Part shown: piece after piece, positions 1 to 64,000 of the stretch
Position numbering within the stretch: position 1 is the first letter of the stretch
Layout: the number at the start of each line of letters is the position of its first letter
Assembly: GCF_009828055.1 (NCBI RefSeq)
Contig: NZ_WTYB01000002.1
Location: forward strand, 1,240,001 to 1,304,000
DNA: 64,000 bases
Direction of reading: 5' to 3'
Source of the DNA: Erythrobacter ramosus
Lineage (GTDB): Bacteria; Pseudomonadota; Alphaproteobacteria; Sphingomonadales; Sphingomonadaceae
Position numbers and translations under genes: made by a program
The notes under the pieces: model-generated
What the model was told of the DNA's origin: nothing
The model's database searches: none
Seen by the model: only the letters and a program-made list of their open reading frames with translations

Positions 1-1040
1 ATCTTGCCGCGCTCAACCGTCAGCGGGCATGAGCCGTAGCCATCGTATCCCGCCGTCGGCCCCTTGCCGTCCAACTGGCGCAGTGCATTGACCGCGACCA
101 CCGGCGCCTGCTTACGCGCGGCCGCAGCGGTCTTGGCGTTGGGCATCGAGCCTGCATCGCCAAGGCCGAAGACATTGGGATAGCGCACATGCTGGAGCGT
201 GTGCTGATCGACATCGGTAAAGCCGCTCGGCGCGGCCAGCGGACTGTCGGCGAGGAATTGCGGAGCGACTTGCGGCGGGACGACATGCATCATGTCGTAC
301 GGCGCTGTGACTTCGCCCCCAGCCGTGGCGAAAGTTGCCTGCTGGCCGGGGCCATCGACCGCGATCAGATTGCTCCCGAGCTCCAGCCCAATCCCGTATT
401 TCCCGACATATTCCATCAGCGCCGGGACATAGTCCGCCACGCCGAACAAGACCGCGCCTGCCGTGCGAAAATCAACATCGATGTTCCCCAATACCCCGGC
501 CCGCCGCCAGTGATCGCAGGCAAGATACATTACCTTTTGCGGCGCGCCTGCGCATTTGATCGGCATCGGCGGCTGGGTGAAGATCGCCCGCCCGCCCTGC
601 ATCTGCTGCACCAGCTGCCAGGTATAGGGGGCCAGATCGCCGCGATAATTGGAGGTGACACCGTTCTGGCCGAGAGTCTCGGTCAGCCCGGCGATTTTCT
701 CCCATGCCAGCCGGATGCCGGGGGCGACGATCAGCACCTCGTAAGCCACGGTGCTGCCATCCCCCAGCGTGACCTGATTGTTGTCAGGCTGGAAACTCGC
801 TGCCGCCTCGCGGATCCAGGTGACGCCCTTGGGCATCACGGAGTGCATCGGGCGGGTAGTGGTTGCCACGTCGAACACGCCGCCGCCCACCATCGTCCAA
901 CCCGGCTGATAGGCGTGGGTTTCCGCCGGTTCCACAATTGCGATGTCGAGGCCGGGGCGGCGCTTAAGGATCGAGGCTGCCGTAGCGATCCCCGCCGCGC
1001 CGCCACCGATGACGACGACCATATGTGATGTAGCGCTCAT
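1..1040 (-). CDS. Sulfide:quinone oxidoreductase-like FAD flavoprotein (3' part missing)
   Basis: Membrane-associated flavoprotein expected to oxidise sulfide to sulfane sulfur and pass electrons to quinone. The ATG at 1040 starts about 346 codons that stay open to the window edge, so the C-terminus is cut. Visible marks are the FAD dinucleotide fold VVVIGGGAAGIA at residues 8-19, the SQR-type Cys163 in PPMPIKCAGAPQKVMYLAC, and the second FAD segment FGLGDAG followed by PNAKTAAAARKQ. It is the last visible gene of a minus-strand run with a DUF442 protein, sulfur transporters and a persulfide dioxygenase, which supports sulfide oxidation over a generic NADH dehydrogenase. The other redox cysteines cannot all be checked because the end is missing. 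Confidence 0.85.
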   Translation of the reverse strand, partial: MSATSHMVVVIGGGAAGIATAASILKRRPGLDIAIVEPAETHAYQPGWTMVGGGVFDVATTTRPMHSVMPKGVTWIREAAASFQPDNNQVTLGDGSTVAYEVLIVAPGIRLAWEKIAGLTETLGQNGVTSNYRGDLAPYTWQLVQQMQGGRAIFTQPPMPIKCAGAPQKVMYLACDHWRRAGVLGNIDVDFRTAGAVLFGVADYVPALMEYVGKYGIGLELGSNLIAVDGPGQQATFATAGGEVTAPYDMMHVVPPQVAPQFLADSPLAAPSGFTDVDQHTLQHVRYPNVFGLGDAGSMPNAKTAAAARKQAPVVAVNALRQLDGKGPTAGYDGYGSCPLTVERGK

Positions 1041-1066
1041 GTCCGATCCCTCCCATGCGCGCGGGG

Positions 1067-1486
1067 TTACCCGCCCGCCTCCATCCGCCCGGCGAGCGCC
1101 GAGAGGTCGTATCCGGCCGCATGCGCCCGCGCGATCCGCTCCGCGGCAGTGAGGCCGTGGATGTTAGCGAGCGCGTCGAGCGTCGCGGCGCGGGTGCCGG
1201 TACGGCAATAGGCCAGCACCTTGCCCGGCGTGCCGCGCCGGATCGCAGCAAAGGCAGCGACCGCAGCGGGCGGAAACAAGCCGCCGGCAACCGGAATGTG
1301 ATGAAAGGCAAGGCCCGCTTCCTGCGCGGCGCGGCGCATTTCATCGAGCGCAGGCTGGCCCGGCTCTTCGCCATCGGGACGGTTGCAGACCAAGGCGCTG
1401 AAGCCTTGCGCCGCCAACGCCGCAACATCATCGGGCAGCATCTGCGGGGCCACCGAAAGCGTCTCGTCGATTGTGCGAATGTCCAT
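1067..1486 (-). CDS. DUF442 / beta-lactamase hydrolase-like (TIGR01244) sulfur transferase
   Basis: Small 139-residue protein of the TIGR01244 family, a protein-tyrosine-phosphatase-like fold tied to persulfide metabolism. The catalytic loop AYCRTGTRAATL (Cys and Arg) is present near residue 93. In Agrobacterium-type Blh proteins this domain is fused to the ETHE1-like dioxygenase; here it is a separate gene two genes away. Its ATG overlaps the stop of the upstream transporter gene (TAATG), so the genes are translationally coupled. The likely role is handling glutathione persulfide made by the SQR; that is inference from the family and neighbours. Confidence 0.8.
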   Translation of the reverse strand: MDIRTIDETLSVAPQMLPDDVAALAAQGFSALVCNRPDGEEPGQPALDEMRRAAQEAGLAFHHIPVAGGLFPPAAVAAFAAIRRGTPGKVLAYCRTGTRAATLDALANIHGLTAAERIARAHAAGYDLSALAGRMEAGG

Positions 1487-1905
1487 TATCCCTGTCCTTC
1501 CACAAGCCGCACCAGCAGCATTCCGCCAAGCATTGCGGTCACGAATATCGCGGCCGAGGCAGGCGCGATTGCCAGCGCGGCAAAGCTGGGTCCGGGGCAG
1601 AGCCCGGCAATGGCCCAGCCGATCCCGAACAGCGCCGATCCGCCGATCAGGCGCGGCGTTATGTCGCTCCGGTCAGGCAGCGCAAAGCCATCTCCGAAAA
1701 AGGGGCGCAGCATTTTGCGCTGCATGGTCCAGGCCAGCGCCATCACCAGCACAGCGCCGCCCATCACGAAGGCGAGCGTCGGATCCCAGTCTCCGAACAG
1801 ATCCAGGAACCCACGCACCCGTGCCGGATCGGTCATTCCGCCGATGGTGAGGCCTGCGCCAAAAATCGTGCCCGAAGCGAGCGGGACCAGTGTTTCGCGC
1901 ATCAT
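1486..1905 (-). CDS. YeeE/YedE-type sulfur transporter, second half (DUF6691-like)
   Basis: Hydrophobic 139-residue inner-membrane protein with about four membrane segments. It has the family's paired glycine-rich loops: GAGLTIGGMTDPARVRGFLD near residue 17 and the Cys-containing GWAIAGLCPGPSFAAL near residue 95. YeeE/YedE proteins move thiosulfate or sulfane sulfur across the membrane. Full-length members are about twice this size; here the two halves are separate adjacent genes, as in PmpA/PmpB pairs near BigR-type operons. The start at 1905 is chosen because its ATGA overlaps the stop of the upstream half. Confidence 0.85.
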   Translation of the reverse strand: MMRETLVPLASGTIFGAGLTIGGMTDPARVRGFLDLFGDWDPTLAFVMGGAVLVMALAWTMQRKMLRPFFGDGFALPDRSDITPRLIGGSALFGIGWAIAGLCPGPSFAALAIAPASAAIFVTAMLGGMLLVRLVEGQG

Positions 1906-2366
1906 GGCAACACCGCAATGCCGAGCGCGTTCATCGCGGCGACCGTGGCAAAGCCGGTCGCCATGAAGGTGGCGGTGGCGACCAGCGACCGCTGTGACAG
2001 GCGGCTCATGCCGCACACGCCATGCCCGCTGGTGCAGCCGCTCCCAATACGGGTGCCGACGCCAACGATCACGCCCGCCATGGCAAGCGTCACCGGATTG
2101 GCGAAGGCAGGCGTTGAAGCCGCAGTCAGGCTGGTCACGATCAGCGCTCCCAACGGCAGGCCGATGATGAAGGCCCATGCGCCGAGCCGCGGCTGCGACC
2201 CGCTGGCAAGCCCGAAGGCGCGCGCTGCAATGCCGGAGACCCCGGCGATCCGCCCCACCCCGAGCAACATCAGAGCGGCCGCCAGCCCGATCAGCACGCC
2301 GCCCGCCAACCCGGCAAGCGGCGCCGCGTCAGGAAACCCCGGCAGGCTCGAATCGAGCAGGGTCAT
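1902..2366 (-). CDS. YeeE/YedE-type sulfur transporter, first half
   Basis: 154-residue membrane protein, the partner of the following half-transporter. It carries the diagnostic motif GTRIGSGCTSGHGVCGMSRL with two cysteines, thought to relay sulfur by transient persulfide bonds. Hydrophobic stretches near residues 17-36, 62-80, 90-105 and 130-150 fit four membrane passes. It overlaps the upstream dioxygenase by ATGA (2363-2366) and the downstream half by ATGA, so the three are expected to be made together. Pairing suggests a heteromeric channel that moves reduced sulfur in or out of the cytoplasm. Confidence 0.85.
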   Translation of the reverse strand: MTLLDSSLPGFPDAAPLAGLAGGVLIGLAAALMLLGVGRIAGVSGIAARAFGLASGSQPRLGAWAFIIGLPLGALIVTSLTAASTPAFANPVTLAMAGVIVGVGTRIGSGCTSGHGVCGMSRLSQRSLVATATFMATGFATVAAMNALGIAVLP

Positions 2367-3295
2367 ACCGCGTTGACCGGGATCTTGAGGTAGGTGACGC
2401 CATTATCGTCCGGCGGTGGCATATGGCCGGCACGCATATTCACCTGCACCGACGGCAGGATCAGGCGCGGCATATCGAGCGTCGCATCACGCGCCTCGCG
2501 CATGGCAACGAATTCGTCCTCGGTGATCCCGTCATGCGCGTGGACATTGCCCTCGCGTTCAGCGGCAACGGTGGTCTCCCACACATACTCGCTGCGGCCC
2601 TTGGGCAGGTAGTCGTGACACATGAACAGCCGGGTAGCGGGAGGCAGCGAGAGAATGCGGCGCAGCGAGCGGAACAGCGTGCGCGCGTCCCCGCCGGGGA
2701 AGTCAGCGCGCGCCGTGCCGTAGTCGGGCATGAACATCGTATCGCCCACGAACACCGCCTCGCCCACGACATAAGCGATGCAGGCGGGCGTGTGGCCGGG
2801 GACATGCATCACCGTCACCGGCAGATTGCCGATGGTGAAGGTGTCGCCGTCCTTGAACAGCACATCGAACTGCGATCCGTCCCGCTCGAACTCGGTTCCG
2901 GCATTGAACAGTTTGCCAAACACAGTTTGAACGGTGGTAATGTCCGCACCAATCGCGATTTTGCCGCCAAGCTTTTCCTGAAGGTAGGGCGCTGCGGAGA
3001 AGTGATCGGCGTGGGCGTGCGTCTCCAGCAGCCACTTCACTTTCAGATTATGCGAAGTGACATGCGCAATTACCGCATCGGCCGACGCCGTGGCAGTGCG
3101 CCCGGAGTTAGGATCAAAGTCGAGCACCGAGTCGATCACCGCCGCCTCAAGCGTCACAGGATCGTAGACAACATAAGTGACAGTGAAGGTCGCCGGGTCG
3201 AAAAAGCTCGCGATTTCGCGGCGGAGTGCCGAGTCCTCAGCAGCCCTTAGCACCTGTTCGGTTGCGCTTTGAAGCACCGGATCAATCGCGTTCAT
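2363..3295 (-). CDS. ETHE1-like persulfide dioxygenase (MBL fold)
   Basis: About 310-residue metallo-beta-lactamase-fold enzyme, expected to oxidise glutathione persulfide to sulfite with one Fe(II). Metal-site motifs are in order: THAHADH at residues 92-98, MHVPGHTPA, VGDTMFMPDYGTARAD, and the final MCHDY. The ATG at 3295 is preferred over the longer frame from 3340 because GGAGA sits about 8 bases upstream. It is the first gene of the minus-strand sulfide operon and is divergent from the peroxiredoxin-ArsR pair. It lacks the fused DUF442 domain of Blh, which is a separate gene downstream. Confidence 0.88.
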   Translation of the reverse strand: MNAIDPVLQSATEQVLRAAEDSALRREIASFFDPATFTVTYVVYDPVTLEAAVIDSVLDFDPNSGRTATASADAVIAHVTSHNLKVKWLLETHAHADHFSAAPYLQEKLGGKIAIGADITTVQTVFGKLFNAGTEFERDGSQFDVLFKDGDTFTIGNLPVTVMHVPGHTPACIAYVVGEAVFVGDTMFMPDYGTARADFPGGDARTLFRSLRRILSLPPATRLFMCHDYLPKGRSEYVWETTVAAEREGNVHAHDGITEDEFVAMREARDATLDMPRLILPSVQVNMRAGHMPPPDDNGVTYLKIPVNAV

Positions 3296-3357
3296 CGCCA
3301 ATCTCCAATTAATTTCATAAATCGTGTATATGTATTGCAATCACGGAGTCAAGTGCT
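3296..3357. promoter_or_regulatory. AT-rich divergent promoter of sulfide operon and prx-arsR
   Basis: This 62-base gap between divergent genes is much richer in A and T than its surroundings and holds GTGTATATGTATTGCAATCA. It must contain the start signals for both operons and is the natural operator for the ArsR-family regulator at 4020. No clear palindrome matching a published BigR or SqrR site could be fixed by eye, so only the position is claimed. Confidence 0.45.
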
Positions 3358-4020
3358 ATGATCCGACCCATGGACCAGACCACTTCCAGCCTCCCACCCT
3401 GCGCAGGCCTCAGGATCGGCGATTTCGCCCCCGATTTCGAAGCCCGCAGCACCGTCGGCCCGGTGCGGCTGTCCGCCCATCGCGGGCGTTGGCTGGTGTT
3501 GTTCTCGCACCCAGCGGACTTCACGCCCGTCTGCACTACCGAATTCGTCGCCCTCGCCCGCGAGGCGGCGGCGTTTGAGGCGCGGGACTGTGCGCTGATG
3601 GCGCTCTCGGTCGACAGCCTGTTTTCGCACTTCGCGTGGCTCAGGATGATCCGCGACCGCTTCGGGGTCGAGGTGCGCTTTCCCATCCTTGAAGACCCGA
3701 CGCTTGTGATCGCCCGCGCTTTCGGCATGGTCGCGGCGCAGGATAGCGATAGCGCGGCGGTGCGCACCACCTTCTTCATCGACCCCAAGGGCATGATCCG
3801 GGCGATGACCTGCTATCCGGCGAACCTTGGCCGCTCGATCCCGGAAATGCTGCGCATCCTCGACGGGCTACAAGCGATCGACGCGAAGGGCGCGCTGGCG
3901 CCTGCCAACTGGCAGCCGGGCGAGCCGCTGCTCAAACCGCCGAGCCAAAACCTTGACGAAGTGTTCGATGCCGAGGACGCGACCAGTTGGTTCCTGCGCG
4001 ATAAGCGGGGAGGCGACTGA
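3358..4020 (+). CDS. Peroxiredoxin, Prx6/AhpC-like
   Basis: 220-residue thiol peroxidase that reduces peroxides, possibly also persulfide-derived oxidants. The peroxidatic site is in HPADFTPVCTTEF near residue 58, and the later segment TTFFIDPKGMIRAMTCYP is typical of the long Prx6-type branch, whose usual length is about 210-220. Further cysteines occur (PPCAGL, ARDCAL, MTCYP), so a resolving Cys cannot be excluded. The start at 3358 has GGAG at 3344-3347. Its stop overlaps the arsR start (TGATG), placing it in one transcript with the regulator and opposite the sulfide operon. Confidence 0.9.
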   Translation: MIRPMDQTTSSLPPCAGLRIGDFAPDFEARSTVGPVRLSAHRGRWLVLFSHPADFTPVCTTEFVALAREAAAFEARDCALMALSVDSLFSHFAWLRMIRDRFGVEVRFPILEDPTLVIARAFGMVAAQDSDSAAVRTTFFIDPKGMIRAMTCYPANLGRSIPEMLRILDGLQAIDAKGALAPANWQPGEPLLKPPSQNLDEVFDAEDATSWFLRDKRGGD

Positions 4021-4367
4021 TGCCTGAAGATGATCTGATCGAAGCGCTCAAAGCGCTCGCCCACCCACTGCGTTGGCGGATCCTGACGACGCTGACGGGC
4101 GGCGAGCGCAATGTCGGTGAGCTGGAACAGGTGACCGGGATCGGCCAGCCGGGACTGTCGCAACAGCTCGGCGTGCTTCGTAAGGCCGGGCTGGTCGCCA
4201 CGCGCAAGGATGCCAAGCTGGTGTTCTATTCGCTCGCGCCGGATGAACTTGGCGCGGTGACGGCGGCGATGGCGAAGGTCGCCCCGGCGAGCACCACCCC
4301 GATCAGCGAGCCCGCCGCACAGCGCACGCCGGCACCTGGCGTCGCCAATTTCGCCCGAATGTCCTAA
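4020..4367 (+). CDS. ArsR-family winged-helix repressor without cysteines
   Basis: 115-residue DNA-binding protein. An ArsR wHTH covers residues 5-80: LKALAHPLRWRILTTL, then the recognition helix region GQPGLSQQLGVLRKAGLV, and the wing TRKDAKLVFYSL. Position beside a persulfide dioxygenase and SQR suggests it represses the divergent sulfide operon as BigR/SqrR proteins do. Those proteins sense persulfide through two cysteines; this one has no cysteine at all, so it would need a different signal. The C-terminal 35 residues are Pro/Ala-rich. Its 3' end overlaps the convergent gene by four bases. Confidence 0.88.
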   Translation: MPEDDLIEALKALAHPLRWRILTTLTGGERNVGELEQVTGIGQPGLSQQLGVLRKAGLVATRKDAKLVFYSLAPDELGAVTAAMAKVAPASTTPISEPAAQRTPAPGVANFARMS

Positions 4368-4993
4368 ACCGCAGCGGGCGGGTTTGCGAGCGCGGCGCGG
4401 AAGCGCCGCCGCACCAGCCACGGCTCCAGCCAGCGGCCGACAAGATAGATAAGTGCGAAGACACCGGCCATAAAGTAACCCTCATCAGGTGAATGACGGC
4501 CTTCGTCCTTTTTCTCGTCTTTCTTCTTCTTGTTCGGATCTTCAGGCGCAGGCGCGCCAAGGAATTGATCGACCGGGTTGAGCACCTTCACGGGCTTGGG
4601 CTTCTCGTCCTTCTTATCGGCCTTTTCGGACGCGTCGGCTCCGGCGCCTTCCCAGGCATTAATCGCCACCGCCATCTGGGCAAAGCCGAGGAACAGCAGC
4701 GGCGCGAGGAAGCAAAGCAGCAGCGCGTGGCTGAACAGGTCAAACCGCAGCACCGCACCAGCGCCGACCCGCTCGATCCGCAGTTGTCCGCGAGTGAAGG
4801 TGGCCAGCTTGTCCTGCGCGGCAGGGTTATGCTTCGAATAGGTCAGCGTTTCGCCCGCAGCGCTCACGGTCGTGCCCGGTGAGCGCAGCAGCGGATCGAG
4901 CCGAGCAAAGACCTCCTCCGGCGAAAGCAGAGGGTCGATCGGCACATCGCCGCGAACCCGCCAGATGTGGTCGATCAGCGGTAGACTCATCAT
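4364..4993 (-). CDS. Hypothetical inner-membrane protein with charged loop
   Basis: About 209 residues from the ATG at 4993 (a second ATG follows at once). The N-terminal half contains SPEEVFARLDPLLRSPGTTV, then a hydrophobic segment LLLCFLAPLLFLGFAQMAVAI. Next comes a very Lys/Glu/Asp-rich stretch (KKKKKDEKKDEGRHS) and a second membrane segment YFMAGVFALIYLVGRWLEPWLV. The first half probably sits in the cytoplasm. No family is recognised. It follows the sterol desaturase-like gene closely on the same strand, so the two may be cotranscribed. Confidence 0.65.
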   Translation of the reverse strand: MMSLPLIDHIWRVRGDVPIDPLLSPEEVFARLDPLLRSPGTTVSAAGETLTYSKHNPAAQDKLATFTRGQLRIERVGAGAVLRFDLFSHALLLCFLAPLLFLGFAQMAVAINAWEGAGADASEKADKKDEKPKPVKVLNPVDQFLGAPAPEDPNKKKKDEKKDEGRHSPDEGYFMAGVFALIYLVGRWLEPWLVRRRFRAALANPPAAV

Positions 4994-5076
4994 CGGAAGT
5001 CCCGCCGGGCGTTCAGGTGAGGGGGCAGCGCCCCACGGCCCCACTGTTTCACTGGCAATACCCCCTGACGTTCCGC

Positions 5077-6093
5077 TCACTCGGCAGGTTCCAGCTGGGC
5101 TGATTGAAGCTGCGGGTTGGCCCCGCGTCCGGAGCGCTTGGCGAAAGCCTCCTTGGCGCTGCGCCAGCCTTCGCGGAACGGGAAGATCATTGTCTCGCCA
5201 ATATGCATCCGGCGCCCGCCTTCCATGCCGAGCACCTCGGCCTCACCATCGACGCAGGTGCCGAAGATGCGATCCCAGATGATCCAGGTGCCCGAGTAAT
5301 TGCTGCGGGTTGCCTCGTAATCCTGCGAGTGGTGGACGGAGTGATGCTCCACGGTGTTGAAGATGAACCGCCACCAGCGCGGGGTGTTGAAGCGAACGTT
5401 GATGTGTTGATAAACCGACACGGTCATCCCGATTGCCCCTGCCAACAGGAAGGCGCGCGGCAGGAAGTCGAACAAGCCGCCGATGCCGAGGCCGATCAGG
5501 AACAGCTCGATCGGGTTGCCGACCGCGCCCTTGTTGATGTTGAGCTGGGTGATGTAGTGGTGCGGCGCATGGGTCAGCCACAGCGGGTGCCAATTGTGCA
5601 TCGCGCGGTGCATCCAGTACTGGCCGAAGTCGAAGATCATCGAGATCAGCAGCGCTTGCAGCAGCAGCGGCAGGCCCGTGAACCAGCTGAACTTCTCCCA
5701 ATCGAACGCGCCTTGCACCGCTTTGATCATCACCCCATCGCCAATGTAGGCGTCAACCATGCCGAGGAAGGTCATGCCGAGCCCGACATAGAAGGCGTCG
5801 GTGGCGAATTCCTTCCACGTCAGTTGCCAGCTTTCGTAGCGCGGATTGACCCATTCGAGCGCCAGCAGCAGGATCATCCAGCCCAGCCGGATGGCAATCG
5901 CAGTCGATGCGACAGCGAGCCAGTTGGGGGCGTAGTACCAGAACAGGATCGCGGCAAAGAGCATCGCGGGCTGGAAATACGTGAACACGAACTGCTTGAC
6001 CGGACCGCCCTGGACCCGGCCGATATTCTCCCAGCCGACAATCACCGGAGCGTCTGCCCCGATAATGCGCTTGCCCACCTGCACTCCGGCCAT
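5077..6093 (-). CDS. Sterol desaturase / fatty acid hydroxylase superfamily protein
   Basis: 338-residue membrane diiron enzyme. Three histidine boxes are visible: FGQYWMHRAMH, THAPHH, and NTVEHHSVHH. Four or more hydrophobic segments lie around them (residues about 43-60, 63-80, 140-155, 195-225). The family hydroxylates or desaturates sterols, carotenoids or fatty acids; the substrate cannot be read from the sequence. It is transcribed away from the response regulator region, with a gap of about 130 bases on its 5' side. A second, smaller family member lies at 48688, with low similarity outside the boxes. Confidence 0.85.
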   Translation of the reverse strand: MAGVQVGKRIIGADAPVIVGWENIGRVQGGPVKQFVFTYFQPAMLFAAILFWYYAPNWLAVASTAIAIRLGWMILLLALEWVNPRYESWQLTWKEFATDAFYVGLGMTFLGMVDAYIGDGVMIKAVQGAFDWEKFSWFTGLPLLLQALLISMIFDFGQYWMHRAMHNWHPLWLTHAPHHYITQLNINKGAVGNPIELFLIGLGIGGLFDFLPRAFLLAGAIGMTVSVYQHINVRFNTPRWWRFIFNTVEHHSVHHSQDYEATRSNYSGTWIIWDRIFGTCVDGEAEVLGMEGGRRMHIGETMIFPFREGWRSAKEAFAKRSGRGANPQLQSAQLEPAE

Positions 6094-6223
6094 GACGAAC
6101 TCCCCTTAAGCTGTCCGTTTCATTCCAAATACCCATGGCGTCCTCCCCCATTCGAGGAAGTGGCCAAATGACGTAGGTTTGCGCGGACCCGAGGAACGTG
6201 AAGCAATTTCAGTGAGAAAGCGA

Positions 6224-7135
6224 TCAATCGGCAAGATATCGCACGGCAATGGCAGTGGCGGCGGCTCGGGTTTCGACCCCGAGTTTACGAAACACCTGTT
6301 CCAAGTGCTTGTTCACCGTGCGCGGGCTTATACCAAGAATTTCGCTGATCGTCTTGTTGGTTTTGCCGTAGCTCACCCACAACAGCACTTCCGCCTCGCG
6401 CCGGGTCAGGCCGTTATGTTTTTGCAGGTCGGCAATCTTACCATCTTCACGCACTTCGGTGACGCGGATCAGGGTTTCGCCCGGCCGTCCGGTTTCGACC
6501 AAAGCGAGATCAATCTCCAGCCCGCGCACATCGACGCGCGCGCTGGCGGGGGGCTGGACTGGGTCTGCGGCGATCAAGCCGAGGGCTGCGCCCATCAAGG
6601 CTTCGGGTAGCGCGCCGCGATCAGGGGTCCAGTCGGGATCGACCGCGATGAACAGGGCCTCGGCTTGGGGTGTACACCAGATCAGTCCCGCATCCTCGCT
6701 CAGCGCCGCCAGACTGCGCCCCGCTAGACCGAGCGCCAGCCGGGAGCGATAGGTCGTGCGGGCATTGGCGAGATGCACCTTCATTCGCGCCAGCAGTTCC
6801 TCGATCACCACGGGCTTGCGCACATAATCGACCCCGCCGGTGCCGAGCGCGGCGACCACGTGTTCGGGATCGTTGAGGCCGGTCATGAAGATCACCGGGA
6901 TATGCGCGGTCGCCGGATTGCGCTTGATCGCCTGAGTGGTCTCGATCCCGCCGATGCCGGGCATGATCGCGTCCATCAGGATGAGGTCGGGCTGCACCTC
7001 TGACAGCAATTCGAGCGTTGCCTCGCCGCTGCGGGCGATCAGCACGGTCATATCCTCGGCTTCGAGCGTATCGACCAGGAACCGGAGCGATTCCGGGCTG
7101 TCGTCGACAACAAGGATGCAGTCCTTAGCGCGCAT
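6224..7135 (-). CDS. Response regulator, REC plus LuxR/NarL HTH
   Basis: About 303 residues from the ATG at 7135. The receiver domain (residues about 6-125) has the acidic pair in VVDDSPES, the phospho-acceptor in LILMDAIMPGI, and the conserved Lys in YVRKPVV. A middle region of about 100 residues resembles a small sensory or linker module. The C-terminal LuxR helix-turn-helix reads LTRREAEVLLWVSYGKTNK and ISPRTVNKHLEQVFRKLGV. It overlaps the 3' end of the hybrid kinase gene by 11 bases and closes the guanidine/urea operon, so it is the presumed partner of that kinase. Confidence 0.9.
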   Translation of the reverse strand: MRAKDCILVVDDSPESLRFLVDTLEAEDMTVLIARSGEATLELLSEVQPDLILMDAIMPGIGGIETTQAIKRNPATAHIPVIFMTGLNDPEHVVAALGTGGVDYVRKPVVIEELLARMKVHLANARTTYRSRLALGLAGRSLAALSEDAGLIWCTPQAEALFIAVDPDWTPDRGALPEALMGAALGLIAADPVQPPASARVDVRGLEIDLALVETGRPGETLIRVTEVREDGKIADLQKHNGLTRREAEVLLWVSYGKTNKTISEILGISPRTVNKHLEQVFRKLGVETRAAATAIAVRYLAD

Positions 7136-8606
7136 CGGCAGCCACCGCTTTGGCAAGGTCGGCCAGCGCCTTCAAGTCGAAGCTGTCGAGCACTCGCCGC
7201 ATCCGTTCGGCCAGCGGCGCCGCTTCGGGAGCGAGTGCGGCGATGGCGTCGATCTCCGCTTCAATGGCGCGGACGTGGCCGATCCGCACCAACCGTTCGA
7301 TCTCGGCGCAGTGGGCAGCGGCGCGAGACGCGATGGCTGGCGATAGGTGCGTCACGGCGGCTTCGGGCACGTCACGGGTGGGGCCACCGGCCCGCAGCCA
7401 TTCGAGCCCCAGCTGAGCGGCAATCACATCAAGCAACACCGTGAATTCGAATGGCTTCATCAAAAACGTATCATTGGCTGGGCCGTCCGCTGGCGACATG
7501 GCGGAATGGGGCCCTTCACCCGAAAGCATCACAATCCGTAGGGCAGCGCCGTGGCGGCGGCGCAGTTTCGCCGCGATGTCCCAACCGGATTCGCGTCCCA
7601 GCATCACGTCGCACAGGACCAGATCGGGCTGCACCTGCGCGGCGAGCGCAAGGCCGGTCTCGCCGTCGCTGGCGGTGTGCACCTGAAAGCCCAGCGGTTC
7701 GAGCAGGCCGCGCACCATCGCCAGATGCGCCGTATCGTCATCTATCAGCACCACCCAGCGCTCACGCCCAAGGTAGCCGGTGACAACGCCCGGCTCCGGC
7801 GCCGGATCGGTCGGCGGGCTGAGCGGCTGCGACAGCATCAGCCGCACGATGAAGCGCGATCCTTCCCCCGGCGCGCTCTCGACCCGGATTTCGCCGCCCA
7901 TGATGTGCACCAGCGCCTGCGTGATCGCGAGGCCGAGCCCGACACCGGGCCGCTCGCCCGCTGGCCCCGCCACCCGCTCGAACGGCGCGAAAATCCGCTC
8001 CGCATCCTCGGGCGCTATGCCGATGCCGGTGTCGATCACCGTGAAGGTCGCCAATTGGTTACGGTATTCGACCTTGAGCGTAACCGACCCGTGATCAGTG
8101 AACTTGATCGCGTTAGTCAGCAGATTAATTAGCACCTGCCGCAAGCGCTTGGGATCGGCATGGACGAATTCGGGCAAGCCCGGCGGATGGTCGAGCACCA
8201 GCGCGATGCCCTTCGCCTGCGCTTGCAGATCGAGCATGGCGATCAGTTGGGCGAGAAACTCGGGGAAGCGGATCGCCTCCCGGCTCAGCTTCAGTGCGCC
8301 GCCTTCGACCTGCGCGATGTCGAGCAGGCCTTCGACCAGATGCGACAGATGTTCGGCGCTGCGGCGGATCACCCGCGCGGCATTGAGGGCGTCCTTGCCG
8401 TCATTGCGCTCCAGCAGCTGGGCATAGCCATAGATCGCATTGAGCGGCGAGCGAATCTCGTGGCTGACGCTGGCGAGGAAGCGAGTCTTGGCCTCGTTGG
8501 CGGCTTCAGCGGCCTCCTTGGCGGCGCGCAGCTGCGCGAACGCGTCGTCGGCCGGCCCTGTTGCGCCGTCGCCTTTAAGCCAATTGGTGAGCCGCCCCGC
8601 CATCAT
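7125..8606 (-). CDS. Soluble hybrid sensor histidine kinase
   Basis: About 493 residues from the ATG at 8606 (or the next ATG at 8603). After a short helical lead (AFAQLRAAKEAAEAANEAK) come the HisKA box FLASVSHEIRSPLNAIYGYA with the phospho-His, then HATPase boxes including LLTNAIKFTD, TGIGIAPED and GVGLGLAI. A receiver domain follows (VVLIDDDTAHL, DLVLCDVMLG, LMKPFE), then about 90 alanine-rich helical residues that could act as a phosphotransfer or dimer tail. There is no transmembrane segment or PAS domain. It starts one base after the allophanate hydrolase stop, so it is translationally coupled to the catabolic operon. Confidence 0.88.
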   Translation of the reverse strand: MMAGRLTNWLKGDGATGPADDAFAQLRAAKEAAEAANEAKTRFLASVSHEIRSPLNAIYGYAQLLERNDGKDALNAARVIRRSAEHLSHLVEGLLDIAQVEGGALKLSREAIRFPEFLAQLIAMLDLQAQAKGIALVLDHPPGLPEFVHADPKRLRQVLINLLTNAIKFTDHGSVTLKVEYRNQLATFTVIDTGIGIAPEDAERIFAPFERVAGPAGERPGVGLGLAITQALVHIMGGEIRVESAPGEGSRFIVRLMLSQPLSPPTDPAPEPGVVTGYLGRERWVVLIDDDTAHLAMVRGLLEPLGFQVHTASDGETGLALAAQVQPDLVLCDVMLGRESGWDIAAKLRRRHGAALRIVMLSGEGPHSAMSPADGPANDTFLMKPFEFTVLLDVIAAQLGLEWLRAGGPTRDVPEAAVTHLSPAIASRAAAHCAEIERLVRIGHVRAIEAEIDAIAALAPEAAPLAERMRRVLDSFDLKALADLAKAVAADAR

Positions 8607-8607
8607 A

Positions 8608-10374
8608 TCATCGCGAGGCAATATAGGCGCGCCAGCCGCCCAGATGGGTGATGTCCTCGGCCCCGGTCAGCGCGCGCGGTTCGGCGACGAAGCCCTTCAC
8701 GCTGCTGCCGTCGGCCAGCGTCACCGTGCCGATGGCGAGCGGGGGCGGCACTTCGGCAACGAAGCTACCGAAGCTGGCGAAGTCGAGCTCGTAGACTTCC
8801 AGCGCGATTTCCGCCCCGTCCTCGCTGTGCACCAGTGCGGGCTTGGGCGGGACGGAATCGGCCATCGCATAGAGCCGGTAATTGGGCGCGGTGGTAAAGG
8901 CACCTACGAAGGTCGCCCCGCGCGACGTCAGCTGCCAATGCAGCGGCATCCCTTCAAGATGTGCACCAACGACGGCGAGTTTGACGGTGTCCATGTGGTC
9001 TCCAAGATCGAGCGGTGGCGGAAGGGGAAGGTCGGCCGAAGCCAGATACGAACGCGCGAGGTCAATAAGTGCAAGATCGCTATGCGCAGGCCCGATCAGC
9101 GTGATCCCGAAGCCCGTGCCATTTTCGCGCGCACCGGCTGGCACCGCAAGCGCGGCCATGTCGAGCAGGTTCACGAAATTGGTATAGAGCCCGAGATTGC
9201 TGTTCAATGCGACCGGCGCTTCGAGCAGTTCGGCCACGCGGTAGGTCGTGCCGGTGGTGGGAAAGGCGAGCACATCGACCTCGCCCCACATGTTTTCGGC
9301 ATGGCGCTGCAATTCAGCGAGGCGGTAGATGCCGTTCCACAACTCGGTCGCCAGCATGGCGCTGCCAGGCGCGATGACCTCGCGCACCACCGGGTCGATG
9401 GCGAGCGGATTGCTCTCGAGCAGCGGAGCGATGGCGGCGGTCCGTTCAGCCACCCACGGCCCGCCGTAGAGCAGGCGCGCGGCTTCGAGCAGCGGCGCGA
9501 TGTCGATCTCGACGATCTCGCCCTGAGCCGCCAGCACGCCCAGCGCGCGGTCGTAGAGATATTCGGCTGCCACATCGCCGAAGAAGACTCGCTGGTCGCG
9601 GCGCGGCACACCGATCCGGCGACCGCTGATCGCGACGTCAGAGGGGGGGCGCGAGAAGGCATCCTCGGCATCAAATCCGGCGATCACGGCGTCGACTGCT
9701 TGCGCATTGTGCAGGGCATCGGTGAACACCGTGATGCAATCGAGCGTGCGGCAGGCTGGCACCAACCCGCGCGTGCTCCACCGGCCTTTGGTGGGCTTTA
9801 GCCCGATAAGGTGATTGAACGCTGCCGGCACCCGCCCCGATCCCGCCGTATCTGTGCCGAGCGCGAACGCCACCAGCCCCGCCGCCACGGCAATCGCCGA
9901 GCCGGAGCTTGATCCGCCGCTGACATAGTCACGGTTATAGGCGTTGCGCGGGATGCCGTAGGGGCTGCGCGTACCGACGAGGCCGGTGGCGAACTGATCG
10001 AGATTGGTCTTGCCGACACAGATCGCGCCCGCTGCCTCCAACCGTTCGATGGCGGTGGCGGAGCGTTCGGGCCGATAGGCAAAGGCGGGGCAGGCGGCGG
10101 TGGTCTCGAGCCCCGCAACTTCGATATTGTCCTTCGCGGCGAACGGCACGCCGGCCAGCGGCAAGTGCTCGCCCGCGGCAACCCGCGCGTCAATCGCGCG
10201 AGCGGCGGCGCGCAGGGCGGCTGGGTCGGCGCGGCTGATCCACACTTGCGGCTGGTGCGCATCATAGGCAGCGAGGCGGGCGAGCGTATCCTCGATCACG
10301 GCGAGCGCGCTGGCCTCGCCACTGGTGACGCTTGCCGCGATGGCGGTCGCGCTGAGGCGGGCAAAGGTGCTCAT
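8608..10374 (-). CDS. atzF: Allophanate hydrolase
   Basis: About 588 residues. The enzyme hydrolyses allophanate to ammonia and CO2, the last step of urea or guanidine carboxylase pathways. The amidase-signature core is clear: Lys81 in FAAKDNIEVAG, the Ser-rich loop VSGGSSSGSAIAVAAGL at about residues 151-167, and GTDTAGSGRVPAAF with the nucleophilic Ser. The last 150 residues match the extra C-terminal domain of AtzF/DUR1 proteins (VGAHLEGMPLHWQL; the stretch with YRLYAM). The start at 10374 overlaps the carboxylase stop by ATGA. Confidence 0.93.
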   Translation of the reverse strand: MSTFARLSATAIAASVTSGEASALAVIEDTLARLAAYDAHQPQVWISRADPAALRAAARAIDARVAAGEHLPLAGVPFAAKDNIEVAGLETTAACPAFAYRPERSATAIERLEAAGAICVGKTNLDQFATGLVGTRSPYGIPRNAYNRDYVSGGSSSGSAIAVAAGLVAFALGTDTAGSGRVPAAFNHLIGLKPTKGRWSTRGLVPACRTLDCITVFTDALHNAQAVDAVIAGFDAEDAFSRPPSDVAISGRRIGVPRRDQRVFFGDVAAEYLYDRALGVLAAQGEIVEIDIAPLLEAARLLYGGPWVAERTAAIAPLLESNPLAIDPVVREVIAPGSAMLATELWNGIYRLAELQRHAENMWGEVDVLAFPTTGTTYRVAELLEAPVALNSNLGLYTNFVNLLDMAALAVPAGARENGTGFGITLIGPAHSDLALIDLARSYLASADLPLPPPLDLGDHMDTVKLAVVGAHLEGMPLHWQLTSRGATFVGAFTTAPNYRLYAMADSVPPKPALVHSEDGAEIALEVYELDFASFGSFVAEVPPPLAIGTVTLADGSSVKGFVAEPRALTGAEDITHLGGWRAYIASR

Positions 10375-13300
10375 GACGCTTTCCTCAAGGCCAGCATCGG
10401 CGCGCCGGGTTGCAAGGCCTGATGCTCGGTGATGTAAAGCGCGGCTACCGTACCGCTGGCGGGGCTCTCGAAGGGGCATTCCATCTTCATCGCTTCGATC
10501 ACCGCAATCACATCGCCTTCCGCCACCACATCGCCGGGGGCGACCAGCAGCTTCCACACGCTGCCGCCGAACGGGGCTTCGATAACGTCCGCGCCGTCCG
10601 GCACCTCGATTGCCGCCACATCGCCGCCGCCTGCCCCGCCCTCAAGCAGGTCGCTGACCCGGTCGAACTCGCCCGAGGCCTGCCACGCGGCGCGTTCGGC
10701 ATCAAAGGCGGCTTGGCGGGTGGTCTCGAAAGCGGCGATGCTGGCGGCATTGTCGGCCAGGAACGCGCGGTAATCGGCGAGGCGGAAAGTGGTCTCCTCC
10801 ACGCGGATCGACCGCCGCCCATGCGGGAAATCGCGGCGCCAATCGGTCAGTTCGTCGGCGGTGACAGGGAAGAACCGGATCTGGTCAAAGAACCGCAGCA
10901 GCCACGGCTTACCATCAACAAAGGCATCAGTCTGCCGGTGCGTGTTCCACACCTGAATGGTGCGCCCGAACAGCTGATAGCCGCCCGGCCCCTCCATCCC
11001 GTAGATGCACATATAGGCCCCGCCGATCCCGACCACATTGGGCGGGGTCCAGGTGCGCGCGGGGTTGTATTTGGTGGTGACGAGCCGGTGGCGCGGATCG
11101 ACCGGCGTGGCGACCGGCGCGCCGAGATAGACATCGCCCAAGCCCAGCACGAGGTAGCTCGCATCGAAGATCAGATCTTCGACCGCCTGCGCATCGGGCA
11201 GGCCATTGATGCGGCGAATGAACTCGATATTGTCCGGGCACCACGGCGCATCATCGCGTACCGTGCCGATATACTTCGTTATGGTCTCCTCAATCGCGGG
11301 ATCGCGCCAGCTCAGCGGCAGGTGGACGATGCGCGAGGGCGCTTCGAAATCATCGAGATCCCCCATCGCCTCCTCGGCCGCCATCAGCGCAGCGAGCGCG
11401 CGGGGCTGGTCCAGCGTGGTGCCGTCGAAGTGCAGTTGTAGCGAGCGAATGCCGGGCGTGATGTCGATCACCCCGGGCAGGTTCATCGCCTCCAGCGCCT
11501 GCATCAAGGCATGGATGCGGATGCGCAGCTCGATATCGAGCACGATGTCGCCGTATTCGACGAGGATGTTGCGGTCGCCCTGCTGGCGATAGGTGGTCTT
11601 GGGGCGCGCGCCCTGCCCTGCAATGGCGGCGAGGATCGGCGAAAGGTCGGCCATCGCGCGGGCGGGCGTCGGCGCGGTCGGCTGGTCCAGCGGCGCGGCG
11701 TTTGCCTCCATGGCGTCGGCAATCGTGACTGGCACGAAGCGGAGCCGGTCATCAGGGCTGAGCTGACCGATCTTCCACCGATCCGCCGCGATCACGGTGA
11801 AGGGGCAGACAAACCCACCGAGCGAAGGCCCATCTGGCCCGAGGATGATCGGCATGTCACCGGTAAAGTCCACTGCCCCGATGGCATAGGGGTTGTCGTG
11901 AATGTTCGACGGATGCAGCCCCGCCTCGCCCCCGTCCCGCCGCGCCCATTCGGGCTTGGGGCCGACAAGGCGCACCCCGGTGCGGTTGGAGTTGTAATGC
12001 ACCTGCCATTCGGCTTGGAGGAAACGGGCGATGTCGTCCGGCGTGAAGAAATCGGGCGCGCCGTGGGGGCCGTAGAGCACCCGCAGCTCCCATGTCCGGG
12101 CAAGCTCCGGCAAAGCAGCCGCGATACCCTCGCCGGTCGCAGCGTCGCCCAGGTGCAGCACATCGCCCGCCACCAGCCCCCGCGCGGCATGGCCGCCGAA
12201 CTGGCCGAGCGTGAAGGTTGCCGCACTGCCGAGATAGGGCACCACATCGAGCCCGCCCGCGAACAGGATATAGCCGCGCATCCCCCCGCCGCTCGCCCGG
12301 CCGAGCGTCAGCGTCTGCCCGGCAGCGATAGCGATCGGCACCCCGCGCGGGGCTGGCGCGCCGTCGAGCTTCGCGCCAAAATCCGCGCCGGTCAGGCAGA
12401 TGGTCGCAGGCGCCTCGAACAGCAGGGTCGGCCCGCTGGCAGTGACCTCCAGCCCCGCTGTGCCTTCGGGGTTGCCGAGCATGAGATTGCCCAGCCGGAA
12501 ACTGCGATCGTCCATCGGCCCCGACGGCGGGACGCCCACATCCCACAGACCGAGGCGGCCGGGGAAGTCCTGCACCGAAGTTGCCGTGCCGCCTGCAATT
12601 ACCCGCACCGCGCGGCGAGCATAGCCGACCTGATCGAGCATCCGCGTGGAGACTTCTCCGCTGGTAAAGCCCTCATGCCGCACGACATCGCGCAGCCACC
12701 TGAGGTTAGTCTCAATCCCGTCCACGCGGCTGGCATCGAGCGCCGCTTGCATCGCCCCGATCGCGCTGTCGCGGGTCTCGGCATAGGTTATCAGCTTGGC
12801 GAGCATCGGATCGTAGAACGCGCTGACCTCACTCCCTGCCATGACCCAGGTCTCGGCGCGGATGTTGTCCGGGAAGGCGACGTTGACCAGCGTTCCAGTG
12901 GTCGGGCGGTAATCCATCGCCGGATCTTCGGCATAGAGCCGCACCTGTACCGCATGGCCTTGCGCGGTGGGCGCGGGGGCATCGAGAAAGGCGAAGTCGC
13001 CCGCTGCGCCCCGGATCATCCATTCGACCAGATCGATCCCCATCACCTCCTCGGTGACGCCGTGTTCGACCTGAAGCCGGGTGTTCATTTCGAGGAAGAA
13101 GAAGTCGTCGCGCTGCGCATCGTACAGGAACTCGACCGTGCCAGCCGACAGGTACCCCGCCGCCTCGCCCAACCGCACGGCGGCGGCGATCAATTCGGCG
13201 CGCTTGGCGTCCGACAGGCACGGCGCCGGTGCTTCTTCCACGACCTTCTGGTTGCGCCGTTGCAGCGAGCAGTCACGCTCACCCAGTGCCATCACCCGGC

Positions 13301-13955
13301 CCTGCCCGTCGCCGAAGATCTGCACTTCGATATGCCGCGCGCGGGCGACATAGCGCTCAAGGAAGACGCCCGCATCGCCGAAACTCGCTTCGCCCTGCCG
13401 GACGACGGCGGCAAAGCCCTCGCGCACCGCAGCCTCGCTCTCGCAAATGCGCATTCCGATCCCGCCGCCACCTGCCGTGGCCTTGAGGATCACCGGATAG
13501 CCGATCCGCTTGGCGGCTTCGGCGGCCTCGTCTTCGCCTGTCAGCAACCCGGTGCCGGGTGCCAGCGGCAGGCCATGCGCTTCGGCCAGCGCACGGGCCG
13601 AGTGCTTGAGGCCAAAGGTGCGGATGTTGTCGGGCGTCGGCCCAATGAAGGCGATCCCTGCCGCCGCGCAGCTTTCCGCAAACTCTGCGTTTTCGGCGAG
13701 GAAGCCGTAGCCCGGATGGATTGCCCCTGCGCCCGTCGCCTTGGCCGCTGCAAGAATGGCCGCGACATTGAGGTAGCTCTGCGCCGCTGGCCCCGGCCCG
13801 ATGCACACCGCCTCGTCCGCCGCGCTGACATGGAGCGAGCCTGCGTCAGCCTCGGAATAGACCGCCACCGACTTTAGGCCCATCCGCTTGCACGTGCGGA
13901 TGATTCGCGTCGCAATCGCGCCGCGGTTGGCGATGAGGACAGTGTCGAATGTCAC
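10371..13955 (-). CDS. Urea-carboxylase-family biotin enzyme (probable guanidine carboxylase)
   Basis: 1194-residue ATP- and biotin-dependent carboxylase of normal family length. It has a biotin carboxylase domain (residues 1-450; VILKATAGGGGIGMR, FLEMNTRLQVEHGVTE), then the KipA/AHS2-like half (GGTATSVQDFPGRLGLWDVG onward), the KipI/AHS1-like half (about 830-1050, with GGAYMCIYGMEGPGGYQLFG) and a biotinyl domain with EAMKMECPF near 1168. It is traditionally called urea carboxylase. The flanking DUF1989 pair and allophanate hydrolase are the set shown in Pseudomonas syringae to carboxylate and deiminate guanidine, so guanidine is the better-supported substrate. An alignment of the carboxyltransferase residues that separate the two is needed to decide. 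Confidence 0.93.
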   Translation of the reverse strand: MTFDTVLIANRGAIATRIIRTCKRMGLKSVAVYSEADAGSLHVSAADEAVCIGPGPAAQSYLNVAAILAAAKATGAGAIHPGYGFLAENAEFAESCAAAGIAFIGPTPDNIRTFGLKHSARALAEAHGLPLAPGTGLLTGEDEAAEAAKRIGYPVILKATAGGGGIGMRICESEAAVREGFAAVVRQGEASFGDAGVFLERYVARARHIEVQIFGDGQGRVMALGERDCSLQRRNQKVVEEAPAPCLSDAKRAELIAAAVRLGEAAGYLSAGTVEFLYDAQRDDFFFLEMNTRLQVEHGVTEEVMGIDLVEWMIRGAAGDFAFLDAPAPTAQGHAVQVRLYAEDPAMDYRPTTGTLVNVAFPDNIRAETWVMAGSEVSAFYDPMLAKLITYAETRDSAIGAMQAALDASRVDGIETNLRWLRDVVRHEGFTSGEVSTRMLDQVGYARRAVRVIAGGTATSVQDFPGRLGLWDVGVPPSGPMDDRSFRLGNLMLGNPEGTAGLEVTASGPTLLFEAPATICLTGADFGAKLDGAPAPRGVPIAIAAGQTLTLGRASGGGMRGYILFAGGLDVVPYLGSAATFTLGQFGGHAARGLVAGDVLHLGDAATGEGIAAALPELARTWELRVLYGPHGAPDFFTPDDIARFLQAEWQVHYNSNRTGVRLVGPKPEWARRDGGEAGLHPSNIHDNPYAIGAVDFTGDMPIILGPDGPSLGGFVCPFTVIAADRWKIGQLSPDDRLRFVPVTIADAMEANAAPLDQPTAPTPARAMADLSPILAAIAGQGARPKTTYRQQGDRNILVEYGDIVLDIELRIRIHALMQALEAMNLPGVIDITPGIRSLQLHFDGTTLDQPRALAALMAAEEAMGDLDDFEAPSRIVHLPLSWRDPAIEETITKYIGTVRDDAPWCPDNIEFIRRINGLPDAQAVEDLIFDASYLVLGLGDVYLGAPVATPVDPRHRLVTTKYNPARTWTPPNVVGIGGAYMCIYGMEGPGGYQLFGRTIQVWNTHRQTDAFVDGKPWLLRFFDQIRFFPVTADELTDWRRDFPHGRRSIRVEETTFRLADYRAFLADNAASIAAFETTRQAAFDAERAAWQASGEFDRVSDLLEGGAGGGDVAAIEVPDGADVIEAPFGGSVWKLLVAPGDVVAEGDVIAVIEAMKMECPFESPASGTVAALYITEHQALQPGAPMLALRKAS

Positions 13956-14587
13956 GCGGTCACGATCATCCGTACCGGCGTCGGGTTGAAGCCGTTGCAG
14001 GGGTTGTTGATCTGCGGGCAGTTCGACACGACCACGATCACGTCCATCTCGGCGCGCAGGTCAACGGTGAGGCCCGGCGCGGAAATGCCGTCGACGATGC
14101 CAAGCGTGCCGTCTTCTTCCACCGGCACGTTCATGAAGAAGTTGATGTTGGAGACGATGTCCCGCTTGCCACGGCCCTCAATCAGGTTCGCTTCGAGGAA
14201 ATTGTCGACGCAGGCATGCTGCGACTTGGTGTGATGGCCATAGCGCAGGGTATTGGATTCGCACGAACATGCCCCGCCGATGGTGTCGTGATACTCCACT
14301 GCGCTGTCCACGATGGTCATCAACGCGCGGCCTTCGTTAGAGAGGAGCACAGTTCCGGTGCGCAGGAACAGGTTGCCCTGCGCTGCGACGGTGTCCTGCG
14401 CCGAGTAACGCTCGGCATCATCGGCGGCGGCATAGATCAGGAAATCGACCGCCTGATTGCCTTCCAGATCGACGATCCGCAGCACTTCGCCCGCCGCCAC
14501 ATGGTGCAACCATGGCGCGCGGGCGGGCACGATCTCGTCGTGAATGATGGTGCCGGTAAGGCCGGAGAGGGCCGGGTCGCTGGTCAT
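13952..14587 (-). CDS. DUF1989 protein UAAP2 type, probable carboxyguanidine deiminase subunit
   Basis: 211-residue DUF1989 protein of the urea-amidolyase-associated type 2. Family marks are WLHHVAAGEVLRIVDLEG, the Cys-rich segment GGACSCESNTLRYG, and RAEMDVIVVVSNCPQINNP near the end. In the guanidine pathway two such proteins form the CgdAB deiminase that turns carboxyguanidine into allophanate, possibly with a bound zinc. It lies between its paralogue and the carboxylase and overlaps the carboxylase start by ATGA. Which subunit letter it corresponds to cannot be settled here. Confidence 0.88.
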   Translation of the reverse strand: MTSDPALSGLTGTIIHDEIVPARAPWLHHVAAGEVLRIVDLEGNQAVDFLIYAAADDAERYSAQDTVAAQGNLFLRTGTVLLSNEGRALMTIVDSAVEYHDTIGGACSCESNTLRYGHHTKSQHACVDNFLEANLIEGRGKRDIVSNINFFMNVPVEEDGTLGIVDGISAPGLTVDLRAEMDVIVVVSNCPQINNPCNGFNPTPVRMIVTA

Positions 14588-14611
14588 GGTTTGCCTTGCT
14601 TTTTTCGCGGG

Positions 14612-15433
14612 TTATCGGCGGTAGTAGTCCTCGGTATTGAGGAAGGCGCGCTGTCCTTCTGGCGTGGCGTTGCGCACGGAGTCTTGTTCAGCCGTGATCG
14701 CGCCGCGCCATGCAGTGACGCGCAGCGGCGTGCTGTGCCAGCCATCGCGCGGGTCCATCACATGGGGGCAATTCGCGATGACAATGATGACGTCCATCTC
14801 CGCGCGGATCAGCACTTCGCGCGCCGCTGCAAAGGGACCGATGATCGGCGTGATCATGCCGTCAGTCTCGATCCGGGTGCCCTTGAACAGGTTCACGCAA
14901 GGGTGGACATCGCGCCGCGTCAGCCCGTGCTTGGCCGCGCCGAGGATCAGCCGGTCGCGCCCATTGGGGTAGACACCGGAATTGCGGCCCTCACCATATT
15001 TCCTCAGGTTGCTGGCGGCATTTGAGACGCCGCAGAAAGTGTCATGCGTGCCAGCGTCGTCTTCAAGGATGCTCATCAGCACCCTACCCATGTCACTGAG
15101 CAGCAACTTGCCCGCGCCGAGATAGGCGTTCCACTGCACCTTGACGGTATCAGCGACGTTCAGCCGCTCAGTCGGCATTTCGGCGTTGAAGATGTTGAGG
15201 CTCGCGCAGGCATCGCCCGCCTTGTCGATCAACCGCAGCCGGGTGCCGCGCGCGATCCGGCGGGAGGTATAGCCGCTCGGCGCGATGGTTTCTTCCCAGA
15301 GCAGGTCATCACCTGCCACGCCATCGGGCAAGTCGCTTGCGACGGGTGGCAAGGTCGGCATGGCTTCGACCTGCGTGCCGCCTTGCGCGCGAGCGTGGTC
15401 ACGCGCCGCCTTGGGATCGGCAGTTCCGCTCAT
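14612..15433 (-). CDS. DUF1989 protein UAAP1 type, probable carboxyguanidine deiminase subunit
   Basis: 273-residue paralogue of the following gene (urea-amidolyase-associated protein 1). Shared marks include GYTSRRIARGTRLRLIDKAG, the segment with TFCGVSNAAS, and RAEMDVIIVIANCPHVMDPR. It is longer at the N-terminus. The start overlaps the NikR-like stop (ATGA), and 24 bases separate it from its partner, so a 1:1 complex is plausible. The expected reaction is deimination of carboxyguanidine to allophanate and ammonia in the cytoplasm. Confidence 0.88.
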   Translation of the reverse strand: MSGTADPKAARDHARAQGGTQVEAMPTLPPVASDLPDGVAGDDLLWEETIAPSGYTSRRIARGTRLRLIDKAGDACASLNIFNAEMPTERLNVADTVKVQWNAYLGAGKLLLSDMGRVLMSILEDDAGTHDTFCGVSNAASNLRKYGEGRNSGVYPNGRDRLILGAAKHGLTRRDVHPCVNLFKGTRIETDGMITPIIGPFAAAREVLIRAEMDVIIVIANCPHVMDPRDGWHSTPLRVTAWRGAITAEQDSVRNATPEGQRAFLNTEDYYRR

Positions 15434-15909
15434 TCCGCTGCCTCCTGCCGCGCTGGCGGAAAGTCCTGTTCATGCAGCGGCGGCAGCAGCGCGGTGGTGG
15501 TGACGAGCTGCAATTGCTGCACGCCCCGGATCGCGCGCAAGGCATCGCACAGCTGCTTCAGCCGCACCGCCGGGCCCTGCACCAGCAGCACTTCGAGCGA
15601 CTGGTCTTCTTCAAGGAACACGTGCTGCGAGGAAATCACCTCCTTGAGGTAATCCACCTGCGTTTCAGCCAGTTGCTGGCGAACCCTGCCACCGCCTCCA
15701 GCGTAGACGATGGTGACAGTCCCCGCGAGCGTCTCGTCCGGCCGGGTCAGCGCCTCATGCTCGGCCAGCGCGTGGCGGATCAATTCGGCGATCAGCTGCG
15801 AGCGCGAGGGCAGTCCGCGTTCCTCGACCATCATGTCGAGCTGGCGGAACAGTTCCGCCGGCAGGCTCATGCTAAGGCGCGCGAGGCGGGAGGGTTCGGG
15901 GCTGCTCAT
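15430..15909 (-). CDS. NikR-like ribbon-helix-helix regulator with degenerate metal site
   Basis: 159-residue protein with a CopG/RHH DNA-binding segment (residues 8-50: LARLSMSLPAELFRQLDMMV, then GLPSRSQLIAELIRHALAE) and a NikR-type ACT tetramerisation domain (LAGTVTIVYAG; HVFLEEDQSLEVLLVQGP; ALRAIRGVQQLQLV). By alignment from memory with E. coli NikR, His87 is kept as His96, but His89 is Phe98, Cys95 is Ser104, and nothing matches His76. Nickel sensing is therefore unlikely. It sits inside the carboxylase/ABC operon and probably controls it, perhaps in response to the substrate. Confidence 0.85.
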   Translation of the reverse strand: MSSPEPSRLARLSMSLPAELFRQLDMMVEERGLPSRSQLIAELIRHALAEHEALTRPDETLAGTVTIVYAGGGGRVRQQLAETQVDYLKEVISSQHVFLEEDQSLEVLLVQGPAVRLKQLCDALRAIRGVQQLQLVTTTALLPPLHEQDFPPARQEAAE

Positions 15910-15921
15910 CCGGCGATCATT

Positions 15922-16725
15922 TCAATTATTACCAACTGTGTCAATCGTAATACCGATGGCCTCGGCTTGTTCATCCGCCCCTGCGTCCGCGTGTACTTGC
16001 TGTGCTTTGCGGGTCAGTTCGAGGTCATAGATGACCGCCGCCCCATAGCGCTGCGGAGCGTGCGGATCGTGGCGGCGCTTGTCGAGCGTCAGCACCCGTG
16101 TCCCGAGCGAAAAGGCCTCTTTGATATCGTGGGTGACCATGATGATCGTCAGCCCATGCTCGCGCCACAGCCGGGTGATGAGCGCGTGCATATCCTTGCG
16201 GATGCCGGGATCAAGCGCGCCGAAGGGCTCGTCCAGCAGCAGGATGCGGGGCCGCTTGATCAGGGCTTGAGCGATGGCGAGGCGCTGCTGCATCCCGCCC
16301 GACATCTGCGCCGGATAGAGGTGGCGGCTATCGGCTAGCCCGACCGATTCCAGCATCGCCTCGGCCTCCGCCACCGCAGCCCGCCGGGCGCCGCCGAACA
16401 GGCGGGCGGTGAAAGGCGAGGCGGAGAACTCCAGCCCCAGCAAGGTGTTACCCAGCACCGTTAAATGCGGGAAGACCGAGTAGCGCTGGAACACCACCCC
16501 GCGATCCGGCCCGCATTCGGCCGGCAGCGGTGCGCCGTCCAAGGTGATCGTCCCGCGCGTCGGCTTCTCCTGCCCCAGCACTACCCGCAGCAGGCTGCTC
16601 TTGCCCGCACCTGATGGCCCGATGATCGAGACGAAGGATCCCTCCGCAATATCGAGCGAAATCCGTTCGAGCACGACCTTCTCGCCATACTCAACCCATA
16701 GGTTCTTGAGGCTCAGCAACGCCAT
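15922..16725 (-). CDS. ABC transporter ATPase, NitT/TauT family
   Basis: 267-residue nucleotide-binding subunit. Walker A is GPSGAGKSS near residue 39, the Q-loop reads GVVFQRYSVFPH, the signature is MSGGMQQRLAIAQAL, and Walker B is RILLLDEPFGALDP, with the switch His in VTHDIKEAF. The last 50 residues extend past the usual core. The start at 16725 was picked because the ATG overlaps the permease stop (TGATG). It would energise uptake of urea or guanidine through the adjacent permease. Confidence 0.92.
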   Translation of the reverse strand: MALLSLKNLWVEYGEKVVLERISLDIAEGSFVSIIGPSGAGKSSLLRVVLGQEKPTRGTITLDGAPLPAECGPDRGVVFQRYSVFPHLTVLGNTLLGLEFSASPFTARLFGGARRAAVAEAEAMLESVGLADSRHLYPAQMSGGMQQRLAIAQALIKRPRILLLDEPFGALDPGIRKDMHALITRLWREHGLTIIMVTHDIKEAFSLGTRVLTLDKRRHDPHAPQRYGAAVIYDLELTRKAQQVHADAGADEQAEAIGITIDTVGNN

Positions 16726-17540
16726 CAGTGCGCAGCCCCATGCGCCCAGCCAAACAGGCGGCGGCTGCCGCGCGACAGGACGAAATCCATCACCACGGCG
16801 AGGATCGCGATCCATGCGACATAGGGCAGGATCACGTCCATCGCGAGGTAGCGGCGGACGAGGAAGATGCGGTAGCCCAGCCCTACGTCAGCCGCGATTG
16901 CTTCGGCGGAGATCAGGAACACCCACGCCGGGCCGAGCGACAGGCGCAGCGCCTCGATCAGGCGCGGCATCGCTTGGGGCAAAGCCACCCGCAGCATCAC
17001 CCCCCACGAATTTGCGCCCAAAGTCAGAGCCTTGATCACCTGTTCGCGCGGCAGAGCGGCGATGTGTCCGGCCACGTCGCGGATCATGAACGGGGCCACA
17101 CCGATCACAATCAGCGCCACTTTGGCCGTCTCGCCCAATCCGAACACGATGAACAATATCGGCAACAGAGCGATGGGCGGGATCACGGCAATCGCGGTGA
17201 CAAGCGGGCCCAACGTAGCTCTCACCGGGGGCAATGACCCGACAACCAGGCCGACAAGCAGGGTCGATGCCGTAGCAATGCCGAGGCCAAGCCCCAACCG
17301 CGTAAGGCTGGCAAGCGTATCGGCCCAGAACAGATATTGGCCGGACAGCGGATCAGCTTCGAAGATCAGCGCCGCCATCGCTGCGGCCATTGCTCCGGGC
17401 AGCGGCAGGATCTTGTCCGCCACGTTATCGGAATGACGCGCGGCAGCGGCGACGATGTACGCAAAGGCCAGCACCACCAGCGGCAGCGCGCCCAGCAGGA
17501 TCGCCCGGCCTCGCCCGGGCTGGGCTGTCACCCAGCGCAT
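16725..17540 (-). CDS. ABC transporter permease, NitT/TauT family
   Basis: 271-residue inner-membrane permease. Segments near residues 15-35, 75-100, 105-125, 130-150 and 245-262 are hydrophobic. The EAA-like coupling loop is ALTLGANSWGVMLRVALPQA, followed by EALRLSLGPAWVFLISAE, typical of the SsuC/TauC group. The ATG at 17540 lies four bases after the binding-protein stop. It works with the lipoprotein upstream and the ATPase downstream. Confidence 0.9.
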   Translation of the reverse strand: MRWVTAQPGRGRAILLGALPLVVLAFAYIVAAAARHSDNVADKILPLPGAMAAAMAALIFEADPLSGQYLFWADTLASLTRLGLGLGIATASTLLVGLVVGSLPPVRATLGPLVTAIAVIPPIALLPILFIVFGLGETAKVALIVIGVAPFMIRDVAGHIAALPREQVIKALTLGANSWGVMLRVALPQAMPRLIEALRLSLGPAWVFLISAEAIAADVGLGYRIFLVRRYLAMDVILPYVAWIAILAVVMDFVLSRGSRRLFGWAHGAAH

Positions 17541-17544
17541 CGGC

Positions 17545-18630
17545 CTAGAGCTTCCCGTCGGCGGCGAGCTGCATATAGGTCGGATCGAAGCGCAAGGTGA
17601 TCGCGGCCTTGTCACCCAAGGTTGTGCCGCCCGGGAACTCCATACCGACCGCATCGGCCGAGCGGGCGCCCTGCCCGAACAAGCCTTGGGCAAAGCTGAA
17701 ATCGCGCACGCGGGTCATGGTGGTGACCAGATCGGGCGAGGCCATCGCCATCAGCGCGGCCTTGGGGTCGGCGTAAAGGAAGGTGGTGGCGAGCTGGCCT
17801 TCGAATTCCTCAGGCGTCGTCCCCGCCAGCTTCGCCATCGCAGCGCGGGCGGCGGCGCCCTCGGCATCCTGCCGGGCCATCAGCGACATTGTCTCGTACC
17901 AGATCCCCGCCAACGCCTTGCCGAGATTGGGGTTCGCCTTCAGCACCGCCGTATCGACTACCATCAGGTCGAGGATCTCGCCCGGAATATCGGCAGAGGT
18001 GAACACGGCCTTGGTGCCTGCGACACCCTTCATGGTGGTCACCTGCGGGTTCCACGCCACCGCTGCGGTCACGTCCGGCGAGGCAAAGGCGGCGGCGATA
18101 TCGGCATCGGAGGTATTAACCGTCTTAACGTCGGTCAGCTTCATGCCTGACGTCTCGAGCGCGCGGGCGAGCAGGTAGTGCGAGACCGACAGCTCGGCCA
18201 GATACACCTGCCGCCCCTTGATCCCCGCCACGCCGTCCGCGCCTTTCAGCAGAACCGCATCATTGCCGTTGGAATAATCGCCAAGGATAATCGCCGAGGT
18301 GTCCTTGCCGCCCGCCGCCGGGATCGTCAGCGCGTCCATGTTGGCGACAGTCACGCCGTCGAGCTTGCCAGCGGTGTATTGGTTCACGCTCTCGATATAG
18401 TCGTTGACCTGCACGAACTTGATTTTGACACCGTACTTGTCTTCCCACTTCTTCACGATCCCGGCCTGCTGGGCATAGGGCCAGGGCATCCACCCGGCAT
18501 AGATCGACCAGCCGATATTGAAGTCGGTGCGGGGCGCGGATGCGTCCTCCTCGCTGCCCGAACAGGCCGTCACCGCAAGGGCGAGGGCGATAAGCAGGAA
18601 GCGGGCCGCGCGGCGGGCCAAGTGGCGCAT
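17545..18630 (-). CDS. Substrate-binding lipoprotein of carboxylase-linked ABC transporter
   Basis: 361-residue binding protein; the start at 18630 gives a clean lipoprotein signal (RFLLIALALAVTACSGSEED, Cys as first mature residue). Later marks include FNIGWSIYAGWMPWPYAQQ, EKYGVKIKFVQVNDYI-like text (here DKYGVKIKFVQVNDYIESV) and NVADMDAL-like text (VTVANMDALTIPAAGG), which fit the NitT/TauT binding proteins found next to urea carboxylases. It is the first gene of the operon, so its 5' region should hold the operon promoter. It captures the substrate in the periplasm. Confidence 0.9.
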   Translation of the reverse strand: MRHLARRAARFLLIALALAVTACSGSEEDASAPRTDFNIGWSIYAGWMPWPYAQQAGIVKKWEDKYGVKIKFVQVNDYIESVNQYTAGKLDGVTVANMDALTIPAAGGKDTSAIILGDYSNGNDAVLLKGADGVAGIKGRQVYLAELSVSHYLLARALETSGMKLTDVKTVNTSDADIAAAFASPDVTAAVAWNPQVTTMKGVAGTKAVFTSADIPGEILDLMVVDTAVLKANPNLGKALAGIWYETMSLMARQDAEGAAARAAMAKLAGTTPEEFEGQLATTFLYADPKAALMAMASPDLVTTMTRVRDFSFAQGLFGQGARSADAVGMEFPGGTTLGDKAAITLRFDPTYMQLAADGKL

Positions 18631-18805
18631 GATTCGTCCCCTATGTTGCGGGTGCGAACATCCCCTCGTTTGCTGCGTTTGTCTATGGGGAATTATTACG
18701 ATTGATTGCAAAAGTAATATGCGCAAGGTTGCGTCAGTCTGGCAGGTATTGTGCCCTTGCGGCGCTCCTCTCCTTCCCCTGCCATGCGTGGAGGCTCAGA
18801 GACCC
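18631..18805. promoter_or_regulatory. Divergent promoter region of ABC/carboxylase operon and lipoprotein gene
   Basis: 175 bases between divergent genes; an AT-rich core around 18685-18720 (GAATTATTACGATTGATTGC) is the likely promoter and NikR-like operator zone. It was searched for the conserved guanidine-I (ykkC) riboswitch motifs in the minus-strand leader and none was seen. GGAGG at 18790-18794 serves the plus-strand gene. Confidence 0.4.
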
Positions 18806-19801
18806 ATGACACCCATGATGCGCAATTCCGTTGCTCGCCCGCTTGCTCTTGCCCTTGCCGCCAGCCTTGCTGTCGCGGCGTGTGCGGCGGAGGATAGCGA
18901 ACCGCCCACGGAAATGGTCGGCCCCGCGCCCGACCTCACCGAAACCGCGCTGAAAGTGCCGGGCTTCGCCGATTTCCTCGCGGTGGATGGCGATACGGTG
19001 TGGGTCACAAATGACGGACGGGTCGAACAATGGTCGCCTGCGGGTAAGCTAGCCAGCACCCCTGTGCCCCGCCCCTGCGGCACAATGGCGATTGCGGCGG
19101 GCTCGCTGTGGGTCGCCAATTGCGAGGATGGTGAGCTGTGGCGCATCAATTTGAAGACCGCCGCGGTTGAAGCCAAGATCGCCACCGGCCTCGCCAATCC
19201 CAAGGGCGAAACCAATGTGATCGCGGGCGCAGGCTCTGTCTGGGTGCCGAGTGATCCGGAAGGCAAGCTGGCGCGGATCGACCCTGCCACCAATGCGATT
19301 GTCGCGACAGTCACCGTCACGCCCGAGACTTGGTATCTCGCCTATGGCTTCGATGCGGTCTGGGCGGTGTCGAGCGAAGGCAAGGTGCTGGAGCGGGTCG
19401 ATCCGGCCACGAACGCAGTCACTGGATCAGCCGCGCTGGGCGATACGCCCGGCTTCCTCGCAGCGGGTGAAGGCGCAGTGTGGGTGCAGGAACAGGGCGA
19501 CGGCACCGTCGCCAAGGTCGATCCGGCCAGCCTCACAATCGCTGGCCGCACCAAGGTAGGCGATAACCTCAAATGGGGTGATATCGATGCCAATGGCGGC
19601 GCGGTGTGGCTGCGCACCACGGATGATCAGACGATGGTGGTGATCGATCCGGTCACGCTCAAGATCCGCGCGCGGATGGGCAATGCAGTGGGTAGCGGTG
19701 CACTGCGCTGGACACCCAAGGGCGTGTGGACATCGGCCCACGACAACCAGACCCTGTCGTGGTGGAGCGCGCCTGCGCCTGCCGCCACGCCCACTCCCTG
19801 A
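18806..19801 (+). CDS. YncE-like beta-propeller lipoprotein
   Basis: About 331 residues. A lipoprotein signal is visible (RPLALALAASLAVAACAAED; lipobox VAAC). The mature part repeats units of about 40-45 residues of the type GSVWVPSDPEGKLARIDPAT, DAVWAVSSEGKVLERVDPAT and GAVWVQEQGDGTVAKVDPAS, the pattern of a six- or seven-bladed YncE/NHL-like propeller. The ATG at 18806 has GGAGG 12 bases upstream; ATGs at 18815 and 18818 are alternatives. It is divergent from the ABC operon. Its ligand is unknown. Confidence 0.8.
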   Translation: MTPMMRNSVARPLALALAASLAVAACAAEDSEPPTEMVGPAPDLTETALKVPGFADFLAVDGDTVWVTNDGRVEQWSPAGKLASTPVPRPCGTMAIAAGSLWVANCEDGELWRINLKTAAVEAKIATGLANPKGETNVIAGAGSVWVPSDPEGKLARIDPATNAIVATVTVTPETWYLAYGFDAVWAVSSEGKVLERVDPATNAVTGSAALGDTPGFLAAGEGAVWVQEQGDGTVAKVDPASLTIAGRTKVGDNLKWGDIDANGGAVWLRTTDDQTMVVIDPVTLKIRARMGNAVGSGALRWTPKGVWTSAHDNQTLSWWSAPAPAATPTP

Positions 19802-19810
19802 CATTCGGGC

Positions 19811-19853
19811 AAAAAGAAGCGCGCGGGGCGGGTCGCAGAACCCCGCGCGCTTC
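19811..19853 (-). terminator. Rho-independent terminator of TonB receptor operon
   Basis: A perfect 13-bp inverted repeat pairs GAAGCGCGCGGGG (19816-19828) with CCCCGCGCGCTTC (19841-19853) around a 12-base loop. On the minus strand the stem is followed by TTTTT (19815-19811), so it ends the receptor transcript. On the plus strand it is followed by C residues, so its use by the propeller gene is less clear. Confidence 0.85.
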
Positions 19854-19891
19854 CCCCTCCAATTCCGTTTCGCCTGTGACGGCGGACCGGA

Positions 19892-22426
19892 TCAGAACTT
19901 GTAGCCGAACTCCACCCCGAAGCGCTGACGTGCGCCCGGCGAGATGAACGATCCGCCAAACTCGACCGCGGTGATGACCTCGTTCAGATACTTCTCGTTG
20001 AACAGGTTTTCGGCATAGGCGGTCAACGACCAGCTATCGCCTTCTACCCCAACGCGCAGGTCCATCACTCCAAAGGTGTCGCGCTGCGAGATCGAATAGT
20101 CGGCATCGCCCACAAAGGCCGGCAGCGCCAGCGCCGAACCCGGCAGCAAGCCGCTGAACAGCGTCGGGTTGGGATCATCCTGCAACGTGTGGAACCACGT
20201 CGGCCCGGTGATGCGGTAATCCGCGCGGGTCACAAAGTTGACACTGTCGGTAACCGGCAGATCAAGCTGGGTGCCCACGTTGATTGTGTAGTCGGCAGTA
20301 TAGGGCGACTTGTTGCCCACAGTTACTGGGCGCGAGGCGTTTTCCCGGATTTCGCTTTCGGTCACGTTGCCCGAACCGAACACTGTCCAGCCATCAAGGA
20401 TTTCCGCCGACAGGTTAAGCTCGGCGCCGTACAGTTCGACCTCATCGATGTTCGAGACCACGCGCAACAGGCCGAAGCCGCCGACGAAGAACTCGAAGAA
20501 CTGCATGTCTTCGACCTTGGTGTAGTAGCCCGCCAGATCAAAGGTCACCGCGCCGTCCAGCAAGGTGCCCTTCATGCCCGCTTCGAACGCGCTGGAGACT
20601 TCCTTGCGGTACTGATCGTCAATCAGCACGTTGGTGCCGATGAAATCGTTGAACGCCGAGTCGACGATCGCGGCCGAGCCCTGGTTGTTGAAACCGCCCG
20701 ATTTGAAGCCGATCCCCCAGTTGCCGTAGAGGTTGATGTCGTCGGTCAATTCATACCGCAGCGAAATCTTGGGCTGGAACTGCTTGAAGGTTTCAGACTT
20801 CGGCGCGATAGGCTGAACCACGCCGCCTGAAACGGTCTGGCCGGGATTGATCGGTCCGCCCGCGATCGGATCGAACACCGCCGGAACGAGGCTCGACACC
20901 TGACGGTCCTCGATGTCGTAACGGCCCGCAAAGCTGACATTGAAGCGATCAGACACATCGGCATCGATGGACGCGAACGCCGCATAGACATCGGTCTTGA
21001 ACGCATCGTGGTAAAGCTGGGTGGTCGGGTTGTCCGAACCCGGTGCGTTATACAGCTCGCGGATGATGCCGCGACCAAGGTCCGCCCCAAGGCTCACGCC
21101 AACCTCCCGGTCGATGTGGAGGTAATAGGCGCCGACCTGCCAGTTGATGGCGCCGTCCCCGTTCGAGGCCAAGCGGATTTCGCCGCTGATGTCTTCCTGC
21201 TTGCGCACCTGGAACTGGGTGCCGTCGCAGGTGGTCGGGCTGTAAGGGCCGAAGGTCGATCCAGTGGCGGGATTGAAGATAAACGGGATTGGGCTGGCGC
21301 CGATGAAGGTCGGCGGGTTGAGCGGGAAGCCGGTAAGCGCCGTTGTCGATGCCGCGCAGGCATTGGCCGCCGCCACCGAAGCCGGGGTCGCGCCGGGGAA
21401 GGTGAAGCGGGCAAAGTCAGCCGAAGTGCTGTCCGCCGTCAACGACTGGTCGACATCGCTGTAGAGCACCCAAGCGGTCAGCGTGGTGCTTTCAAACTCA
21501 TGCTCGACCTTGGCCGAGGTTTCGAAGGTCACCTGATCATTGGTCGGGCGGATGTTCGAATAGAAGCCGAAGGGATGCTCGTTCACGTCTTCAAAGAACG
21601 CCGGGTTTACCGCCGCAAAGTTGGGCAGGTGGAAGCTGGCGTTGAAGTTGATCGAAGCGCCGCGCAGGTCAGCATAGCGCGCCTTCACATCGAGCTCGGT
21701 ATTCGGCCCCAGCTCGGCGACGAAGCGCCCGTCGATGCCGAACACTTCCTGATCGTCGATCGTCTTGGAATTGCCGAGGAAGCTGTTGCGGAAGAAGCCA
21801 TCGGTGGTCGAATAATTGGCCGACAGCACCAGCCCAGCCGTATCGCCGATCGGGGTCGAGATGTAGCCATTGGCAAGATAGGTGTTGTCCTGCGCCGCGC
21901 GCACCAACATCCCGCCTTCGAGCGCGTCGCCGGGCTTCAGCGTTTGCAGCACAATCGCGCCCGCCGCAGCGTTCCGGCCATAGAGCGCGCCTTGCGGGCC
22001 CTTCAGGATTTCGACCTGACGCAAGGTGCCCTGGTTCTGGTTCAATTGCGCGGTGTTGGTCTTGAGGATCCCATCGACCACCAGCGCGACCGAGCTTTCC
22101 GCGTCGCGCGCGCCGTTGATGCCGCGAATGTTGATCTGGGTGTCGCCCGCTTCGGCCGTGCCGGTGACGATGGTGACGCCCGGCGTCAGCTGGATGAAGT
22201 CATCCGCGCGCTGCACCCCGGTCTTGGCGAGCGTTTCCGCGCCGAACACGGTGACCGCGGCGGGCACGTCCTGAAGCGATTCCGACTGGCGGCGAGCGGT
22301 GACGATGATCCCGCCTTCTTCCTCGGCAGCAGGTTCAGAGGCGGGGGCGTCCTGCGCCAGAGCGGGCGAGGACAGGGCAATGGCGCCGAGCGCCGCGCCA
22401 GAAGCAAGAACCAAACGGACATTCAT
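19892..22426 (-). CDS. TonB-dependent outer-membrane receptor
   Basis: 844-residue receptor of ordinary length. It has a signal peptide (ASGAALGAIALSSPALAQ), then the TonB-box-like GGIIVTARRQSESLQDVPAA, the plug domain (VEILKGPQGALYGRNAAAGA near residue 145), and a beta-barrel ending in FGVEFGYKF with the terminal Phe needed for outer-membrane insertion. It is the last gene of a minus-strand operon with a racemase-like and two SnoaL-like proteins, 38 bases after the second of these. Position suggests it imports the substrate of the neighbouring catabolic genes; the ligand is not readable. Confidence 0.93.
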   Translation of the reverse strand: MNVRLVLASGAALGAIALSSPALAQDAPASEPAAEEEGGIIVTARRQSESLQDVPAAVTVFGAETLAKTGVQRADDFIQLTPGVTIVTGTAEAGDTQINIRGINGARDAESSVALVVDGILKTNTAQLNQNQGTLRQVEILKGPQGALYGRNAAAGAIVLQTLKPGDALEGGMLVRAAQDNTYLANGYISTPIGDTAGLVLSANYSTTDGFFRNSFLGNSKTIDDQEVFGIDGRFVAELGPNTELDVKARYADLRGASINFNASFHLPNFAAVNPAFFEDVNEHPFGFYSNIRPTNDQVTFETSAKVEHEFESTTLTAWVLYSDVDQSLTADSTSADFARFTFPGATPASVAAANACAASTTALTGFPLNPPTFIGASPIPFIFNPATGSTFGPYSPTTCDGTQFQVRKQEDISGEIRLASNGDGAINWQVGAYYLHIDREVGVSLGADLGRGIIRELYNAPGSDNPTTQLYHDAFKTDVYAAFASIDADVSDRFNVSFAGRYDIEDRQVSSLVPAVFDPIAGGPINPGQTVSGGVVQPIAPKSETFKQFQPKISLRYELTDDINLYGNWGIGFKSGGFNNQGSAAIVDSAFNDFIGTNVLIDDQYRKEVSSAFEAGMKGTLLDGAVTFDLAGYYTKVEDMQFFEFFVGGFGLLRVVSNIDEVELYGAELNLSAEILDGWTVFGSGNVTESEIRENASRPVTVGNKSPYTADYTINVGTQLDLPVTDSVNFVTRADYRITGPTWFHTLQDDPNPTLFSGLLPGSALALPAFVGDADYSISQRDTFGVMDLRVGVEGDSWSLTAYAENLFNEKYLNEVITAVEFGGSFISPGARQRFGVEFGYKF

Positions 22427-22464
22427 GGGACGGCTCTCCTGAAGAGGATTGAGAGGTTAGGCGA

Positions 22465-22875
22465 TCAAACGAGGACGTTGGCCCCGCTCATGTAGACATA
22501 GACTTCCTGAAACTTCGGGCCTTCTGGGCCGGGACGAAGCCGCCAGAAATTGGTGTTTTCCAGCAGCGTCACCTGCCCGGCTGCATCATGCAGTTCTGCG
22601 GTGAAGCTGGCTGTGATGCGGCCATTGGCCTCGTCCACGGTGCAGGTAAAATCGCGGTGGATGATAGTTTCGTAAGCGCCGAAGAAATCTTCGAACATCC
22701 GGCGGATTTCGGCCTTGCCGGCATGGCGCGTAAAGGCGGTCTGGACGCAGAACAGCGCCGTGTCATGGAAGCAGGCCAGTGCGCCTTCCATGTCCTTGGC
22801 ATCGACACGGGCGAAATATTTGTTGAGCGCGAAGTCGATCAGCTCGGCGCGCGACAGGGTGGGTTCGTACTGCAT
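22465..22875 (-). CDS. SnoaL/NTF2-like protein 1
   Basis: 136-residue alpha-plus-beta barrel protein: FALNKYFARVDAKDMEGALA, CFHDTALFCVQ, the GKAEIRRMFEDFF helix, and a C-terminal strand EVYVYMSGANVLV. Members bind small hydrophobic ligands or act as isomerases, cyclases or hydratases. It resembles the upstream gene (both end YVYMSG-N-L), so the two are paralogues and could form a heterodimer. It starts exactly where the partner stops. Confidence 0.82.
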   Translation of the reverse strand: MQYEPTLSRAELIDFALNKYFARVDAKDMEGALACFHDTALFCVQTAFTRHAGKAEIRRMFEDFFGAYETIIHRDFTCTVDEANGRITASFTAELHDAAGQVTLLENTNFWRLRPGPEGPKFQEVYVYMSGANVLV

Positions 22876-23306
22876 CAGACGTCCCCTTCCTTCAGCAGGT
22901 TGTCACCCGACATGTAGACATAGACCCGGTGGAACAACCGGTCCTTGAGGTAGAAGCGGTTGCAGTTTTCATACCGCAATTCCTCGCCCCCATTGGGGGT
23001 GATCAGTACCGTGAACTGCGAGCAGATGGCGTTCGTGTCCGGGTCGGCGGTGTGGACGAAATTGCCGTGCCAGATGCTTTCAAAATCGGCGAACAGCTTC
23101 ACGAACATCGCCCGAATCGCCTCGCGCCCCTGATGCACGGTGTTGCTGGTCACTTCGGTCAGCACCGCGTCCGGCGTGAAGCAATCGAGCACCTTGTCCA
23201 TGTGCTTGTTATCGACCCCATCAAAATACCGCTTGGTGACGATATCGACATAGACCGGATAGGGCAGCGCGGTCTGGCCCGACCCGCCCTCTTGCCATTC
23301 ACTCAT
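22875..23306 (-). CDS. SnoaL/NTF2-like protein 2
   Basis: 143-residue paralogue of the following gene: KRYFDGVDNKHMDKVLDCFT, HQGREAIRAMFVKLF, and RVYVYMSGDNLLKEG. Coupled both upstream (stop of the racemase-like gene overlaps its start) and downstream. The close pairing with a racemase-like protein and a TonB receptor points to a role in processing the imported compound. No catalytic residues can be assigned with confidence. Confidence 0.82.
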   Translation of the reverse strand: MSEWQEGGSGQTALPYPVYVDIVTKRYFDGVDNKHMDKVLDCFTPDAVLTEVTSNTVHQGREAIRAMFVKLFADFESIWHGNFVHTADPDTNAICSQFTVLITPNGGEELRYENCNRFYLKDRLFHRVYVYMSGDNLLKEGDV

Positions 23307-24049
23307 CAGTACCAGCCCTTTCGGATATCGGCGTGTTTGGGCACTTCGGGTGCGGGGAAGGCCTTCTTCGAATGGGTCAGTCCCAGCTCGATCAGCGTCT
23401 CCAATTGCTTGTAAGCGACCTGTCCGGGGTTGATCACCGGCACCGGCAGTTCGCTTTGAAGATAGGTGGCCGATTGGTGCATCGTGGTGGAGCCCAGCAC
23501 GATCACATCCGCGCCGTCCTCATCAATCGCGCGCATCGCCTCAGCCTTGAGCTTGGCGAAGACGACCTCTTCCTTGCCTTCGAGCAGTTCGGTCACGTCA
23601 GGCCGCGTGTCGATCGAGCGGACGCTGGCGCAGCGATGCTCCCAGCCGTGCTGGTTCAGCACCTTCTCGTAGAGCGGGAACCACTGCGGCCACATGGTGA
23701 GAACCGAAAACTTCTTGCCCAGCATCATCGCGGCAGCAAAGCTCGCCTCGCCGGGGCCGACGACGGGGATATTGAGGGCCGAGCGCAGCGGCCACAGCCC
23801 GGAATCGCTGACCGTATCGATCAGCACCCCGGCATAGCCTTCGTCCTCAGCCGTCACGCCTGCCTGAAACACCGTCCAGTCCATCAGCAGCGTATCGTGA
23901 TAGGAATCGCCCAGCGCCGCGCCCCAGCGCACCGCTTCAAATGTGGGCGCGAAGCCCGGGCGCACGAAATCGGCCGGAAGCTGCTGCGCGCGATTCGCGA
24001 CGCCTGCTTCGTCCATTGCGATCGGTACGATGACCTTGATACGCTGCAC
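23306..24049 (-). CDS. Asp/Glu/hydantoin racemase-like protein without catalytic cysteines
   Basis: 247-residue protein of the Asp/Glu racemase superfamily (two similar alpha/beta lobes). In hydantoin and Asp/Glu racemases a Cys sits in each lobe, in CxGDPGL-like and LGCAGM-like motifs. Here the matching segments read IDTVSDSGLWPL and VIVLGSTTMHQSA, so both cysteines are Thr and Ser. The only Cys is in HRCASV and is not in an active-site loop. The fold is probably kept with another reaction, or with binding only. It is the first gene of the minus-strand arm and lies just downstream of the TTGTATACAA site. Confidence 0.8.
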   Translation of the reverse strand: MQRIKVIVPIAMDEAGVANRAQQLPADFVRPGFAPTFEAVRWGAALGDSYHDTLLMDWTVFQAGVTAEDEGYAGVLIDTVSDSGLWPLRSALNIPVVGPGEASFAAAMMLGKKFSVLTMWPQWFPLYEKVLNQHGWEHRCASVRSIDTRPDVTELLEGKEEVVFAKLKAEAMRAIDEDGADVIVLGSTTMHQSATYLQSELPVPVINPGQVAYKQLETLIELGLTHSKKAFPAPEVPKHADIRKGWY

Positions 24050-24082
24050 GGCATTCCCCGATTGCCCGAAGCGCGCTGGTTA

Positions 24083-24092
24083 TTGTATACAA
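24083..24092. promoter_or_regulatory. GntR/FCD operator copy 1 (TTGTATACAA)
   Basis: A perfect 10-bp palindrome 34 bases upstream of the racemase-like start, in the gap shared with the divergent gntR gene. The same 10 bases occur upstream of the catabolic operon at 24989. The shape (TNGT...ACNA) fits FCD-type GntR operators, so it is the likely binding site of the regulator at 24247. Confidence 0.75.
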
Positions 24093-24246
24093 AACGTCCC
24101 CGTCAAGCATTTTACGCAAATGTTGCGCAGAGCGGCTGCCAGGTGTGTTTTTGTCACCTCACAGGCTTGCAGGCCCGGGCGCTTCGCCGCACAAGGACGC
24201 GCATGGACGCAGCCCTCTTCTCTTCCGCCCTGCGGATCGTACGCTC

Positions 24247-24930
24247 GTGAGCCGCGCATCCGAACGCGCCTACTCGGCGATCCGCGCGCATCTTCTCAGC
24301 GGGTCGGTGGCGGCTGGCGAACAGCTCACTGAAGACCAGCTCGCGCAGATCACCGGGGTCAGCCGCACGCCGGTGCGCGAGGCGGTGCGGCGGCTTGAGG
24401 ACGAGTTGCTGCTGGTCCGCTCTGACACCAAGCGATTGTTCGTCGCCGACTGGAGCCGCGACGACATCGAGGAGATGTTCGTGCTGCGCCAGATGCTCGA
24501 ATGCCACGCCGCCGAACGTGCGGCCAAGCGTCTTTCCCGCGAGCAGATCGCCGCGCTCGAGGCACTCAACAGCGAACTGACCGCGGCCGTTGAACAGAGC
24601 CCTCCCGATGTGGTGCGCTTTCTCGAGGCGAACCGCGCGTTCCACGAAGCGATCATCGATGCCGCCCATTCGCCGCGGCTGGGGCAGATGCTGGCAAAGC
24701 TGGTCGAGGCACCGGTGGTGCTGCGTACCGCGCGCACCTATTCGCAAAGCGACCTGCGCCAATCCGCGCGCGATCATGATGAACTGGTCGCCGCCTTTGC
24801 CGCACGCGATGGCGACTGGGCGCGCGCTGTGATGGGCAGTCACCTGCGCCGCGCGTTCCACACCTTTGCCAAGACGGTCGGTCCGAGAGCCGATGACGCG
24901 GCCAATGATCAGGACAGTAGAGAGGCGTAA
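24247..24930 (+). CDS. GntR-family regulator, FadR/FCD subfamily
   Basis: About 227 residues from the GTG at 24247; the frame stays open upstream, so a longer form from 24145 is possible but its extra residues look unlike the family. The N-terminal wHTH reads AYSAIRAHLLSGSVAAGEQL, ITGVSRTPVREAVRRLEDE. The C-terminal FCD helical domain carries metal-site residues in DIEEMFVLRQMLECHAAE, EANRAFHEAIIDAAHS and RDHDELVAAFAARD. It sits between the two arms of the island, each with a TTGTATACAA site, and is the presumed repressor released by a substrate-derived acid. Confidence 0.88.
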   Translation: MSRASERAYSAIRAHLLSGSVAAGEQLTEDQLAQITGVSRTPVREAVRRLEDELLLVRSDTKRLFVADWSRDDIEEMFVLRQMLECHAAERAAKRLSREQIAALEALNSELTAAVEQSPPDVVRFLEANRAFHEAIIDAAHSPRLGQMLAKLVEAPVVLRTARTYSQSDLRQSARDHDELVAAFAARDGDWARAVMGSHLRRAFHTFAKTVGPRADDAANDQDSREA

Positions 24931-24988
24931 CAACGCTGCCGTGGGGTTGCGGTTCCTGCATCATTTGCTACGCCAAGCATGATTGCAA

Positions 24989-24998
24989 TTGTATACAA
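24989..24998. promoter_or_regulatory. GntR/FCD operator copy 2 (TTGTATACAA)
   Basis: Second exact copy of the palindrome, 52 bases upstream of the HMG-CoA-lyase-like start and about 60 bases after the gntR stop. Two identical sites bracketing the regulator, each ahead of one operon, strongly suggest a shared regulon. Confidence 0.78.
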
Positions 24999-25050
24999 AC
25001 TGGGTAATTCACCCCCACCGGTCCTTCGCAGCAGCAACAGGCGATTCACG

Positions 25051-25959
25051 ATGTCATTCGGCACAATCGAACTGGTCGAGGTCGGCCCGCGCGACGGCTT
25101 GCAGAACGAGCCCGACATCATCTCGACCGAAGTGAAGCTCGACCTCATCAGCCGCATGATCGGCTACGGCGCACGGCGGCTTGAAGTCGCTAGCTTCGTC
25201 CACCCGCAGCGCGTCCCGCAAATGGCGGACGCCGAGGCTGTGATCGCTGGCCTGCCCGACCGGAGCGACTGCACCTACATCGGCCTCGTCCTCAACAAGC
25301 GCGGCGTGATGCGCGCGCTGGCCACCCGCGAGAATGGCGCGCGCGGCGTCGATCAGGTTGGCTGCGTGATCGTCGCCAGCGACACTTTCGGTCAGAAGAA
25401 TCAGGGCCAGACGATTGCGGAAGGCCTCGCCGAAACCCGTGATATGCTGCGCTTCGCCCGCGCCGAGGGAATGCGCGCGCAGGTCACGATCAGCGCCGCC
25501 TTTGGCTGCCCGTTCGAGGGCGAGGTGAAGCATGAAACGGTGCTCGCCATTGCCGAGGAGCTGGCGATTGAGAACCCCGAAGAAATCGCCCTCGCCGACA
25601 CCATCGGCGTCGGCACGCCGTGGGAAGCGGGCGAATTGTTCGGCAAGCTGGGTGAGACGCTCGGCGGAAAAATCCCGATGCGCGCGCATTTCCACAATAC
25701 GCGCGGCACCGGCATCGCCAATGCGTGGGAGGCGTACAAGGCGGGCGTGCGCACCTTCGACGCCTCGCTCGGCGGCCTCGGTGGCTGCCCCTTCGCCCCG
25801 CGCGCGACCGGGAACATCGCGACGGAGGACCTCATTTACATGATGGCGCGTTCCGGCGTGGACACGGGCATCGATCTCGCAGCCGCGATTGCGGCGAACA
25901 AGTGGTTTGCGGATGTGCTGGGGCGCGAATTGCCCTCGGCCGTTGCGCGCGCAGCATAG
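25051..25959 (+). CDS. HMG-CoA lyase-like TIM-barrel aldolase
   Basis: 302-residue enzyme of the HMGL branch of the DRE-TIM family. Catalytic and metal residues are visible: VEVGPRDGLQNE (Arg14, Asp15), the metal His pair in HFHNTRG, and the mobile-loop Cys in GLGGCPFAPRATGN. The family splits beta-hydroxy acyl-CoA thioesters to acetyl-CoA or related products. The substrate here is unknown, but a CoA-transferase is encoded three genes on. The ATG at 25051 is used rather than the frame from 24979, which would run across the operator. Confidence 0.88.
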   Translation: MSFGTIELVEVGPRDGLQNEPDIISTEVKLDLISRMIGYGARRLEVASFVHPQRVPQMADAEAVIAGLPDRSDCTYIGLVLNKRGVMRALATRENGARGVDQVGCVIVASDTFGQKNQGQTIAEGLAETRDMLRFARAEGMRAQVTISAAFGCPFEGEVKHETVLAIAEELAIENPEEIALADTIGVGTPWEAGELFGKLGETLGGKIPMRAHFHNTRGTGIANAWEAYKAGVRTFDASLGGLGGCPFAPRATGNIATEDLIYMMARSGVDTGIDLAAAIAANKWFADVLGRELPSAVARAA

Positions 25960-25975
25960 AGCATAAGGACACAGC

Positions 25976-28033
25976 ATGACTTACAGGTTGGGCGTTGATG
26001 TGGGCGGGACGTTTACCGACCTCCTGCTGTTCGACGAGGCGAGCGGCGCGTTCTGGCGGCATAAGACGCCGTCGACCCCGCATGATTCCTCCGAAGGCAT
26101 CCTGACGGGTGTGAAGGCGATCATGGCTCAGGCGGGCATTACTGCCGAGGACATCACCTACTTCCTCCATGGCACTACAGTTGCCACCAATGCCGTGCTG
26201 GAGGGCAAGGGCGCGCGGGTCGGCCTCGTCACCACGCAGGGCTACCGCGACATCATGCAGATCGCGCGCAGCTTTGTGCCCGGGGGACTCGCCGCGTGGA
26301 TCGTGTGGCCCAAGCCGCAGCCGCTCGCGCGGTTGGAGCACACGGTCGAAGTGCCGGGGCGGATGGACGCACAGGGCCGCGAAGTCGCTCCGCTGGATGA
26401 AGACGCGGTGCGGGCGGCTTTGCGTAAGCTGAAGGGTGATGGTATCGAGGCGCTGACCGTCTCGCTGATGAACGCCTACTTGAACGGCGCTCACGAAGCC
26501 CGGATCGGCCAGATTGCTGCCGAAGAACTGCCGGGCCTCCCCGTCTCGCTGAGCAACGAAGTCCTGCCCGAAATGCAGGAATACGAACGTACCCTCTCCA
26601 CCGTCGCCAACGCTGCGGTGCGTCCGGTGGTGAGCAAATATGTCTCGAACCTGCGCGACCGCTTGGCGACCGAGGGCTTCAAGGGCCGGTTGTCGCTGTT
26701 GCGCTCGGACGGCGGGTTGATGTCGAGCCAGAAGGCCGAGGAGCATCCAGTCAACATCCTCATGTCAGGCCCAGCAGGCGGCGTGACTGGCGCGCTTTGG
26801 GTGGCGAAGAATGCGGGCTTCGAGAATATCCTCACTCTCGACGTCGGCGGCACCTCCACCGACGTGGCGCTGATCCAAGGCCTCGAACCACGCCGCCAGC
26901 GCACCACCGAGGTCGGGCACTTGTCGGTCCGCGCATCGGCGCTGGACGTAAAGACCGTTGGGGCGGGCGGCGGCTCAATTGCCCACGTGCCGCAATTGAC
27001 CGGCGCGTTGCGGGTCGGCCCTGAAAGCGCGGGCGCGGTACCGGGGCCGGTGGCCTATAACAAGGGTGGCACGCTGCCCACGGTGACTGATGCCAACGTG
27101 GTGCTGGGCTACCTCCCCGAAGACCTGCTCGGCGGCAGCTTCAAGCTAGATCGCGAAGGCGCGAAGGTCGCAGTGCAGACCATTGCCGATGCGCTGGGCG
27201 TCACGCTGATGGAGGCCGCGCGCGGGATCATCGATATCGTCAATGAGAACATGTTCGGCGCGCTGCGCATGATTTCGGTGCAGCAGGGCTACGACCCGCG
27301 CGAATTTGCGCTGATGGGCTTTGGCGGCGCGGGACCGCTGCACGTCAATGCGGTCGCCCGCCTGATGGGCAGCTGGCCCGCGATCTCGCCCGTTTCCCCG
27401 GGCGTGCTCTGCGCACTGGGCGATGCGACCACGCGGATGCGCACCGAAACCGCGCGCAGTTTCTCGCGGCTGGCCAAGGATACCAGCATCGCTGACCTCG
27501 TTGCGGTGCTGGATGAAATGGCCGCGCAGACCCGCAGCGAATTGCTGGCTGACGGCATCCCCGAAGATCAGATCAACTCGCTGTTCGAAATCGACGTGCG
27601 CTATGCGGGCCAAGCCTTCGAAGTGCCGCTGACGATCACGCAGGACATTCTCGAAGCGGACGGGATCGAAGGCATCCTCGCGCGCTTTGACGAGGAGCAC
27701 TTGCGGCTCTTCACCTTCAACATGGATACGCCGCACGAGATCGTGAACCTGCGTGCGGTCGCCCAGGGGCAGGCCCCCGCCCTCCCCGCCACCGAGCTGC
27801 CCAAGGGTGACGGCAACCCCGCCGCCGCGAAGATCCGCGACCACACGGTGTGGATTGACGGGGCGGAACGCGCGGCGGTGATCTACGACCGCGCGAAGCT
27901 GCGGCAGGGCGATGTCATCTCCGGCCCGGCGATCATCACCGAAATGGATTCGACCACGTTGGTCGAACATGATTGCACCGCGCGCGTTGACGCCGTGGGC
28001 AACATCCTCATCACTCTCAAGGCGAAGGGCTAA
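25976..28033 (+). CDS. hyuA: Hydantoinase/oxoprolinase subunit A
   Basis: 685-residue ATP-dependent hydrolase or carboxylase subunit of the HyuA family. The N-terminal nucleotide fold is LGVDVGGTFTDLLLFDE; the central ATPase segment is NILTLDVGGTSTDVAL; MGFGGAGPLHVNAVARLM is the conserved late motif. With HyuB it opens amide rings such as N-methylhydantoin or 5-oxoproline, while related pairs carboxylate ketones. It starts 16 bases after the lyase gene and ends five bases before hyuB. Confidence 0.93.
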   Translation: MTYRLGVDVGGTFTDLLLFDEASGAFWRHKTPSTPHDSSEGILTGVKAIMAQAGITAEDITYFLHGTTVATNAVLEGKGARVGLVTTQGYRDIMQIARSFVPGGLAAWIVWPKPQPLARLEHTVEVPGRMDAQGREVAPLDEDAVRAALRKLKGDGIEALTVSLMNAYLNGAHEARIGQIAAEELPGLPVSLSNEVLPEMQEYERTLSTVANAAVRPVVSKYVSNLRDRLATEGFKGRLSLLRSDGGLMSSQKAEEHPVNILMSGPAGGVTGALWVAKNAGFENILTLDVGGTSTDVALIQGLEPRRQRTTEVGHLSVRASALDVKTVGAGGGSIAHVPQLTGALRVGPESAGAVPGPVAYNKGGTLPTVTDANVVLGYLPEDLLGGSFKLDREGAKVAVQTIADALGVTLMEAARGIIDIVNENMFGALRMISVQQGYDPREFALMGFGGAGPLHVNAVARLMGSWPAISPVSPGVLCALGDATTRMRTETARSFSRLAKDTSIADLVAVLDEMAAQTRSELLADGIPEDQINSLFEIDVRYAGQAFEVPLTITQDILEADGIEGILARFDEEHLRLFTFNMDTPHEIVNLRAVAQGQAPALPATELPKGDGNPAAAKIRDHTVWIDGAERAAVIYDRAKLRQGDVISGPAIITEMDSTTLVEHDCTARVDAVGNILITLKAKG

Positions 28034-28037
28034 GACC

Positions 28038-29936
28038 ATGCCGGCTCGCATCATCGAACCCAACACCACGCCGTTCCAGAAAATCGCCATCGACCCGGTG
28101 ACGCTCGACATCATCGAGAACGCGCTGCGCAACGCCCGCATCGAAATGGACGCAACGCTGGTGCGCACCGCCATGTCCCCCGGCATCCGCGAACAGGGGG
28201 ACGCCTTCCCGCTGATCTCCGATCCCGCCGGCAAGATGATCGTCGGCCAGTTCGGCAGCTTCATCGACGGCTTCCTCAAGCAGTTTGACGGCACGATCGA
28301 GGACGGGGACATGATCTTCCTGTCCGATCCCTATTCCTGCGGCGGCGCGGTCAGTCACTCCAACGACTGGCTTGTGCTGCTCCCGGTGTTCAAGGACGGG
28401 CGCCTGCTCGCCTACACCGCGATGTTCGGCCACCAGAGCGACATCGGCGGATCAGTCCCCGGCTCGATGCCGATCGGCGCGTCCTCGATCTTCGAGGAAG
28501 GCGTGCGCATTCCGCCCGTGAAGATCTGGAAGAAGGGCGAATACAACGAAGACCTGATGAAGCTGGTCATGCACCAGACCCGCAAGCCGGACTGGTGCCA
28601 GGCCGACCTCAACGCCCTGATCGCTTCGTGCCGGGTCGCCGCGCGCCGTGTGGTCGAAATGGCCGACCGCTTCGGGGATGACGTTTACGTCTCGGCCACG
28701 CAGGAGCTCTTGGCCCGCAACCACCGTGCGATGAAAGCGCTGCTGGCGATGGCGGTCGCCGAGGAGCCGGTGAGCTTCGAGGATTACATCTGCGACGACG
28801 GCAAGGGCTATGGCCCCTACAAGATCCGCTGCACCATGTGGCGCGATGGCGACCGCGTGATCCTCGATTTCCAGGGCACCGACCCGCAGTCCGCCGCCTC
28901 GATCAACTTTTTCCTCAATGAAAACATGTTCAAGATGTTCTTCGGCATCTACATGATCATGGTCTTCGATCCGCAGATCCTGTTCAACGACGGGTTCTAC
29001 GATCTGATCGAGGTGCGCATTCCGGAAGGCTCGCTCTTGAAGCCGCACTTCCCCGCCGCGCTTTCGGGCCGCACGCATGCGCTGGGCCGCATCTTCGACA
29101 TTCTGGGCGGCTTGCTCGGGCAGAAAACGCCGGAGTTCTTGAACGCCGCCGGGTTCTCCTCCTCGCCGCACCTGTTCTATTCGGGCTGGGATAGCCGCGA
29201 GGACGGGACGCGCGATTGGTTCCAGCTGTTCCAGATCGGCTTTGGGGGCATTCCGGGCCGACCGCTGGGTGACGGGCCGGACGGGCACTCGCTATGGCCG
29301 GGGTTCACCAATGTGCCGAACGAGTTCCTCGAACGCTACTTCCCGCTGCGGATCGAACGCTACGCCACCGCGCCCGATAGCGGCGGGGCGGGCCTCCATC
29401 GCGGCGGCAACGGCATTCACATGACCTACCGTTTCCTCGCTGATGGCGAGATCGCAATCCATGACGACCGCTGGTTCGTGCCGCCGTGGGGCGTCAATGG
29501 CGGCCATCCGGGAGCGCGGGCGAAGAAGGTGCTGGAGCGCGCCGACGGCAGCCAAGAAATCGTCGGCAACAAGGTCGAGAGCGTAGCGGTGAAGGCCGGC
29601 GATCTGCTGCACTTCATCACCTGGGGGGGCGGCGGCTGGGGCGACCCGCTGGCGCGTGGCCCTGAGCTCGTCGGCCTCGAAATCCGGCAGGGCCTCGTTA
29701 CGGCTCAAGGCGCCCGCGACTATGGCGTTGTCGCCGATGCTGCGGGCACGGTGGACACCGCCGCCACCCAAGCCTTGCGCGCGGAAATGTCAGCGTCGCG
29801 TGGGGAGCTGCCGCTGTTCGACTACGGCCCGGGCATCGACGCCCTGCGTGCCAATTGCGAGGCCGAGACGGGCCTCCCCGCCCCCGTCCAGCCGGTCTGG
29901 AACTCCCATCCCGGTATGCGCGAGGCGGCAGAATGA
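28038..29936 (+). CDS. hyuB: Hydantoinase/oxoprolinase subunit B
   Basis: 632-residue partner of HyuA. Family motifs: IENALRNARIEMDATLVRTA, SDPYSCGGAVSHSNDW, MFGHQSDIGGSVPGSMP, and a C-terminal KAGDLLHFITWGGGGWGDPL. The ATG at 28038 was chosen because it is the first start after the hyuA stop and matches the usual N-terminus. Its stop overlaps the CoA-transferase start by ATGA. Substrate range cannot be read; the isochorismatase-like amidase two genes on would fit a carbamoyl product. Confidence 0.93.
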   Translation: MPARIIEPNTTPFQKIAIDPVTLDIIENALRNARIEMDATLVRTAMSPGIREQGDAFPLISDPAGKMIVGQFGSFIDGFLKQFDGTIEDGDMIFLSDPYSCGGAVSHSNDWLVLLPVFKDGRLLAYTAMFGHQSDIGGSVPGSMPIGASSIFEEGVRIPPVKIWKKGEYNEDLMKLVMHQTRKPDWCQADLNALIASCRVAARRVVEMADRFGDDVYVSATQELLARNHRAMKALLAMAVAEEPVSFEDYICDDGKGYGPYKIRCTMWRDGDRVILDFQGTDPQSAASINFFLNENMFKMFFGIYMIMVFDPQILFNDGFYDLIEVRIPEGSLLKPHFPAALSGRTHALGRIFDILGGLLGQKTPEFLNAAGFSSSPHLFYSGWDSREDGTRDWFQLFQIGFGGIPGRPLGDGPDGHSLWPGFTNVPNEFLERYFPLRIERYATAPDSGGAGLHRGGNGIHMTYRFLADGEIAIHDDRWFVPPWGVNGGHPGARAKKVLERADGSQEIVGNKVESVAVKAGDLLHFITWGGGGWGDPLARGPELVGLEIRQGLVTAQGARDYGVVADAAGTVDTAATQALRAEMSASRGELPLFDYGPGIDALRANCEAETGLPAPVQPVWNSHPGMREAAE

Positions 29937-31114
29937 GCGCGCTTCAAGGGATCAAAGTCGTCGAGATGGGCCAGCTCCTCGCCGGCCCGTTCTGTGGCCA
30001 GTTGCTCGGCGACATGGGTGCCGACGTCGTCAAGATCGAGCCGCCGGGCGCGGGCGATCCGATGCGCAGCTGGGGTCAGGGCGACGAGAAGGTGCAGTGG
30101 GAGGTGATCGCCCGCAACAAGCGCTCGGTCACCTGCAACCTGCGCGTGCCCGAAGGACAGGCGCTCGCCAAGCGGCTGATCGCCGAGGCCGATGTGCTGA
30201 TCGAGAACTTCAAGCCCGGCACGCTGGAACGCTGGGGCCTCTCGCCGGCAGAACTCCACGCGGTTAACCCCGGCCTGATCATCGCCCGCATGTCGGGCTA
30301 CGGGCAGGACGGGCCGTACAGCGACCGCGCAGGCTTCGGCGGGATCGGCGAGGCGATGGGTGGATGGCGCTACATCGTCGGCGAACCTGACCGTCCGCCC
30401 AGCCGCATGGGCATCTCGATCGGCGACACTCTGTGCGCCACCTATGGCGCGATGGGTGTGCTCGCCGCGCTGCACCACCGCGAGAAGACGGGCGAGGGGC
30501 AGGTGGTCGATTCCGCGCTGTACGAGGCAGTGTTGCAGGTGATGGAGGGCCTCGTGCCCGAGTACGACCGCAACGGCGTGATCCGCGAACGCTCCGGCTC
30601 GGTGCTGAAGGGCATCGCCCCGTCGAACGTCTATTCCTGCAAGGACGGCAGCTACATGATCGGCGCCAATGGCGATGCGATCTTCGCGCGGCTGTGTCAG
30701 GCGATGGGTCGGCCGGAGCTGTCGAGTGACCCGCGCTATGCCACGCATATCCCGCGCGGGATCCATCAGGACGAGTTGGACGCGCTGATCAACGACTGGA
30801 CGGGCACGCTCACAGTCGACGAAGTCGATGCGCTGATGATCGAATATTCGATTCCCGCAGGCCGGGTCTACCGCGCGCCCGATATGCTCGCCGACCCGCA
30901 TTTTCAGGCGCGCGAGGCGATCATTGAGGTCGAGACGCAGAACCGCGGGCGGATCAAGATGCAGAACGCCTTCCCGAAGCTCTCCAAGACCCCTTCGACC
31001 ATTCGCCGCCCTGCGCCTGCCGCGCCAGGTCAGGACAATGCCGAGGTCTTCGCTGAGCGGCTGGGTCTGGATGCCGCCGAGCTCACGCGGCTGGCGGAAG
31101 CGGGGATCATCTGA
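29933..31114 (+). CDS. Class III CoA-transferase, CaiB/BaiF family
   Basis: 393-residue CoA-transferase. Marks: MSALQGIKVVEMGQLLAGPF, the CoA-binding GADVVKIEPPGAGDPMR, the RNKRSVTCNL strand, and the catalytic Asp in IGDTLCATYGAMGVLAALHH near residue 164. The family transfers CoA between carboxylic acids, so here it could activate the acid cleaved by the HMGL-like enzyme. It overlaps hyuB by ATGA and the next gene by TGATG. Confidence 0.92.
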   Translation: MSALQGIKVVEMGQLLAGPFCGQLLGDMGADVVKIEPPGAGDPMRSWGQGDEKVQWEVIARNKRSVTCNLRVPEGQALAKRLIAEADVLIENFKPGTLERWGLSPAELHAVNPGLIIARMSGYGQDGPYSDRAGFGGIGEAMGGWRYIVGEPDRPPSRMGISIGDTLCATYGAMGVLAALHHREKTGEGQVVDSALYEAVLQVMEGLVPEYDRNGVIRERSGSVLKGIAPSNVYSCKDGSYMIGANGDAIFARLCQAMGRPELSSDPRYATHIPRGIHQDELDALINDWTGTLTVDEVDALMIEYSIPAGRVYRAPDMLADPHFQAREAIIEVETQNRGRIKMQNAFPKLSKTPSTIRRPAPAAPGQDNAEVFAERLGLDAAELTRLAEAGII

Positions 31115-31749
31115 TGGGCGGCCCCTCGGCATCCGACAATTACGCCGGGGTGTACGAGGGGCGGCTCCAGCCGGGGTCGCGCCCGGCGCTGCTGATCGTC
31201 GATGTGGTGGTCGCCTACCTCACCGAGGGTTCGGCGCTGTTCATGGAGACTGCCGCTGCCGCGAAAGATGCGAACCGGCGCTTGGCCCTAGCGGCGCGCG
31301 CGGCGGGGGTGCCGGTGGTGTTCACCAACGTCCAGTACAAGCCTGACGGCTCGGATGGCGGTGTGTTCTATCGCAAGGCGCCTGTGCTGAAAGCCTTCGT
31401 GGAAGGATCGCCGCTCGGGGCCTTTCCCGACGACCTCACCCCCCAACCGGGCGATAGGGTGTTCACCAAGCAATATCCCAGCGCCTTCTTCGGCACCGAC
31501 CTTGCCAATGCCCTGCACGCCGATGGCATCGATACGCTGCTGATCACGGGTTACTCCACCTCCGGCTGCGTCCGGGCAAGCGCGCTCGATGCGATGCAAT
31601 ACGGCTTTGTCCCGCTGGTGGTGCGCGAGGCTTGCGCCGACCGCCACCCCGCCCCGCACGAAGCCAACCTGTTCGACCTCCAGGCCAAATATGCGGAGGT
31701 CATATCCGAGGCCGAAGCGCTTGCGGTGATTGCGGCACACCCTGCTTGA
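31114..31749 (+). CDS. Isochorismatase-fold amidohydrolase (N-carbamoylsarcosine amidase-like)
   Basis: 211-residue cysteine hydrolase. The catalytic triad is visible: Asp in ALLIVDVVVAY, Lys in RVFTKQYPSAFFGT and Cys in GYSTSGCVRASALDAMQYGF. N-carbamoylsarcosine amidase belongs to this family and acts right after N-methylhydantoinase in creatinine breakdown, which makes the HyuAB neighbourhood suggestive. Length is normal for the family. The gene is coupled to the CoA-transferase. Confidence 0.88.
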   Translation: MGGPSASDNYAGVYEGRLQPGSRPALLIVDVVVAYLTEGSALFMETAAAAKDANRRLALAARAAGVPVVFTNVQYKPDGSDGGVFYRKAPVLKAFVEGSPLGAFPDDLTPQPGDRVFTKQYPSAFFGTDLANALHADGIDTLLITGYSTSGCVRASALDAMQYGFVPLVVREACADRHPAPHEANLFDLQAKYAEVISEAEALAVIAAHPA

Positions 31750-31850
31750 TCGCAACCCGCGACACCGGCAACCCGCACTTTTTGGCTTGTGCGCGGCGGG
31801 CTGGGCCTGCAAGTAATGCGCCGGCGGGCATCAACAGGGAGAAGCGCCTC

Positions 31851-33167
31851 GTGGCATTTGCAAAGTCGAGGCGATGGGCAATCGCCGGTCTGACGGGAAC
31901 CGCCCTCACCGGCATCGCTCTGACAGCAAGCCCAGTGGCAGCACAGGAACGCCCGGTCGCCTTCACCGGCGCGCGCATCCTCACCATGGCGGGCGAGCCA
32001 ATCGAAAACGGCACGATCGTGATCAAGGACGGCAAGATCGTCGCGGTCGGGGCCAATGTCGCGATTCCGGCTGATGCAAAGCGCCGCGCGGTTGATGGCC
32101 GGGTGATCATGCCCGGCATCGTCGACACCCATTCGCATATCGGTCAGGTCGCAGGCGCGGACGGTTCCGGTCCAATCCAGCCCGAAGTCCGCGCGATGGA
32201 TTCGATCAACCCGTTCTCCACCTCAATCGACAAGGCCCGCGCGGGAGGGGTCACCACCGCCAACATCATGCCCGGATCGGGCCACCTGATGAGCGGGCAG
32301 ACCTTCTACATGAAGCTGCGCAAGGGCCGTACCGTTGAGGACATCGCGTTCGCAATGAAGGGCGCAGCCGCGCTCGGCGGCATGAAGATGGCAAATGGCA
32401 CCAACCCGATGGGCGGGAGCGGCTTTCCGGGAACCCGCGCCAAGTCCGCCTCGCTGGTGCGCGAGCAGCTGACCGAAGCCAAGGCCTATTGCGACGGCGA
32501 CCGCAAGAAGCGCGATCTTGGCAAGGAAGCGCTGTGCGAGGTGCTTTCGGGCGAGCGGTTGGTGCATTTCCACACGCACCGCGCCGATGACATCATGACC
32601 GTGCTGCGGCTCAAGCAGGAATTCGGCTTCAGCGTGCTGATCCAGCACGGCACCGAAACGTGGAAGGTCGCTGAGGAACTGGCCAAGGCCGGCGTGCCGG
32701 TATCGAACATCACGCTGGATGCACCGGGCGGCAAGCTGGAGACGGTCGATCTCAGGATGGACAATGCCGCCATCCTCGAACGCGCGGGCGTGCTGGTGTC
32801 GATCCATTCGGACGACGCCATCGTGGATTCGCGCATGATGCTGCGCGAGGCCGCGCTGGCGGTGCGCGGGGGGATGAGCCGCGATGGCGCCTTGCGCGCG
32901 CTGACGATCAACGGGGCCAAGCAGATGCGGCTCGATGCCCGCGTGGGCTCGCTTGAAGTCGGCAAGGATGCCGATTTCCTCGTGCTCGATGGCGATCCGC
33001 TGTCGACATACACCCACGTGCTCGAAACCTGGGTGGAGGGCGACAAGCTGTTTGATCGCAGCCTGCCTGAGGATTTGTTGATGGCGACGGGAGGCTTTGG
33101 CGCGGGCAGCCCGATGGAAGCCTCGCACCACCACTGGGAAATTGCCGAAGCGGAAGGGCACAACTGA
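31851..33167 (+). CDS. Exported metal-dependent amidohydrolase
   Basis: 438 residues from a GTG at 31851, chosen because AGGGAGA lies about 9 bases upstream and the frame then opens with a signal peptide (AIAGLTGTALTGIALTASPVAAQ). The metal site is intact: PGIVDTHSHIGQ, the late VHFHTHRADDIM, the segment with SVLIQHGTE, and VSIHSDDAIVD. A final GSLEVGKDADFLVLDGDPLS is typical of imidazolonepropionase/dihydroorotase-like enzymes. It probably hydrolyses a cyclic or peptide-like amide in the periplasm, before or after uptake. Confidence 0.88.
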   Translation: MAFAKSRRWAIAGLTGTALTGIALTASPVAAQERPVAFTGARILTMAGEPIENGTIVIKDGKIVAVGANVAIPADAKRRAVDGRVIMPGIVDTHSHIGQVAGADGSGPIQPEVRAMDSINPFSTSIDKARAGGVTTANIMPGSGHLMSGQTFYMKLRKGRTVEDIAFAMKGAAALGGMKMANGTNPMGGSGFPGTRAKSASLVREQLTEAKAYCDGDRKKRDLGKEALCEVLSGERLVHFHTHRADDIMTVLRLKQEFGFSVLIQHGTETWKVAEELAKAGVPVSNITLDAPGGKLETVDLRMDNAAILERAGVLVSIHSDDAIVDSRMMLREAALAVRGGMSRDGALRALTINGAKQMRLDARVGSLEVGKDADFLVLDGDPLSTYTHVLETWVEGDKLFDRSLPEDLLMATGGFGAGSPMEASHHHWEIAEAEGHN

Positions 33168-34399
33168 TGCGTATCGCCGGATATTGCCTTGCCGCCGCCA
33201 GTGCACTCGCGCTCGGCACTGCTGCCTACGCGCAGGACATCGCCATTAGGGGCGGCGAGGTTCACACCATGGCAGGCCCCGCCATCACGGACGGGGTGGT
33301 GGTGATTGACGACGGAAAGATCGTCGCCGTCGGCCCCGCCGCCAGCACACCGATCCCCGAAGGCTTCACTGTGATCGAGGCCAAGGTCGTCACCCCCGGT
33401 CTTGTCGATGCGCGCACTGTGGTCGGGCTGGCGGGCTATCTCAATCAGGAGCACGATCAGGATCAGCTGGACGAAAGCGCCCCTGTGCAGCCGCAGTTGC
33501 GCGCGATTGACGCCTATAATCCCGGCGAGGCGCTGGTGGCATGGCTGCGCGGCTTTGGGGTCACCACGATCCACACCGGTCACGGCCCCGGCGCGCTGGT
33601 TTCGGGCCAGACGATGATCGCCAAGACGGTCGGCAACACTGCCGATGCTGCCGTGATCGTGCCCCGCGCGATGGTCGCCGCCAATCTCGGGCCGGGCGCG
33701 CTGGCCGAGGGCGGCAAGGCCCCGGGCACCCGTGCCAAGCAGATCGCGATGCTGCGTCAGGCGCTGCTCGCCGCGAAGGAAGGCGACGCGCCCAAGCCTG
33801 CGAAGAAGGGCGAAGAAAAGTCCGGCCCTGACAAGCCGCTCAGCCTTGAGGTGCAGGTGATGCGCGATGTGCTCGCCCGCAAGCTGCCGCTGCTGATCAC
33901 CGCCCACCGCGCGCAGGACATCATGAGCGCACTGCGGCTGCGTCAGGAGTTCGGCATTGATGTCGTGCTCGACGGAGCGGCTGAGGCCTATCTGCTGACG
34001 AACGAGATCAAGGCGGCCGGGGTCAAGGTCATCCTTCACCCGCCGATGGCGCGGCAATATGGCGAGTTCGAAAACGCCAGCTTCACCACCGGCGCGGCGC
34101 TACGCGCGGCGGGCATCCCGTTCGCCTATCAGTCGGGTTACGAAGGCTATGTTCCCAAGACCCGCGTGATCCTGTTCGAAGCCGGTGTCGCGGCGGCAAA
34201 CGGGTTGGCGTGGAATGACGCGCTGGCGAGCATCACCATCGATGCGGCGCGGGTTATCGGGCTGGAAAAGCGGGTCGGCTCATTGGAAGTCGGTAAGGAC
34301 GGCGATGTCGCGCTGTTTGACGGCGATCCCTTCGAATACGCCTCGCACACGGTGGGCGTGGTGATCGACGGCAAGGTCGTCAGCACCGCCACGCAGTGA
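33167..34399 (+). CDS. Exported amidohydrolase paralogue lacking the HxH metal motif
   Basis: 410-residue paralogue of the upstream gene, coupled to it by TGATG. It has a signal peptide (LAAASALALGTAAYAQ) and the family frame TPGLVDARTVVGLAGYLNQE, but the His-x-His of strand 1 is replaced by Arg-Thr. Other marks remain: LLITAHRAQDIM, GYEGYVPK in place of the usual HSD loop, and GSLEVGKDGDVALFDGDPFE. The metal centre is probably lost or altered, so it may be a regulatory or structural partner of the active paralogue. A Lys/Pro-rich insert lies near residue 210. Confidence 0.85.
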   Translation: MRIAGYCLAAASALALGTAAYAQDIAIRGGEVHTMAGPAITDGVVVIDDGKIVAVGPAASTPIPEGFTVIEAKVVTPGLVDARTVVGLAGYLNQEHDQDQLDESAPVQPQLRAIDAYNPGEALVAWLRGFGVTTIHTGHGPGALVSGQTMIAKTVGNTADAAVIVPRAMVAANLGPGALAEGGKAPGTRAKQIAMLRQALLAAKEGDAPKPAKKGEEKSGPDKPLSLEVQVMRDVLARKLPLLITAHRAQDIMSALRLRQEFGIDVVLDGAAEAYLLTNEIKAAGVKVILHPPMARQYGEFENASFTTGAALRAAGIPFAYQSGYEGYVPKTRVILFEAGVAAANGLAWNDALASITIDAARVIGLEKRVGSLEVGKDGDVALFDGDPFEYASHTVGVVIDGKVVSTATQ

Positions 34400-34417
34400 C
34401 GGGCTGACGCGCGGCGA

Positions 34418-34873
34418 TCAGCCCAGCGCCGCGGCTTCCTTGATGGCGCGGCGGATGCTCATATAGGTGGCACAGCGGCACAGGTTGCCGCTCATCGCTT
34501 CGTCGATGGCCGCGTCGTCGGGCGTGGGATTGTCCCGCAGCAGCGCAGTCGCGGCCATGATCTGACCCGATTGGCAATAGCCGCACTGAGGGACGTCATT
34601 GGCGACCCACACCTGACGAATGGCATCGGCGGCAGCGCCTTCAACGCCCTCGATCGTGGTGATCTCCGCCCCTTCGAGCGAATCATGCGGCGTCACGCAG
34701 GAGCGGGTCGGCGCGCCGTCGACATGGACAGTGCAGGCGCCGCACTGCGCGACCCCGCAGCCGAATTTCGTGCCCGTCATGCCAAGATGATCGCGCAGCA
34801 CCCACAGCAAAGGCGTGCCCGGAGCAGCATCGACGCTTGCGGATTTCCCGTTGATTTTGAGGGTAATGGCCAT
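34418..34873 (-). CDS. iorA: Isoquinoline 1-oxidoreductase-type alpha subunit (2Fe-2S)
   Basis: 151-residue iron-sulfur subunit of a molybdenum hydroxylase. Plant-type cluster: TKFGCGVAQCGACTVHVDG plus Cys in TRSCVTPH. The second cluster is QCGYCQSGQIM and GNLCRCATYMSIRRAI. It passes electrons from the Mo-pterin subunit encoded just upstream. It is convergent with the amidohydrolase pair (18-base gap). The organic N-heterocycle or aldehyde used is unknown. Confidence 0.92.
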   Translation of the reverse strand: MAITLKINGKSASVDAAPGTPLLWVLRDHLGMTGTKFGCGVAQCGACTVHVDGAPTRSCVTPHDSLEGAEITTIEGVEGAAADAIRQVWVANDVPQCGYCQSGQIMAATALLRDNPTPDDAAIDEAMSGNLCRCATYMSIRRAIKEAAALG

Positions 34874-34888
34874 GTTCGGCTCCTGATC

Positions 34889-37270
<2,382 letters not shown>

Positions 37271-37283
37271 CGGCTTTTCCCCT

Positions 37284-37418
37284 TCAGCCGGATCGTCGGC
37301 TCATGTCCGACGAAGCGATCTTGGGCGAGGTCGGGCGATGTGGCAAGCCGCCTTGCGCAATGGCGGGCGTGGCGAGCGAAGTTGCTGCATGCAGCGCGGC
37401 GAAGGAGACTTGGTTCAT
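37284..37418 (-). CDS. Possible small exported peptide
   Basis: A 44-codon frame whose first residues (FAALHAATSLATPAIAQGGL) look like a signal peptide ending in AIAQ. AGAAGG lies just upstream of the ATG at 37418. It fills the gap between the Sco-type gene and iorB on the same strand. The mature part would be only about 20 residues, so it could equally be a remnant of an exported subunit that once accompanied iorAB, or chance. Confidence 0.25.
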   Translation of the reverse strand: MNQVSFAALHAATSLATPAIAQGGLPHRPTSPKIASSDMSRRSG

Positions 37419-37446
37419 TGCCCTTCTGTCCTTGAATCGAGCGTGC

Positions 37447-38103
37447 TCAGCCCACCAGCCGCTTGAGCTTGGCGAGAGCATTGGGGCCCGTTTCGTCATA
37501 AGCGATGATCGACTGGAGCTTGCCCGATGCATCCATCAGGTACACGCTGGCGGTGTGGTCGATGGTATAGTCGCCGCCCTTGGTCGGCACCTTCTGGTAG
37601 AAGGCGCGGTACGCCTTCACGGCGCTGTCGACCTCGGCATCGGTGCCGGTCAGCCCGAGGATCGGGGTGCCGAACAACTCGACATAGCGGCCGATATCCC
37701 CCGGGCTGTCATAGCCAGGATCGACCGAAACGAAGACGATCCGGAACTTGTCGCCGTCCGGCCCCAATTGCTTGCGCAGCTGCGCCATGCGCGACAACGT
37801 CGTCGGGCACACGTCGGGACAACGGGTGAAGCCGAAGAAGATTGCAAAGGGTTTGCCCTTCAGGGTCTGGTCAGTGACGCGTGACCCGTCCGGCGCAGTG
37901 AGAGCAAACGGCCCGCCGATGCTCGCCGAATAGACGCTTTCGCTCTCTGGCGGCGTCGCACGATTGGGGGCGAACATCGCCACCAGCCCGACCCCGATCA
38001 CCAGCGCCACCAGCAGCCACAGCATCAGCCGCAATGTCTTCAGCCCATCAGCGCGGGCGGGGGCCGAGGGTTCGTCCTCGCGTTCACGAAAGGGATCAGC
38101 CAT
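37447..38103 (-). CDS. SCO1/SenC-family copper chaperone
   Basis: 218-residue membrane-anchored thioredoxin-fold protein used in CuA assembly of cytochrome oxidase. One N-terminal membrane segment (MLWLLVALVIGVGLVAMF), the metal-binding FTRCPDVCPTTL and the distal His in GGDYTIDHTASVYLMD are all present. The start at 38103 overlaps the PCuAC gene by 8 bases. Paired with PCuAC, it supports delivery of copper in the periplasm. Confidence 0.92.
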   Translation of the reverse strand: MADPFREREDEPSAPARADGLKTLRLMLWLLVALVIGVGLVAMFAPNRATPPESESVYSASIGGPFALTAPDGSRVTDQTLKGKPFAIFFGFTRCPDVCPTTLSRMAQLRKQLGPDGDKFRIVFVSVDPGYDSPGDIGRYVELFGTPILGLTGTDAEVDSAVKAYRAFYQKVPTKGGDYTIDHTASVYLMDASGKLQSIIAYDETGPNALAKLKRLVG

Positions 38104-38617
38104 GCTTGCCGTGCTCCCCTTCGCCATGCTCCATACCGGGAGCCATTGCCCCGGCGGGCTTGACTTCAAGTTCGGTCACGACCGAGCCCGCGCCTTCGAA
38201 GGTCAGCGTCAGCGGCACGGTCTCGCCTGCCTTGAGCGGCTGCTTCAGATCCATGAGCATGATGTGGAAACTGCCCGGCTTGAGCGTCACTTCGCCGCCT
38301 GCGGGCACGTCCAGCCCGTCTTCCAGCTGGCGCATCCGCATCACCCCGCCGTCCATGCTCATAGTGTGGATCTCGACCCATCCGGCGACCGGCGTGCTGC
38401 CGCCAGTGATGCGGTCGGCGGCGGTGCCAGTGTTGGCGATTGTCATGAAGGCACCGCCTGCGTTCTGGCCCACAGCGGTCTCACGCGACCACGGCTCGGA
38501 TACCGCGATGATGCTGGCGGCGGTCTCAGTGGCGGCGGGGGTTTCGGCAGCGGGATTACAGGCGGAAATGACAATCGTGCTCGCTAACAGGGCAGCGGCA
38601 AAGAGCGGGCGGGTCAT
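38096..38617 (-). CDS. Copper chaperone PCuAC lipoprotein
   Basis: 173-residue periplasmic Cu(I) carrier. Lipobox at LLASTIVISACNPA; copper ligands in IHTMSMDGGVMRMRQLEDG (His, Met) and GSFHIMLMDLKQPL (His, Met), matching the H(M)x10Mx21HxM pattern of the family. The C-terminus is His/Gly-rich (PGMEHGEGEHGKHG), a likely extra metal-binding tail. It hands copper to Sco or directly to CuA; the two genes overlap. Confidence 0.92.
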   Translation of the reverse strand: MTRPLFAAALLASTIVISACNPAAETPAATETAASIIAVSEPWSRETAVGQNAGGAFMTIANTGTAADRITGGSTPVAGWVEIHTMSMDGGVMRMRQLEDGLDVPAGGEVTLKPGSFHIMLMDLKQPLKAGETVPLTLTFEGAGSVVTELEVKPAGAMAPGMEHGEGEHGKHG

Positions 38618-38808
38618 GCTGAAATCTCCTCGGGTGATGGATTGTGGCGCGCGCTATTCTGGCGCGGCGCGGCAAAAGCGGCGGGTTAATCCGCCAGTGG
38701 TTGCCCGCTGGGGCAGTCCATTATTGCAAACATGGGAATGATACTCCGACAGCCCGGCGCGTCTCTAAGCGACGCGCGGCGGGCCTACCGATACACAGGG
38801 GTACAGTG

Positions 38809-39222
38809 TCAGGTGGTCGCCGGAGGGCCGCGCAGTTGCGGGCGCAGGAAGGGAATGTCGCGCAGCGGGAGCGCGGGTAGCGGGGCAATCCCGATCAGCA
38901 GGATAAAGGCCAGCGCGGTGGCCAGCAGAACCGGGTCTGCCCCGCCAAGCGCGAAATGGCCGAGGCCGGAGAATGCGCAAACCTGCCCCTTGTCTGCCAT
39001 GTCGGAATGATCGCCGTCCGTGGCTTGTTTGCCCCCAATGGCGATCTGCATCTGCTTGGGAGTGCCACTGGCATCCGAGCAGATCGTCACAGTCAGGAAC
39101 CGGTCGCCGCTGGCCGCCAGCATGAACCCGGAAGGCACCGCGGCCTTTATCGCCAGCGCAAAAGCCAGCAGCACCAGCGTCAGCCGGGCATGGTCACGGA
39201 ACAGGGTGCGCAGGCGGTTCAT
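38809..39222 (-). CDS. DUF2946-like small membrane protein
   Basis: 137 residues: an N-terminal membrane segment (LTLVLLAFALAIKAAVPSGF), a periplasmic loop containing VTICSDASG and GQVCAFSGLG, and a second hydrophobic segment (LLATALAFILLIGIAPLPAL). This layout matches DUF2946 proteins often found with copper genes and TonB receptors. No enzymatic motif. It lies between the PCuAC/Sco pair and a MerC-type gene on the same strand. Confidence 0.7.
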   Translation of the reverse strand: MNRLRTLFRDHARLTLVLLAFALAIKAAVPSGFMLAASGDRFLTVTICSDASGTPKQMQIAIGGKQATDGDHSDMADKGQVCAFSGLGHFALGGADPVLLATALAFILLIGIAPLPALPLRDIPFLRPQLRGPPATT

Positions 39223-39300
39223 GCCCGAGTGCCCATAACGGCGGAGGTGCGCGATGTCATTATGTCTTGGCCCGCAGTGGTGGCGGCGGCCGCCACTGCG

Positions 39301-39693
39301 TCAATGCCGGTGCATACGGCGCAGCCGCGCCCAATGCGCCGCCAACAGCAGCGCTGCTCCGGTGACCGTCAGCGCCTGCTCACCCACCTCGCTGCCGATG
39401 AACAACCCCCCGATCAGCGCGGCGAAAGCCGCCAGCACCAGTCCAATTTGCCAGCGTCCTGAGCTTGCGCGCAGCAGCACCGGGCCGCTCACCAGCAGCA
39501 CCGGCAGGATCAGCGCGGCGTGGAGCCACTCGTTCTCGCGCAGCCCCTCGGGCAAGGCGGCGAGCATCACCACCGGCACGCTCGCCAGCAGCCACGGCAG
39601 CGCAATGCAATGCACCAGGCACAGCGCCGACAAGCCCATGCCAAAGCGGTGCCACGGCGCCTCGCTGCACGTTAGTGGTGGTGAACTAGCCAT
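39301..39693 (-). CDS. MerC-domain membrane protein
   Basis: 130-residue protein with four hydrophobic segments and the MerC motif LSALCLVHCIALPWLL, where the two cysteines can bind soft metals. It is divergent from the COG0523 GTPase, and the shared gap holds a Zur-type palindrome. A zinc-related role under Zur control is therefore more likely than mercury transport, since no other mer genes are present. Confidence 0.8.
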   Translation of the reverse strand: MASSPPLTCSEAPWHRFGMGLSALCLVHCIALPWLLASVPVVMLAALPEGLRENEWLHAALILPVLLVSGPVLLRASSGRWQIGLVLAAFAALIGGLFIGSEVGEQALTVTGAALLLAAHWARLRRMHRH

Positions 39694-39709
39694 GCCTCAT
39701 TCCTATTGA

Positions 39710-39727
39710 GTTATGTTACAACATCAC
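39710..39727. promoter_or_regulatory. Zur box
   Basis: GTTATGTTACAACATCAC is an 18-bp inverted repeat with one mismatch, very close to the alphaproteobacterial Zur consensus GTTATGTTATAACATAAC. It lies 16 bases upstream of the MerC-type start and 48 bases upstream of the GTPase start, so both should be repressed when zinc is plentiful. Confidence 0.82.
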
Positions 39728-39775
39728 TTAATGCGCGAGCACGTCATTACAAGCCGCAGCCCACAGGATTTCCGC

Positions 39776-41029
39776 ATGACCGCCTCCGCATCCGCTCAGT
39801 TCAGCGCCGACCCCCGCCTGCCCGTCACCGTGCTGTCCGGCTTCCTGGGCGCGGGCAAGACGACGCTGCTCAACCACATCCTCGCCAACCGCGAGGGCAA
39901 GCGCGTGGCGGTGATCGTCAATGATATGAGCGAGGTCAACATCGACGCCGATCTGGTGCGCGGGGGCGAGGCGGCGCTGTCCCGCGCGGAAGAAACGCTG
40001 GTCGAAATGACTAATGGCTGCATCTGCTGCACCCTGCGCGACGATCTGCTGAAGGAAGTGCGCAAGCTCGCCGGGGAGGGCCGCTTCGATTACCTCGTGA
40101 TCGAGAGCACCGGCATTTCCGAACCCCTGCCCGTGGCGGCCACCTTCTCGTTCCGCGACGAATATGACGAGTGCCTCGGCGATGTCGCCCGGCTTGATAC
40201 GATGGTGACAGTAGTCGACGCGCTCAATCTTCTGGCCGACTATTCGAGCACCGATCTGCTCTCGGCACGCGGCGAGACGGCCGGTGAAGGCGATGATCGC
40301 AGCCTTGTCAGCCTGCTGGTCGAACAGATCGAATTCGCTGACGTGGTGATCGTCAACAAGGCAACTGCCGTGCCGCCCGAACAGCTCGCCATGGTTAAGC
40401 AGGTGGTCGCCTCCTTGAACGCAGATGCGCGCATCATCACGGCGGATTTCGGTACGGTCGCGCTCGATACCATTCTCGATACCGGGCTGTATGACGAGGA
40501 GCGTTCAGAACAGCACCCCCTGTGGATGAAAGAGCTTTATGACTACGCCAGCCACCGGCCCGAGAGCGAAGAATATGGCGTCGAAAGCTTCGTATACCGC
40601 GCGCGCCGCCCGTTCCATCCGGCGATGTTCTACCGCTTCCTGACCGGCGATGTGCTCGACACAGTGATCCGCGCCAAGGGCCATTTCTGGCTTGCCACCC
40701 GCAGCGATTTCCTCGGCGAGCTGGCGATTGCCGGGCACCAGAAAAGCGTCAGTCGCATGGGCCGCTAGTGGGCCGCCGTGCCCAAGAACCGTTGGCCGGA
40801 CGATGGCAGTTTCGAAGAATTCGTGATCCGCCACTGGGATCCGGTCTGGGGCGACCGGCGGCAGGAACTGGTGTTCATCGGCATCGGACTGGACAGGGCG
40901 GCAATTACCGAGGCGCTCGATGCTTGCCTCGTGCCGACGGACGCCTTCACGCCCGATCAGTGGGAAAACCTCAACGATCCTTTCCCCGCATGGGGCGAGG
41001 CGCAGACCACGCTCGAACCGGCGGAATGA
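39776..41029 (+). pseudogene. COG0523 (CobW/ZigA-like) zinc GTPase with in-frame TAG
   Basis: Zinc-chaperone-type GTPase. P-loop [16 protein letters not shown], zinc motif [12 protein letters not shown], and NKxD-type IVNKATAVP are intact in the first 330 codons. The frame stops at TAG 40766-40768, and the same frame continues at once as WAAVPKNRWPDD through WDPVWGDRRQELVFIGIGL to the stop at 41027-41029, giving a full-length 417-codon gene. Relatives carry Trp-Trp at this junction, so a single TGG-to-TAG change is the simplest cause. The Zur box upstream is retained. The second part can start at GTG 40778 and encodes 83 residues of the C-terminal domain. Recent loss, readthrough or a sequencing error are the options. 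Confidence 0.85.
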
Positions 41030-41039
41030 CGGTAGCGGC

Positions 41040-41177
41040 GGCACCTTCGCCGATCCGAATCTTGTTGCCCGCTATGTGGATGCGCGGGAGCGCTTCGTTC
41101 CCGGTCACCAGGACATCCTGCGCCTGATGGAGCAAGCTCGACAATGGCGGGCACATCACACAATGTCCGCCGCATGA
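41040..41177 (+). pseudogene. Remnant resembling the N-terminus of a class I methyltransferase
   Basis: The frame reads TFADPNLVARYVDARERF followed by VPGHQDILRLMEQ, which matches the usual opening (FxDPxxVARYaxxxxRxVPGxxDLxRM) of one group of SAM-dependent methyltransferases. No methyltransferase core follows; the next gene starts within four bases of its end. There is no start codon ahead of it. It is probably a leftover of a deletion. The match is from memory and short. Confidence 0.35.
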
Positions 41178-41860
41178 CGTCTTCGTTCCCGCATCAGCCT
41201 CCAACGTGGCCACTTCTGGCATGGCTGACAGCAGGCTTGGCCGGGGTTGCGGCACCAGCGCTCGCCATGCTGCTGTTGCACAATGCACCCGCCACTGCGC
41301 CGATCGTTCAGGTCACCGGACCGATCCTCGCGGTCGGCCTGATGGGAGCCGGCATGATCTCAGCGGCCATCGCCGGGAGGCTGTGGATCGGTATCGCGCT
41401 GGCGCTGCTGACGGCGACTGGTCTCATCTGGCTCGCCCACGCGCTGGGCATGCCGCGGTTGGAGCAACCCGTAGCAACGGGGTTGGCCGTCATCATCGCC
41501 AGCAGCAGCTTCGCCGCACGCGGCACCCTGTTTGCCCGCAGCGCAGCCGACAAGGGCTGGTGGATCGCCGTCGCCGTGGTCGCAGGAGAGGCCGCGGTCG
41601 TCGTAACCGCCGCAGCGATGCCGGGGGCCCTACCCGGTTGGCTGCTGGCCTTGTTACCGGCTCAATGGGCCAGCATGGCAATCCAGTCAGCGCTCACCAG
41701 CCCCGGCGCACCGGCAGCAATTGCGGCCCTGTTCGCCCTCGGCGGGACGGCAGCAGCGACGTTACTGGTAGCCCACTTATGGCCAAGGCGCTGGCCTTAC
41801 CTGATCATGTTTACGACCTGGCTCGGCTTCTCGGCGCTGGTCTGGCGCCAGATCGGGTAG
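41174..41860 (+). CDS. Hypothetical integral membrane protein
   Basis: 228 residues from the ATG at 41174, almost entirely hydrophobic, with about seven membrane segments (for example LAWLTAGLAGVAAPALAMLL, ILAVGLMGAGMISAAIAG, IALALLTATGLIWLAHALG). No charged motif or family signature is recognised. It starts inside the end of a methyltransferase-like remnant and stops about 100 bases before a decayed IS3 element, so it may itself have been exposed to rearrangement. Confidence 0.6.
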   Translation: MTSSFPHQPPTWPLLAWLTAGLAGVAAPALAMLLLHNAPATAPIVQVTGPILAVGLMGAGMISAAIAGRLWIGIALALLTATGLIWLAHALGMPRLEQPVATGLAVIIASSSFAARGTLFARSAADKGWWIAVAVVAGEAAVVVTAAAMPGALPGWLLALLPAQWASMAIQSALTSPGAPAAIAALFALGGTAAATLLVAHLWPRRWPYLIMFTTWLGFSALVWRQIG

Positions 41861-42085
41861 TCGCAAGCTCGCATCGGAAGTAGCCCAAAACACTGCTTTG
41901 ATGACAAAATGCTTGGCATAGTCAGCTGCCCAATGGAACCTCGCATGGCCCGTGCCCTCAACATGACCGGCCCTCACTGAGTGGTCCGTGTTGATTGTTA
42001 GTGCAAGATTACCTCCTGCGCCATGGCTGGCCGCAGGTGGAGCGAAGCGGAACCGGAGGGCAGCCATGGCAGTGTCGCCGTTTCC

Positions 42086-42726
42086 GGGGCTGCCGGGCGT
42101 GATGTAAAGTGTCTTCACACCGATCCTAGCCAGCCACTGCTGCACGGCGTTGGCGATAAATTCCGGGCCATTGTCCGAGCGTATACGCGCTGGTGGCCCG
42201 CGCGTGACGAACAGTTCAGCCAGCGCTGCAAGCACATCCTCGCTCCGAAGCCACCGCCCCACCGGCAAGGCCAGGCATTCTCTGCTGGCTTCATCGATGA
42301 TCGACAGGATACGGAACTTGCGACCATCGTGGGTCCGATCCTCAACAAAGTCATAGGACCACACGTGTCCCGGATACTCAGGCCGAAGACGGATGCATGA
42401 TCCGTCATTGAGCCAGAACCTTCCCCGCTTCGGTTGCTTTTGCGGCACCTTGAGGCCTTCACGCCGCCAGATCCGTTCCACCCTCTTGCGGTTCACATGT
42501 CAGCCTGCCTCGCGCAGCAAGGCCGTCACCCGGCGATAGCCGTAGCGACCATATTGTCTGGCCAAGGCGATGATGTCCTCGGTCAGCGAGGCTTCGTCAT
42601 CTGCCCCACGCGGCGTCTTGCGCTGTGTCGATCGATGTTTCCCGAGAACGCGACACACCCGCCGCTCAGACACCGGCATCATGCTCTTGATGTGATCGAT
42701 ACAGCGCCTGCGGCGCGCGGGGCTCA
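42086..42726 (-). pseudogene. IS3 orfB integrase, broken and deleted
   Basis: Upstream part reads QYGRYGYRRVTALLREAG then TGA, then continues in frame as HVNRKRVERIWRREGLKVPQ, so a Trp codon (TGG) became TGA. The catalytic Asp residues are present in VWSYDFVEDRT and ARIRSDNGPEF. The frame departs from the family after LYITPGSP, near 42085. The ENGYCESFN-type segment with the catalytic Glu is missing, as if an internal deletion removed it. The copy cannot be active. Confidence 0.8.
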
Positions 42727-42999
42727 GAAGTTTCCCCGTGCGGCCTCCTGCAGGATCAGCTTGTCGAGCGTTAGATCCGACACTGCCCGGCGCAAACGGG
42801 CGTTCTCCTTCTCCAACTCCTTCATGCGCCGGGCCTGATCCATCTTCAGACCACCATATTCCTTGCGCCAGCGGTAGTAGCTCTGCTCGGTGACGCCAAT
42901 CCGGCGGCAAGCATCAGCAACGGTTCCTCCCTGCGCCAGCACGATCTCCGCTTCACGCAGCTTGCCGATGATCTCTTACGGCTTGTGATTCCTCGCCAT
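42724..42999 (-). pseudogene. IS3 orfA with premature TAA
   Basis: The frame begins MARNHKP then hits TAA at 42978-42976 (codon 8) and continues EIIGKLREAEIVLAQGG. It then reads VTEQSYYRWRKEYGGLKMDQ, the HTH of IS3 orfA, and RMKELEKENARLRRAVSDL, its leucine zipper. Relatives have Glu (GAA) at codon 8, so a one-base change explains the stop. A GTG at 42942 could restart a 72-residue version. Confidence 0.8.
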
Positions 43000-43204
43000 T
43001 CCATTCCTCCTTCGTGGCCAATTCTAAAATAGAAATTGGGCCACTCAGAAGGGGGCAGATCAGCGCAGGAGATCGAATGACGGCAAGCTTCGGTTTAGGC
43101 TGATCGCCCTTTTTGCGTGCCTTGACCTCAATATTCACTGATGGTTCAAGCCGATCACCGCAATTGCCCCGCACGATGTCAGAGCATAAAAGGAAATCCG
43201 GAGT

Positions 43205-43504
43205 ATGAAGCGGCGTGGAACTGACGGTATCGCTCTTTTCATCGGAGCAATTGCGGCGTCGATTGCCATGACCAGCCCAGCCTTTGCAGCGCCCGATCCG
43301 GGCAAGAAGGCCTGTGTGCAAGAAGCGCGCAAACTTTGCCCCGCCGAGATGAAATCGCTGAGCCGCAAGAAGGTTGAAGCGTGCATGATCCGGAACATCG
43401 AGAAGACATCCCCAACATGCAAATCGGCGATGCTCAAGATCAAGGCCGAGCGCGAAGCCTTGGCCCGGCGTCAGACGCGGGGTCAGACCGCGACGTCAAA
43501 TTAA
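43205..43504 (+). CDS. Small exported four-cysteine protein
   Basis: 99 residues with a signal peptide (ALFIGAIAASIAMTSPAFAA). The mature part has four cysteines in the spacing ACVQEARKLCPAEM, KVEACMIRNI and TSPTCKSAML, which suggests two disulfides in a helical hairpin like short Cys-rich repeat proteins of proteobacteria. Rich in Lys/Arg. It is convergent with the methyltransferase gene (four-base overlap). No function is known. Confidence 0.7.
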   Translation: MKRRGTDGIALFIGAIAASIAMTSPAFAAPDPGKKACVQEARKLCPAEMKSLSRKKVEACMIRNIEKTSPTCKSAMLKIKAEREALARRQTRGQTATSN

Positions 43505-43989
43505 GCGGGGGAATAGGCCGCATTCTCCGCCCGGATGCGCACCCACAGCATCGCCGCATTGAGCACGGAATACAGCGCCGCCACCCAAACCAATCCGAAC
43601 ATCAGCGGCACGACCGCGATCTCGCAGATCACGACGAAGTAGTTCGGGTGACGCATGATGCGAAATGGTCCGCTCGAGATCGGCGCTTCGTCTTTGGGAA
43701 CGATGATCCGCGTCGTCCAGCGCCGTCCCAGCGTCGCCAGCACCCAAACGCGCATGGCCTGCAGCACCGCGAAAACTGCGAGCAAAGCCATGTTCACCGG
43801 AGCGCCGCCGACCATGGCCCATAAGACAGCCAGCCACGAGGCGTGCATCAGCACCATGACCGGGTAATGTGATCGCCCGAATTCGACCGCGCCGCGCGCC
43901 AGCAGCGCCTTGGTGTTGCTCTGCGCAATGATCAGTTCGGAAATCCGCTGAAGCGTGATGAAGATCATGATGGCATAGGGCAGCGTCAT
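43501..43989 (-). CDS. Isoprenylcysteine carboxylmethyltransferase-like membrane methyltransferase
   Basis: 162-residue integral membrane protein of the ICMT/PEMT fold. The SAM-binding end reads SGPFRIMRHPNYFVVICEIAVVPL, with conserved RHPNY, and a final VRIRAENAAY. In Streptomyces griseus a similar gene (srsB) O-methylates the phenolic lipids made by a type III PKS. Here it overlaps the type III PKS stop/start by ATGA, so it most likely methylates that product. Confidence 0.85.
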   Translation of the reverse strand: MTLPYAIMIFITLQRISELIIAQSNTKALLARGAVEFGRSHYPVMVLMHASWLAVLWAMVGGAPVNMALLAVFAVLQAMRVWVLATLGRRWTTRIIVPKDEAPISSGPFRIMRHPNYFVVICEIAVVPLMFGLVWVAALYSVLNAAMLWVRIRAENAAYSPA

Positions 43990-45035
43990 GCTGGGCTCCG
44001 CAAGGTGACCGTGCTGGCCGTGAAACCGGGGCCGAGCGCGGCCATGACAGACAGTGGCGCAAGCCCGCTTTGGCGCACCCGGTCGAGCACAAACAGAGCA
44101 GTCGGCGCAGACATGTTGCCGTGCATTCGCAGAATCTCGCGTTCATCATTTAGGCTGCCCTGCGGCAAGGCGAGCGCGGCCTCGATCGCGTCGACGACTT
44201 TTGCGCCGCCGGGATGGCAGATGAAGCGGTCCACTTCGCCGATCTGCAAGCCCTGGGGGGTCAGCATCTCTTCGACCGCCCCGCGAAATTCCTTCCGGGC
44301 GAAAGCGGGAATGGCGCGGTTGAGAACGACGCCCAATCCGGCGGGCTCCATCTGCCACCCCATGATGTCGAGTGTGTCGGCCCAGGTCTTTTCGGCGCTG
44401 CCGGAAATCTGCGTGAACCCTTCGTTGCCGGGCCGGACAACGCAGGCCGCCGCACCGTCACCGAAGAGCGCGGTTGAGACGATGTCCGCCTTGCCGACAT
44501 TCTCGGTCCTCAGGGCCAGACTGCAAAGTTCCACCGTAACAAACAGGACCGTGGCGCCGTGGCCAACCCGCGCGAGTTTCGCGGCGAGGCCCAGTCCCGA
44601 GACACCCCCGGCACAGCCAAGTCCGAACACCGGAACTCTCGACACATCGCTGCGGAACCCCATCCGGCTCATCGCTCGGGCTTCGAGGCTCGGTGTGGCA
44701 ATGCCGGTGGAGGATACGGTGACGATGACGTCAACCTCGTCGGCTGCGATCCCTGCTTCGGCCAGCGCCTTCTCCGCCGCTTCGACAAACAGGTCGAGCG
44801 CCACCTCAAGGTAGACTTCGGTGCGCTCGACGATGCTGCGCGGCTGCATATACCAGGCAACCGGTCGGGCCAGCTGGCGAAATTCGATCCCGGCATTGCC
44901 GTAGATCGAGCGAAGCCTGCCGAAATCTTCAAAGGCGCTGCCGAGCAGCTGTTCGGCAACCTGCGCACCTGTCGTTTGATCAAGGATATTCAGAGGGGTC
45001 GCCGTAGCGAGCGAGTGGATGCTTACCGGAATCAT
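43986..45035 (-). CDS. Type III polyketide synthase (chalcone/stilbene synthase-like)
   Basis: 349-residue ketosynthase from the ATG at 45035. The triad is intact: Cys141 in FGLGCAGGVSG, His275 in RFICHPGGAK and Asn308 in RMHGNMSAPT. Such enzymes extend fatty-acyl starters with malonyl-CoA to alkylresorcinols or alkylpyrones. Overlap with an ICMT-like methyltransferase suggests a methylated membrane phenolic lipid. The MFS gene is divergent, with a 160-base gap. Confidence 0.92.
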   Translation of the reverse strand: MIPVSIHSLATATPLNILDQTTGAQVAEQLLGSAFEDFGRLRSIYGNAGIEFRQLARPVAWYMQPRSIVERTEVYLEVALDLFVEAAEKALAEAGIAADEVDVIVTVSSTGIATPSLEARAMSRMGFRSDVSRVPVFGLGCAGGVSGLGLAAKLARVGHGATVLFVTVELCSLALRTENVGKADIVSTALFGDGAAACVVRPGNEGFTQISGSAEKTWADTLDIMGWQMEPAGLGVVLNRAIPAFARKEFRGAVEEMLTPQGLQIGEVDRFICHPGGAKVVDAIEAALALPQGSLNDEREILRMHGNMSAPTALFVLDRVRQSGLAPLSVMAALGPGFTASTVTLRSPA

Positions 45036-45197
45036 CAAGGGAGCCTCATATGAGCCGATTCACCGGCAATCTCATTCTGGTTTTTCGCGGGAACGGCACG
45101 ACAAGAGCGTGGTTCTGCTAAGCCTTACGACGCCGGTCCAAAAGCGGATGCTAGTTTCCTTTAGTCAGGACCGGGGTCTTCGGCTACCGATCATCCG

Positions 45198-46769
45198 ATG
45201 AATGGCAACGAAATACCCGAGGCAAGTCTTAGGACCTGGGCCGGTTTTATATTCATGTGCATCGGCATGTTCATGGCGATCCTCGACATCCAGATCGTCG
45301 CAACATCTCTGCCCACAATCCAGAGCGCGCTGGACATCGGCGCGGACCAGATGATCTGGATCCAAACCGCCTATCTCACCGCAGAAATCGTGGCGATCCC
45401 GCTGACCGGTTTCCTGACCGCAAGGTTGGGCATGCGCTGGCTGTTCGTGTCTGCGGTTGCGGTGTTCACCATTGCCTCAGTCGGCTGTTCTGAAAGCCAG
45501 ACCTTCGCCTCGCTGATCGCGTGGCGGATCGTTCAGGGCTTTGCGGGGGGCACTTTGATCCCGGCCGTTTTTTCCGCGGTGTTCCTGCTGTTTCCGCAGC
45601 GTTCGCAGGGAATTGCTACCACCATCGCCGGGGTTGCCGCGGTCTTCGCGCCGACGGTTGGCCCGATCGTGGGGGGCTGGATCACCGAGACATACTCGTG
45701 GCACTGGCTGTTCCGGATCAACGTCTTGCCTGGCATTCTGGCGGCGGTCGGGGCGGCGGTTACGCTGCGCGGTGCGGCCAGCAACATGCGCTCCGTCCGG
45801 ACGGTTGATGCGGCCGCGCTGACCCTTCTGGCGGTAGGGCTGACCGCGCTTCAGATCGGCCTGAAGGATGCGCCCACCGATGGCTGGCTTGCCCCTAACG
45901 TGGCCGCGCTGCTGCTGGGCTTTATGGTGTGTGCGGTATTGTTCGTCTGGCGCACTGCCCGGTCGGGAGGCCCCTTGGTCGAACTGCGGTGCTTCAAGGA
46001 TCGCAACTTTGCCATCGGCTGCGCGCTGAGCTTCATTCTTGGCGTGGGGCTGTTCGGTTCGACCTATCTGATGCCGTTCTTCCTCGGCCTGGTGCGCGAA
46101 CATGATGCGCTGCGCATTGGCGAGATCATGCTGGTCACCGGCATCGCCCAGCTTATCGCCGCGCCCGTCGCAGTCTATCTCGAACAGCGCGTCGGCGCGC
46201 GATCGCTCACCGTGTTCGGCTTCGTCCTGTTTGCAGCGGGCCTGCTGATGAGCACCAACCAGACCGCGCAGACCGATTTTGCCGAAATGCTCCTGCCGCA
46301 GGTCTTGCGGGGCGTTGCGACCATGTTCTGCCTGCTGCCCCCGACGCGGATGGCCCTGGGCCGCCTGTCGCCCGAATTGGTGGCGGACGGCAGCGGCCTG
46401 TTCAACCTCATGCGCAATCTCGGCGGGGCCATCGGCCTTGCCCTCATCGACACAACGATCTTCAGCCGCGCCGCGACCTACGGGGCGAGGATCGTCGAGG
46501 AATTGAAGGCCGGGAACATCGAAACGGCGGTCAGGATCGGCATCCCCCGCGATGCTTTCCTCGAACAGCTTGGCATACCGCCCGACGAATTCACCCAGGA
46601 GATGATCCGTCCGCTGGTGGAAAGACAAGCCTTGGTCGAGGCCATCAACGATGCATGGCTGTTGATCGGGGTACTGACAGCCCTCGCGGTGATACTCGTC
46701 TTTTTTGTTCGCCGCATGCCGACCCAGAATACGGGCGATATCGATGGTGATGGCGTTCCATCCCGATAG
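45198..46769 (+). CDS. MFS multidrug exporter, DHA2 / EmrB-QacA family
   Basis: 523-residue proton antiporter with 14 predicted membrane segments. Family marks: FMAILDIQIVATSLPTIQSAL in segment 1, LTGFLTARLGMRWLF loop, AGTLIPAVFS-like text (here GGTLIPAVFSAVFLLFPQRS), and GPIVGGWITETYSWHWLFRI. It starts at 45198, head to head with the type III PKS. It could export a small lipophilic product or drug. No membrane-fusion partner is encoded nearby. Confidence 0.9.
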   Translation: MNGNEIPEASLRTWAGFIFMCIGMFMAILDIQIVATSLPTIQSALDIGADQMIWIQTAYLTAEIVAIPLTGFLTARLGMRWLFVSAVAVFTIASVGCSESQTFASLIAWRIVQGFAGGTLIPAVFSAVFLLFPQRSQGIATTIAGVAAVFAPTVGPIVGGWITETYSWHWLFRINVLPGILAAVGAAVTLRGAASNMRSVRTVDAAALTLLAVGLTALQIGLKDAPTDGWLAPNVAALLLGFMVCAVLFVWRTARSGGPLVELRCFKDRNFAIGCALSFILGVGLFGSTYLMPFFLGLVREHDALRIGEIMLVTGIAQLIAAPVAVYLEQRVGARSLTVFGFVLFAAGLLMSTNQTAQTDFAEMLLPQVLRGVATMFCLLPPTRMALGRLSPELVADGSGLFNLMRNLGGAIGLALIDTTIFSRAATYGARIVEELKAGNIETAVRIGIPRDAFLEQLGIPPDEFTQEMIRPLVERQALVEAINDAWLLIGVLTALAVILVFFVRRMPTQNTGDIDGDGVPSR

Positions 46770-46840
46770 GACCGATAGCGCTGGAAATATCGATCTTCTG
46801 AAACAGGAGCTGTCATTTAGGCTCCAAAATTTGTTCGGCC

Positions 46841-46983
46841 GCTTCCGACCCAGATCCGGTCGTTCACGTCCGCCAAACTGAACGACTGTTACGCCCGGAA
46901 GCCGCCATGCCCCTTTCGGGATCGCGCATTGACCGTGCTAATGACCGATAACGGGTGGAAAGGCGGATAGCGGCTATTCTGCC
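46841..46983. repeat. Dispersed intergenic repeat, copy A
   Basis: Non-coding stretch downstream of the MFS gene that matches the second half of the repeat at 62660-62792. Shared blocks are CCGACCCAGAtCCGGTCgTTC, then CCGGAAGCCGCCATG with TTTCGGGATCGCG, then TGACCG with AATGACCG, and GGGTGGAAAG-GCGGA. Copies differ by scattered changes. The 267-base gap from 46770 to 47036 otherwise shows only a weak GGAGC/GCTCC hairpin at 46806-46825. Confidence 0.7.
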
Positions 46984-47036
46984 GCAACCGCAGCATGTCT
47001 CAAGCAACGCGTCCCTGTCCAATCAGATTTTCAGCG

Positions 47037-47348
47037 TTAGCCACCCCTATCCGGTGTCGGATCGCTTGCGGCAGTCAAGGTCTTCACCGCGGCATCGGCG
47101 TTTGTCTGCGTTTCCCGAATACACCTGCGCTCTCTGCGGATGTTCTGCGGCAGGTGTTCCAACGCTTGGGCTTTGCACATCGCCCTGGCGGCGCGCTGAA
47201 TTCGCAGCGCGAGAATGCGCTGCCCCTTGTCCGATCCAAAATCTAGGTCGCCGGCTTCGACTGCGATGCTTTGCGGAACAGGGGCAGCGGTTGTGACGGC
47301 CGGAACCGCCAAAGTGGCAAACCCGAGCAGGATATGAATGAGCTTCAT
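47037..47348 (-). CDS. UrcA-family exported protein
   Basis: 103 residues from the ATG at 47348, preceded by AAGGA at 8 bases. Signal peptide ILLGFATLAVPAVTTAA; the core SIAVEAGDLDFGSDKGQRIL followed by RIQRAARAMCKAQ and RRCIRETQTNADAAV is the UrcA pattern with its two cysteines. UrcA proteins are common and uncharacterised in sphingomonads and caulobacters. It is divergent from the AraC regulator. Confidence 0.8.
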   Translation of the reverse strand: MKLIHILLGFATLAVPAVTTAAPVPQSIAVEAGDLDFGSDKGQRILALRIQRAARAMCKAQALEHLPQNIRRERRCIRETQTNADAAVKTLTAASDPTPDRGG

Positions 47349-47433
47349 GATCGTTTCCTTCAACATGGCACCGCTCACCAATTTGAGCGGCGATGCATCG
47401 GAGGTGGCCGCGCGGCGCCCTTGACGCTTCCCG

Positions 47434-47444
47434 GTTTCGAAATC
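47434..47444. promoter_or_regulatory. Palindrome GTTTCGAAATC, candidate AraC site 1
   Basis: Near-perfect inverted repeat centred on TTTCGAAA inside a CCGG...CGGG context, in the gap between urcA and araC. Similar palindromes lie at 47498 and 48594. Confidence 0.45.
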
Positions 47445-47497
47445 GGGCTGGTCATTTTCGGATCGCACAAGGCTGATGGATTCCGAACAGACTGGGC

Positions 47498-47509
47498 GAT
47501 TCCGGAATC
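47498..47509. promoter_or_regulatory. Palindrome GATTCCGGAATC, candidate AraC site 2
   Basis: Perfect 12-bp palindrome 34 bases upstream of the AraC start. It shares the outer GATT...AATC arms with the site at 48594. Confidence 0.5.
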
Positions 47510-47542
47510 GGCTTGCCGCTCCTGCAGGGCTCTGGCAGCCAG

Positions 47543-48595
47543 ATGCCCATGACAGCTTTCGAACAGGTCGATCAGATGGCGCGCGGCGGGTCGATCGCTT
47601 TGCTGGCCTTGTGGAGCTGGATCTTGATCCGCGACCATTGGCGCGATGTCCCAGCGCGCCTCGCTGTGGCGATGAACGCGGCGATCTGCAGCTATCTGCT
47701 CGTGACCGCGGGCTGGTATGGAGAGCGGAACATTGTGGGCCTTGCCTTCGCGCTGGGTGCGGGAACGACGCCGGGGCTGTTCTGGCTGTTCTCTAAGGCC
47801 TGGTTCAACGATGAAAAGCAGGTCGCCCCGATCAGCGCGTTGCTGGTTGGCCTGTCGGTAGTCAATACATTGGTGGTGCAGCTGACATTCCCCACTGGCG
47901 GAATCGCCAACACGATTTCTGCCGTGTTGTTCAGGGTCTCAATGCTGGGTTTTGCGGCCGCGGCGCTGTGGGAAGTCTGGCGCAGCCGAGAGGGCGATCT
48001 GGTCGAACGGCGGCGGCGGATCCGGCCCTTACTCGTGTGCGTTGTGGCGATCTATGTCATTGTGATCGCCATTGTCGAGATGGGCTCCTCCCGCGGCCTG
48101 CCCCGCGGTTCTTTGCAGCAGGTGGTCGCCAGCGGCTCTTTGTTCGGTGTTTTCGGCTTTTGCGCAGTGCTGCTGCGTATGCGGCAGGCCGACATGTTCG
48201 GCGCGGCAGAGGTCTCGGGCACGCCGGCGAAACCTCCACCGAACCCGGGCGATGATCCGCTGTCCACCCGCTTGCTGCAGTTCATGGCGGATCATCTGCC
48301 GCACCGCGATGAGACCTTGTCGATCGCCAAGCTTGCCGCGCTGCTGGGCGAGCAGGAATACCGCCTGCGCCGCACGATCAACCGCCAGCTGGGCCACCGC
48401 AATTTTGCTGCCTTCCTCAATGGCTATCGGCTTGCCGAAGTGAAGGCGGCGCTGGCCGATCCTGCGCAAAAGGACGTGCCGATCATCACCATCGCGCTCG
48501 ATGCCGGTTTCGGCTCACTCGGTCCGTTCAACCGCGCCTTTCGTGAGGCCGAGGGCATGACCCCAAGTGAATTTCGCGCCCGCGCCGCTGGCTGA
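47543..48595 (+). CDS. Membrane-anchored AraC-family regulator
   Basis: 350 residues from the ATG at 47543 (47549 also possible). The first 210 residues form about seven membrane segments (SIALLALWSWILI, GLAFALGAGTTPGLFWLF, ISALLVGLSVVNTLVVQLTF). The C-terminal 100 residues are an AraC HTH pair: LSIAKLAALLGEQEYRLRRT and IITIALDAGFGSLGPFNRAF, ending MTPSEFRARA. Such proteins sense a membrane or external signal and bind DNA directly. The next gene, a desaturase-like enzyme, is the likely target because a shared palindrome overlaps the araC stop. Confidence 0.88.
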   Translation: MPMTAFEQVDQMARGGSIALLALWSWILIRDHWRDVPARLAVAMNAAICSYLLVTAGWYGERNIVGLAFALGAGTTPGLFWLFSKAWFNDEKQVAPISALLVGLSVVNTLVVQLTFPTGGIANTISAVLFRVSMLGFAAAALWEVWRSREGDLVERRRRIRPLLVCVVAIYVIVIAIVEMGSSRGLPRGSLQQVVASGSLFGVFGFCAVLLRMRQADMFGAAEVSGTPAKPPPNPGDDPLSTRLLQFMADHLPHRDETLSIAKLAALLGEQEYRLRRTINRQLGHRNFAAFLNGYRLAEVKAALADPAQKDVPIITIALDAGFGSLGPFNRAFREAEGMTPSEFRARAAG

Positions 48596-48605
48596 TTTCG
48601 AAATC
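48594..48605. promoter_or_regulatory. Palindrome GATTTCGAAATC, candidate AraC site 3
   Basis: Perfect 12-bp palindrome that overlaps the araC stop codon and lies 83 bases upstream of the sterol desaturase-like start. Followed by GGCTAGCC, another palindrome. Confidence 0.5.
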
Positions 48606-48687
48606 GGCTAGCCGATATTGGAGATAGACGCGCAGAGAAGTGCAGAGAGCGCCAGATGGCGGCCATCACCGAACGAAAGATGAGATC

Positions 48688-49506
48688 ATGCCCACCGGAA
48701 TTCCCCCGCTTGATATCCTGCTCACCAAGGGGCATTTTATATTCGCGTTCGATTTCGGGCGCTATCTGGCCGCCGCCTCGGTCACCTTTGCGGTGGTCTG
48801 GTTGCTACGGCGAACGGCGATGAGGGCGCGCAAGATCCAGGCGCGGGAGGCCACGGCTGCCGACATGCGCCGCGAATTTCTACAGTCGCTGCAATCAGCG
48901 CTCGTCTATGTGGTTGGTGCCTGTTTCCTGATTTGGGGGCGCGAGGTCGGGCTGCTTCATTCGGTGTTCGGCGAGGGCTTTGGCCTTGGTATTGATCTGC
49001 TAATCCTGGCCGGGATCATCATCGCGCATGACGCCTATTTCTACTGGTCGCACCGGTTCATGCATCATCCCCGGCTGTTCAAGCACTTCCACCGCGCACA
49101 TCACCGCTCGATCACGCCGACGCCCTGGGCCGCCTACAGTTTCGCGATCCCCGAGGCGGCGGTGATGTTCATGTTTGTGCCCCTCTGGCAATTTTTCGTG
49201 CCGACACCGGGTTGGGTGATGTTCACTTGGCTGAACTTCCAGATCATCCGCAACGCTATGGGTCATGCCGGTTTCGAAGTCTTCCCGCGCTGGTGGCTGG
49301 ATTCGCCGCTCACCCGCTGGATCAACACGACTGTGCACCATGACCTGCACCATAATGGCGGCTTCACCACCAATTACGGCCTCTATTTCACTTGGTGGGA
49401 CAAGTGGATGGGCACCGAACACGCGAAATACCACGAGAAATTTCTCGAGGTGACGGGGCGCACGCAGCAAATTGAAGCGCAGGCCGTCGGCAAAGTGACA
49501 GCCTGA
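48688..49506 (+). CDS. Sterol desaturase / fatty acid hydroxylase superfamily protein
   Basis: 272 residues from the ATG at 48688. Membrane diiron enzyme with boxes YFYWSHRFMHHPR, FHRAHHRSITPTPW and TTVHHDLHHNGG; membrane segments near residues 20-37, 70-90, 105-120 and 160-185. This subgroup includes C-5 sterol desaturase-like and lipid hydroxylases. It is controlled at least in part by its own gap after araC. The second such gene in the window is at 5077. Confidence 0.87.
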   Translation: MPTGIPPLDILLTKGHFIFAFDFGRYLAAASVTFAVVWLLRRTAMRARKIQAREATAADMRREFLQSLQSALVYVVGACFLIWGREVGLLHSVFGEGFGLGIDLLILAGIIIAHDAYFYWSHRFMHHPRLFKHFHRAHHRSITPTPWAAYSFAIPEAAVMFMFVPLWQFFVPTPGWVMFTWLNFQIIRNAMGHAGFEVFPRWWLDSPLTRWINTTVHHDLHHNGGFTTNYGLYFTWWDKWMGTEHAKYHEKFLEVTGRTQQIEAQAVGKVTA

Positions 49507-49565
49507 CCGCGCCGATCCTTACGCAACTGGGTGATGGACGCAGGTTGGTGGAACAACCGCTAAGG

Positions 49566-49755
49566 GGTCGCTTGCTGAATGTCGGGTTTTGGGAAACAAA
49601 CCTCGAATAGCCGCCATTCTCGACTTGAGAAGGGCAGTGACTGCTGCCTACCAGACCCGGTCGTTCCCGATCAGAGGGATGAACGTCCGCTGCCCCCGAA
49701 AGTTGCCGTGCGGCTCTCGGGACCCTCGCTCGACCCCGCTTGTGACCGCAAATTG
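49566..49755. repeat. Dispersed intergenic repeat, copy B
   Basis: The 353-base gap between convergent genes holds a copy of the repeat: GGTCGCTTGCTGAATGTCGG, GCCGCCATTCTCGACTTGA, GCAGTGACTGCTGCC and ACCAGACCCGGTCGTTCCC. Each block has a close match in copy C at 62463 and later. The right part is more diverged. No coding frame of quality is present here. Confidence 0.75.
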
Positions 49756-49859
49756 GTGGTTAGCCGCCTCAAGAATGACCGTTGCAGAATATGTTCTCTA
49801 CCGCTCTCTGCGAGCGGGTCGAAAACGACAATTACTTCAAGCCAAAGGATTCGGCCAAG

Positions 49860-51776
49860 TCAGTTTGCGTCGTCGGTATCGATCACAGGCACTTCTAGCG
49901 TGAGGCGTGTGCCTTCCGGCCCGCTATGAATGGCGAGCGCCCCGCCAAGGTTGCGTGCGCGGGTCTCCATGCTGGTAAGCCCGCGTCCCCGGCGATAGCC
50001 TTCAGGGAGGCCAGTGCCGTTGTCGCGGATGGTGATGCGGATCGGGCCTTCCACCGGAGACGCGCTCTCCACCGCGATCCGCTGCGCGCCCGAATGGCGC
50101 AGCGCGTTGGTCACCGCCTCCTGCAAGATCCGCAGCACTTGCAAGGTCGGGCGCGGGCCGAGGTCAATGGTCTCGTCCACCTCCGCCACGAAATCGAGCG
50201 CAATACCCGCCGCCTCGATCTGGCCGCGCACTCGGTGTTCGAACGATCGCAGGGTTTCGGCAAGCCCCTCTTCGGCCGAATCCATCGAATCGACGATCAG
50301 TCGCAGATCGGCGATACTCGCCTGCAAGCCCTGCTCGACCTCGACCGGGCTGGCCCCGCCGCTCCGCACCTGCATCATCAGCCCGAGCAGCTGCCCGCCG
50401 ATCCCGTCATGCATGTCGCGCACGATGCGCTGCCGTTCGACCAGCATGACCTCGCGCTGGAGCATCTGCTTTTGCGCATCATAGCTGCGTTCCAGCTTGG
50501 CGGTCTGTTCGACCAGTTCCGCGGCGAGGATCGCGTTGGATTGCACCACGGTATGCCGCGCCTCGCTCGCCTGCCGGGCCAGTGACAGGATCATCGACAG
50601 GCCCAGCGGCACCCCGACGATTGGCGACCAGGGCAGCGTCAGCGGCAACGACCGGTCGAACAGCGAATGCAGCTCGAAGATGCTCCCCAGCCGGTCGAGG
50701 ATGAAGAACGAGAAGCTGACGATCAGCACCAGCCGCTCGAACCACCAGGCCCAGCCGCCGCGTGCTGCCGCAATCGCGAGCAGGATCGAGGCAAGGGCGC
50801 ACATGGCGCTGACGAACCAGAAGGAGGCTTGGAGCGTGGAGCCAACCAGCCGGGGCGCACTGGCCGGATCGAAATGCGCCCAGAGCATCGGCAACGCCAA
50901 CAGCAGCGGCAGCACCAGCCACGCCCAACGCAGCACGCGTGGGGGTAGCACCCTCACCGCGCCGTCGCTCTGGGCATAATGCATCGCCGACAGCCCGATC
51001 CCTGCGCTGCTGACCAGATACAGCCATATGGTAATGGCAAAAGGCCAGCTTGGCGGGATGTAGGATAGCACCGCCGTTGACGCCGCGCTCAGCCCCAAGA
51101 GCAGCATGATCGCGTTGATCCGGGGGCGGTCTTCGCGCGGCCAGATGACCACCGCGCACAACAGCACCGTGAACAGCTGGATCGCGATGCCGGCCAGCGG
51201 GAGATCGAGCAGCATGAAGGTGCGCCAGCGGTGGGCGCCCGCCAGAGCATCAGCATCGCCAATGGCAAAGGTCGGGAAATCATTGACCGTGCCGGTGCTG
51301 CGCACGTCCAGCTCAAGCGTGTTGGCACCCTTCCGCAGCGCGGCAGGGGGCAGCGGCACGAAATGCGGGCCGACATTGAGGCTGCCTTGCTGGCGCGAGA
51401 CGGTGACATCGGGCTGGGCGATCATGCCGTTCAGCCGGATTTCGGCGACATCGTCCCGCAGCGACATGTAAAAGCCTAGCGGTGCGTGCGGATCGGTCAC
51501 ATCGAAGGGGATGACAAAACGGGCATAGGCCGCGCCCGGCACCAGCGGAGCGTAATAGCCCTGCTGTTTCTGGCGCTGCGCAGTGAAGGTCTCGCCCGGA
51601 GCAATCACCCGGCGGTCTTCGTCCAACGCCTTGAGGGTGATGGCGCTGCGCTGATCAATCTCGGCAGGACGGGCGATCCGCTCCGCAAAATCGACCATTG
51701 GCCAGAACAACATCTGCGAAAACAGCAGGAATAGCCCGGCAAGCAGCGCTGTGCGCAGTCTTGGCGACAGGTTCAT
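49860..51776 (-). CDS. 7TM sensor histidine kinase, NarX/DegS (HisKA_3) type
   Basis: 638 residues from the ATG at 51776. One N-terminal membrane segment is followed by an extracytoplasmic beta-sandwich domain (about residues 30-175; RFVIPFDVTDPHAPLGFY) and then a block of seven membrane segments (about 185-385), the 7TMR-DISM plan. A coiled stretch leads to the HisKA_3 site VRDMHDGIGGQLLGLMMQ and the ATPase boxes LQEAVTNALRHSGA and DNGTGLPEG, RGRGLTSMETRA. The presumed partner is the NarL-type regulator at 55385, with four genes between them on the same strand. Confidence 0.9.
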   Translation of the reverse strand: MNLSPRLRTALLAGLFLLFSQMLFWPMVDFAERIARPAEIDQRSAITLKALDEDRRVIAPGETFTAQRQKQQGYYAPLVPGAAYARFVIPFDVTDPHAPLGFYMSLRDDVAEIRLNGMIAQPDVTVSRQQGSLNVGPHFVPLPPAALRKGANTLELDVRSTGTVNDFPTFAIGDADALAGAHRWRTFMLLDLPLAGIAIQLFTVLLCAVVIWPREDRPRINAIMLLLGLSAASTAVLSYIPPSWPFAITIWLYLVSSAGIGLSAMHYAQSDGAVRVLPPRVLRWAWLVLPLLLALPMLWAHFDPASAPRLVGSTLQASFWFVSAMCALASILLAIAAARGGWAWWFERLVLIVSFSFFILDRLGSIFELHSLFDRSLPLTLPWSPIVGVPLGLSMILSLARQASEARHTVVQSNAILAAELVEQTAKLERSYDAQKQMLQREVMLVERQRIVRDMHDGIGGQLLGLMMQVRSGGASPVEVEQGLQASIADLRLIVDSMDSAEEGLAETLRSFEHRVRGQIEAAGIALDFVAEVDETIDLGPRPTLQVLRILQEAVTNALRHSGAQRIAVESASPVEGPIRITIRDNGTGLPEGYRRGRGLTSMETRARNLGGALAIHSGPEGTRLTLEVPVIDTDDAN

Positions 51777-51842
51777 GCAGCCCCTCCTGATAGGCCGCAA
51801 GGCAGCCCTTGTCCAAAATGCTGTCCCCCACAGCACAGCATG

Positions 51843-52961
51843 TCAATCCGGCACCGCCCGGTAGGTTTGCAACCATTGATGCAGTGGTATCCCGTAACAG
51901 GACGGCATCTCAACCGCGTCAATCATCTCGAATTCGTAGCCCGTCCACGCCCAGCGCCGCCGCCAGCCGCACTTGCCATCGGAATAGGCGGTGATCATGC
52001 CGCTCGCCGGATCGAAATCGCTGTTGGGAAGGATCGGCAATTCGGCCGGGCGGCCCTGTTCGGGGCGCGGCAGCATGAAGGGCGCAAAGCCCCGCCCAGG
52101 TGTCTCGATCAGCCACAACCGGCGCGGCGCGTAGGGATTGCCCGAGCAGCCGACGGCGAGCAGGAATTGGCCGGTCGAAAGCCGATAGCGGGCGCGCAAG
52201 GGATCACGTGCGACGAGATCCGCCTCGGGGCACAATTGGGCGCGGGCGGCAAGAACGCCGGCCGCGATCCCGGTCGGCATTTCGAGCGCGGTTTCCTCGC
52301 CTCGCACCACAGTAATGCGCGGCAGCGAAGGTTCGGGCGGAACGGTACGCGTTGGCCTTGGCCCCTTGGCGAAGATCGCCGTCACCGTGCCGCGGCGCTG
52401 CTGCACCTCGTCGATGTAACGCATCGCAGCGGCCAGCCCGCTAGTGGAGATGATCCCATGCATCGCTCCGTCGGCAAAGCGGGTAGCGGCGCGGCTGCTG
52501 GTGACGCTTTCCGCCATGAAGGCCGCGACATCGCCCGGGGCAAGCTCATAGCGCCCCGGCTCGATCTGGACGAGGCGATAGGCGCGCCCCGTGCAGTCGC
52601 CATCGCATTCGGTATAGACATGCAGGCTGGCGGGGCCGGGGCCTTTGCCCGCCTCACCCCAAACCGTGGTGTCGATAAACACCCGCGGGCGCGCGTCAGG
52701 CCCTGCCCGGCGCTTCACCCAAAGCTTGGGCATCGCGTAATCGCCCGGATCATTCGCTTCGATGCGCGCGACATATTCGCGCGACACGCTCAGCGCGGTG
52801 CAATTGCGGGCGTTGTCGCAGGCGACCGACCAATCGGAGAACTCGCTTACCTCGGGCGCGGTCCATTGGCCGGGCGACGAATCCTCCGCGCTCACCCCGC
52901 CGCCGATGTCGGCAAGCGCAGCGATGGCGCAGGCAAGGGCACGGCTCAGGGCGCTAAGCAC
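51843..52961 (-). CDS. DUF1176 exported protein
   Basis: 372 residues from a GTG at 52961, which gives a signal-like N-terminus (LSRALACAIAALADIGGGVSA). The motif FSDWSVACDNARNCTALS near residue 40 and the C-terminal GKCGWRRRWAWTGYEFEMID, MPSCYGIPLHQW are DUF1176 marks, with paired cysteines. A paralogue is at 54164. The start overlaps the upstream gene by 8 bases. Function unknown; it is periplasmic if the signal is real. Confidence 0.78.
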   Translation of the reverse strand: MLSALSRALACAIAALADIGGGVSAEDSSPGQWTAPEVSEFSDWSVACDNARNCTALSVSREYVARIEANDPGDYAMPKLWVKRRAGPDARPRVFIDTTVWGEAGKGPGPASLHVYTECDGDCTGRAYRLVQIEPGRYELAPGDVAAFMAESVTSSRAATRFADGAMHGIISTSGLAAAMRYIDEVQQRRGTVTAIFAKGPRPTRTVPPEPSLPRITVVRGEETALEMPTGIAAGVLAARAQLCPEADLVARDPLRARYRLSTGQFLLAVGCSGNPYAPRRLWLIETPGRGFAPFMLPRPEQGRPAELPILPNSDFDPASGMITAYSDGKCGWRRRWAWTGYEFEMIDAVEMPSCYGIPLHQWLQTYRAVPD

Positions 52962-53529
52962 GGCCCGCCATGCGCTGCCGCCAGCCACGCCGGATCAGCC
53001 ACGCGCCAGCCAGCATCATCGCCGCAATCGCGGCATAATACTTGGCGAAATAGGCCGCCGACGTCTCGGCCTCCACGGTAGAGACCAGCTTCATCTTGCC
53101 CGGATCACCCGGCAGGAAGGTGACCGTCTGGCGGGACCCGACCGGGCTGGCCGCCTGTTCGGGCTGCGAGACCTCGAAAGTCGTCGTCGTCAGTGCAGGA
53201 AAGCGCGAGTGGGCAAGTCCCGCCCCCCTGGCCCATTCGGCATAGGGCGTGCGCGCCATTACATCAAAGCGCACTTCGAGAAGGTAGGAGGTGGTCGAAC
53301 GGTCCCGCCCCTTGCGGCTTGTGCTGCTGTTCTCGCGGCTGTCATGGGCGACGACTTCCCCCTCGGCGACCACGCCATTGACCTTGAGCAGGGCGTGCTC
53401 GTCCGCTTCGGTGTGGATGATTACCAGCACGAAGGGCGCGATCAGGCACAGCGCCAGACCGATCATCAGCGTCAGTTCGCCTGGCTTGCCACGGTTTCGC
53501 GCCGGGAGCGTGTAGGCCGCGCCGTTCAT
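52954..53529 (-). CDS. DUF3592-like membrane protein A
   Basis: 191 residues with an N-terminal (LMIGLALCLIAPFVLVII) and a C-terminal (YYAAIAAMMLAGAWLIRRGW) membrane segment around an extracytoplasmic beta-rich domain. Text such as GVVAEGEVVAHDSRENSSTS and TSYLLEVRFDV resembles DUF3592 proteins. It is a paralogue of the next upstream gene and overlaps it by four bases. No known role. Confidence 0.68.
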   Translation of the reverse strand: MNGAAYTLPARNRGKPGELTLMIGLALCLIAPFVLVIIHTEADEHALLKVNGVVAEGEVVAHDSRENSSTSRKGRDRSTTSYLLEVRFDVMARTPYAEWARGAGLAHSRFPALTTTTFEVSQPEQAASPVGSRQTVTFLPGDPGKMKLVSTVEAETSAAYFAKYYAAIAAMMLAGAWLIRRGWRQRMAGRA

Positions 53530-54137
53530 GCGCTTGCACCCGGGACGGGGAGCGGCATCACCTGCGCCGCCCCGCGCAGCGCCGAGGCACGGCTGATCCG
53601 CCAGCCGATCACGGCAAACACCAGCATCGCTGCCAGCGACATGACGATGCCGGGGTAATAGCTGGCAGGGTCGAAATCGCGGATGCCCTCGATCAGTTCA
53701 GGCCCGTCCCCGCTGTAGGGTGTGTCGACCACCACAAAGCTGTCACCCACCTTGGTCGTCTCGAAGGCGGCGTTCGACACCCAGATGACTTCGCTGAACT
53801 CCGAATCCGTCATCGGATTGCCCGTCGCCGGCGGGGCGGAGGGAATGTCGGCCTGCCCGGTATAATCGGCATATTTAAGGCCGGACTTGGGGTTGAACCG
53901 CACCGTCAGCACCTGGATGTCGGTGGTGCGCGAGCGGCCCTTGCGGGTAGTGGTGGCCAACGTATCGCGCTCCATCCCGATCACCACAGCGCGGGACACC
54001 GTGCCTTCGGCGCGGTAGCGGTCGATGAAGGACTGGTCCTCCTGCATCCGCATGAAAAACACGAAGGCGATGATCAGCGCGAGCGCAGCGCAGCATTTGA
54101 AGACGAGGCCGATCCACGGCCGGGCATTGGCATTCAT
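53526..54137 (-). CDS. DUF3592-like membrane protein B
   Basis: 203 residues, same plan as the downstream gene: N-terminal membrane segment (FKCCAALALIIAFVFFMRM), beta-rich domain with TVSRAVVIGMERDTLATTTR and TDIQVLTVRFNPKSG, then a C-terminal segment (IVMSLAAMLVFAVIGWRI). The pair probably works together in the inner membrane. It lies between two DUF1176 genes. Confidence 0.68.
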   Translation of the reverse strand: MNANARPWIGLVFKCCAALALIIAFVFFMRMQEDQSFIDRYRAEGTVSRAVVIGMERDTLATTTRKGRSRTTDIQVLTVRFNPKSGLKYADYTGQADIPSAPPATGNPMTDSEFSEVIWVSNAAFETTKVGDSFVVVDTPYSGDGPELIEGIRDFDPASYYPGIVMSLAAMLVFAVIGWRISRASALRGAAQVMPLPVPGASA

Positions 54138-54163
54138 ATGACGTCCCCCCTGTCAGATGGTGG

Positions 54164-55255
54164 TCAGGGAACCCCTACCCTGTTGGCCGGAAGGGGCGCA
54201 TTCCCTCCATCTGAGGGGGGTGCTTCGGCGTAGCGCCAGCTGGTCGGGGACCAGACCTTGGGCCAGTAATCATAGGGCACCGCACGGCACCGGGTGTAGC
54301 GGCGGTGAAGGATCATCTCGAAGGCCTTTCCCGAAAAGCCAAACTTGACCCATTGGCCACAATCGATCCGATCCATGCGGGGGAGTTGCAGCGCCAGCAG
54401 CGAATCTACGCCGAACCCGGCATAATCATGGCGGCGGATTTCTCCGGCCGTGTCGCGCAGTTCGAAGTGGATCGGCTCGGCGCCGTCGGAGTGCATGAAG
54501 ATGTGGTTGCCTTCGGGACATTCGGCGATCCACAGCCTGTGTTGCGGGCCGATGCTATAAACGAAGGGCCGGTTGGGCAGCGCGCGGTTGGCGCAGGCGT
54601 GCTCGACTGTGTCGGGCACCGCACCCAACTCGGCAGTCTCGGCGCGTAGCACGGTGTAATGGTATTCCTTGAGCCACTCCGCACGCTCGGCATCGGTCAG
54701 GCGCGGGCGGACGGGGTGTTGCAGACGGTCCATCCGGCGCATCAGCCGGTCCAGATTGCCGCGCGGGATCCGGGCGATCACCCGCTCCCCGTTGTGCACC
54801 GCTGCCCCCGGCCAACGGCGCAGCGCGGCAATGATGGCGGCAGCGCCCTCGGGCGAGGCGCGGTAGGCTCCGTCGGCTTCGCGCTCACCAAAACCGAGCG
54901 GCAAGGCCACTTCGCGCCGCAGCCGTCCGCGCGGGATCAGCCGCCAGTGATCCTCCGGAGGCGGCACGGCGAGTGCGCCCGTCGAATCGAGGAACGCCAT
55001 GCGCAGAAGCGGTCGGGCATCGTGAGCAACCCCGCGATCGATCATCACCACCGCGCGTACTCCGACATGATTGCGCGGCGGGGTGACCACGCCGATGATC
55101 TGGCAGACAAGCGAGGCGTTGCATTGCAACGTCCAGTCACCCGCATTCACCGGACGATCAAGCTCGCGCAGATAGTCCGGCATTTTGTCACCGGCGCTGG
55201 CAGGGTCAGCCATGACTAGCAGCATCGGACCAAGGCACAGGGCGGCAAGGCGCAC
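54164..55255 (-). CDS. DUF1176 exported protein, paralogue
   Basis: 363 residues from a GTG at 55255, which gives a signal peptide (LAALCLGPMLLVMADPASAG); the frame is open to GTG 55297. It shares GDWTLQCNASLVCQIIGVV, TVEHACANRALPNRPF and the end RYTRCRAVPYDYWPKVW with the DUF1176 pattern of Cys pairs. It is the first of four genes that follow the response regulator (gap about 130 bases). Confidence 0.75.
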   Translation of the reverse strand: MRLAALCLGPMLLVMADPASAGDKMPDYLRELDRPVNAGDWTLQCNASLVCQIIGVVTPPRNHVGVRAVVMIDRGVAHDARPLLRMAFLDSTGALAVPPPEDHWRLIPRGRLRREVALPLGFGEREADGAYRASPEGAAAIIAALRRWPGAAVHNGERVIARIPRGNLDRLMRRMDRLQHPVRPRLTDAERAEWLKEYHYTVLRAETAELGAVPDTVEHACANRALPNRPFVYSIGPQHRLWIAECPEGNHIFMHSDGAEPIHFELRDTAGEIRRHDYAGFGVDSLLALQLPRMDRIDCGQWVKFGFSGKAFEMILHRRYTRCRAVPYDYWPKVWSPTSWRYAEAPPSDGGNAPLPANRVGVP

Positions 55256-55384
55256 GTCAATTGTCCGTTCTGTAGCGGATACGGTACATGCACACACCCC
55301 TCAAGATGCTGATTTCCCATGGTGCTTTCGGCCTATCGCGAAAACGATCATATCCCCTCAAAGGAGGGGGTGGCCCTGCCGCGC

Positions 55385-56083
55385 CTACTCGCGGTCGATG
55401 CGGATCAATTTGGCCTGAATCGCTTCGAACACCGCCTCGCCGCGCGATTTGACGTGCAGTTTGCGGTAGATGCCCTGCACATATTCGGCGACCGTATAGG
55501 GCGAAAGGTTCATTACCCGCGCCGCTTCCTTGCGGCTTAACCCGCGCGCGAGATATTCCAGCAGCTCGCGTTCACGCGGGGAGAGGTGCGGTGCATCAGG
55601 CCCGGCAGTTTCTGCGACAGGTTCATCGCGCACAAGGCTCAGCAAGTGGCTCGCGGCGCGCGCGCTGATCGGGGTCTCGCCCGCCAGCGTCGCCCGGACA
55701 TGAGCCAGCACCATGTCGGCACTGGTATCCTTGAGGATATAGCCATCCGCGCCGGCCTTCAGCGTGCCGAGCACACTTGCCCGATCCTCGAAAACGGTGA
55801 AGACCAGAACTCGGCAGGCCGGCACCTTGGTGCGGATCGCCTCAATCACAGTGATCCCGTTGCCATCAGGCAGGCCCAGATCGAGCAGCGCCAGATCGGG
55901 CATCAGATCGACCAGCGGCAGGCCATCGGCCAGCGTGCCTGCATCGCCCACTACCGCGATATCCCAGGCCGCCGCCAGCGCCCCTTTGGCATAGCTCCGC
56001 AGCCGCTCGTCATCCTCGACGATGATGACACGGGCCGGACGCGGCGGTGCCTCGGGGGCGGGATGCTGTGTGCCTTGCGCCAT
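55385..56083 (-). CDS. NarL/FixJ-type response regulator
   Basis: 232 residues from the ATG at 56083. Receiver: VIIVEDDERLRSYAKGALAA, phospho-Asp in DLALLDLGLPDGNG and Lys in ADGYILKDTSAD. LuxR HTH: LSPRERELLEYLARGLSRKE and LSPYTVAEYVQGIYRKLHV. It heads a minus-strand run with the DUF1176/DUF3592 quartet and a HisKA_3 kinase, which makes that kinase its likely partner. The 158-base gap to the divergent gene at 56242 holds the promoter. Confidence 0.9.
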   Translation of the reverse strand: MAQGTQHPAPEAPPRPARVIIVEDDERLRSYAKGALAAAWDIAVVGDAGTLADGLPLVDLMPDLALLDLGLPDGNGITVIEAIRTKVPACRVLVFTVFEDRASVLGTLKAGADGYILKDTSADMVLAHVRATLAGETPISARAASHLLSLVRDEPVAETAGPDAPHLSPRERELLEYLARGLSRKEAARVMNLSPYTVAEYVQGIYRKLHVKSRGEAVFEAIQAKLIRIDRE

Positions 56084-56241
56084 GGTGTTGCTCGTGGTGC
56101 CCTGAGGTCGGGGCCTTGTCCACTCTCCGGTGGCACTATCGCCTTGCTCGACCTCAATCTCATCCCCGCCAGATGAGGGGATGGCCCGCACGTCATCATC
56201 GCCGCAACATGGGAGCGTCAAAGCCACACGGGGAGGGCATC

Positions 56242-57333
56242 ATGCGCAAAATCTGGATCGCAGCTTTATCATTGGGGTGCACGGCGCTGGCTGGGACGGA
56301 AGCCGCTGGGCAGGATCCGTTCAAGCGGTTGCGTGATGTGATCGGCAAACCCGCGCCCCCCACACGGGAAAGGCCCACGCGCCGCCCGCTCCCGCAGCCC
56401 GCCGTCGGTCCGGCACAGGCGTCGTCCCTGCAAAGCAGTGGCAGCATTCCCGATCAGGGCGTCCACAATGCCGTCCACGCCGCCCATCAGAGCCAGATCG
56501 TGTTCACCCGCCGCGATCTCGGCATCGGCGCAATCACCGAAAGCGACATCGCGACTGACTTTACGTTGGGCGAACCGATGTTCTTCCGCGTCTTCACCGA
56601 AAATTCCGCCGTCAACGCTATTGCCGCCGCCAACAGCGTGGGCGCGCGCGAGGTCTATGCCGACGGCGTCCACTATATCGCCCGCTTTACGGTGGGCGGC
56701 CAGACCTTCGACACCGACATCTTCCCTTGGGGCAATCGCAAGGATCACGAGACATGGACTACCTGGCGCGGACAATTCGTCAATCCCGGCAACGCACAGC
56801 TGACGCCGGGTACCGACGCCTTCCTCGAACTGCTCTCGCGCGCCATAATGGCAGGTGTGCTGAACCCGGGGACGCACACGGTGACGATGGAGGTGATCCC
56901 CCAAACAAACACTGAGGCTCAGACCAAGCTGAAAGCGGACGTCGTTGCCAAGGGTAGCTTTACGCTGCGCGTTCCGCCCGGCATCTTCAAAGCGGGCAAC
57001 ACCGCAGTCTGCGGCGCAGGGCGCGGCGGGGCCGGAACCGCGGCGACCGAGGCGCGCGCGCTGAGCGAAGCCAAGCGCTATTGGGACTGGGCCGATTTAA
57101 CCCCGGTCAAAGCGGTCGCGGTTGGGCGCGAATGGAAAATCACCGTCAATGAGCTAACCAGCGTGCCCATCGAACGCGCGACCGACGTGACGATTATGTC
57201 GCGGGGCGCGAAGTATTGCGCTGCACACCGTCACACCGTGACCGAAGCCTATGCGGGCGGCGGCACCTTTGCGCCCGGCGGGCTTTCGGTGAACTTCACC
57301 CCCGGATACATCCCCTGCGGTTGCCTCAATTGA
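56242..57333 (+). CDS. Exported hypothetical protein
   Basis: 363 residues from the ATG at 56242 with GGGAGGG just upstream. Signal peptide (IAALSLGCTALAGTEAAGQ). Later parts look beta-rich and soluble: FTLGEPMFFRVFTENSAVN, YIARFTVGGQTFDTDIFPWG and TLRVPPGIFKAGNTAVCGAG. Three or four cysteines near the C-terminus (CGAG, YCAAH, IPCGCLN). No family is recognised. It is divergent from the response regulator at 55385 and may be one of its targets. Confidence 0.65.
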   Translation: MRKIWIAALSLGCTALAGTEAAGQDPFKRLRDVIGKPAPPTRERPTRRPLPQPAVGPAQASSLQSSGSIPDQGVHNAVHAAHQSQIVFTRRDLGIGAITESDIATDFTLGEPMFFRVFTENSAVNAIAAANSVGAREVYADGVHYIARFTVGGQTFDTDIFPWGNRKDHETWTTWRGQFVNPGNAQLTPGTDAFLELLSRAIMAGVLNPGTHTVTMEVIPQTNTEAQTKLKADVVAKGSFTLRVPPGIFKAGNTAVCGAGRGGAGTAATEARALSEAKRYWDWADLTPVKAVAVGREWKITVNELTSVPIERATDVTIMSRGAKYCAAHRHTVTEAYAGGGTFAPGGLSVNFTPGYIPCGCLN

Positions 57334-57359
57334 AGCCCGCTCATTTCAAGGAAACCTCT

Positions 57360-57845
57360 ATGAAACAAACGCTTGCCACCTTGCCGCTGATCGCCATTCT
57401 GGCTGCCTGCGGGCAGGCCGATGGAGAGCTTAATCCGGGCAACTGGAAAAGTACGATGGCCATGAGCAAGTTCGACATCCCCGGCGCGCCCCCTGAAGTC
57501 GCAGAGCGTGCCAAGACGATGCTCGGCCAGAGCCAGACCACCGAGGCCTGCATGAGCGAGGCCGAGGCCAAGGCCGGGGTGCGCTCGATGTCGAACTCGA
57601 TGCAGCAGGGCGACTGCACGATGGAGGATTTCAAGCAAGGCGGCGGCACCATGTCAGGCACGATGGTGTGCGAGGGCACCGGCGGCGGCTTCGGCGCGCC
57701 CAAGATGGCGATGACTGGAACTTACACCGCAGACAAGGTGACAATGGTCATGGCGGGCGAGATCGCCGACGACAAGCTGCCCGGCGGCAAGGCCAATATG
57801 GAAATGAGCCTGACCAGCGAACGCACAGGCGAATGCAAACGCTGA
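57360..57845 (+). CDS. DUF3617 lipoprotein
   Basis: 161 residues; lipobox ATLPLIAILAACGQADG. The DUF3617 pattern is LNPGNWKSTMAMSKFDIPG, TEACMSEAEAKAG, QGDCTMEDF and SLTSERTGECKR with paired cysteines. These proteins are widespread, secreted and without known function in sphingomonads. AAGGAAA lies ahead of the ATG at 57360. It follows the previous gene by 26 bases, so cotranscription is likely. Confidence 0.82.
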   Translation: MKQTLATLPLIAILAACGQADGELNPGNWKSTMAMSKFDIPGAPPEVAERAKTMLGQSQTTEACMSEAEAKAGVRSMSNSMQQGDCTMEDFKQGGGTMSGTMVCEGTGGGFGAPKMAMTGTYTADKVTMVMAGEIADDKLPGGKANMEMSLTSERTGECKR

Positions 57846-57929
57846 CCGGCAGCTTTCAGGTACTGCCATCGTCTACCGCAATGGCAGGAAGTGGGTGGAT
57901 TCCGGAATGTCTGCTTCGCGAACCGCCCG

Positions 57930-58255
57930 TCACGCCTCCCGCCAAGCTCTGACCCTGTCAAAGTTCCCAGCTTCCATGTCAGCAGCATTGATCGAGACAT
58001 AAATTAGCCCAAGGGCGCCACAGATCCACCCAGTCGCTGCGTCTGAGGCAAGCTGGAACAGTAGGATGTGCCCTTTTTTCAGCGGATCGCCATAGACCGT
58101 GTCGATTTGCCCGCCGAGCTTGTGGGGCTTGTCGCATTCGAGATTTCGCAACCGAGGCTCGAGATTGGCCACCATATCCGGGTCGAATCCATCGGCCGAG
58201 GCCGGCGGACTGACATAAGTGTCGAGCACCTCCCAAGGCAGGACTCTGTCGAGGC
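57930..58255 (-). pseudogene. Fragment of DUF1963 (YwqG-like) protein C-terminus
   Basis: The frame ends [54 protein letters not shown], which follows the C-terminal half of YwqG/DUF1963 proteins (HxLGGxxxxxQGD..., LLLQIDSD, FxIxxEDLxxxDFSxV). No start of its own: the frame runs straight in from a prs fragment. About 105 residues remain. Confidence 0.6.
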
Positions 58256-58424
58256 TGTCGACGATGTCGAGCGGGGCGTTGTCGAGGCGCTTGGCCAAGG
58301 CCCGCGCGCGCACCACGCCGCCGACGTCGGGAGAGACCACCATCAGCTGCTGATCGCCGTAACTCGCCTGAATATCTGCCGCCATCATCCCGGCGGCACA
58401 GAGATTGTCGGTCGGGATATCAAA
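58256..58424 (-). pseudogene. prs: Fragment of ribose-phosphate pyrophosphokinase (prs)
   Basis: The frame reads [20 protein letters not shown], then [20 protein letters not shown] and [12 protein letters not shown], a near-exact match to the middle of PRPP synthetase (about residues 138-195). Both ends are cut: on the 5' side it meets mrpG at TTTGAT (58424), and on the 3' side it meets a DUF1963-like segment. Two changes (LCAAG for LYAAP) show drift. Confidence 0.75.
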
Positions 58425-58564
58425 GTCGCCTTGGTCGGACCGTGGAGCCGATCCAACAGCGAGGGCAAGCGCACCAGCCCCCAGCTACCGATCAGCGCAA
58501 AGGCGCCGCCGAGCACGATCAGCGTGCTGACGATCAGCTCGGGGAGAGAAGCGCCGCCGATCAT
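58425..58564 (-). pseudogene. mrpG: Fragment of Na+/H+ antiporter subunit mrpG
   Basis: N-terminal about 46 residues: [20 protein letters not shown] followed by [19 protein letters not shown], the MrpG/PhaG signature. The normal protein is about 110 residues; here the frame goes into prs sequence. The ATG overlaps the stop of an mrpF tail by ATGA, the arrangement found in intact mrp operons. Confidence 0.75.
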
Positions 58565-58629
58565 TCGAAGATGTCCCCGCGCAGCAGGAACTTGGTGTAG
58601 GCCTCCGTTCCGATAAAGCCGACCACCGC
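58561..58629 (-). pseudogene. mrpF: Fragment of Na+/H+ antiporter subunit mrpF (C-terminus)
   Basis: Reads AVVGFIGTEAYTKFLLRGDIFE then TGA, which resembles the last 20 or so residues of MrpF (GFIGTxAxxRxLxRG). It follows directly on the stop of an mscS fragment, so the body of mrpF is missing. Overlap with the mrpG start supports the call. Confidence 0.55.
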
Positions 58630-58896
58630 TCACAGCGCATACCTGATGATGTTGCTGAGGAACTTGGCGACCGTCGGCTCGATCCGGGTGTTGCTGGTCA
58701 GCGCGAGGTCGGCCCATTTCGACAGCAGCCGGGCGAGGATCACCCCGATCACCAGCACCGCCACGGCGCCGGTCAGGTAGGCAAGGTTCACCTTGAGCCA
58801 CAGCCACGCCTCTTGAGCGACGTTGATGTCGTCGGAGCGATTGACGATCAGCGGGGTAAGCTTGGGTGGGGATGATGTCGCAGTCGCTCGCACCAA
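58630..58896 (-). pseudogene. Fragment of mechanosensitive channel mscS (N-terminus)
   Basis: 88 residues from a GTG at 58896: DDINVAQEAWLWLKVNLAYL, TGAVAVLVIGVILARLLSKW and NTRIEPTVAKFLSNIIRYAL. It matches the first helices of small MscS channels (about 280 residues in full). It ends with TGA where the pore helix should begin and abuts an mrpF tail. Confidence 0.65.
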
Positions 58897-59207
58897 TCCG
58901 GACTTGCCGGGGTAGCGCTGGGCCCACCCGGCAACGCCTACGGGCCTCTAGCGTTCAGCGCTTGGCCGCGCGTGAGCAGGATTGCCACTCGCACGGCGCC
59001 GCCGCATCCTCGCCCGGGCCGGCCTGGCAGCGCGGCTAAACACGCTCCGCCTGGTCTGCGGATTCGCGAGCGGCACACAGGCCGGGCAAACACAACGCGG
59101 CCCGTGCGTTGGCTCTCTCTCCAGTGCCATAAGGTCAGGAGCGGTCGGTGCGGCCGTTCTGCCGTTGCGGCCGCTTTCGGTGCCGATAGCGATTTGCGGT
59201 CAAAGCG

Positions 59208-59726
59208 TCAGCCACCAGCAGTGCTGGCAATCGCTGCAACCAGCGCCAGGATCCCGCCGCTCAGACCAGCCAGAGCCCCAAACATGAGATCGGTGCTGGG
59301 GCCGCCGACGGACGTGCCCCGGGGGGGGCCGTCAAACATGGTCGCCGCCCATGGCGCCAGGGGCCGGGCCGGTTCGGCCGATGGCGGCGCCGCGCGGAAG
59401 TGTCCCAGCTTGTCGAAATGGTCGGCAAGAAGGTAATATGCCGTCACCCGGTGGGGCGAGGTGGTGTCGCTCATCCGCTCGCCAACTGCGCCGATGGCGG
59501 AGTCGAGCACGGCGTCAGGATCGGACAGGCCGAGCGTCTTCTTGCAGAAATTTTCGCGTACACCGCGCGTGTCGGCCGGATTGCCGAACGACACCAGCGC
59601 CGAGTCGCGGGTTTTGAGCGCAACAAGATTATGACGCACGATCCCGGCGATCGCGCCGTTATCGGCACTGGGAACATAGCGCTTGACGTCATCCGCCCAG
59701 TCGATGGCTCGGGCTGCATTGGACAT
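59208..59726 (-). CDS. DUF2853 protein with C-terminal membrane segment
   Basis: 172 residues from the ATG at 59726, preceded by GGAGG. The first 110 residues follow DUF2853: AIDWADDVKRYVPSADNGAI, GIVRHNLVALKTRDSALVSF, VRENFCKKTLGLSDPDAVLD and SPHRVTAYYLLADHFDKLGH. A Pro/Ala-rich linker and a final hydrophobic stretch (MFGALAGLSGGILALVAAIA) add a possible anchor that most members lack. It is intact in the middle of a strip of gene fragments. Confidence 0.75.
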   Translation of the reverse strand: MSNAARAIDWADDVKRYVPSADNGAIAGIVRHNLVALKTRDSALVSFGNPADTRGVRENFCKKTLGLSDPDAVLDSAIGAVGERMSDTTSPHRVTAYYLLADHFDKLGHFRAAPPSAEPARPLAPWAATMFDGPPRGTSVGGPSTDLMFGALAGLSGGILALVAAIASTAGG

Positions 59727-59924
59727 ATCGACCTCCTTCGCTCCGTTAAGGAGCCCAATTGTTGTCGATCCCGAGGGCGTTCTAGCAGAGGTTCGGTGCA
59801 AGCCCAAATCTTTCTCGCACCTCCACCTTAATTCTGTTTCGCCAGAGACCCGGATGGGGCCCGTTGGCGCTCTCGAGAGGGGAGTGCAAAGCCAACTCAT
59901 CCGCTCACAGGAATGGCCATACAC

Positions 59925-59960
59925 ATGGCATTTCGTCCGCTCTACGACCGCGTCGGCGTC
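59925..59960 (+). pseudogene. Possible groES 5' fragment
   Basis: Twelve codons from ATG read MAFRPLYDRVGV; GroES proteins of this order begin MAFRPLHDRVLV. The match ends abruptly. Ten of twelve residues agree, so chance is unlikely but not excluded. It fits the run of conserved-gene fragments just to the left. Confidence 0.35.
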
Positions 59961-60229
59961 ATTTCAGACTGCCAACGAAGAAATGAAATCAATACTTTAG
60001 TGCCATTGGAAGGGCAAGTTTTTCAACAGAATCGGGTGGAGAGCTGCCTTTATTTCACGCGGCGGGCCGACAGCATCGGCCATCGTCTGGCGCAGCGCAT
60101 GATGATTGGTGAAAACGTGACGCCGGCAGGCGCTCGTCCACTCACGGTCGTCCCGTGAGACCACCACCGGACCGGCCAGTACCCCTTGGGAAGGCGTGAT
60201 CGGTGCCAACTTTTATTGACATTGCAATA

Positions 60230-60247
60230 TGTTCAACAAAGTTGACG
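60230..60247. promoter_or_regulatory. PpsR/CrtJ-like site upstream of pucBA
   Basis: TGTTCAACAAAGTTGACG has the TGT-N12-ACR form of PpsR/CrtJ sites with the last base changed (ACG for ACA), and inner arms TTCAAC/GTTGA are complementary. It lies about 190 bases upstream of pucB inside an AT-rich stretch. PpsR represses antenna genes under oxygen or light in related phototrophs. Weak match. Confidence 0.35.
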
Positions 60248-60440
60248 TTTGTCCTGTAAAGTGCAACATTGAATTTGCATCAGGCCGCTTACCCGACTCG
60301 ATGCCTATGGCCGTATTCGCAATTTTCTGATGCGGTTCATGGAGAATTCCACATCCACGCTAATTGCATCCCAAGGGAACAAGGCTGGGGTCATTACCGA
60401 GTTTCCGCGAATGCCGTAACCGATCAAGGAGGTTCGCCAC

Positions 60441-60596
60441 ATGGCAGGTGATGACACAATGGTTTACCCAACAGGGCTGACGGAAGCGCAGGCCCTGGAA
60501 ATCAACGACGGGCTGAAATGGGGGACGCGGATTTACTTCGGCATCGCCGTTGCCGCTCATGTGCTGGCGTTCGTTTTGACGCCGTGGCTCAAGTAA
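60441..60596 (+). CDS. pucB: LH2-type antenna beta subunit
   Basis: 51-residue single-pass light-harvesting polypeptide. AAGGAGG precedes the ATG. The sequence YPTGLTEAQALEINDG, GTRIYFGIAVAAHVLAFVLT and PWLK follows PucB rather than PufB. His40 is the bacteriochlorophyll ligand (beta His30 of the Rhodoblastus acidophilus LH2) and Arg30 equals beta Arg20. At the position of beta His12, beside the B800 pigment, there is Asn22. It forms the outer ring of the peripheral antenna with the next gene's product. Confidence 0.92.
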   Translation: MAGDDTMVYPTGLTEAQALEINDGLKWGTRIYFGIAVAAHVLAFVLTPWLK

Positions 60597-60609
60597 GGGA
60601 GGCCAGACG

Positions 60610-60792
60610 ATGAAAGAAGGTCGTATTTTCCTCTATGTCAGCCCGAATGTGATCATTCCGATCATGTTCCTCGTTCTGGTGCTGGCGTCGCTCGCGGTTC
60701 ATTACTCCATTCTCAGCAACACGACGTGGTTTGCCGATTTCTGGCAGGGAGCCGCTGTTACTGCCGAGGCTGCTGCAGCACCGGCTCCATAA
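60610..60792 (+). CDS. pucA: LH2-type antenna alpha subunit
   Basis: 60-residue single-pass partner of PucB, 13 bases downstream. It aligns without gaps to the acidophilus LH2 alpha chain: N-terminal MKEGRIFLYVSPN, ligand His31 in LAVHYSILSNTTWF, and FWQG at 44-47. Position 44 is Phe, where B800-850 complexes have Tyr that hydrogen-bonds a B850 acetyl group; position 45 is Trp. The Ala/Pro-rich tail is usual. Confidence 0.92.
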   Translation: MKEGRIFLYVSPNVIIPIMFLVLVLASLAVHYSILSNTTWFADFWQGAAVTAEAAAAPAP

Positions 60793-60870
60793 GGCACAGC
60801 AGGTCCGCAGGGGCCTGAGGCTTGCACATTCCATCCAGCCCGCAAGGGCGGCGTGGACCACCCAACACGG

Positions 60871-60903
60871 AAGACCCGGCCCGCAAGCGCCGGGTCTTTC
60901 TTT
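60871..60903 (+). terminator. Rho-independent terminator after pucBA
   Basis: Perfect 10-bp stem AAGACCCGGC (60871-60880) with GCCGGGTCTT (60889-60898), an 8-base loop and TCTTT after it. It ends the pucBA transcript 78 bases after pucA and before the convergent pucC stop at 60973. Confidence 0.85.
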
Positions 60904-60972
60904 ATGTGCCGCAGACACGGGTTCATCTGGAAGCCGAAGCCAGCGCGCCCGCAGGCACATTGGCGGAATCGC

Positions 60973-62436
60973 TCAGACGCGCGGCAGCAGCCCGGCCTGT
61001 TCCTGCGGGCGGCGCAGCAGCGGCACCATGATGATCAGCGCCGCAGCCAGCAGGACCAGTTCCAGCACATAGACCAGAACATAGCCGGAGATCGCCGGGG
61101 GCCATCCTTCCACGATCACAAGGCCGCGGGCGAGGTCGCGCACCGCGCCGCCGATCGCCGCGCCCGCTCCGGCCGCGGTTGCCTGAACCGCGCCCCATGC
61201 CCCCAGCGCCATGCCGACCTGCCCCTTGGGCGCATCGCGCATCGTGGCGGTCAGCGTGCCGTGGCCGAACAGGCCGGCACCGCATCCGATTATCAGGACG
61301 CCGACCGAAAACAACGAGACCGATTGGATCGGCGCTGCGACAATGATCATTGCAAAGCCGGGCAGGCCCATCAGTGCGCCCGCCCCCGCCAGCCTGACCG
61401 GATCGCTGCCGCGGCTGAGGATCTGCGATGCGATCGTGAAGCCCACCAGGCTGCCCCCCGCCAGAATCGCGGTTAGCCGCGTTGTCATGCCCACCCCGAG
61501 GCCGAGCGCCTGACCGCCATAGGGCTCCAGCAGCACATCAGACATGGTGAAGGCCAGCGTCCCGATCCCGATCACGATCAGGCGGCGCAGCGCCTGACGC
61601 TGGACGATGAAGCTGTCCCAACTTTGGCGAAACGTCCCGGCCATGGCCGCCGGATCGGTTGGCGGCGGGCTCGAATTGAGCGCCTCCTGCTTCCATGTGG
61701 CGACAAGGTTCAGCAACACGGTGACCACGGCGCAACCCTGGATCACCTGGATCAGCCGCCCGGGAGTGAAATCGGTGAGAAAAGCGCCGAACGCCAGCGC
61801 GGAGACAATCGATCCCAACAGCAGGCTGACATACATCAGCCCGACAACATTGGCCTGCTGGTCCTCGCGCGCCAGATCGGTGGCAAGGGCAAGGCCGACC
61901 GTCTGCGTGATATGCACGCCCGCGCCGACCAGCAGGATTGCCACCGCCGCGCTGATCTGACCGATCCATGAAGGCCAGGCCGCCGATTGCAGCGCACCGC
62001 CGAGCACCAGCAGTGCAAAGGGCATCAGCGCCAGACCGCCGAACTGGATCATGGTGCCGCGAAAGATGAAGGGCACCCGGCGCCAGCCCAGCGCCGAACG
62101 ATGCGTGTCGGAACGAAAGCCGATGAGCGCACGAAACGGGGCGACCAGCAGTGGCAGGGCGAGCATTACGCCAACAATCGTCGAGGCCACTTCAAGCTCG
62201 ACGATCATCACGCGGTTGAGCGTGCCGACCAGAAGGGTCAGCGATATTCCGACCGAAAACTGGATGAGTGAAAGCCTGAGCAGGCGAGACAGCGGCAGAT
62301 CGTCACTTGCGGCATCGGCAAACGGCAGCAGCCGCTTGCCCCAGCCCATCCAGAGCGACATCAGCTTTTTGTCGAACTGATTCACTACCGGGCCTTCGAC
62401 CTTGAATAATTTGCACCTAGCGTCGGCCAACGGCAT
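60973..62436 (-). CDS. pucC: PucC/LhaA-family antenna assembly protein
   Basis: Up to 487 residues from the ATG at 62436; a GTG at 62385 would start closer to the family's usual N-terminus. About twelve membrane segments of MFS/BCH2 type. Family text: GKRLLPFADAASDDLPLSRL, GTLNRVMIVELEV, LVAPFRALIGFRSDTHRSAL, SDVLLEPYGGQALGLGV. PucC delivers or shields bacteriochlorophyll during antenna assembly. It is convergent to pucBA; in most phototrophs pucC follows pucBA on the same strand. Confidence 0.92.
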   Translation of the reverse strand: MPLADARCKLFKVEGPVVNQFDKKLMSLWMGWGKRLLPFADAASDDLPLSRLLRLSLIQFSVGISLTLLVGTLNRVMIVELEVASTIVGVMLALPLLVAPFRALIGFRSDTHRSALGWRRVPFIFRGTMIQFGGLALMPFALLVLGGALQSAAWPSWIGQISAAVAILLVGAGVHITQTVGLALATDLAREDQQANVVGLMYVSLLLGSIVSALAFGAFLTDFTPGRLIQVIQGCAVVTVLLNLVATWKQEALNSSPPPTDPAAMAGTFRQSWDSFIVQRQALRRLIVIGIGTLAFTMSDVLLEPYGGQALGLGVGMTTRLTAILAGGSLVGFTIASQILSRGSDPVRLAGAGALMGLPGFAMIIVAAPIQSVSLFSVGVLIIGCGAGLFGHGTLTATMRDAPKGQVGMALGAWGAVQATAAGAGAAIGGAVRDLARGLVIVEGWPPAISGYVLVYVLELVLLAAALIIMVPLLRRPQEQAGLLPRV

Positions 62437-62462
62437 AAATGCCGCAACTCAGGTCCGCAATG

Positions 62463-62792
62463 GGGTCGTTTGCTGAATGGCAGGAATCTGCCAGAAGCAA
62501 GGCCAAGCCGCCATTCGCGGCTCGATCTGAGCAGTGACAGCTGCCGACCCAGAACCTGTCACTCGGTTCTGTCGCCTCAAATGTCTGCTGCTGGTAAATT
62601 CGGACATTTGAAAGTTGAACTGGGGACGGCAGGAAAGTCCCAAGACCTTCCGGCAGCTCCCGACCAGACCCAGTCATTCCCGATCATCAACGATATCGTC
62701 TGCTTCCGCCGAAAGCCGCCATTCCGTTTTCGGGATCGCGAAATGACCGCGCCCATGACCGCAGCTGGGTGGAAAGCGGACTTTGCCCGCCA
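62463..62792. repeat. Dispersed intergenic repeat, copy C
   Basis: The gap between pucC and the secreted protein gene holds the longest copy. Its first part (GGTCGTTTGCTGAATGGCAG, GCCGCCATTCGCGGCT, GCAGTGACAGCTGCCGACCC) matches copy B. Its second part (CCGACCAGACCCAGTCATTC, CGAAAGCCGCCATTCCG, TTTTCGGGATCGCGAAATGA, TGGGTGGAAAGCGGACTTTG) matches copy A. No gene is visible in it. Confidence 0.78.
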
Positions 62793-63296
62793 TTATTGGC
62801 TGCAAGGTGCGGCCTCATACTCGGTGCGGTTGACCACATATTCCTGGCCGTTCCAACGGATGACCGGAAAGCAAAATCCTGGGCCTCCAACTTCGATATC
62901 GGGCCAACCCTCCGCACCCTTTGTTTCAAGGAACCTGGGAATACCGATACGCTCGTCCAAGATGCGCCATGTACCATCCTGCCGCTGCGAGACGAGGTTA
63001 AAGCCATAGCCTGTCATCCCAAAACAGTAGGTGCCCCCTTCGGTTACAATGGCGTCAAAAAGGCCATCGCCGTTAAAATCGCCTCGCTCCATGATTGTGC
63101 CAGGTTCATAACTAACGGTCCCGGGATCCCCGCACTTACGCCATGATCTGTCGGAAAGCTCAAAACCCGCTGCTTTGAAGATCTCGTCATCAGGGACTGA
63201 TCCGAAATTCTTGCTCGGTTCACTGTGCGGGCTTTCCTGAGCACAGGCAGCCTGGGGGAGCGCAAACGCGGCGAGTAGCAGTTGGATGGATCGCAT
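62793..63296 (-). CDS. Exported protein with EF-hand/VCBS-like calcium loop
   Basis: 167 residues with a signal (LLLAAFALPQAACAQ; the Cys could be a lipobox). The loop RGDFNGDGLFDAIVTEGG has the DxNxDGxxD calcium-binding form used in FG-GAP/VCBS and dockerin-like proteins, only once. Cysteines in RKCGDP, YCFGM, GFCFPV and APCSQ suggest disulfides. Short for a propeller; no family assigned. Confidence 0.68.
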   Translation of the reverse strand: MRSIQLLLAAFALPQAACAQESPHSEPSKNFGSVPDDEIFKAAGFELSDRSWRKCGDPGTVSYEPGTIMERGDFNGDGLFDAIVTEGGTYCFGMTGYGFNLVSQRQDGTWRILDERIGIPRFLETKGAEGWPDIEVGGPGFCFPVIRWNGQEYVVNRTEYEAAPCSQ

Positions 63297-63394
63297 GGGT
63301 AACCTCCGACTTCGACGTCAGCCTGTCGAATTTACTCCTGAATAGGCACCATAACAATTCTGAACCTGCAAAAGCTGCGTCTGCTCTCGGGTCG

Positions 63395-63613
63395 TTAGTC
63401 ACCCTCCCAACCAAATACGTCTTCCAATCCGACATTAAACACCTTCGCAATGCGAAAGCCGGTCTCAAGGCTGGGTGAATAGCGCGCCTGCTCGATAGCA
63501 ATGATCGTATGGCGAGAAACTCCGACCGCTTCTCCCAAGGCTGCCTGGCTCATCTGGCCATGAGCCTCACGGAGTTCACGGACCCGATTGGTAATTGGGG
63601 GTGGCTTACCCAC
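63395..63613 (-). CDS. XRE-family transcriptional regulator (small)
   Basis: 72 residues from a GTG at 63613, three bases after the upstream gene's stop. One HTH_3 domain fills the protein: RVRELREAHGQMSQAALGEA, VGVSRHTIIAIEQARYSPSL, ETGFRIAKVFNVGLEDVFGW. This YozG/Cro-like type is typically paired with a small membrane protein, as here. Confidence 0.87.
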   Translation of the reverse strand: MGKPPPITNRVRELREAHGQMSQAALGEAVGVSRHTIIAIEQARYSPSLETGFRIAKVFNVGLEDVFGWEGD

Positions 63614-63616
63614 GAC

Positions 63617-64000
63617 TCAAACTCTTGATCGCAGCAGGAAGATCTGTGCGCCGTAGTCGGCGATCTGTCCGAGAATGAGTGATGTAAGCACGATGTGAAA
63701 CAGCTTCATCCCATCTTGCGAGATCATAAACATGCCAAGGCCCACAACTACGCCGGTTGCCAAGACATATGACGAAAAATGTGTGGCTTTTTGGATCACT
63801 AACCGTTCGCGTTCGTCGACGGGGCTAGAGGCTTCGCGAGGCGAGATTACGGCAAGCACAACCTGCGCGGCTATCGACACAACAATGGTGCCAAGCACAA
63901 AGGGCACAGCGGCAAATGACGGGGGCACACCATCACCAATCACCAGCTTGAGATAAAATCCGCCAATCAGGATAAGTGTGCAGCCCATCACCCAAGCAGA
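63617..64000 (-). CDS. Small membrane protein, possibly DUF2178-like (5' end beyond window)
   Basis: At least 125 residues with four hydrophobic segments (GCTLILIGGFYLKLVIG, AVPFVLGTIVVSIAAQVVLA, YVLATGVVVGLGMFMI, FHIVLTSLILGQIADYGAQI) and a short loop VDERERLVIQKATHFS. The frame is open to the window edge, so the true start is not seen. Its coupling to a small XRE gene is a common two-gene module whose role is unclear. Confidence 0.6.
   Translation of the reverse strand, partial: SAWVMGCTLILIGGFYLKLVIGDGVPPSFAAVPFVLGTIVVSIAAQVVLAVISPREASSPVDERERLVIQKATHFSSYVLATGVVVGLGMFMISQDGMKLFHIVLTSLILGQIADYGAQIFLLRSRV

Follow-up and report, generated by a model that had tools for sequence, protein, structure and literature searches.

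A conserved sphingomonad regulon with one predicted GntR operator, probably serving the import and degradation of a ring-shaped nitrogen compound

The hydantoin-utilisation (hyu) clusters carry HyuA, HyuB, HyuC and HyuE. HyuA and HyuB are found there together with a hydantoin-racemase-fold protein, as they are in the 64-kb stretch of Erythrobacter ramosus DNA analysed here (the window). Unlike in hyu clusters, the racemase-fold protein of the window is optional and lacks the Cys dyad, the amidase has a different fold, and a CaiB CoA-transferase, an HMG-CoA-lyase-type C-C lyase (HMGL) and a TonB receptor are added. Caprolactamase CapAB and N-methylhydantoinase belong to the same two-subunit HyuAB family and are the best NCBIfam and PDB matches. 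The isochorismatase fold and TSGCVR motif of the window amidohydrolase are those of the maleamate amidohydrolase NicF and of N-carbamoylsarcosine amidohydrolase; in contrast to those systems, a casual look noticed no nicotinate or creatinine genes adjoining the window enzyme. Nicotinate fermentation uses 2,3-dimethylmaleate hydratase and 2,3-dimethylmalate lyase. An isocitrate-lyase/PEP-mutase-type (ICL/PEPM) lyase likewise lies beside HyuAB and isochorismatase in relatives of the window cluster, whereas the window cluster itself has CaiB and HMGL.

The conserved regulon described here probably lets aquatic sphingomonads import and degrade a ring-shaped nitrogen compound. Its core consists of seven genes. 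On the minus strand lies the TonB-dependent receptor (19892..22426; Pfam Plug and beta-barrel). On the plus strand are the GntR/FCD regulator (24247..24930; probable GTG start at 24247 in a frame open from 24145), the HMGL (25051..25959; Pfam HMGL-like), HyuA (25976..28033; Pfam Hydantoinase_A), HyuB (28038..29936, start counted from the open frame; Pfam Hydantoinase_B, 492 bits), the class III (CaiB) CoA-transferase (29933..31114; its start, counted from the open frame, overlaps the HyuB stop) and the isochorismatase-fold amidohydrolase (31114..31749; Pfam Isochorismatase). An optional trio on the minus strand encodes SnoaL-like proteins 2 (22465..22875) and 1 (22875..23306), both Pfam SnoaL_2, and an Asp/Glu/hydantoin racemase-fold protein (23306..24049; Pfam Asp_Glu_race). 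No known RNA family matched the window at gathering score.

The earlier note had placed identical palindromes before two gene arms with the regulator between them. This holds at the scale of the genome: TTGTATACAA has two exact copies in the whole 3.24 Mb, one per arm, on either side of the GntR/FCD gene. Operator 1 (24083..24092) starts about 33 bases upstream of the racemase-like gene and is also ahead of the divergent GntR gene. Operator 2 (24989..24998) ends about 50 bases upstream of the probable HMGL start at 25051. Within one mismatch these are the only sites in the window, and none of 100 shuffled versions of the window reached two. Across 80 named loci there are 126 exact copies of TTGTATACAA, 125 of them ahead of a core unit of the cluster or HMGL; among 159 other palindromes with an equal number of G/C, none has more than 11. 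Of 228 unit fronts in these loci (one unit at a contig end is left out), 201 carry the exact operator, 12 a copy with one mismatch, 6 a copy with two and 9 none. The operator keeps company with the units across several gene orders, and at least one site was found in 17 of 18 loci that were chosen through HyuB and lack the racemase-like gene. The proposal of a single GntR regulon is thus supported at the sequence level, with the predicted operator ahead of nearly every unit.

The window regulator has a GntR winged helix (PF00392, 56.3 bits) and an FCD effector domain (PF07729, 97.6 bits). It would bind TTGTATACAA ahead of every unit, its own gene included, and would repress until a ligand frees it; the operator is known from its conservation, and both the binding and the sign of control are our inference. 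MatR and other FCD regulators use TTGTATACAA-like sites, so the window operator appears to be of the same type. Among the matches listed in a literature search for TTGTATACAA, all look unrelated by title, and the likeness to MatR is unconfirmed there.

Membership was counted in the 80 loci, with the racemase-like gene as bait (80/80). SnoaL 2 and GntR were found in 76 each, the receptor and SnoaL 1 in 75 each, HyuA in 73, HMGL in 70, CaiB in 68, HyuB in 67 and the isochorismatase in 50, in a set where several contigs end early. The 18 loci without the trio contain HyuA and HyuB throughout, HMGL, CaiB and GntR in 16 each, and the receptor and the isochorismatase in 14 each. Among genomes of the genus, 18 have HyuB and no racemase-like gene; twelve were taken (G005, G013, G015, G017, G027 and G034 were left out), and six HyuB loci came from other families of the order (G047 and G051, for example, were left out). 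In 37 genus genomes (E up to 1e-60), HyuB and HMGL occur together in 30, neither in 6 and HyuB only in 1; five of the HMGL matches are just 54-56% identical. A class-level search found HyuB in 14 of 190 genomes, and from it only loci already fetched otherwise entered the neighbourhood analysis. HMGL without HyuB occurs in G057 and G042 (L232 and L233) with no other core gene nearby, so HMGL by itself is no marker of the cluster. The two-arm membership first proposed is therefore retained in part. The receptor goes with HyuAB, HMGL, CaiB and the isochorismatase across the order, and this core co-occurs in both sets of loci (80 and 18); the trio, absent from 18 loci, is optional.

Two exported amidohydrolases had also been assigned to the second arm (31851..33167, start counted from the open frame, and 33167..34399, an open frame; both plus strand). 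Their N-termini look signal-like by eye, and they match imidazolonepropionase and Xaa-Pro dipeptidase-like amidohydrolase families weakly, far under the cut-offs. Of 97 loci, only 2 have them next to the cluster, each a close relative of the window; this count uses all 97 loci, some of which duplicate one another, and the operator and membership counts use the 80. The draft genomes G010 and G008 have the cluster too, but there the gene most closely related to amidohydrolase 1 sits on a different contig. We regard the pair as neighbours and not as members.

The nearest solved chains of HyuA are N-methylhydantoinase (7hk5, 477 bits) and then 5-oxoprolinase (6yra, 389 bits); HyuA also matches the acetophenone carboxylase gamma subunit (313 bits). 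This last match is what speaks for HyuAB as an ATP-dependent carboxylase or ketone-activating enzyme of the acetone/acetophenone carboxylase kind, and not as a ring hydrolase. The hydrolases and caprolactamase score higher, and a third carboxylase subunit was not seen in the cluster by eye; we have set this reading aside and keep it as a weak and very improbable rival. The caprolactamase NCBIfam models give 538 bits for HyuA and 220 bits for HyuB against cut-offs of 1000, so caprolactamase activity was not assigned; the carboxylase model ApcC gives 322 bits against 1500.

Relatives of HyuB on plasmids (all 20 records at E up to 1e-100, from bacteria and haloarchaea) show which enzymes accompany HyuAB elsewhere. 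HyuA is present in 20/20 and an isochorismatase relative in 12/20; the eight records where none was found include five ICL-bearing Novosphingobium records. The partner is CaiB with HMGL in four records (L234, L237, L238, L246), CaiB with a LeuA-like protein in three (L241, L243, L253), an ICL/PEPM-type protein in nine (L239, L240, L242, L244, L247, L249-L252) and CaiB alone in one (L245). Three (L235, L236, L248) have no such partner, and four of the 20 have no C-C lyase. These counts are raw adjacency, and HyuAB, CaiB and ICL/PEPM genes are common. The central enzymes recur in distant bacteria and archaea with differing enzymes for the last step, a hint that the ring may be of a cyclic-imide type. 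Six of the 20 records have PuuE/polysaccharide-deacetylase-type genes in the vicinity of HyuAB, and such genes are also near an isochorismatase-type gene in Variovorax. LeuC and LeuD near a Geobacillus core pass the ordinary 3-isopropylmalate dehydratase cut-offs (811.8 against 560.25 and 268.7 against 116.25 bits) and are separated from it by a transposase gene; they may therefore be leucine genes, and we give them little weight.

The catalytic Cys motif TSGCVR is kept in the window isochorismatase-fold protein, as judged by alignment with solved chains, and TS.C(V/I)R is present in 10 of 11 relatives scanned, the exception being Neorhizobium. Its scores to N-carbamoylsarcosine amidohydrolase (26st, 145 bits) and to 3ot4/3uao (134 bits) are about equal; 3uao we take to be the maleamate amidase NicF. 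The sequence does not single out the decarbamoylation that had been assigned to this enzyme, so of the cyclic-amide route in the earlier note (ring opening, decarbamoylation, CoA activation and C-C cleavage) the joint presence of HyuAB, the isochorismatase, CaiB and HMGL is supported and this step is not. A ureide route, with HyuAB opening a hydantoin-like ring, the isochorismatase-fold enzyme taking off the carbamoyl group, CaiB activating what is left and HMGL cleaving it, would suit N-methylhydantoinase and N-carbamoylsarcosine amidohydrolase as nearest solved relatives, one relative annotated as the latter, and the urea carboxylase/allophanate hydrolase locus that adjoins the cluster in the window. 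The transporter gene of that locus, however, is next to the cluster in only some of the 97 loci. If the product were an amino acid, CaiB and HMGL would have no evident compound to cleave, and the ICL/PEPM and LeuA-type partners are better suited to a hydroxy-diacid, a product also suggested over an amino acid by the ICL/PEPM-type gene beside HyuAB in nine plasmid records. We consider the ureide route unlikely.

CaiB belongs to its family well above the cut-off (CoA_transf_3, 425.7 against 23.3 bits). Its best NCBIfam match is succinate-glutarate CoA-transferase (269.5 bits, under the cut-off of 750), and its solved relatives include succinate-hydroxymethylglutarate CoA-transferase. HMGL reaches the HMG-CoA lyase family score (NF004283, 289.8 against 246 bits), and a search of its own genome gave no other match. 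The HMGL score would fit plain HMG as well. In a glutarate/HMG route, HyuAB and the amidase would free 3-hydroxy-3-methylglutarate or a close C5 diacid from an imide or amide, CaiB would be a succinyl-CoA:HMG CoA-transferase, and HMGL, as a true HMG-CoA lyase, would yield acetyl-CoA and acetoacetate. Against this route, equally improbable in our estimate, is the ICL/PEPM-type lyase of nine of the 20 plasmid records, as such lyases are not known to act on 3-hydroxyglutarates.

Our main reading, which we hold tentatively and at a little under even probability, is a substrate-inducible catabolic regulon in which a cyclic imide or amide is opened, the half-amide hydrolysed, and a malate/citramalate-type acid activated with CoA and cleaved. 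The TonB receptor would import the compound, HyuAB would open the ring with ATP being spent, and the isochorismatase-fold enzyme would turn the half-amide into a dicarboxylic acid. CaiB would load CoA onto the diacid, and from the 3-hydroxyacyl-CoA so formed HMGL would release an acyl-CoA together with a keto acid, each step being assigned by family. A malate/citramalate-type acid is the likeliest diacid, since next to related HyuAB genes CaiB with HMGL is swapped for CaiB with a LeuA-like protein or for ICL/PEPM and such an acid suits all three. There is no hydratase in the window cluster, and the hydroxyl would thus be already present or added elsewhere.

A more specific proposal, which we regard as doubtful, is an as yet undescribed pathway of bacteria and haloarchaea for five-membered cyclic imides of the maleimide/malimide type. 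HyuAB would be an ATP-driven imidase and the isochorismatase-fold enzyme a half-amidase, followed by any one of three exchangeable C-C cleavage modules; the sphingomonad version would have one GntR operator, and its Cys-less racemase-fold enzyme and SnoaL pair would perform new chemistry. Tetrapyrrole breakdown products are possible natural sources of such imides. The earlier suggestion of a possibly undescribed pathway is in line with our searches: none of HyuA, HyuB, CaiB and the isochorismatase reaches a curated substrate-level cut-off, and no described pathway was found in the open-access literature searched for the gene set or substrate. If the assignment is true, the operator-defined regulon is a handle on a widespread use of cyclic nitrogen compounds as food, and offers a ready comparison of bacteria and archaea in this respect.

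The trio would be an optional adaptor feeding a related compound into the pathway. SnoaL 2 is modelled with an NTF2/ketosteroid-isomerase-like fold (pLDDT 96), and SnoaL 1 is its paralogue (36% identical); SnoaL 2 was not found in the 18 HyuB-chosen loci without the racemase-like gene. The predicted structure of the racemase-fold protein has the Asp/Glu/hydantoin racemase fold (Foldseek TM 0.83 to allantoin racemase 3qvk), which it would share with OpaE and the allantoin racemases. According to the OpaE report, that enzyme has Cys90 and Cys199, the C199S and C90S/C199S variants retain at most 0.3% activity, and its authors describe both cysteines as conserved across the superfamily (PMC12661438). 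The window protein has Thr79 and Ser187 in their place. Thr/Ser is also found in 87/87 relatives of at least 60% identity and in 27 of the 31 at 45-60%, the other four having Ser/Ser, so all 118 lack both cysteines. Ordinary racemisation, as the earlier label implied, is rejected on these grounds. In a survey of 24 loci of racemase-fold relatives (left out were L201, for want of a qualifying racemase-fold match, and L196, which duplicates L149), Rieske-oxygenase neighbours were seen in four and point to no substrate. Within the Asp/Glu racemase superfamily, this family is thus a branch in which the fold has persisted and the two catalytic cysteines have been lost, and its records named 'aspartate/glutamate racemase family protein' are probably misread.

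The gene cluster is real, conserved, singly regulated and catabolic. The gene families that the earlier note listed for the window are present according to Pfam and NCBIfam. Overlaps counted on the open frames (HyuB stop with CaiB start, CaiB stop with isochorismatase start) fit a single operon. The palindrome TTGTATACAA is found exactly at 24083 and 24989, with the GntR/FCD gene between the two sites. The window holds no other copy at up to one mismatch, and these two are the only exact copies in the genome of 3,240,350 bases.

The palindrome was then counted in loci drawn from named genomes with the racemase-like protein as bait, of which 80 of 105 confirmed loci were kept. These are chiefly Sphingomonadales (Erythrobacter, Porphyrobacter, Blastomonas, Sphingorhabdus, Parasphingorhabdus, Novosphingobium and others). 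Across their 1.48 Mb there are 126 copies, which are non-independent events because the loci are related, and 125 of them precede a core unit or HMGL. The commonest of 159 control palindromes with an equal G/C number reach 11 copies in the same loci. The fronts of 228 units were judged: an exact copy precedes 201 of them, a copy with one mismatch 12 and a copy with two mismatches six, and nine lack the site. CaiB heads a separate unit with a copy in front in 31 loci, and elsewhere the isochorismatase gene is relocated behind the receptor; the palindromes therefore stay with the units across several different gene orders. The palindrome is also present in 17 of 18 loci picked via HyuB that lack the racemase-like gene. 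The regulon proposed in the earlier note, with a palindrome before both arms and the regulator between them, is thus borne out; its membership needs correction.

The two exported amidohydrolases (31851-34399), previously counted as members, are neighbours. They adjoin the cluster in 2 of 97 loci, a count limited by contigs that end early, and in both loci (L023 and L041) HyuA is 97% identical to that of the window. In the draft genomes G010 and G008, the closest relatives of amidohydrolase 1 (89% and 74%) lie on a different contig from the cluster. The racemase-like/SnoaL/SnoaL trio is optional, since the 18 loci without the racemase-like gene keep most of the cluster and lack the SnoaL genes. 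The core consists of the receptor, the GntR gene with its operator, HMGL, HyuAB, CaiB and the isochorismatase. In the genus, the racemase-like gene is found in 13 of 37 genomes, HyuB in 31 (three as fragments only) and HMGL in 30 (E up to 1e-60 for the latter two); HyuB and HMGL are jointly missing in six. One locus (L136) has a complete trio away from the core, beside other genes. In another (L144), the racemase-like gene and one SnoaL gene adjoin a different CaiB/HMGL pair, again away from the core.

The racemase-like protein has the Asp/Glu racemase fold and is closest to allantoin racemase. Thr79 and Ser187 occupy both catalytic-cysteine positions. Of 118 distinct relatives with at least 45% identity, 114 have Thr/Ser and four Ser/Ser; below 45% (n=13) there are five Thr/Ser, one Ser/Ser, two Cys/Cys and five other pairs. 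According to PMC12661438, both cysteines of the family member OpaE (Cys90 and Cys199) are conserved across the superfamily, and residual activity is 4.8% in one single mutant (by context C90S) and at most 0.3% in C199S or the double mutant. The protein therefore represents a conserved cysteine-less branch that presumably catalyses another reaction. The branch is uncommon: at E up to 1e-40, 17 of 385 genomes in the class have a match, as do 6 of 398 in the phylum. Three genomes of one alphaproteobacterial family (G089, G219 and G395; loci L189, L192, L193 and L199) carry six copies each at this threshold, some in tandem. Raw counts without a chance control were taken within 9 kb of 24 further branch genes (45-70% identical), five of these neighbourhoods having themselves supplied reference sequences: isochorismatase-type hydrolases 9, HyuB 7, HyuA, amidases and SnoaL 6 each, PuuE-type deacetylases, PrpD, Rieske oxygenases and FAD oxidoreductase 4 each, TonB receptors and isocitrate-lyase/PEP-mutase-type (ICL/PEPM) genes 3 each, CaiB and HMGL 2 each.

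Outside the order, the lyase module is exchanged. HyuB at E up to 1e-150 occurs in 14 of 190 genomes of the class. HyuA is present in each of the 20 plasmid records that have a HyuB relative (E up to 1e-100). The partners of HyuAB are CaiB with HMGL in four (two Novosphingobium, Acidiphilium, Geobacillus), CaiB with a LeuA-like gene in three (haloarchaea), an ICL/PEPM-family gene in nine (four haloarchaea, and five Novosphingobium whose HyuB is 77-78% identical), CaiB alone in one (Rubrobacter) and none in three (Sphingomonas JE1, Sphingobium TomTYG65, N. resinovorum). Distant CaiB relatives lie several kb off in L247 and L249, and L247 also has a distant HMGL. Isochorismatase relatives are present in 12 of the 20 records and absent from the five ICL-bearing Novosphingobium records. 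The ICL-type proteins of Neorhizobium, Natronomonas and Halorientalis match methylisocitrate lyase best, under its cut-off. The Neorhizobium row reads PrpD, ICL/PEPM, HyuB (32% identity only), HyuA, a cysteine hydrolase, two further genes and a pair of racemase-fold genes. LeuC/LeuD-type genes near HyuAB in Geobacillus and Acidiphilium are a weak hint, because the Geobacillus pair exceeds the cut-offs for ordinary leucine enzymes. In the JE1 and TomTYG65 plasmids (L235, L236), HyuAB is about 76-77% identical to that of the window and adjoins FAD oxidoreductases and succinate-semialdehyde dehydrogenase; searches there found no isochorismatase, CaiB or HMGL relatives.

The gene content, the operator, the optional trio and the exchange of lyase modules are observed directly, and function is inferred. 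Members of the HyuAB family use ATP to hydrolyse cyclic amides, and relatives with the isochorismatase fold split half-amides or ureides. Acids are activated by class III CoA-transferases, and the substrate that HMGL cleaves is a 3-hydroxyacyl-CoA. Cyclic imide hydrolases also exist in the polysaccharide-deacetylase family. Known systems for comparison include MatR's operator, the hyuABCE cluster and the nicotinate-fermentation enzymes; 3uao we take to be NicF. A search of the open-access literature for the gene set and its substrate class turned up no paper that describes the set. HyuAB and the isochorismatase-fold enzyme would convert a cyclic imide to a diacid and ammonia, CaiB would activate the acid with CoA, and HMGL would cleave the resulting 3-hydroxyacyl-CoA. 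The chemistry proposed in the earlier note is partly wrong. To our knowledge, malate- or citramalate-type acids are the sole nameable class suiting HMGL, LeuA-like and ICL/PEPM enzymes alike. With CoA on the far carboxyl, their hydroxyl is correctly placed for HMGL; they are reverse-direction substrates of LeuA/citramalate-synthase-type enzymes, and of the kind that ICL/PEPM lyases cleave. One such lyase is 2,3-dimethylmalate lyase, which is named in the title of a work cited by PMC7609661. That the cluster turns a cyclic imide into such an acid and then cleaves it is a tentative proposal, to which we give slightly less than even credence. It stood at an even balance before the Geobacillus LeuC/LeuD result and the lack of isochorismatase in 8 of the 20 plasmid records.

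Adjoining the receptor arm is a locus for urea or a related compound (8608-18726, minus strand), with allophanate hydrolase, urea carboxylase and the two proteins associated with it, a NikR-like regulator and an ABC transporter. The gene for the transporter's binding protein is likewise found next to the cluster in some of the related loci. Next to amidohydrolase 2 lies a two-gene molybdenum hydroxylase (34418-37270, minus strand; 2Fe-2S and large subunit, named by eye), a pair found beside the cluster in 0 of 97 loci. L074, L105, L144 and L247 each have a further, distant CaiB/HMGL pair close by, with about 28-40% identity. Two glutathione-transferase-like genes (named by Pfam in L135, by clustering or by eye in L038, L110 and L111) adjoin the receptor or the trio in four loci with a receptor of only about 46-48% identity.
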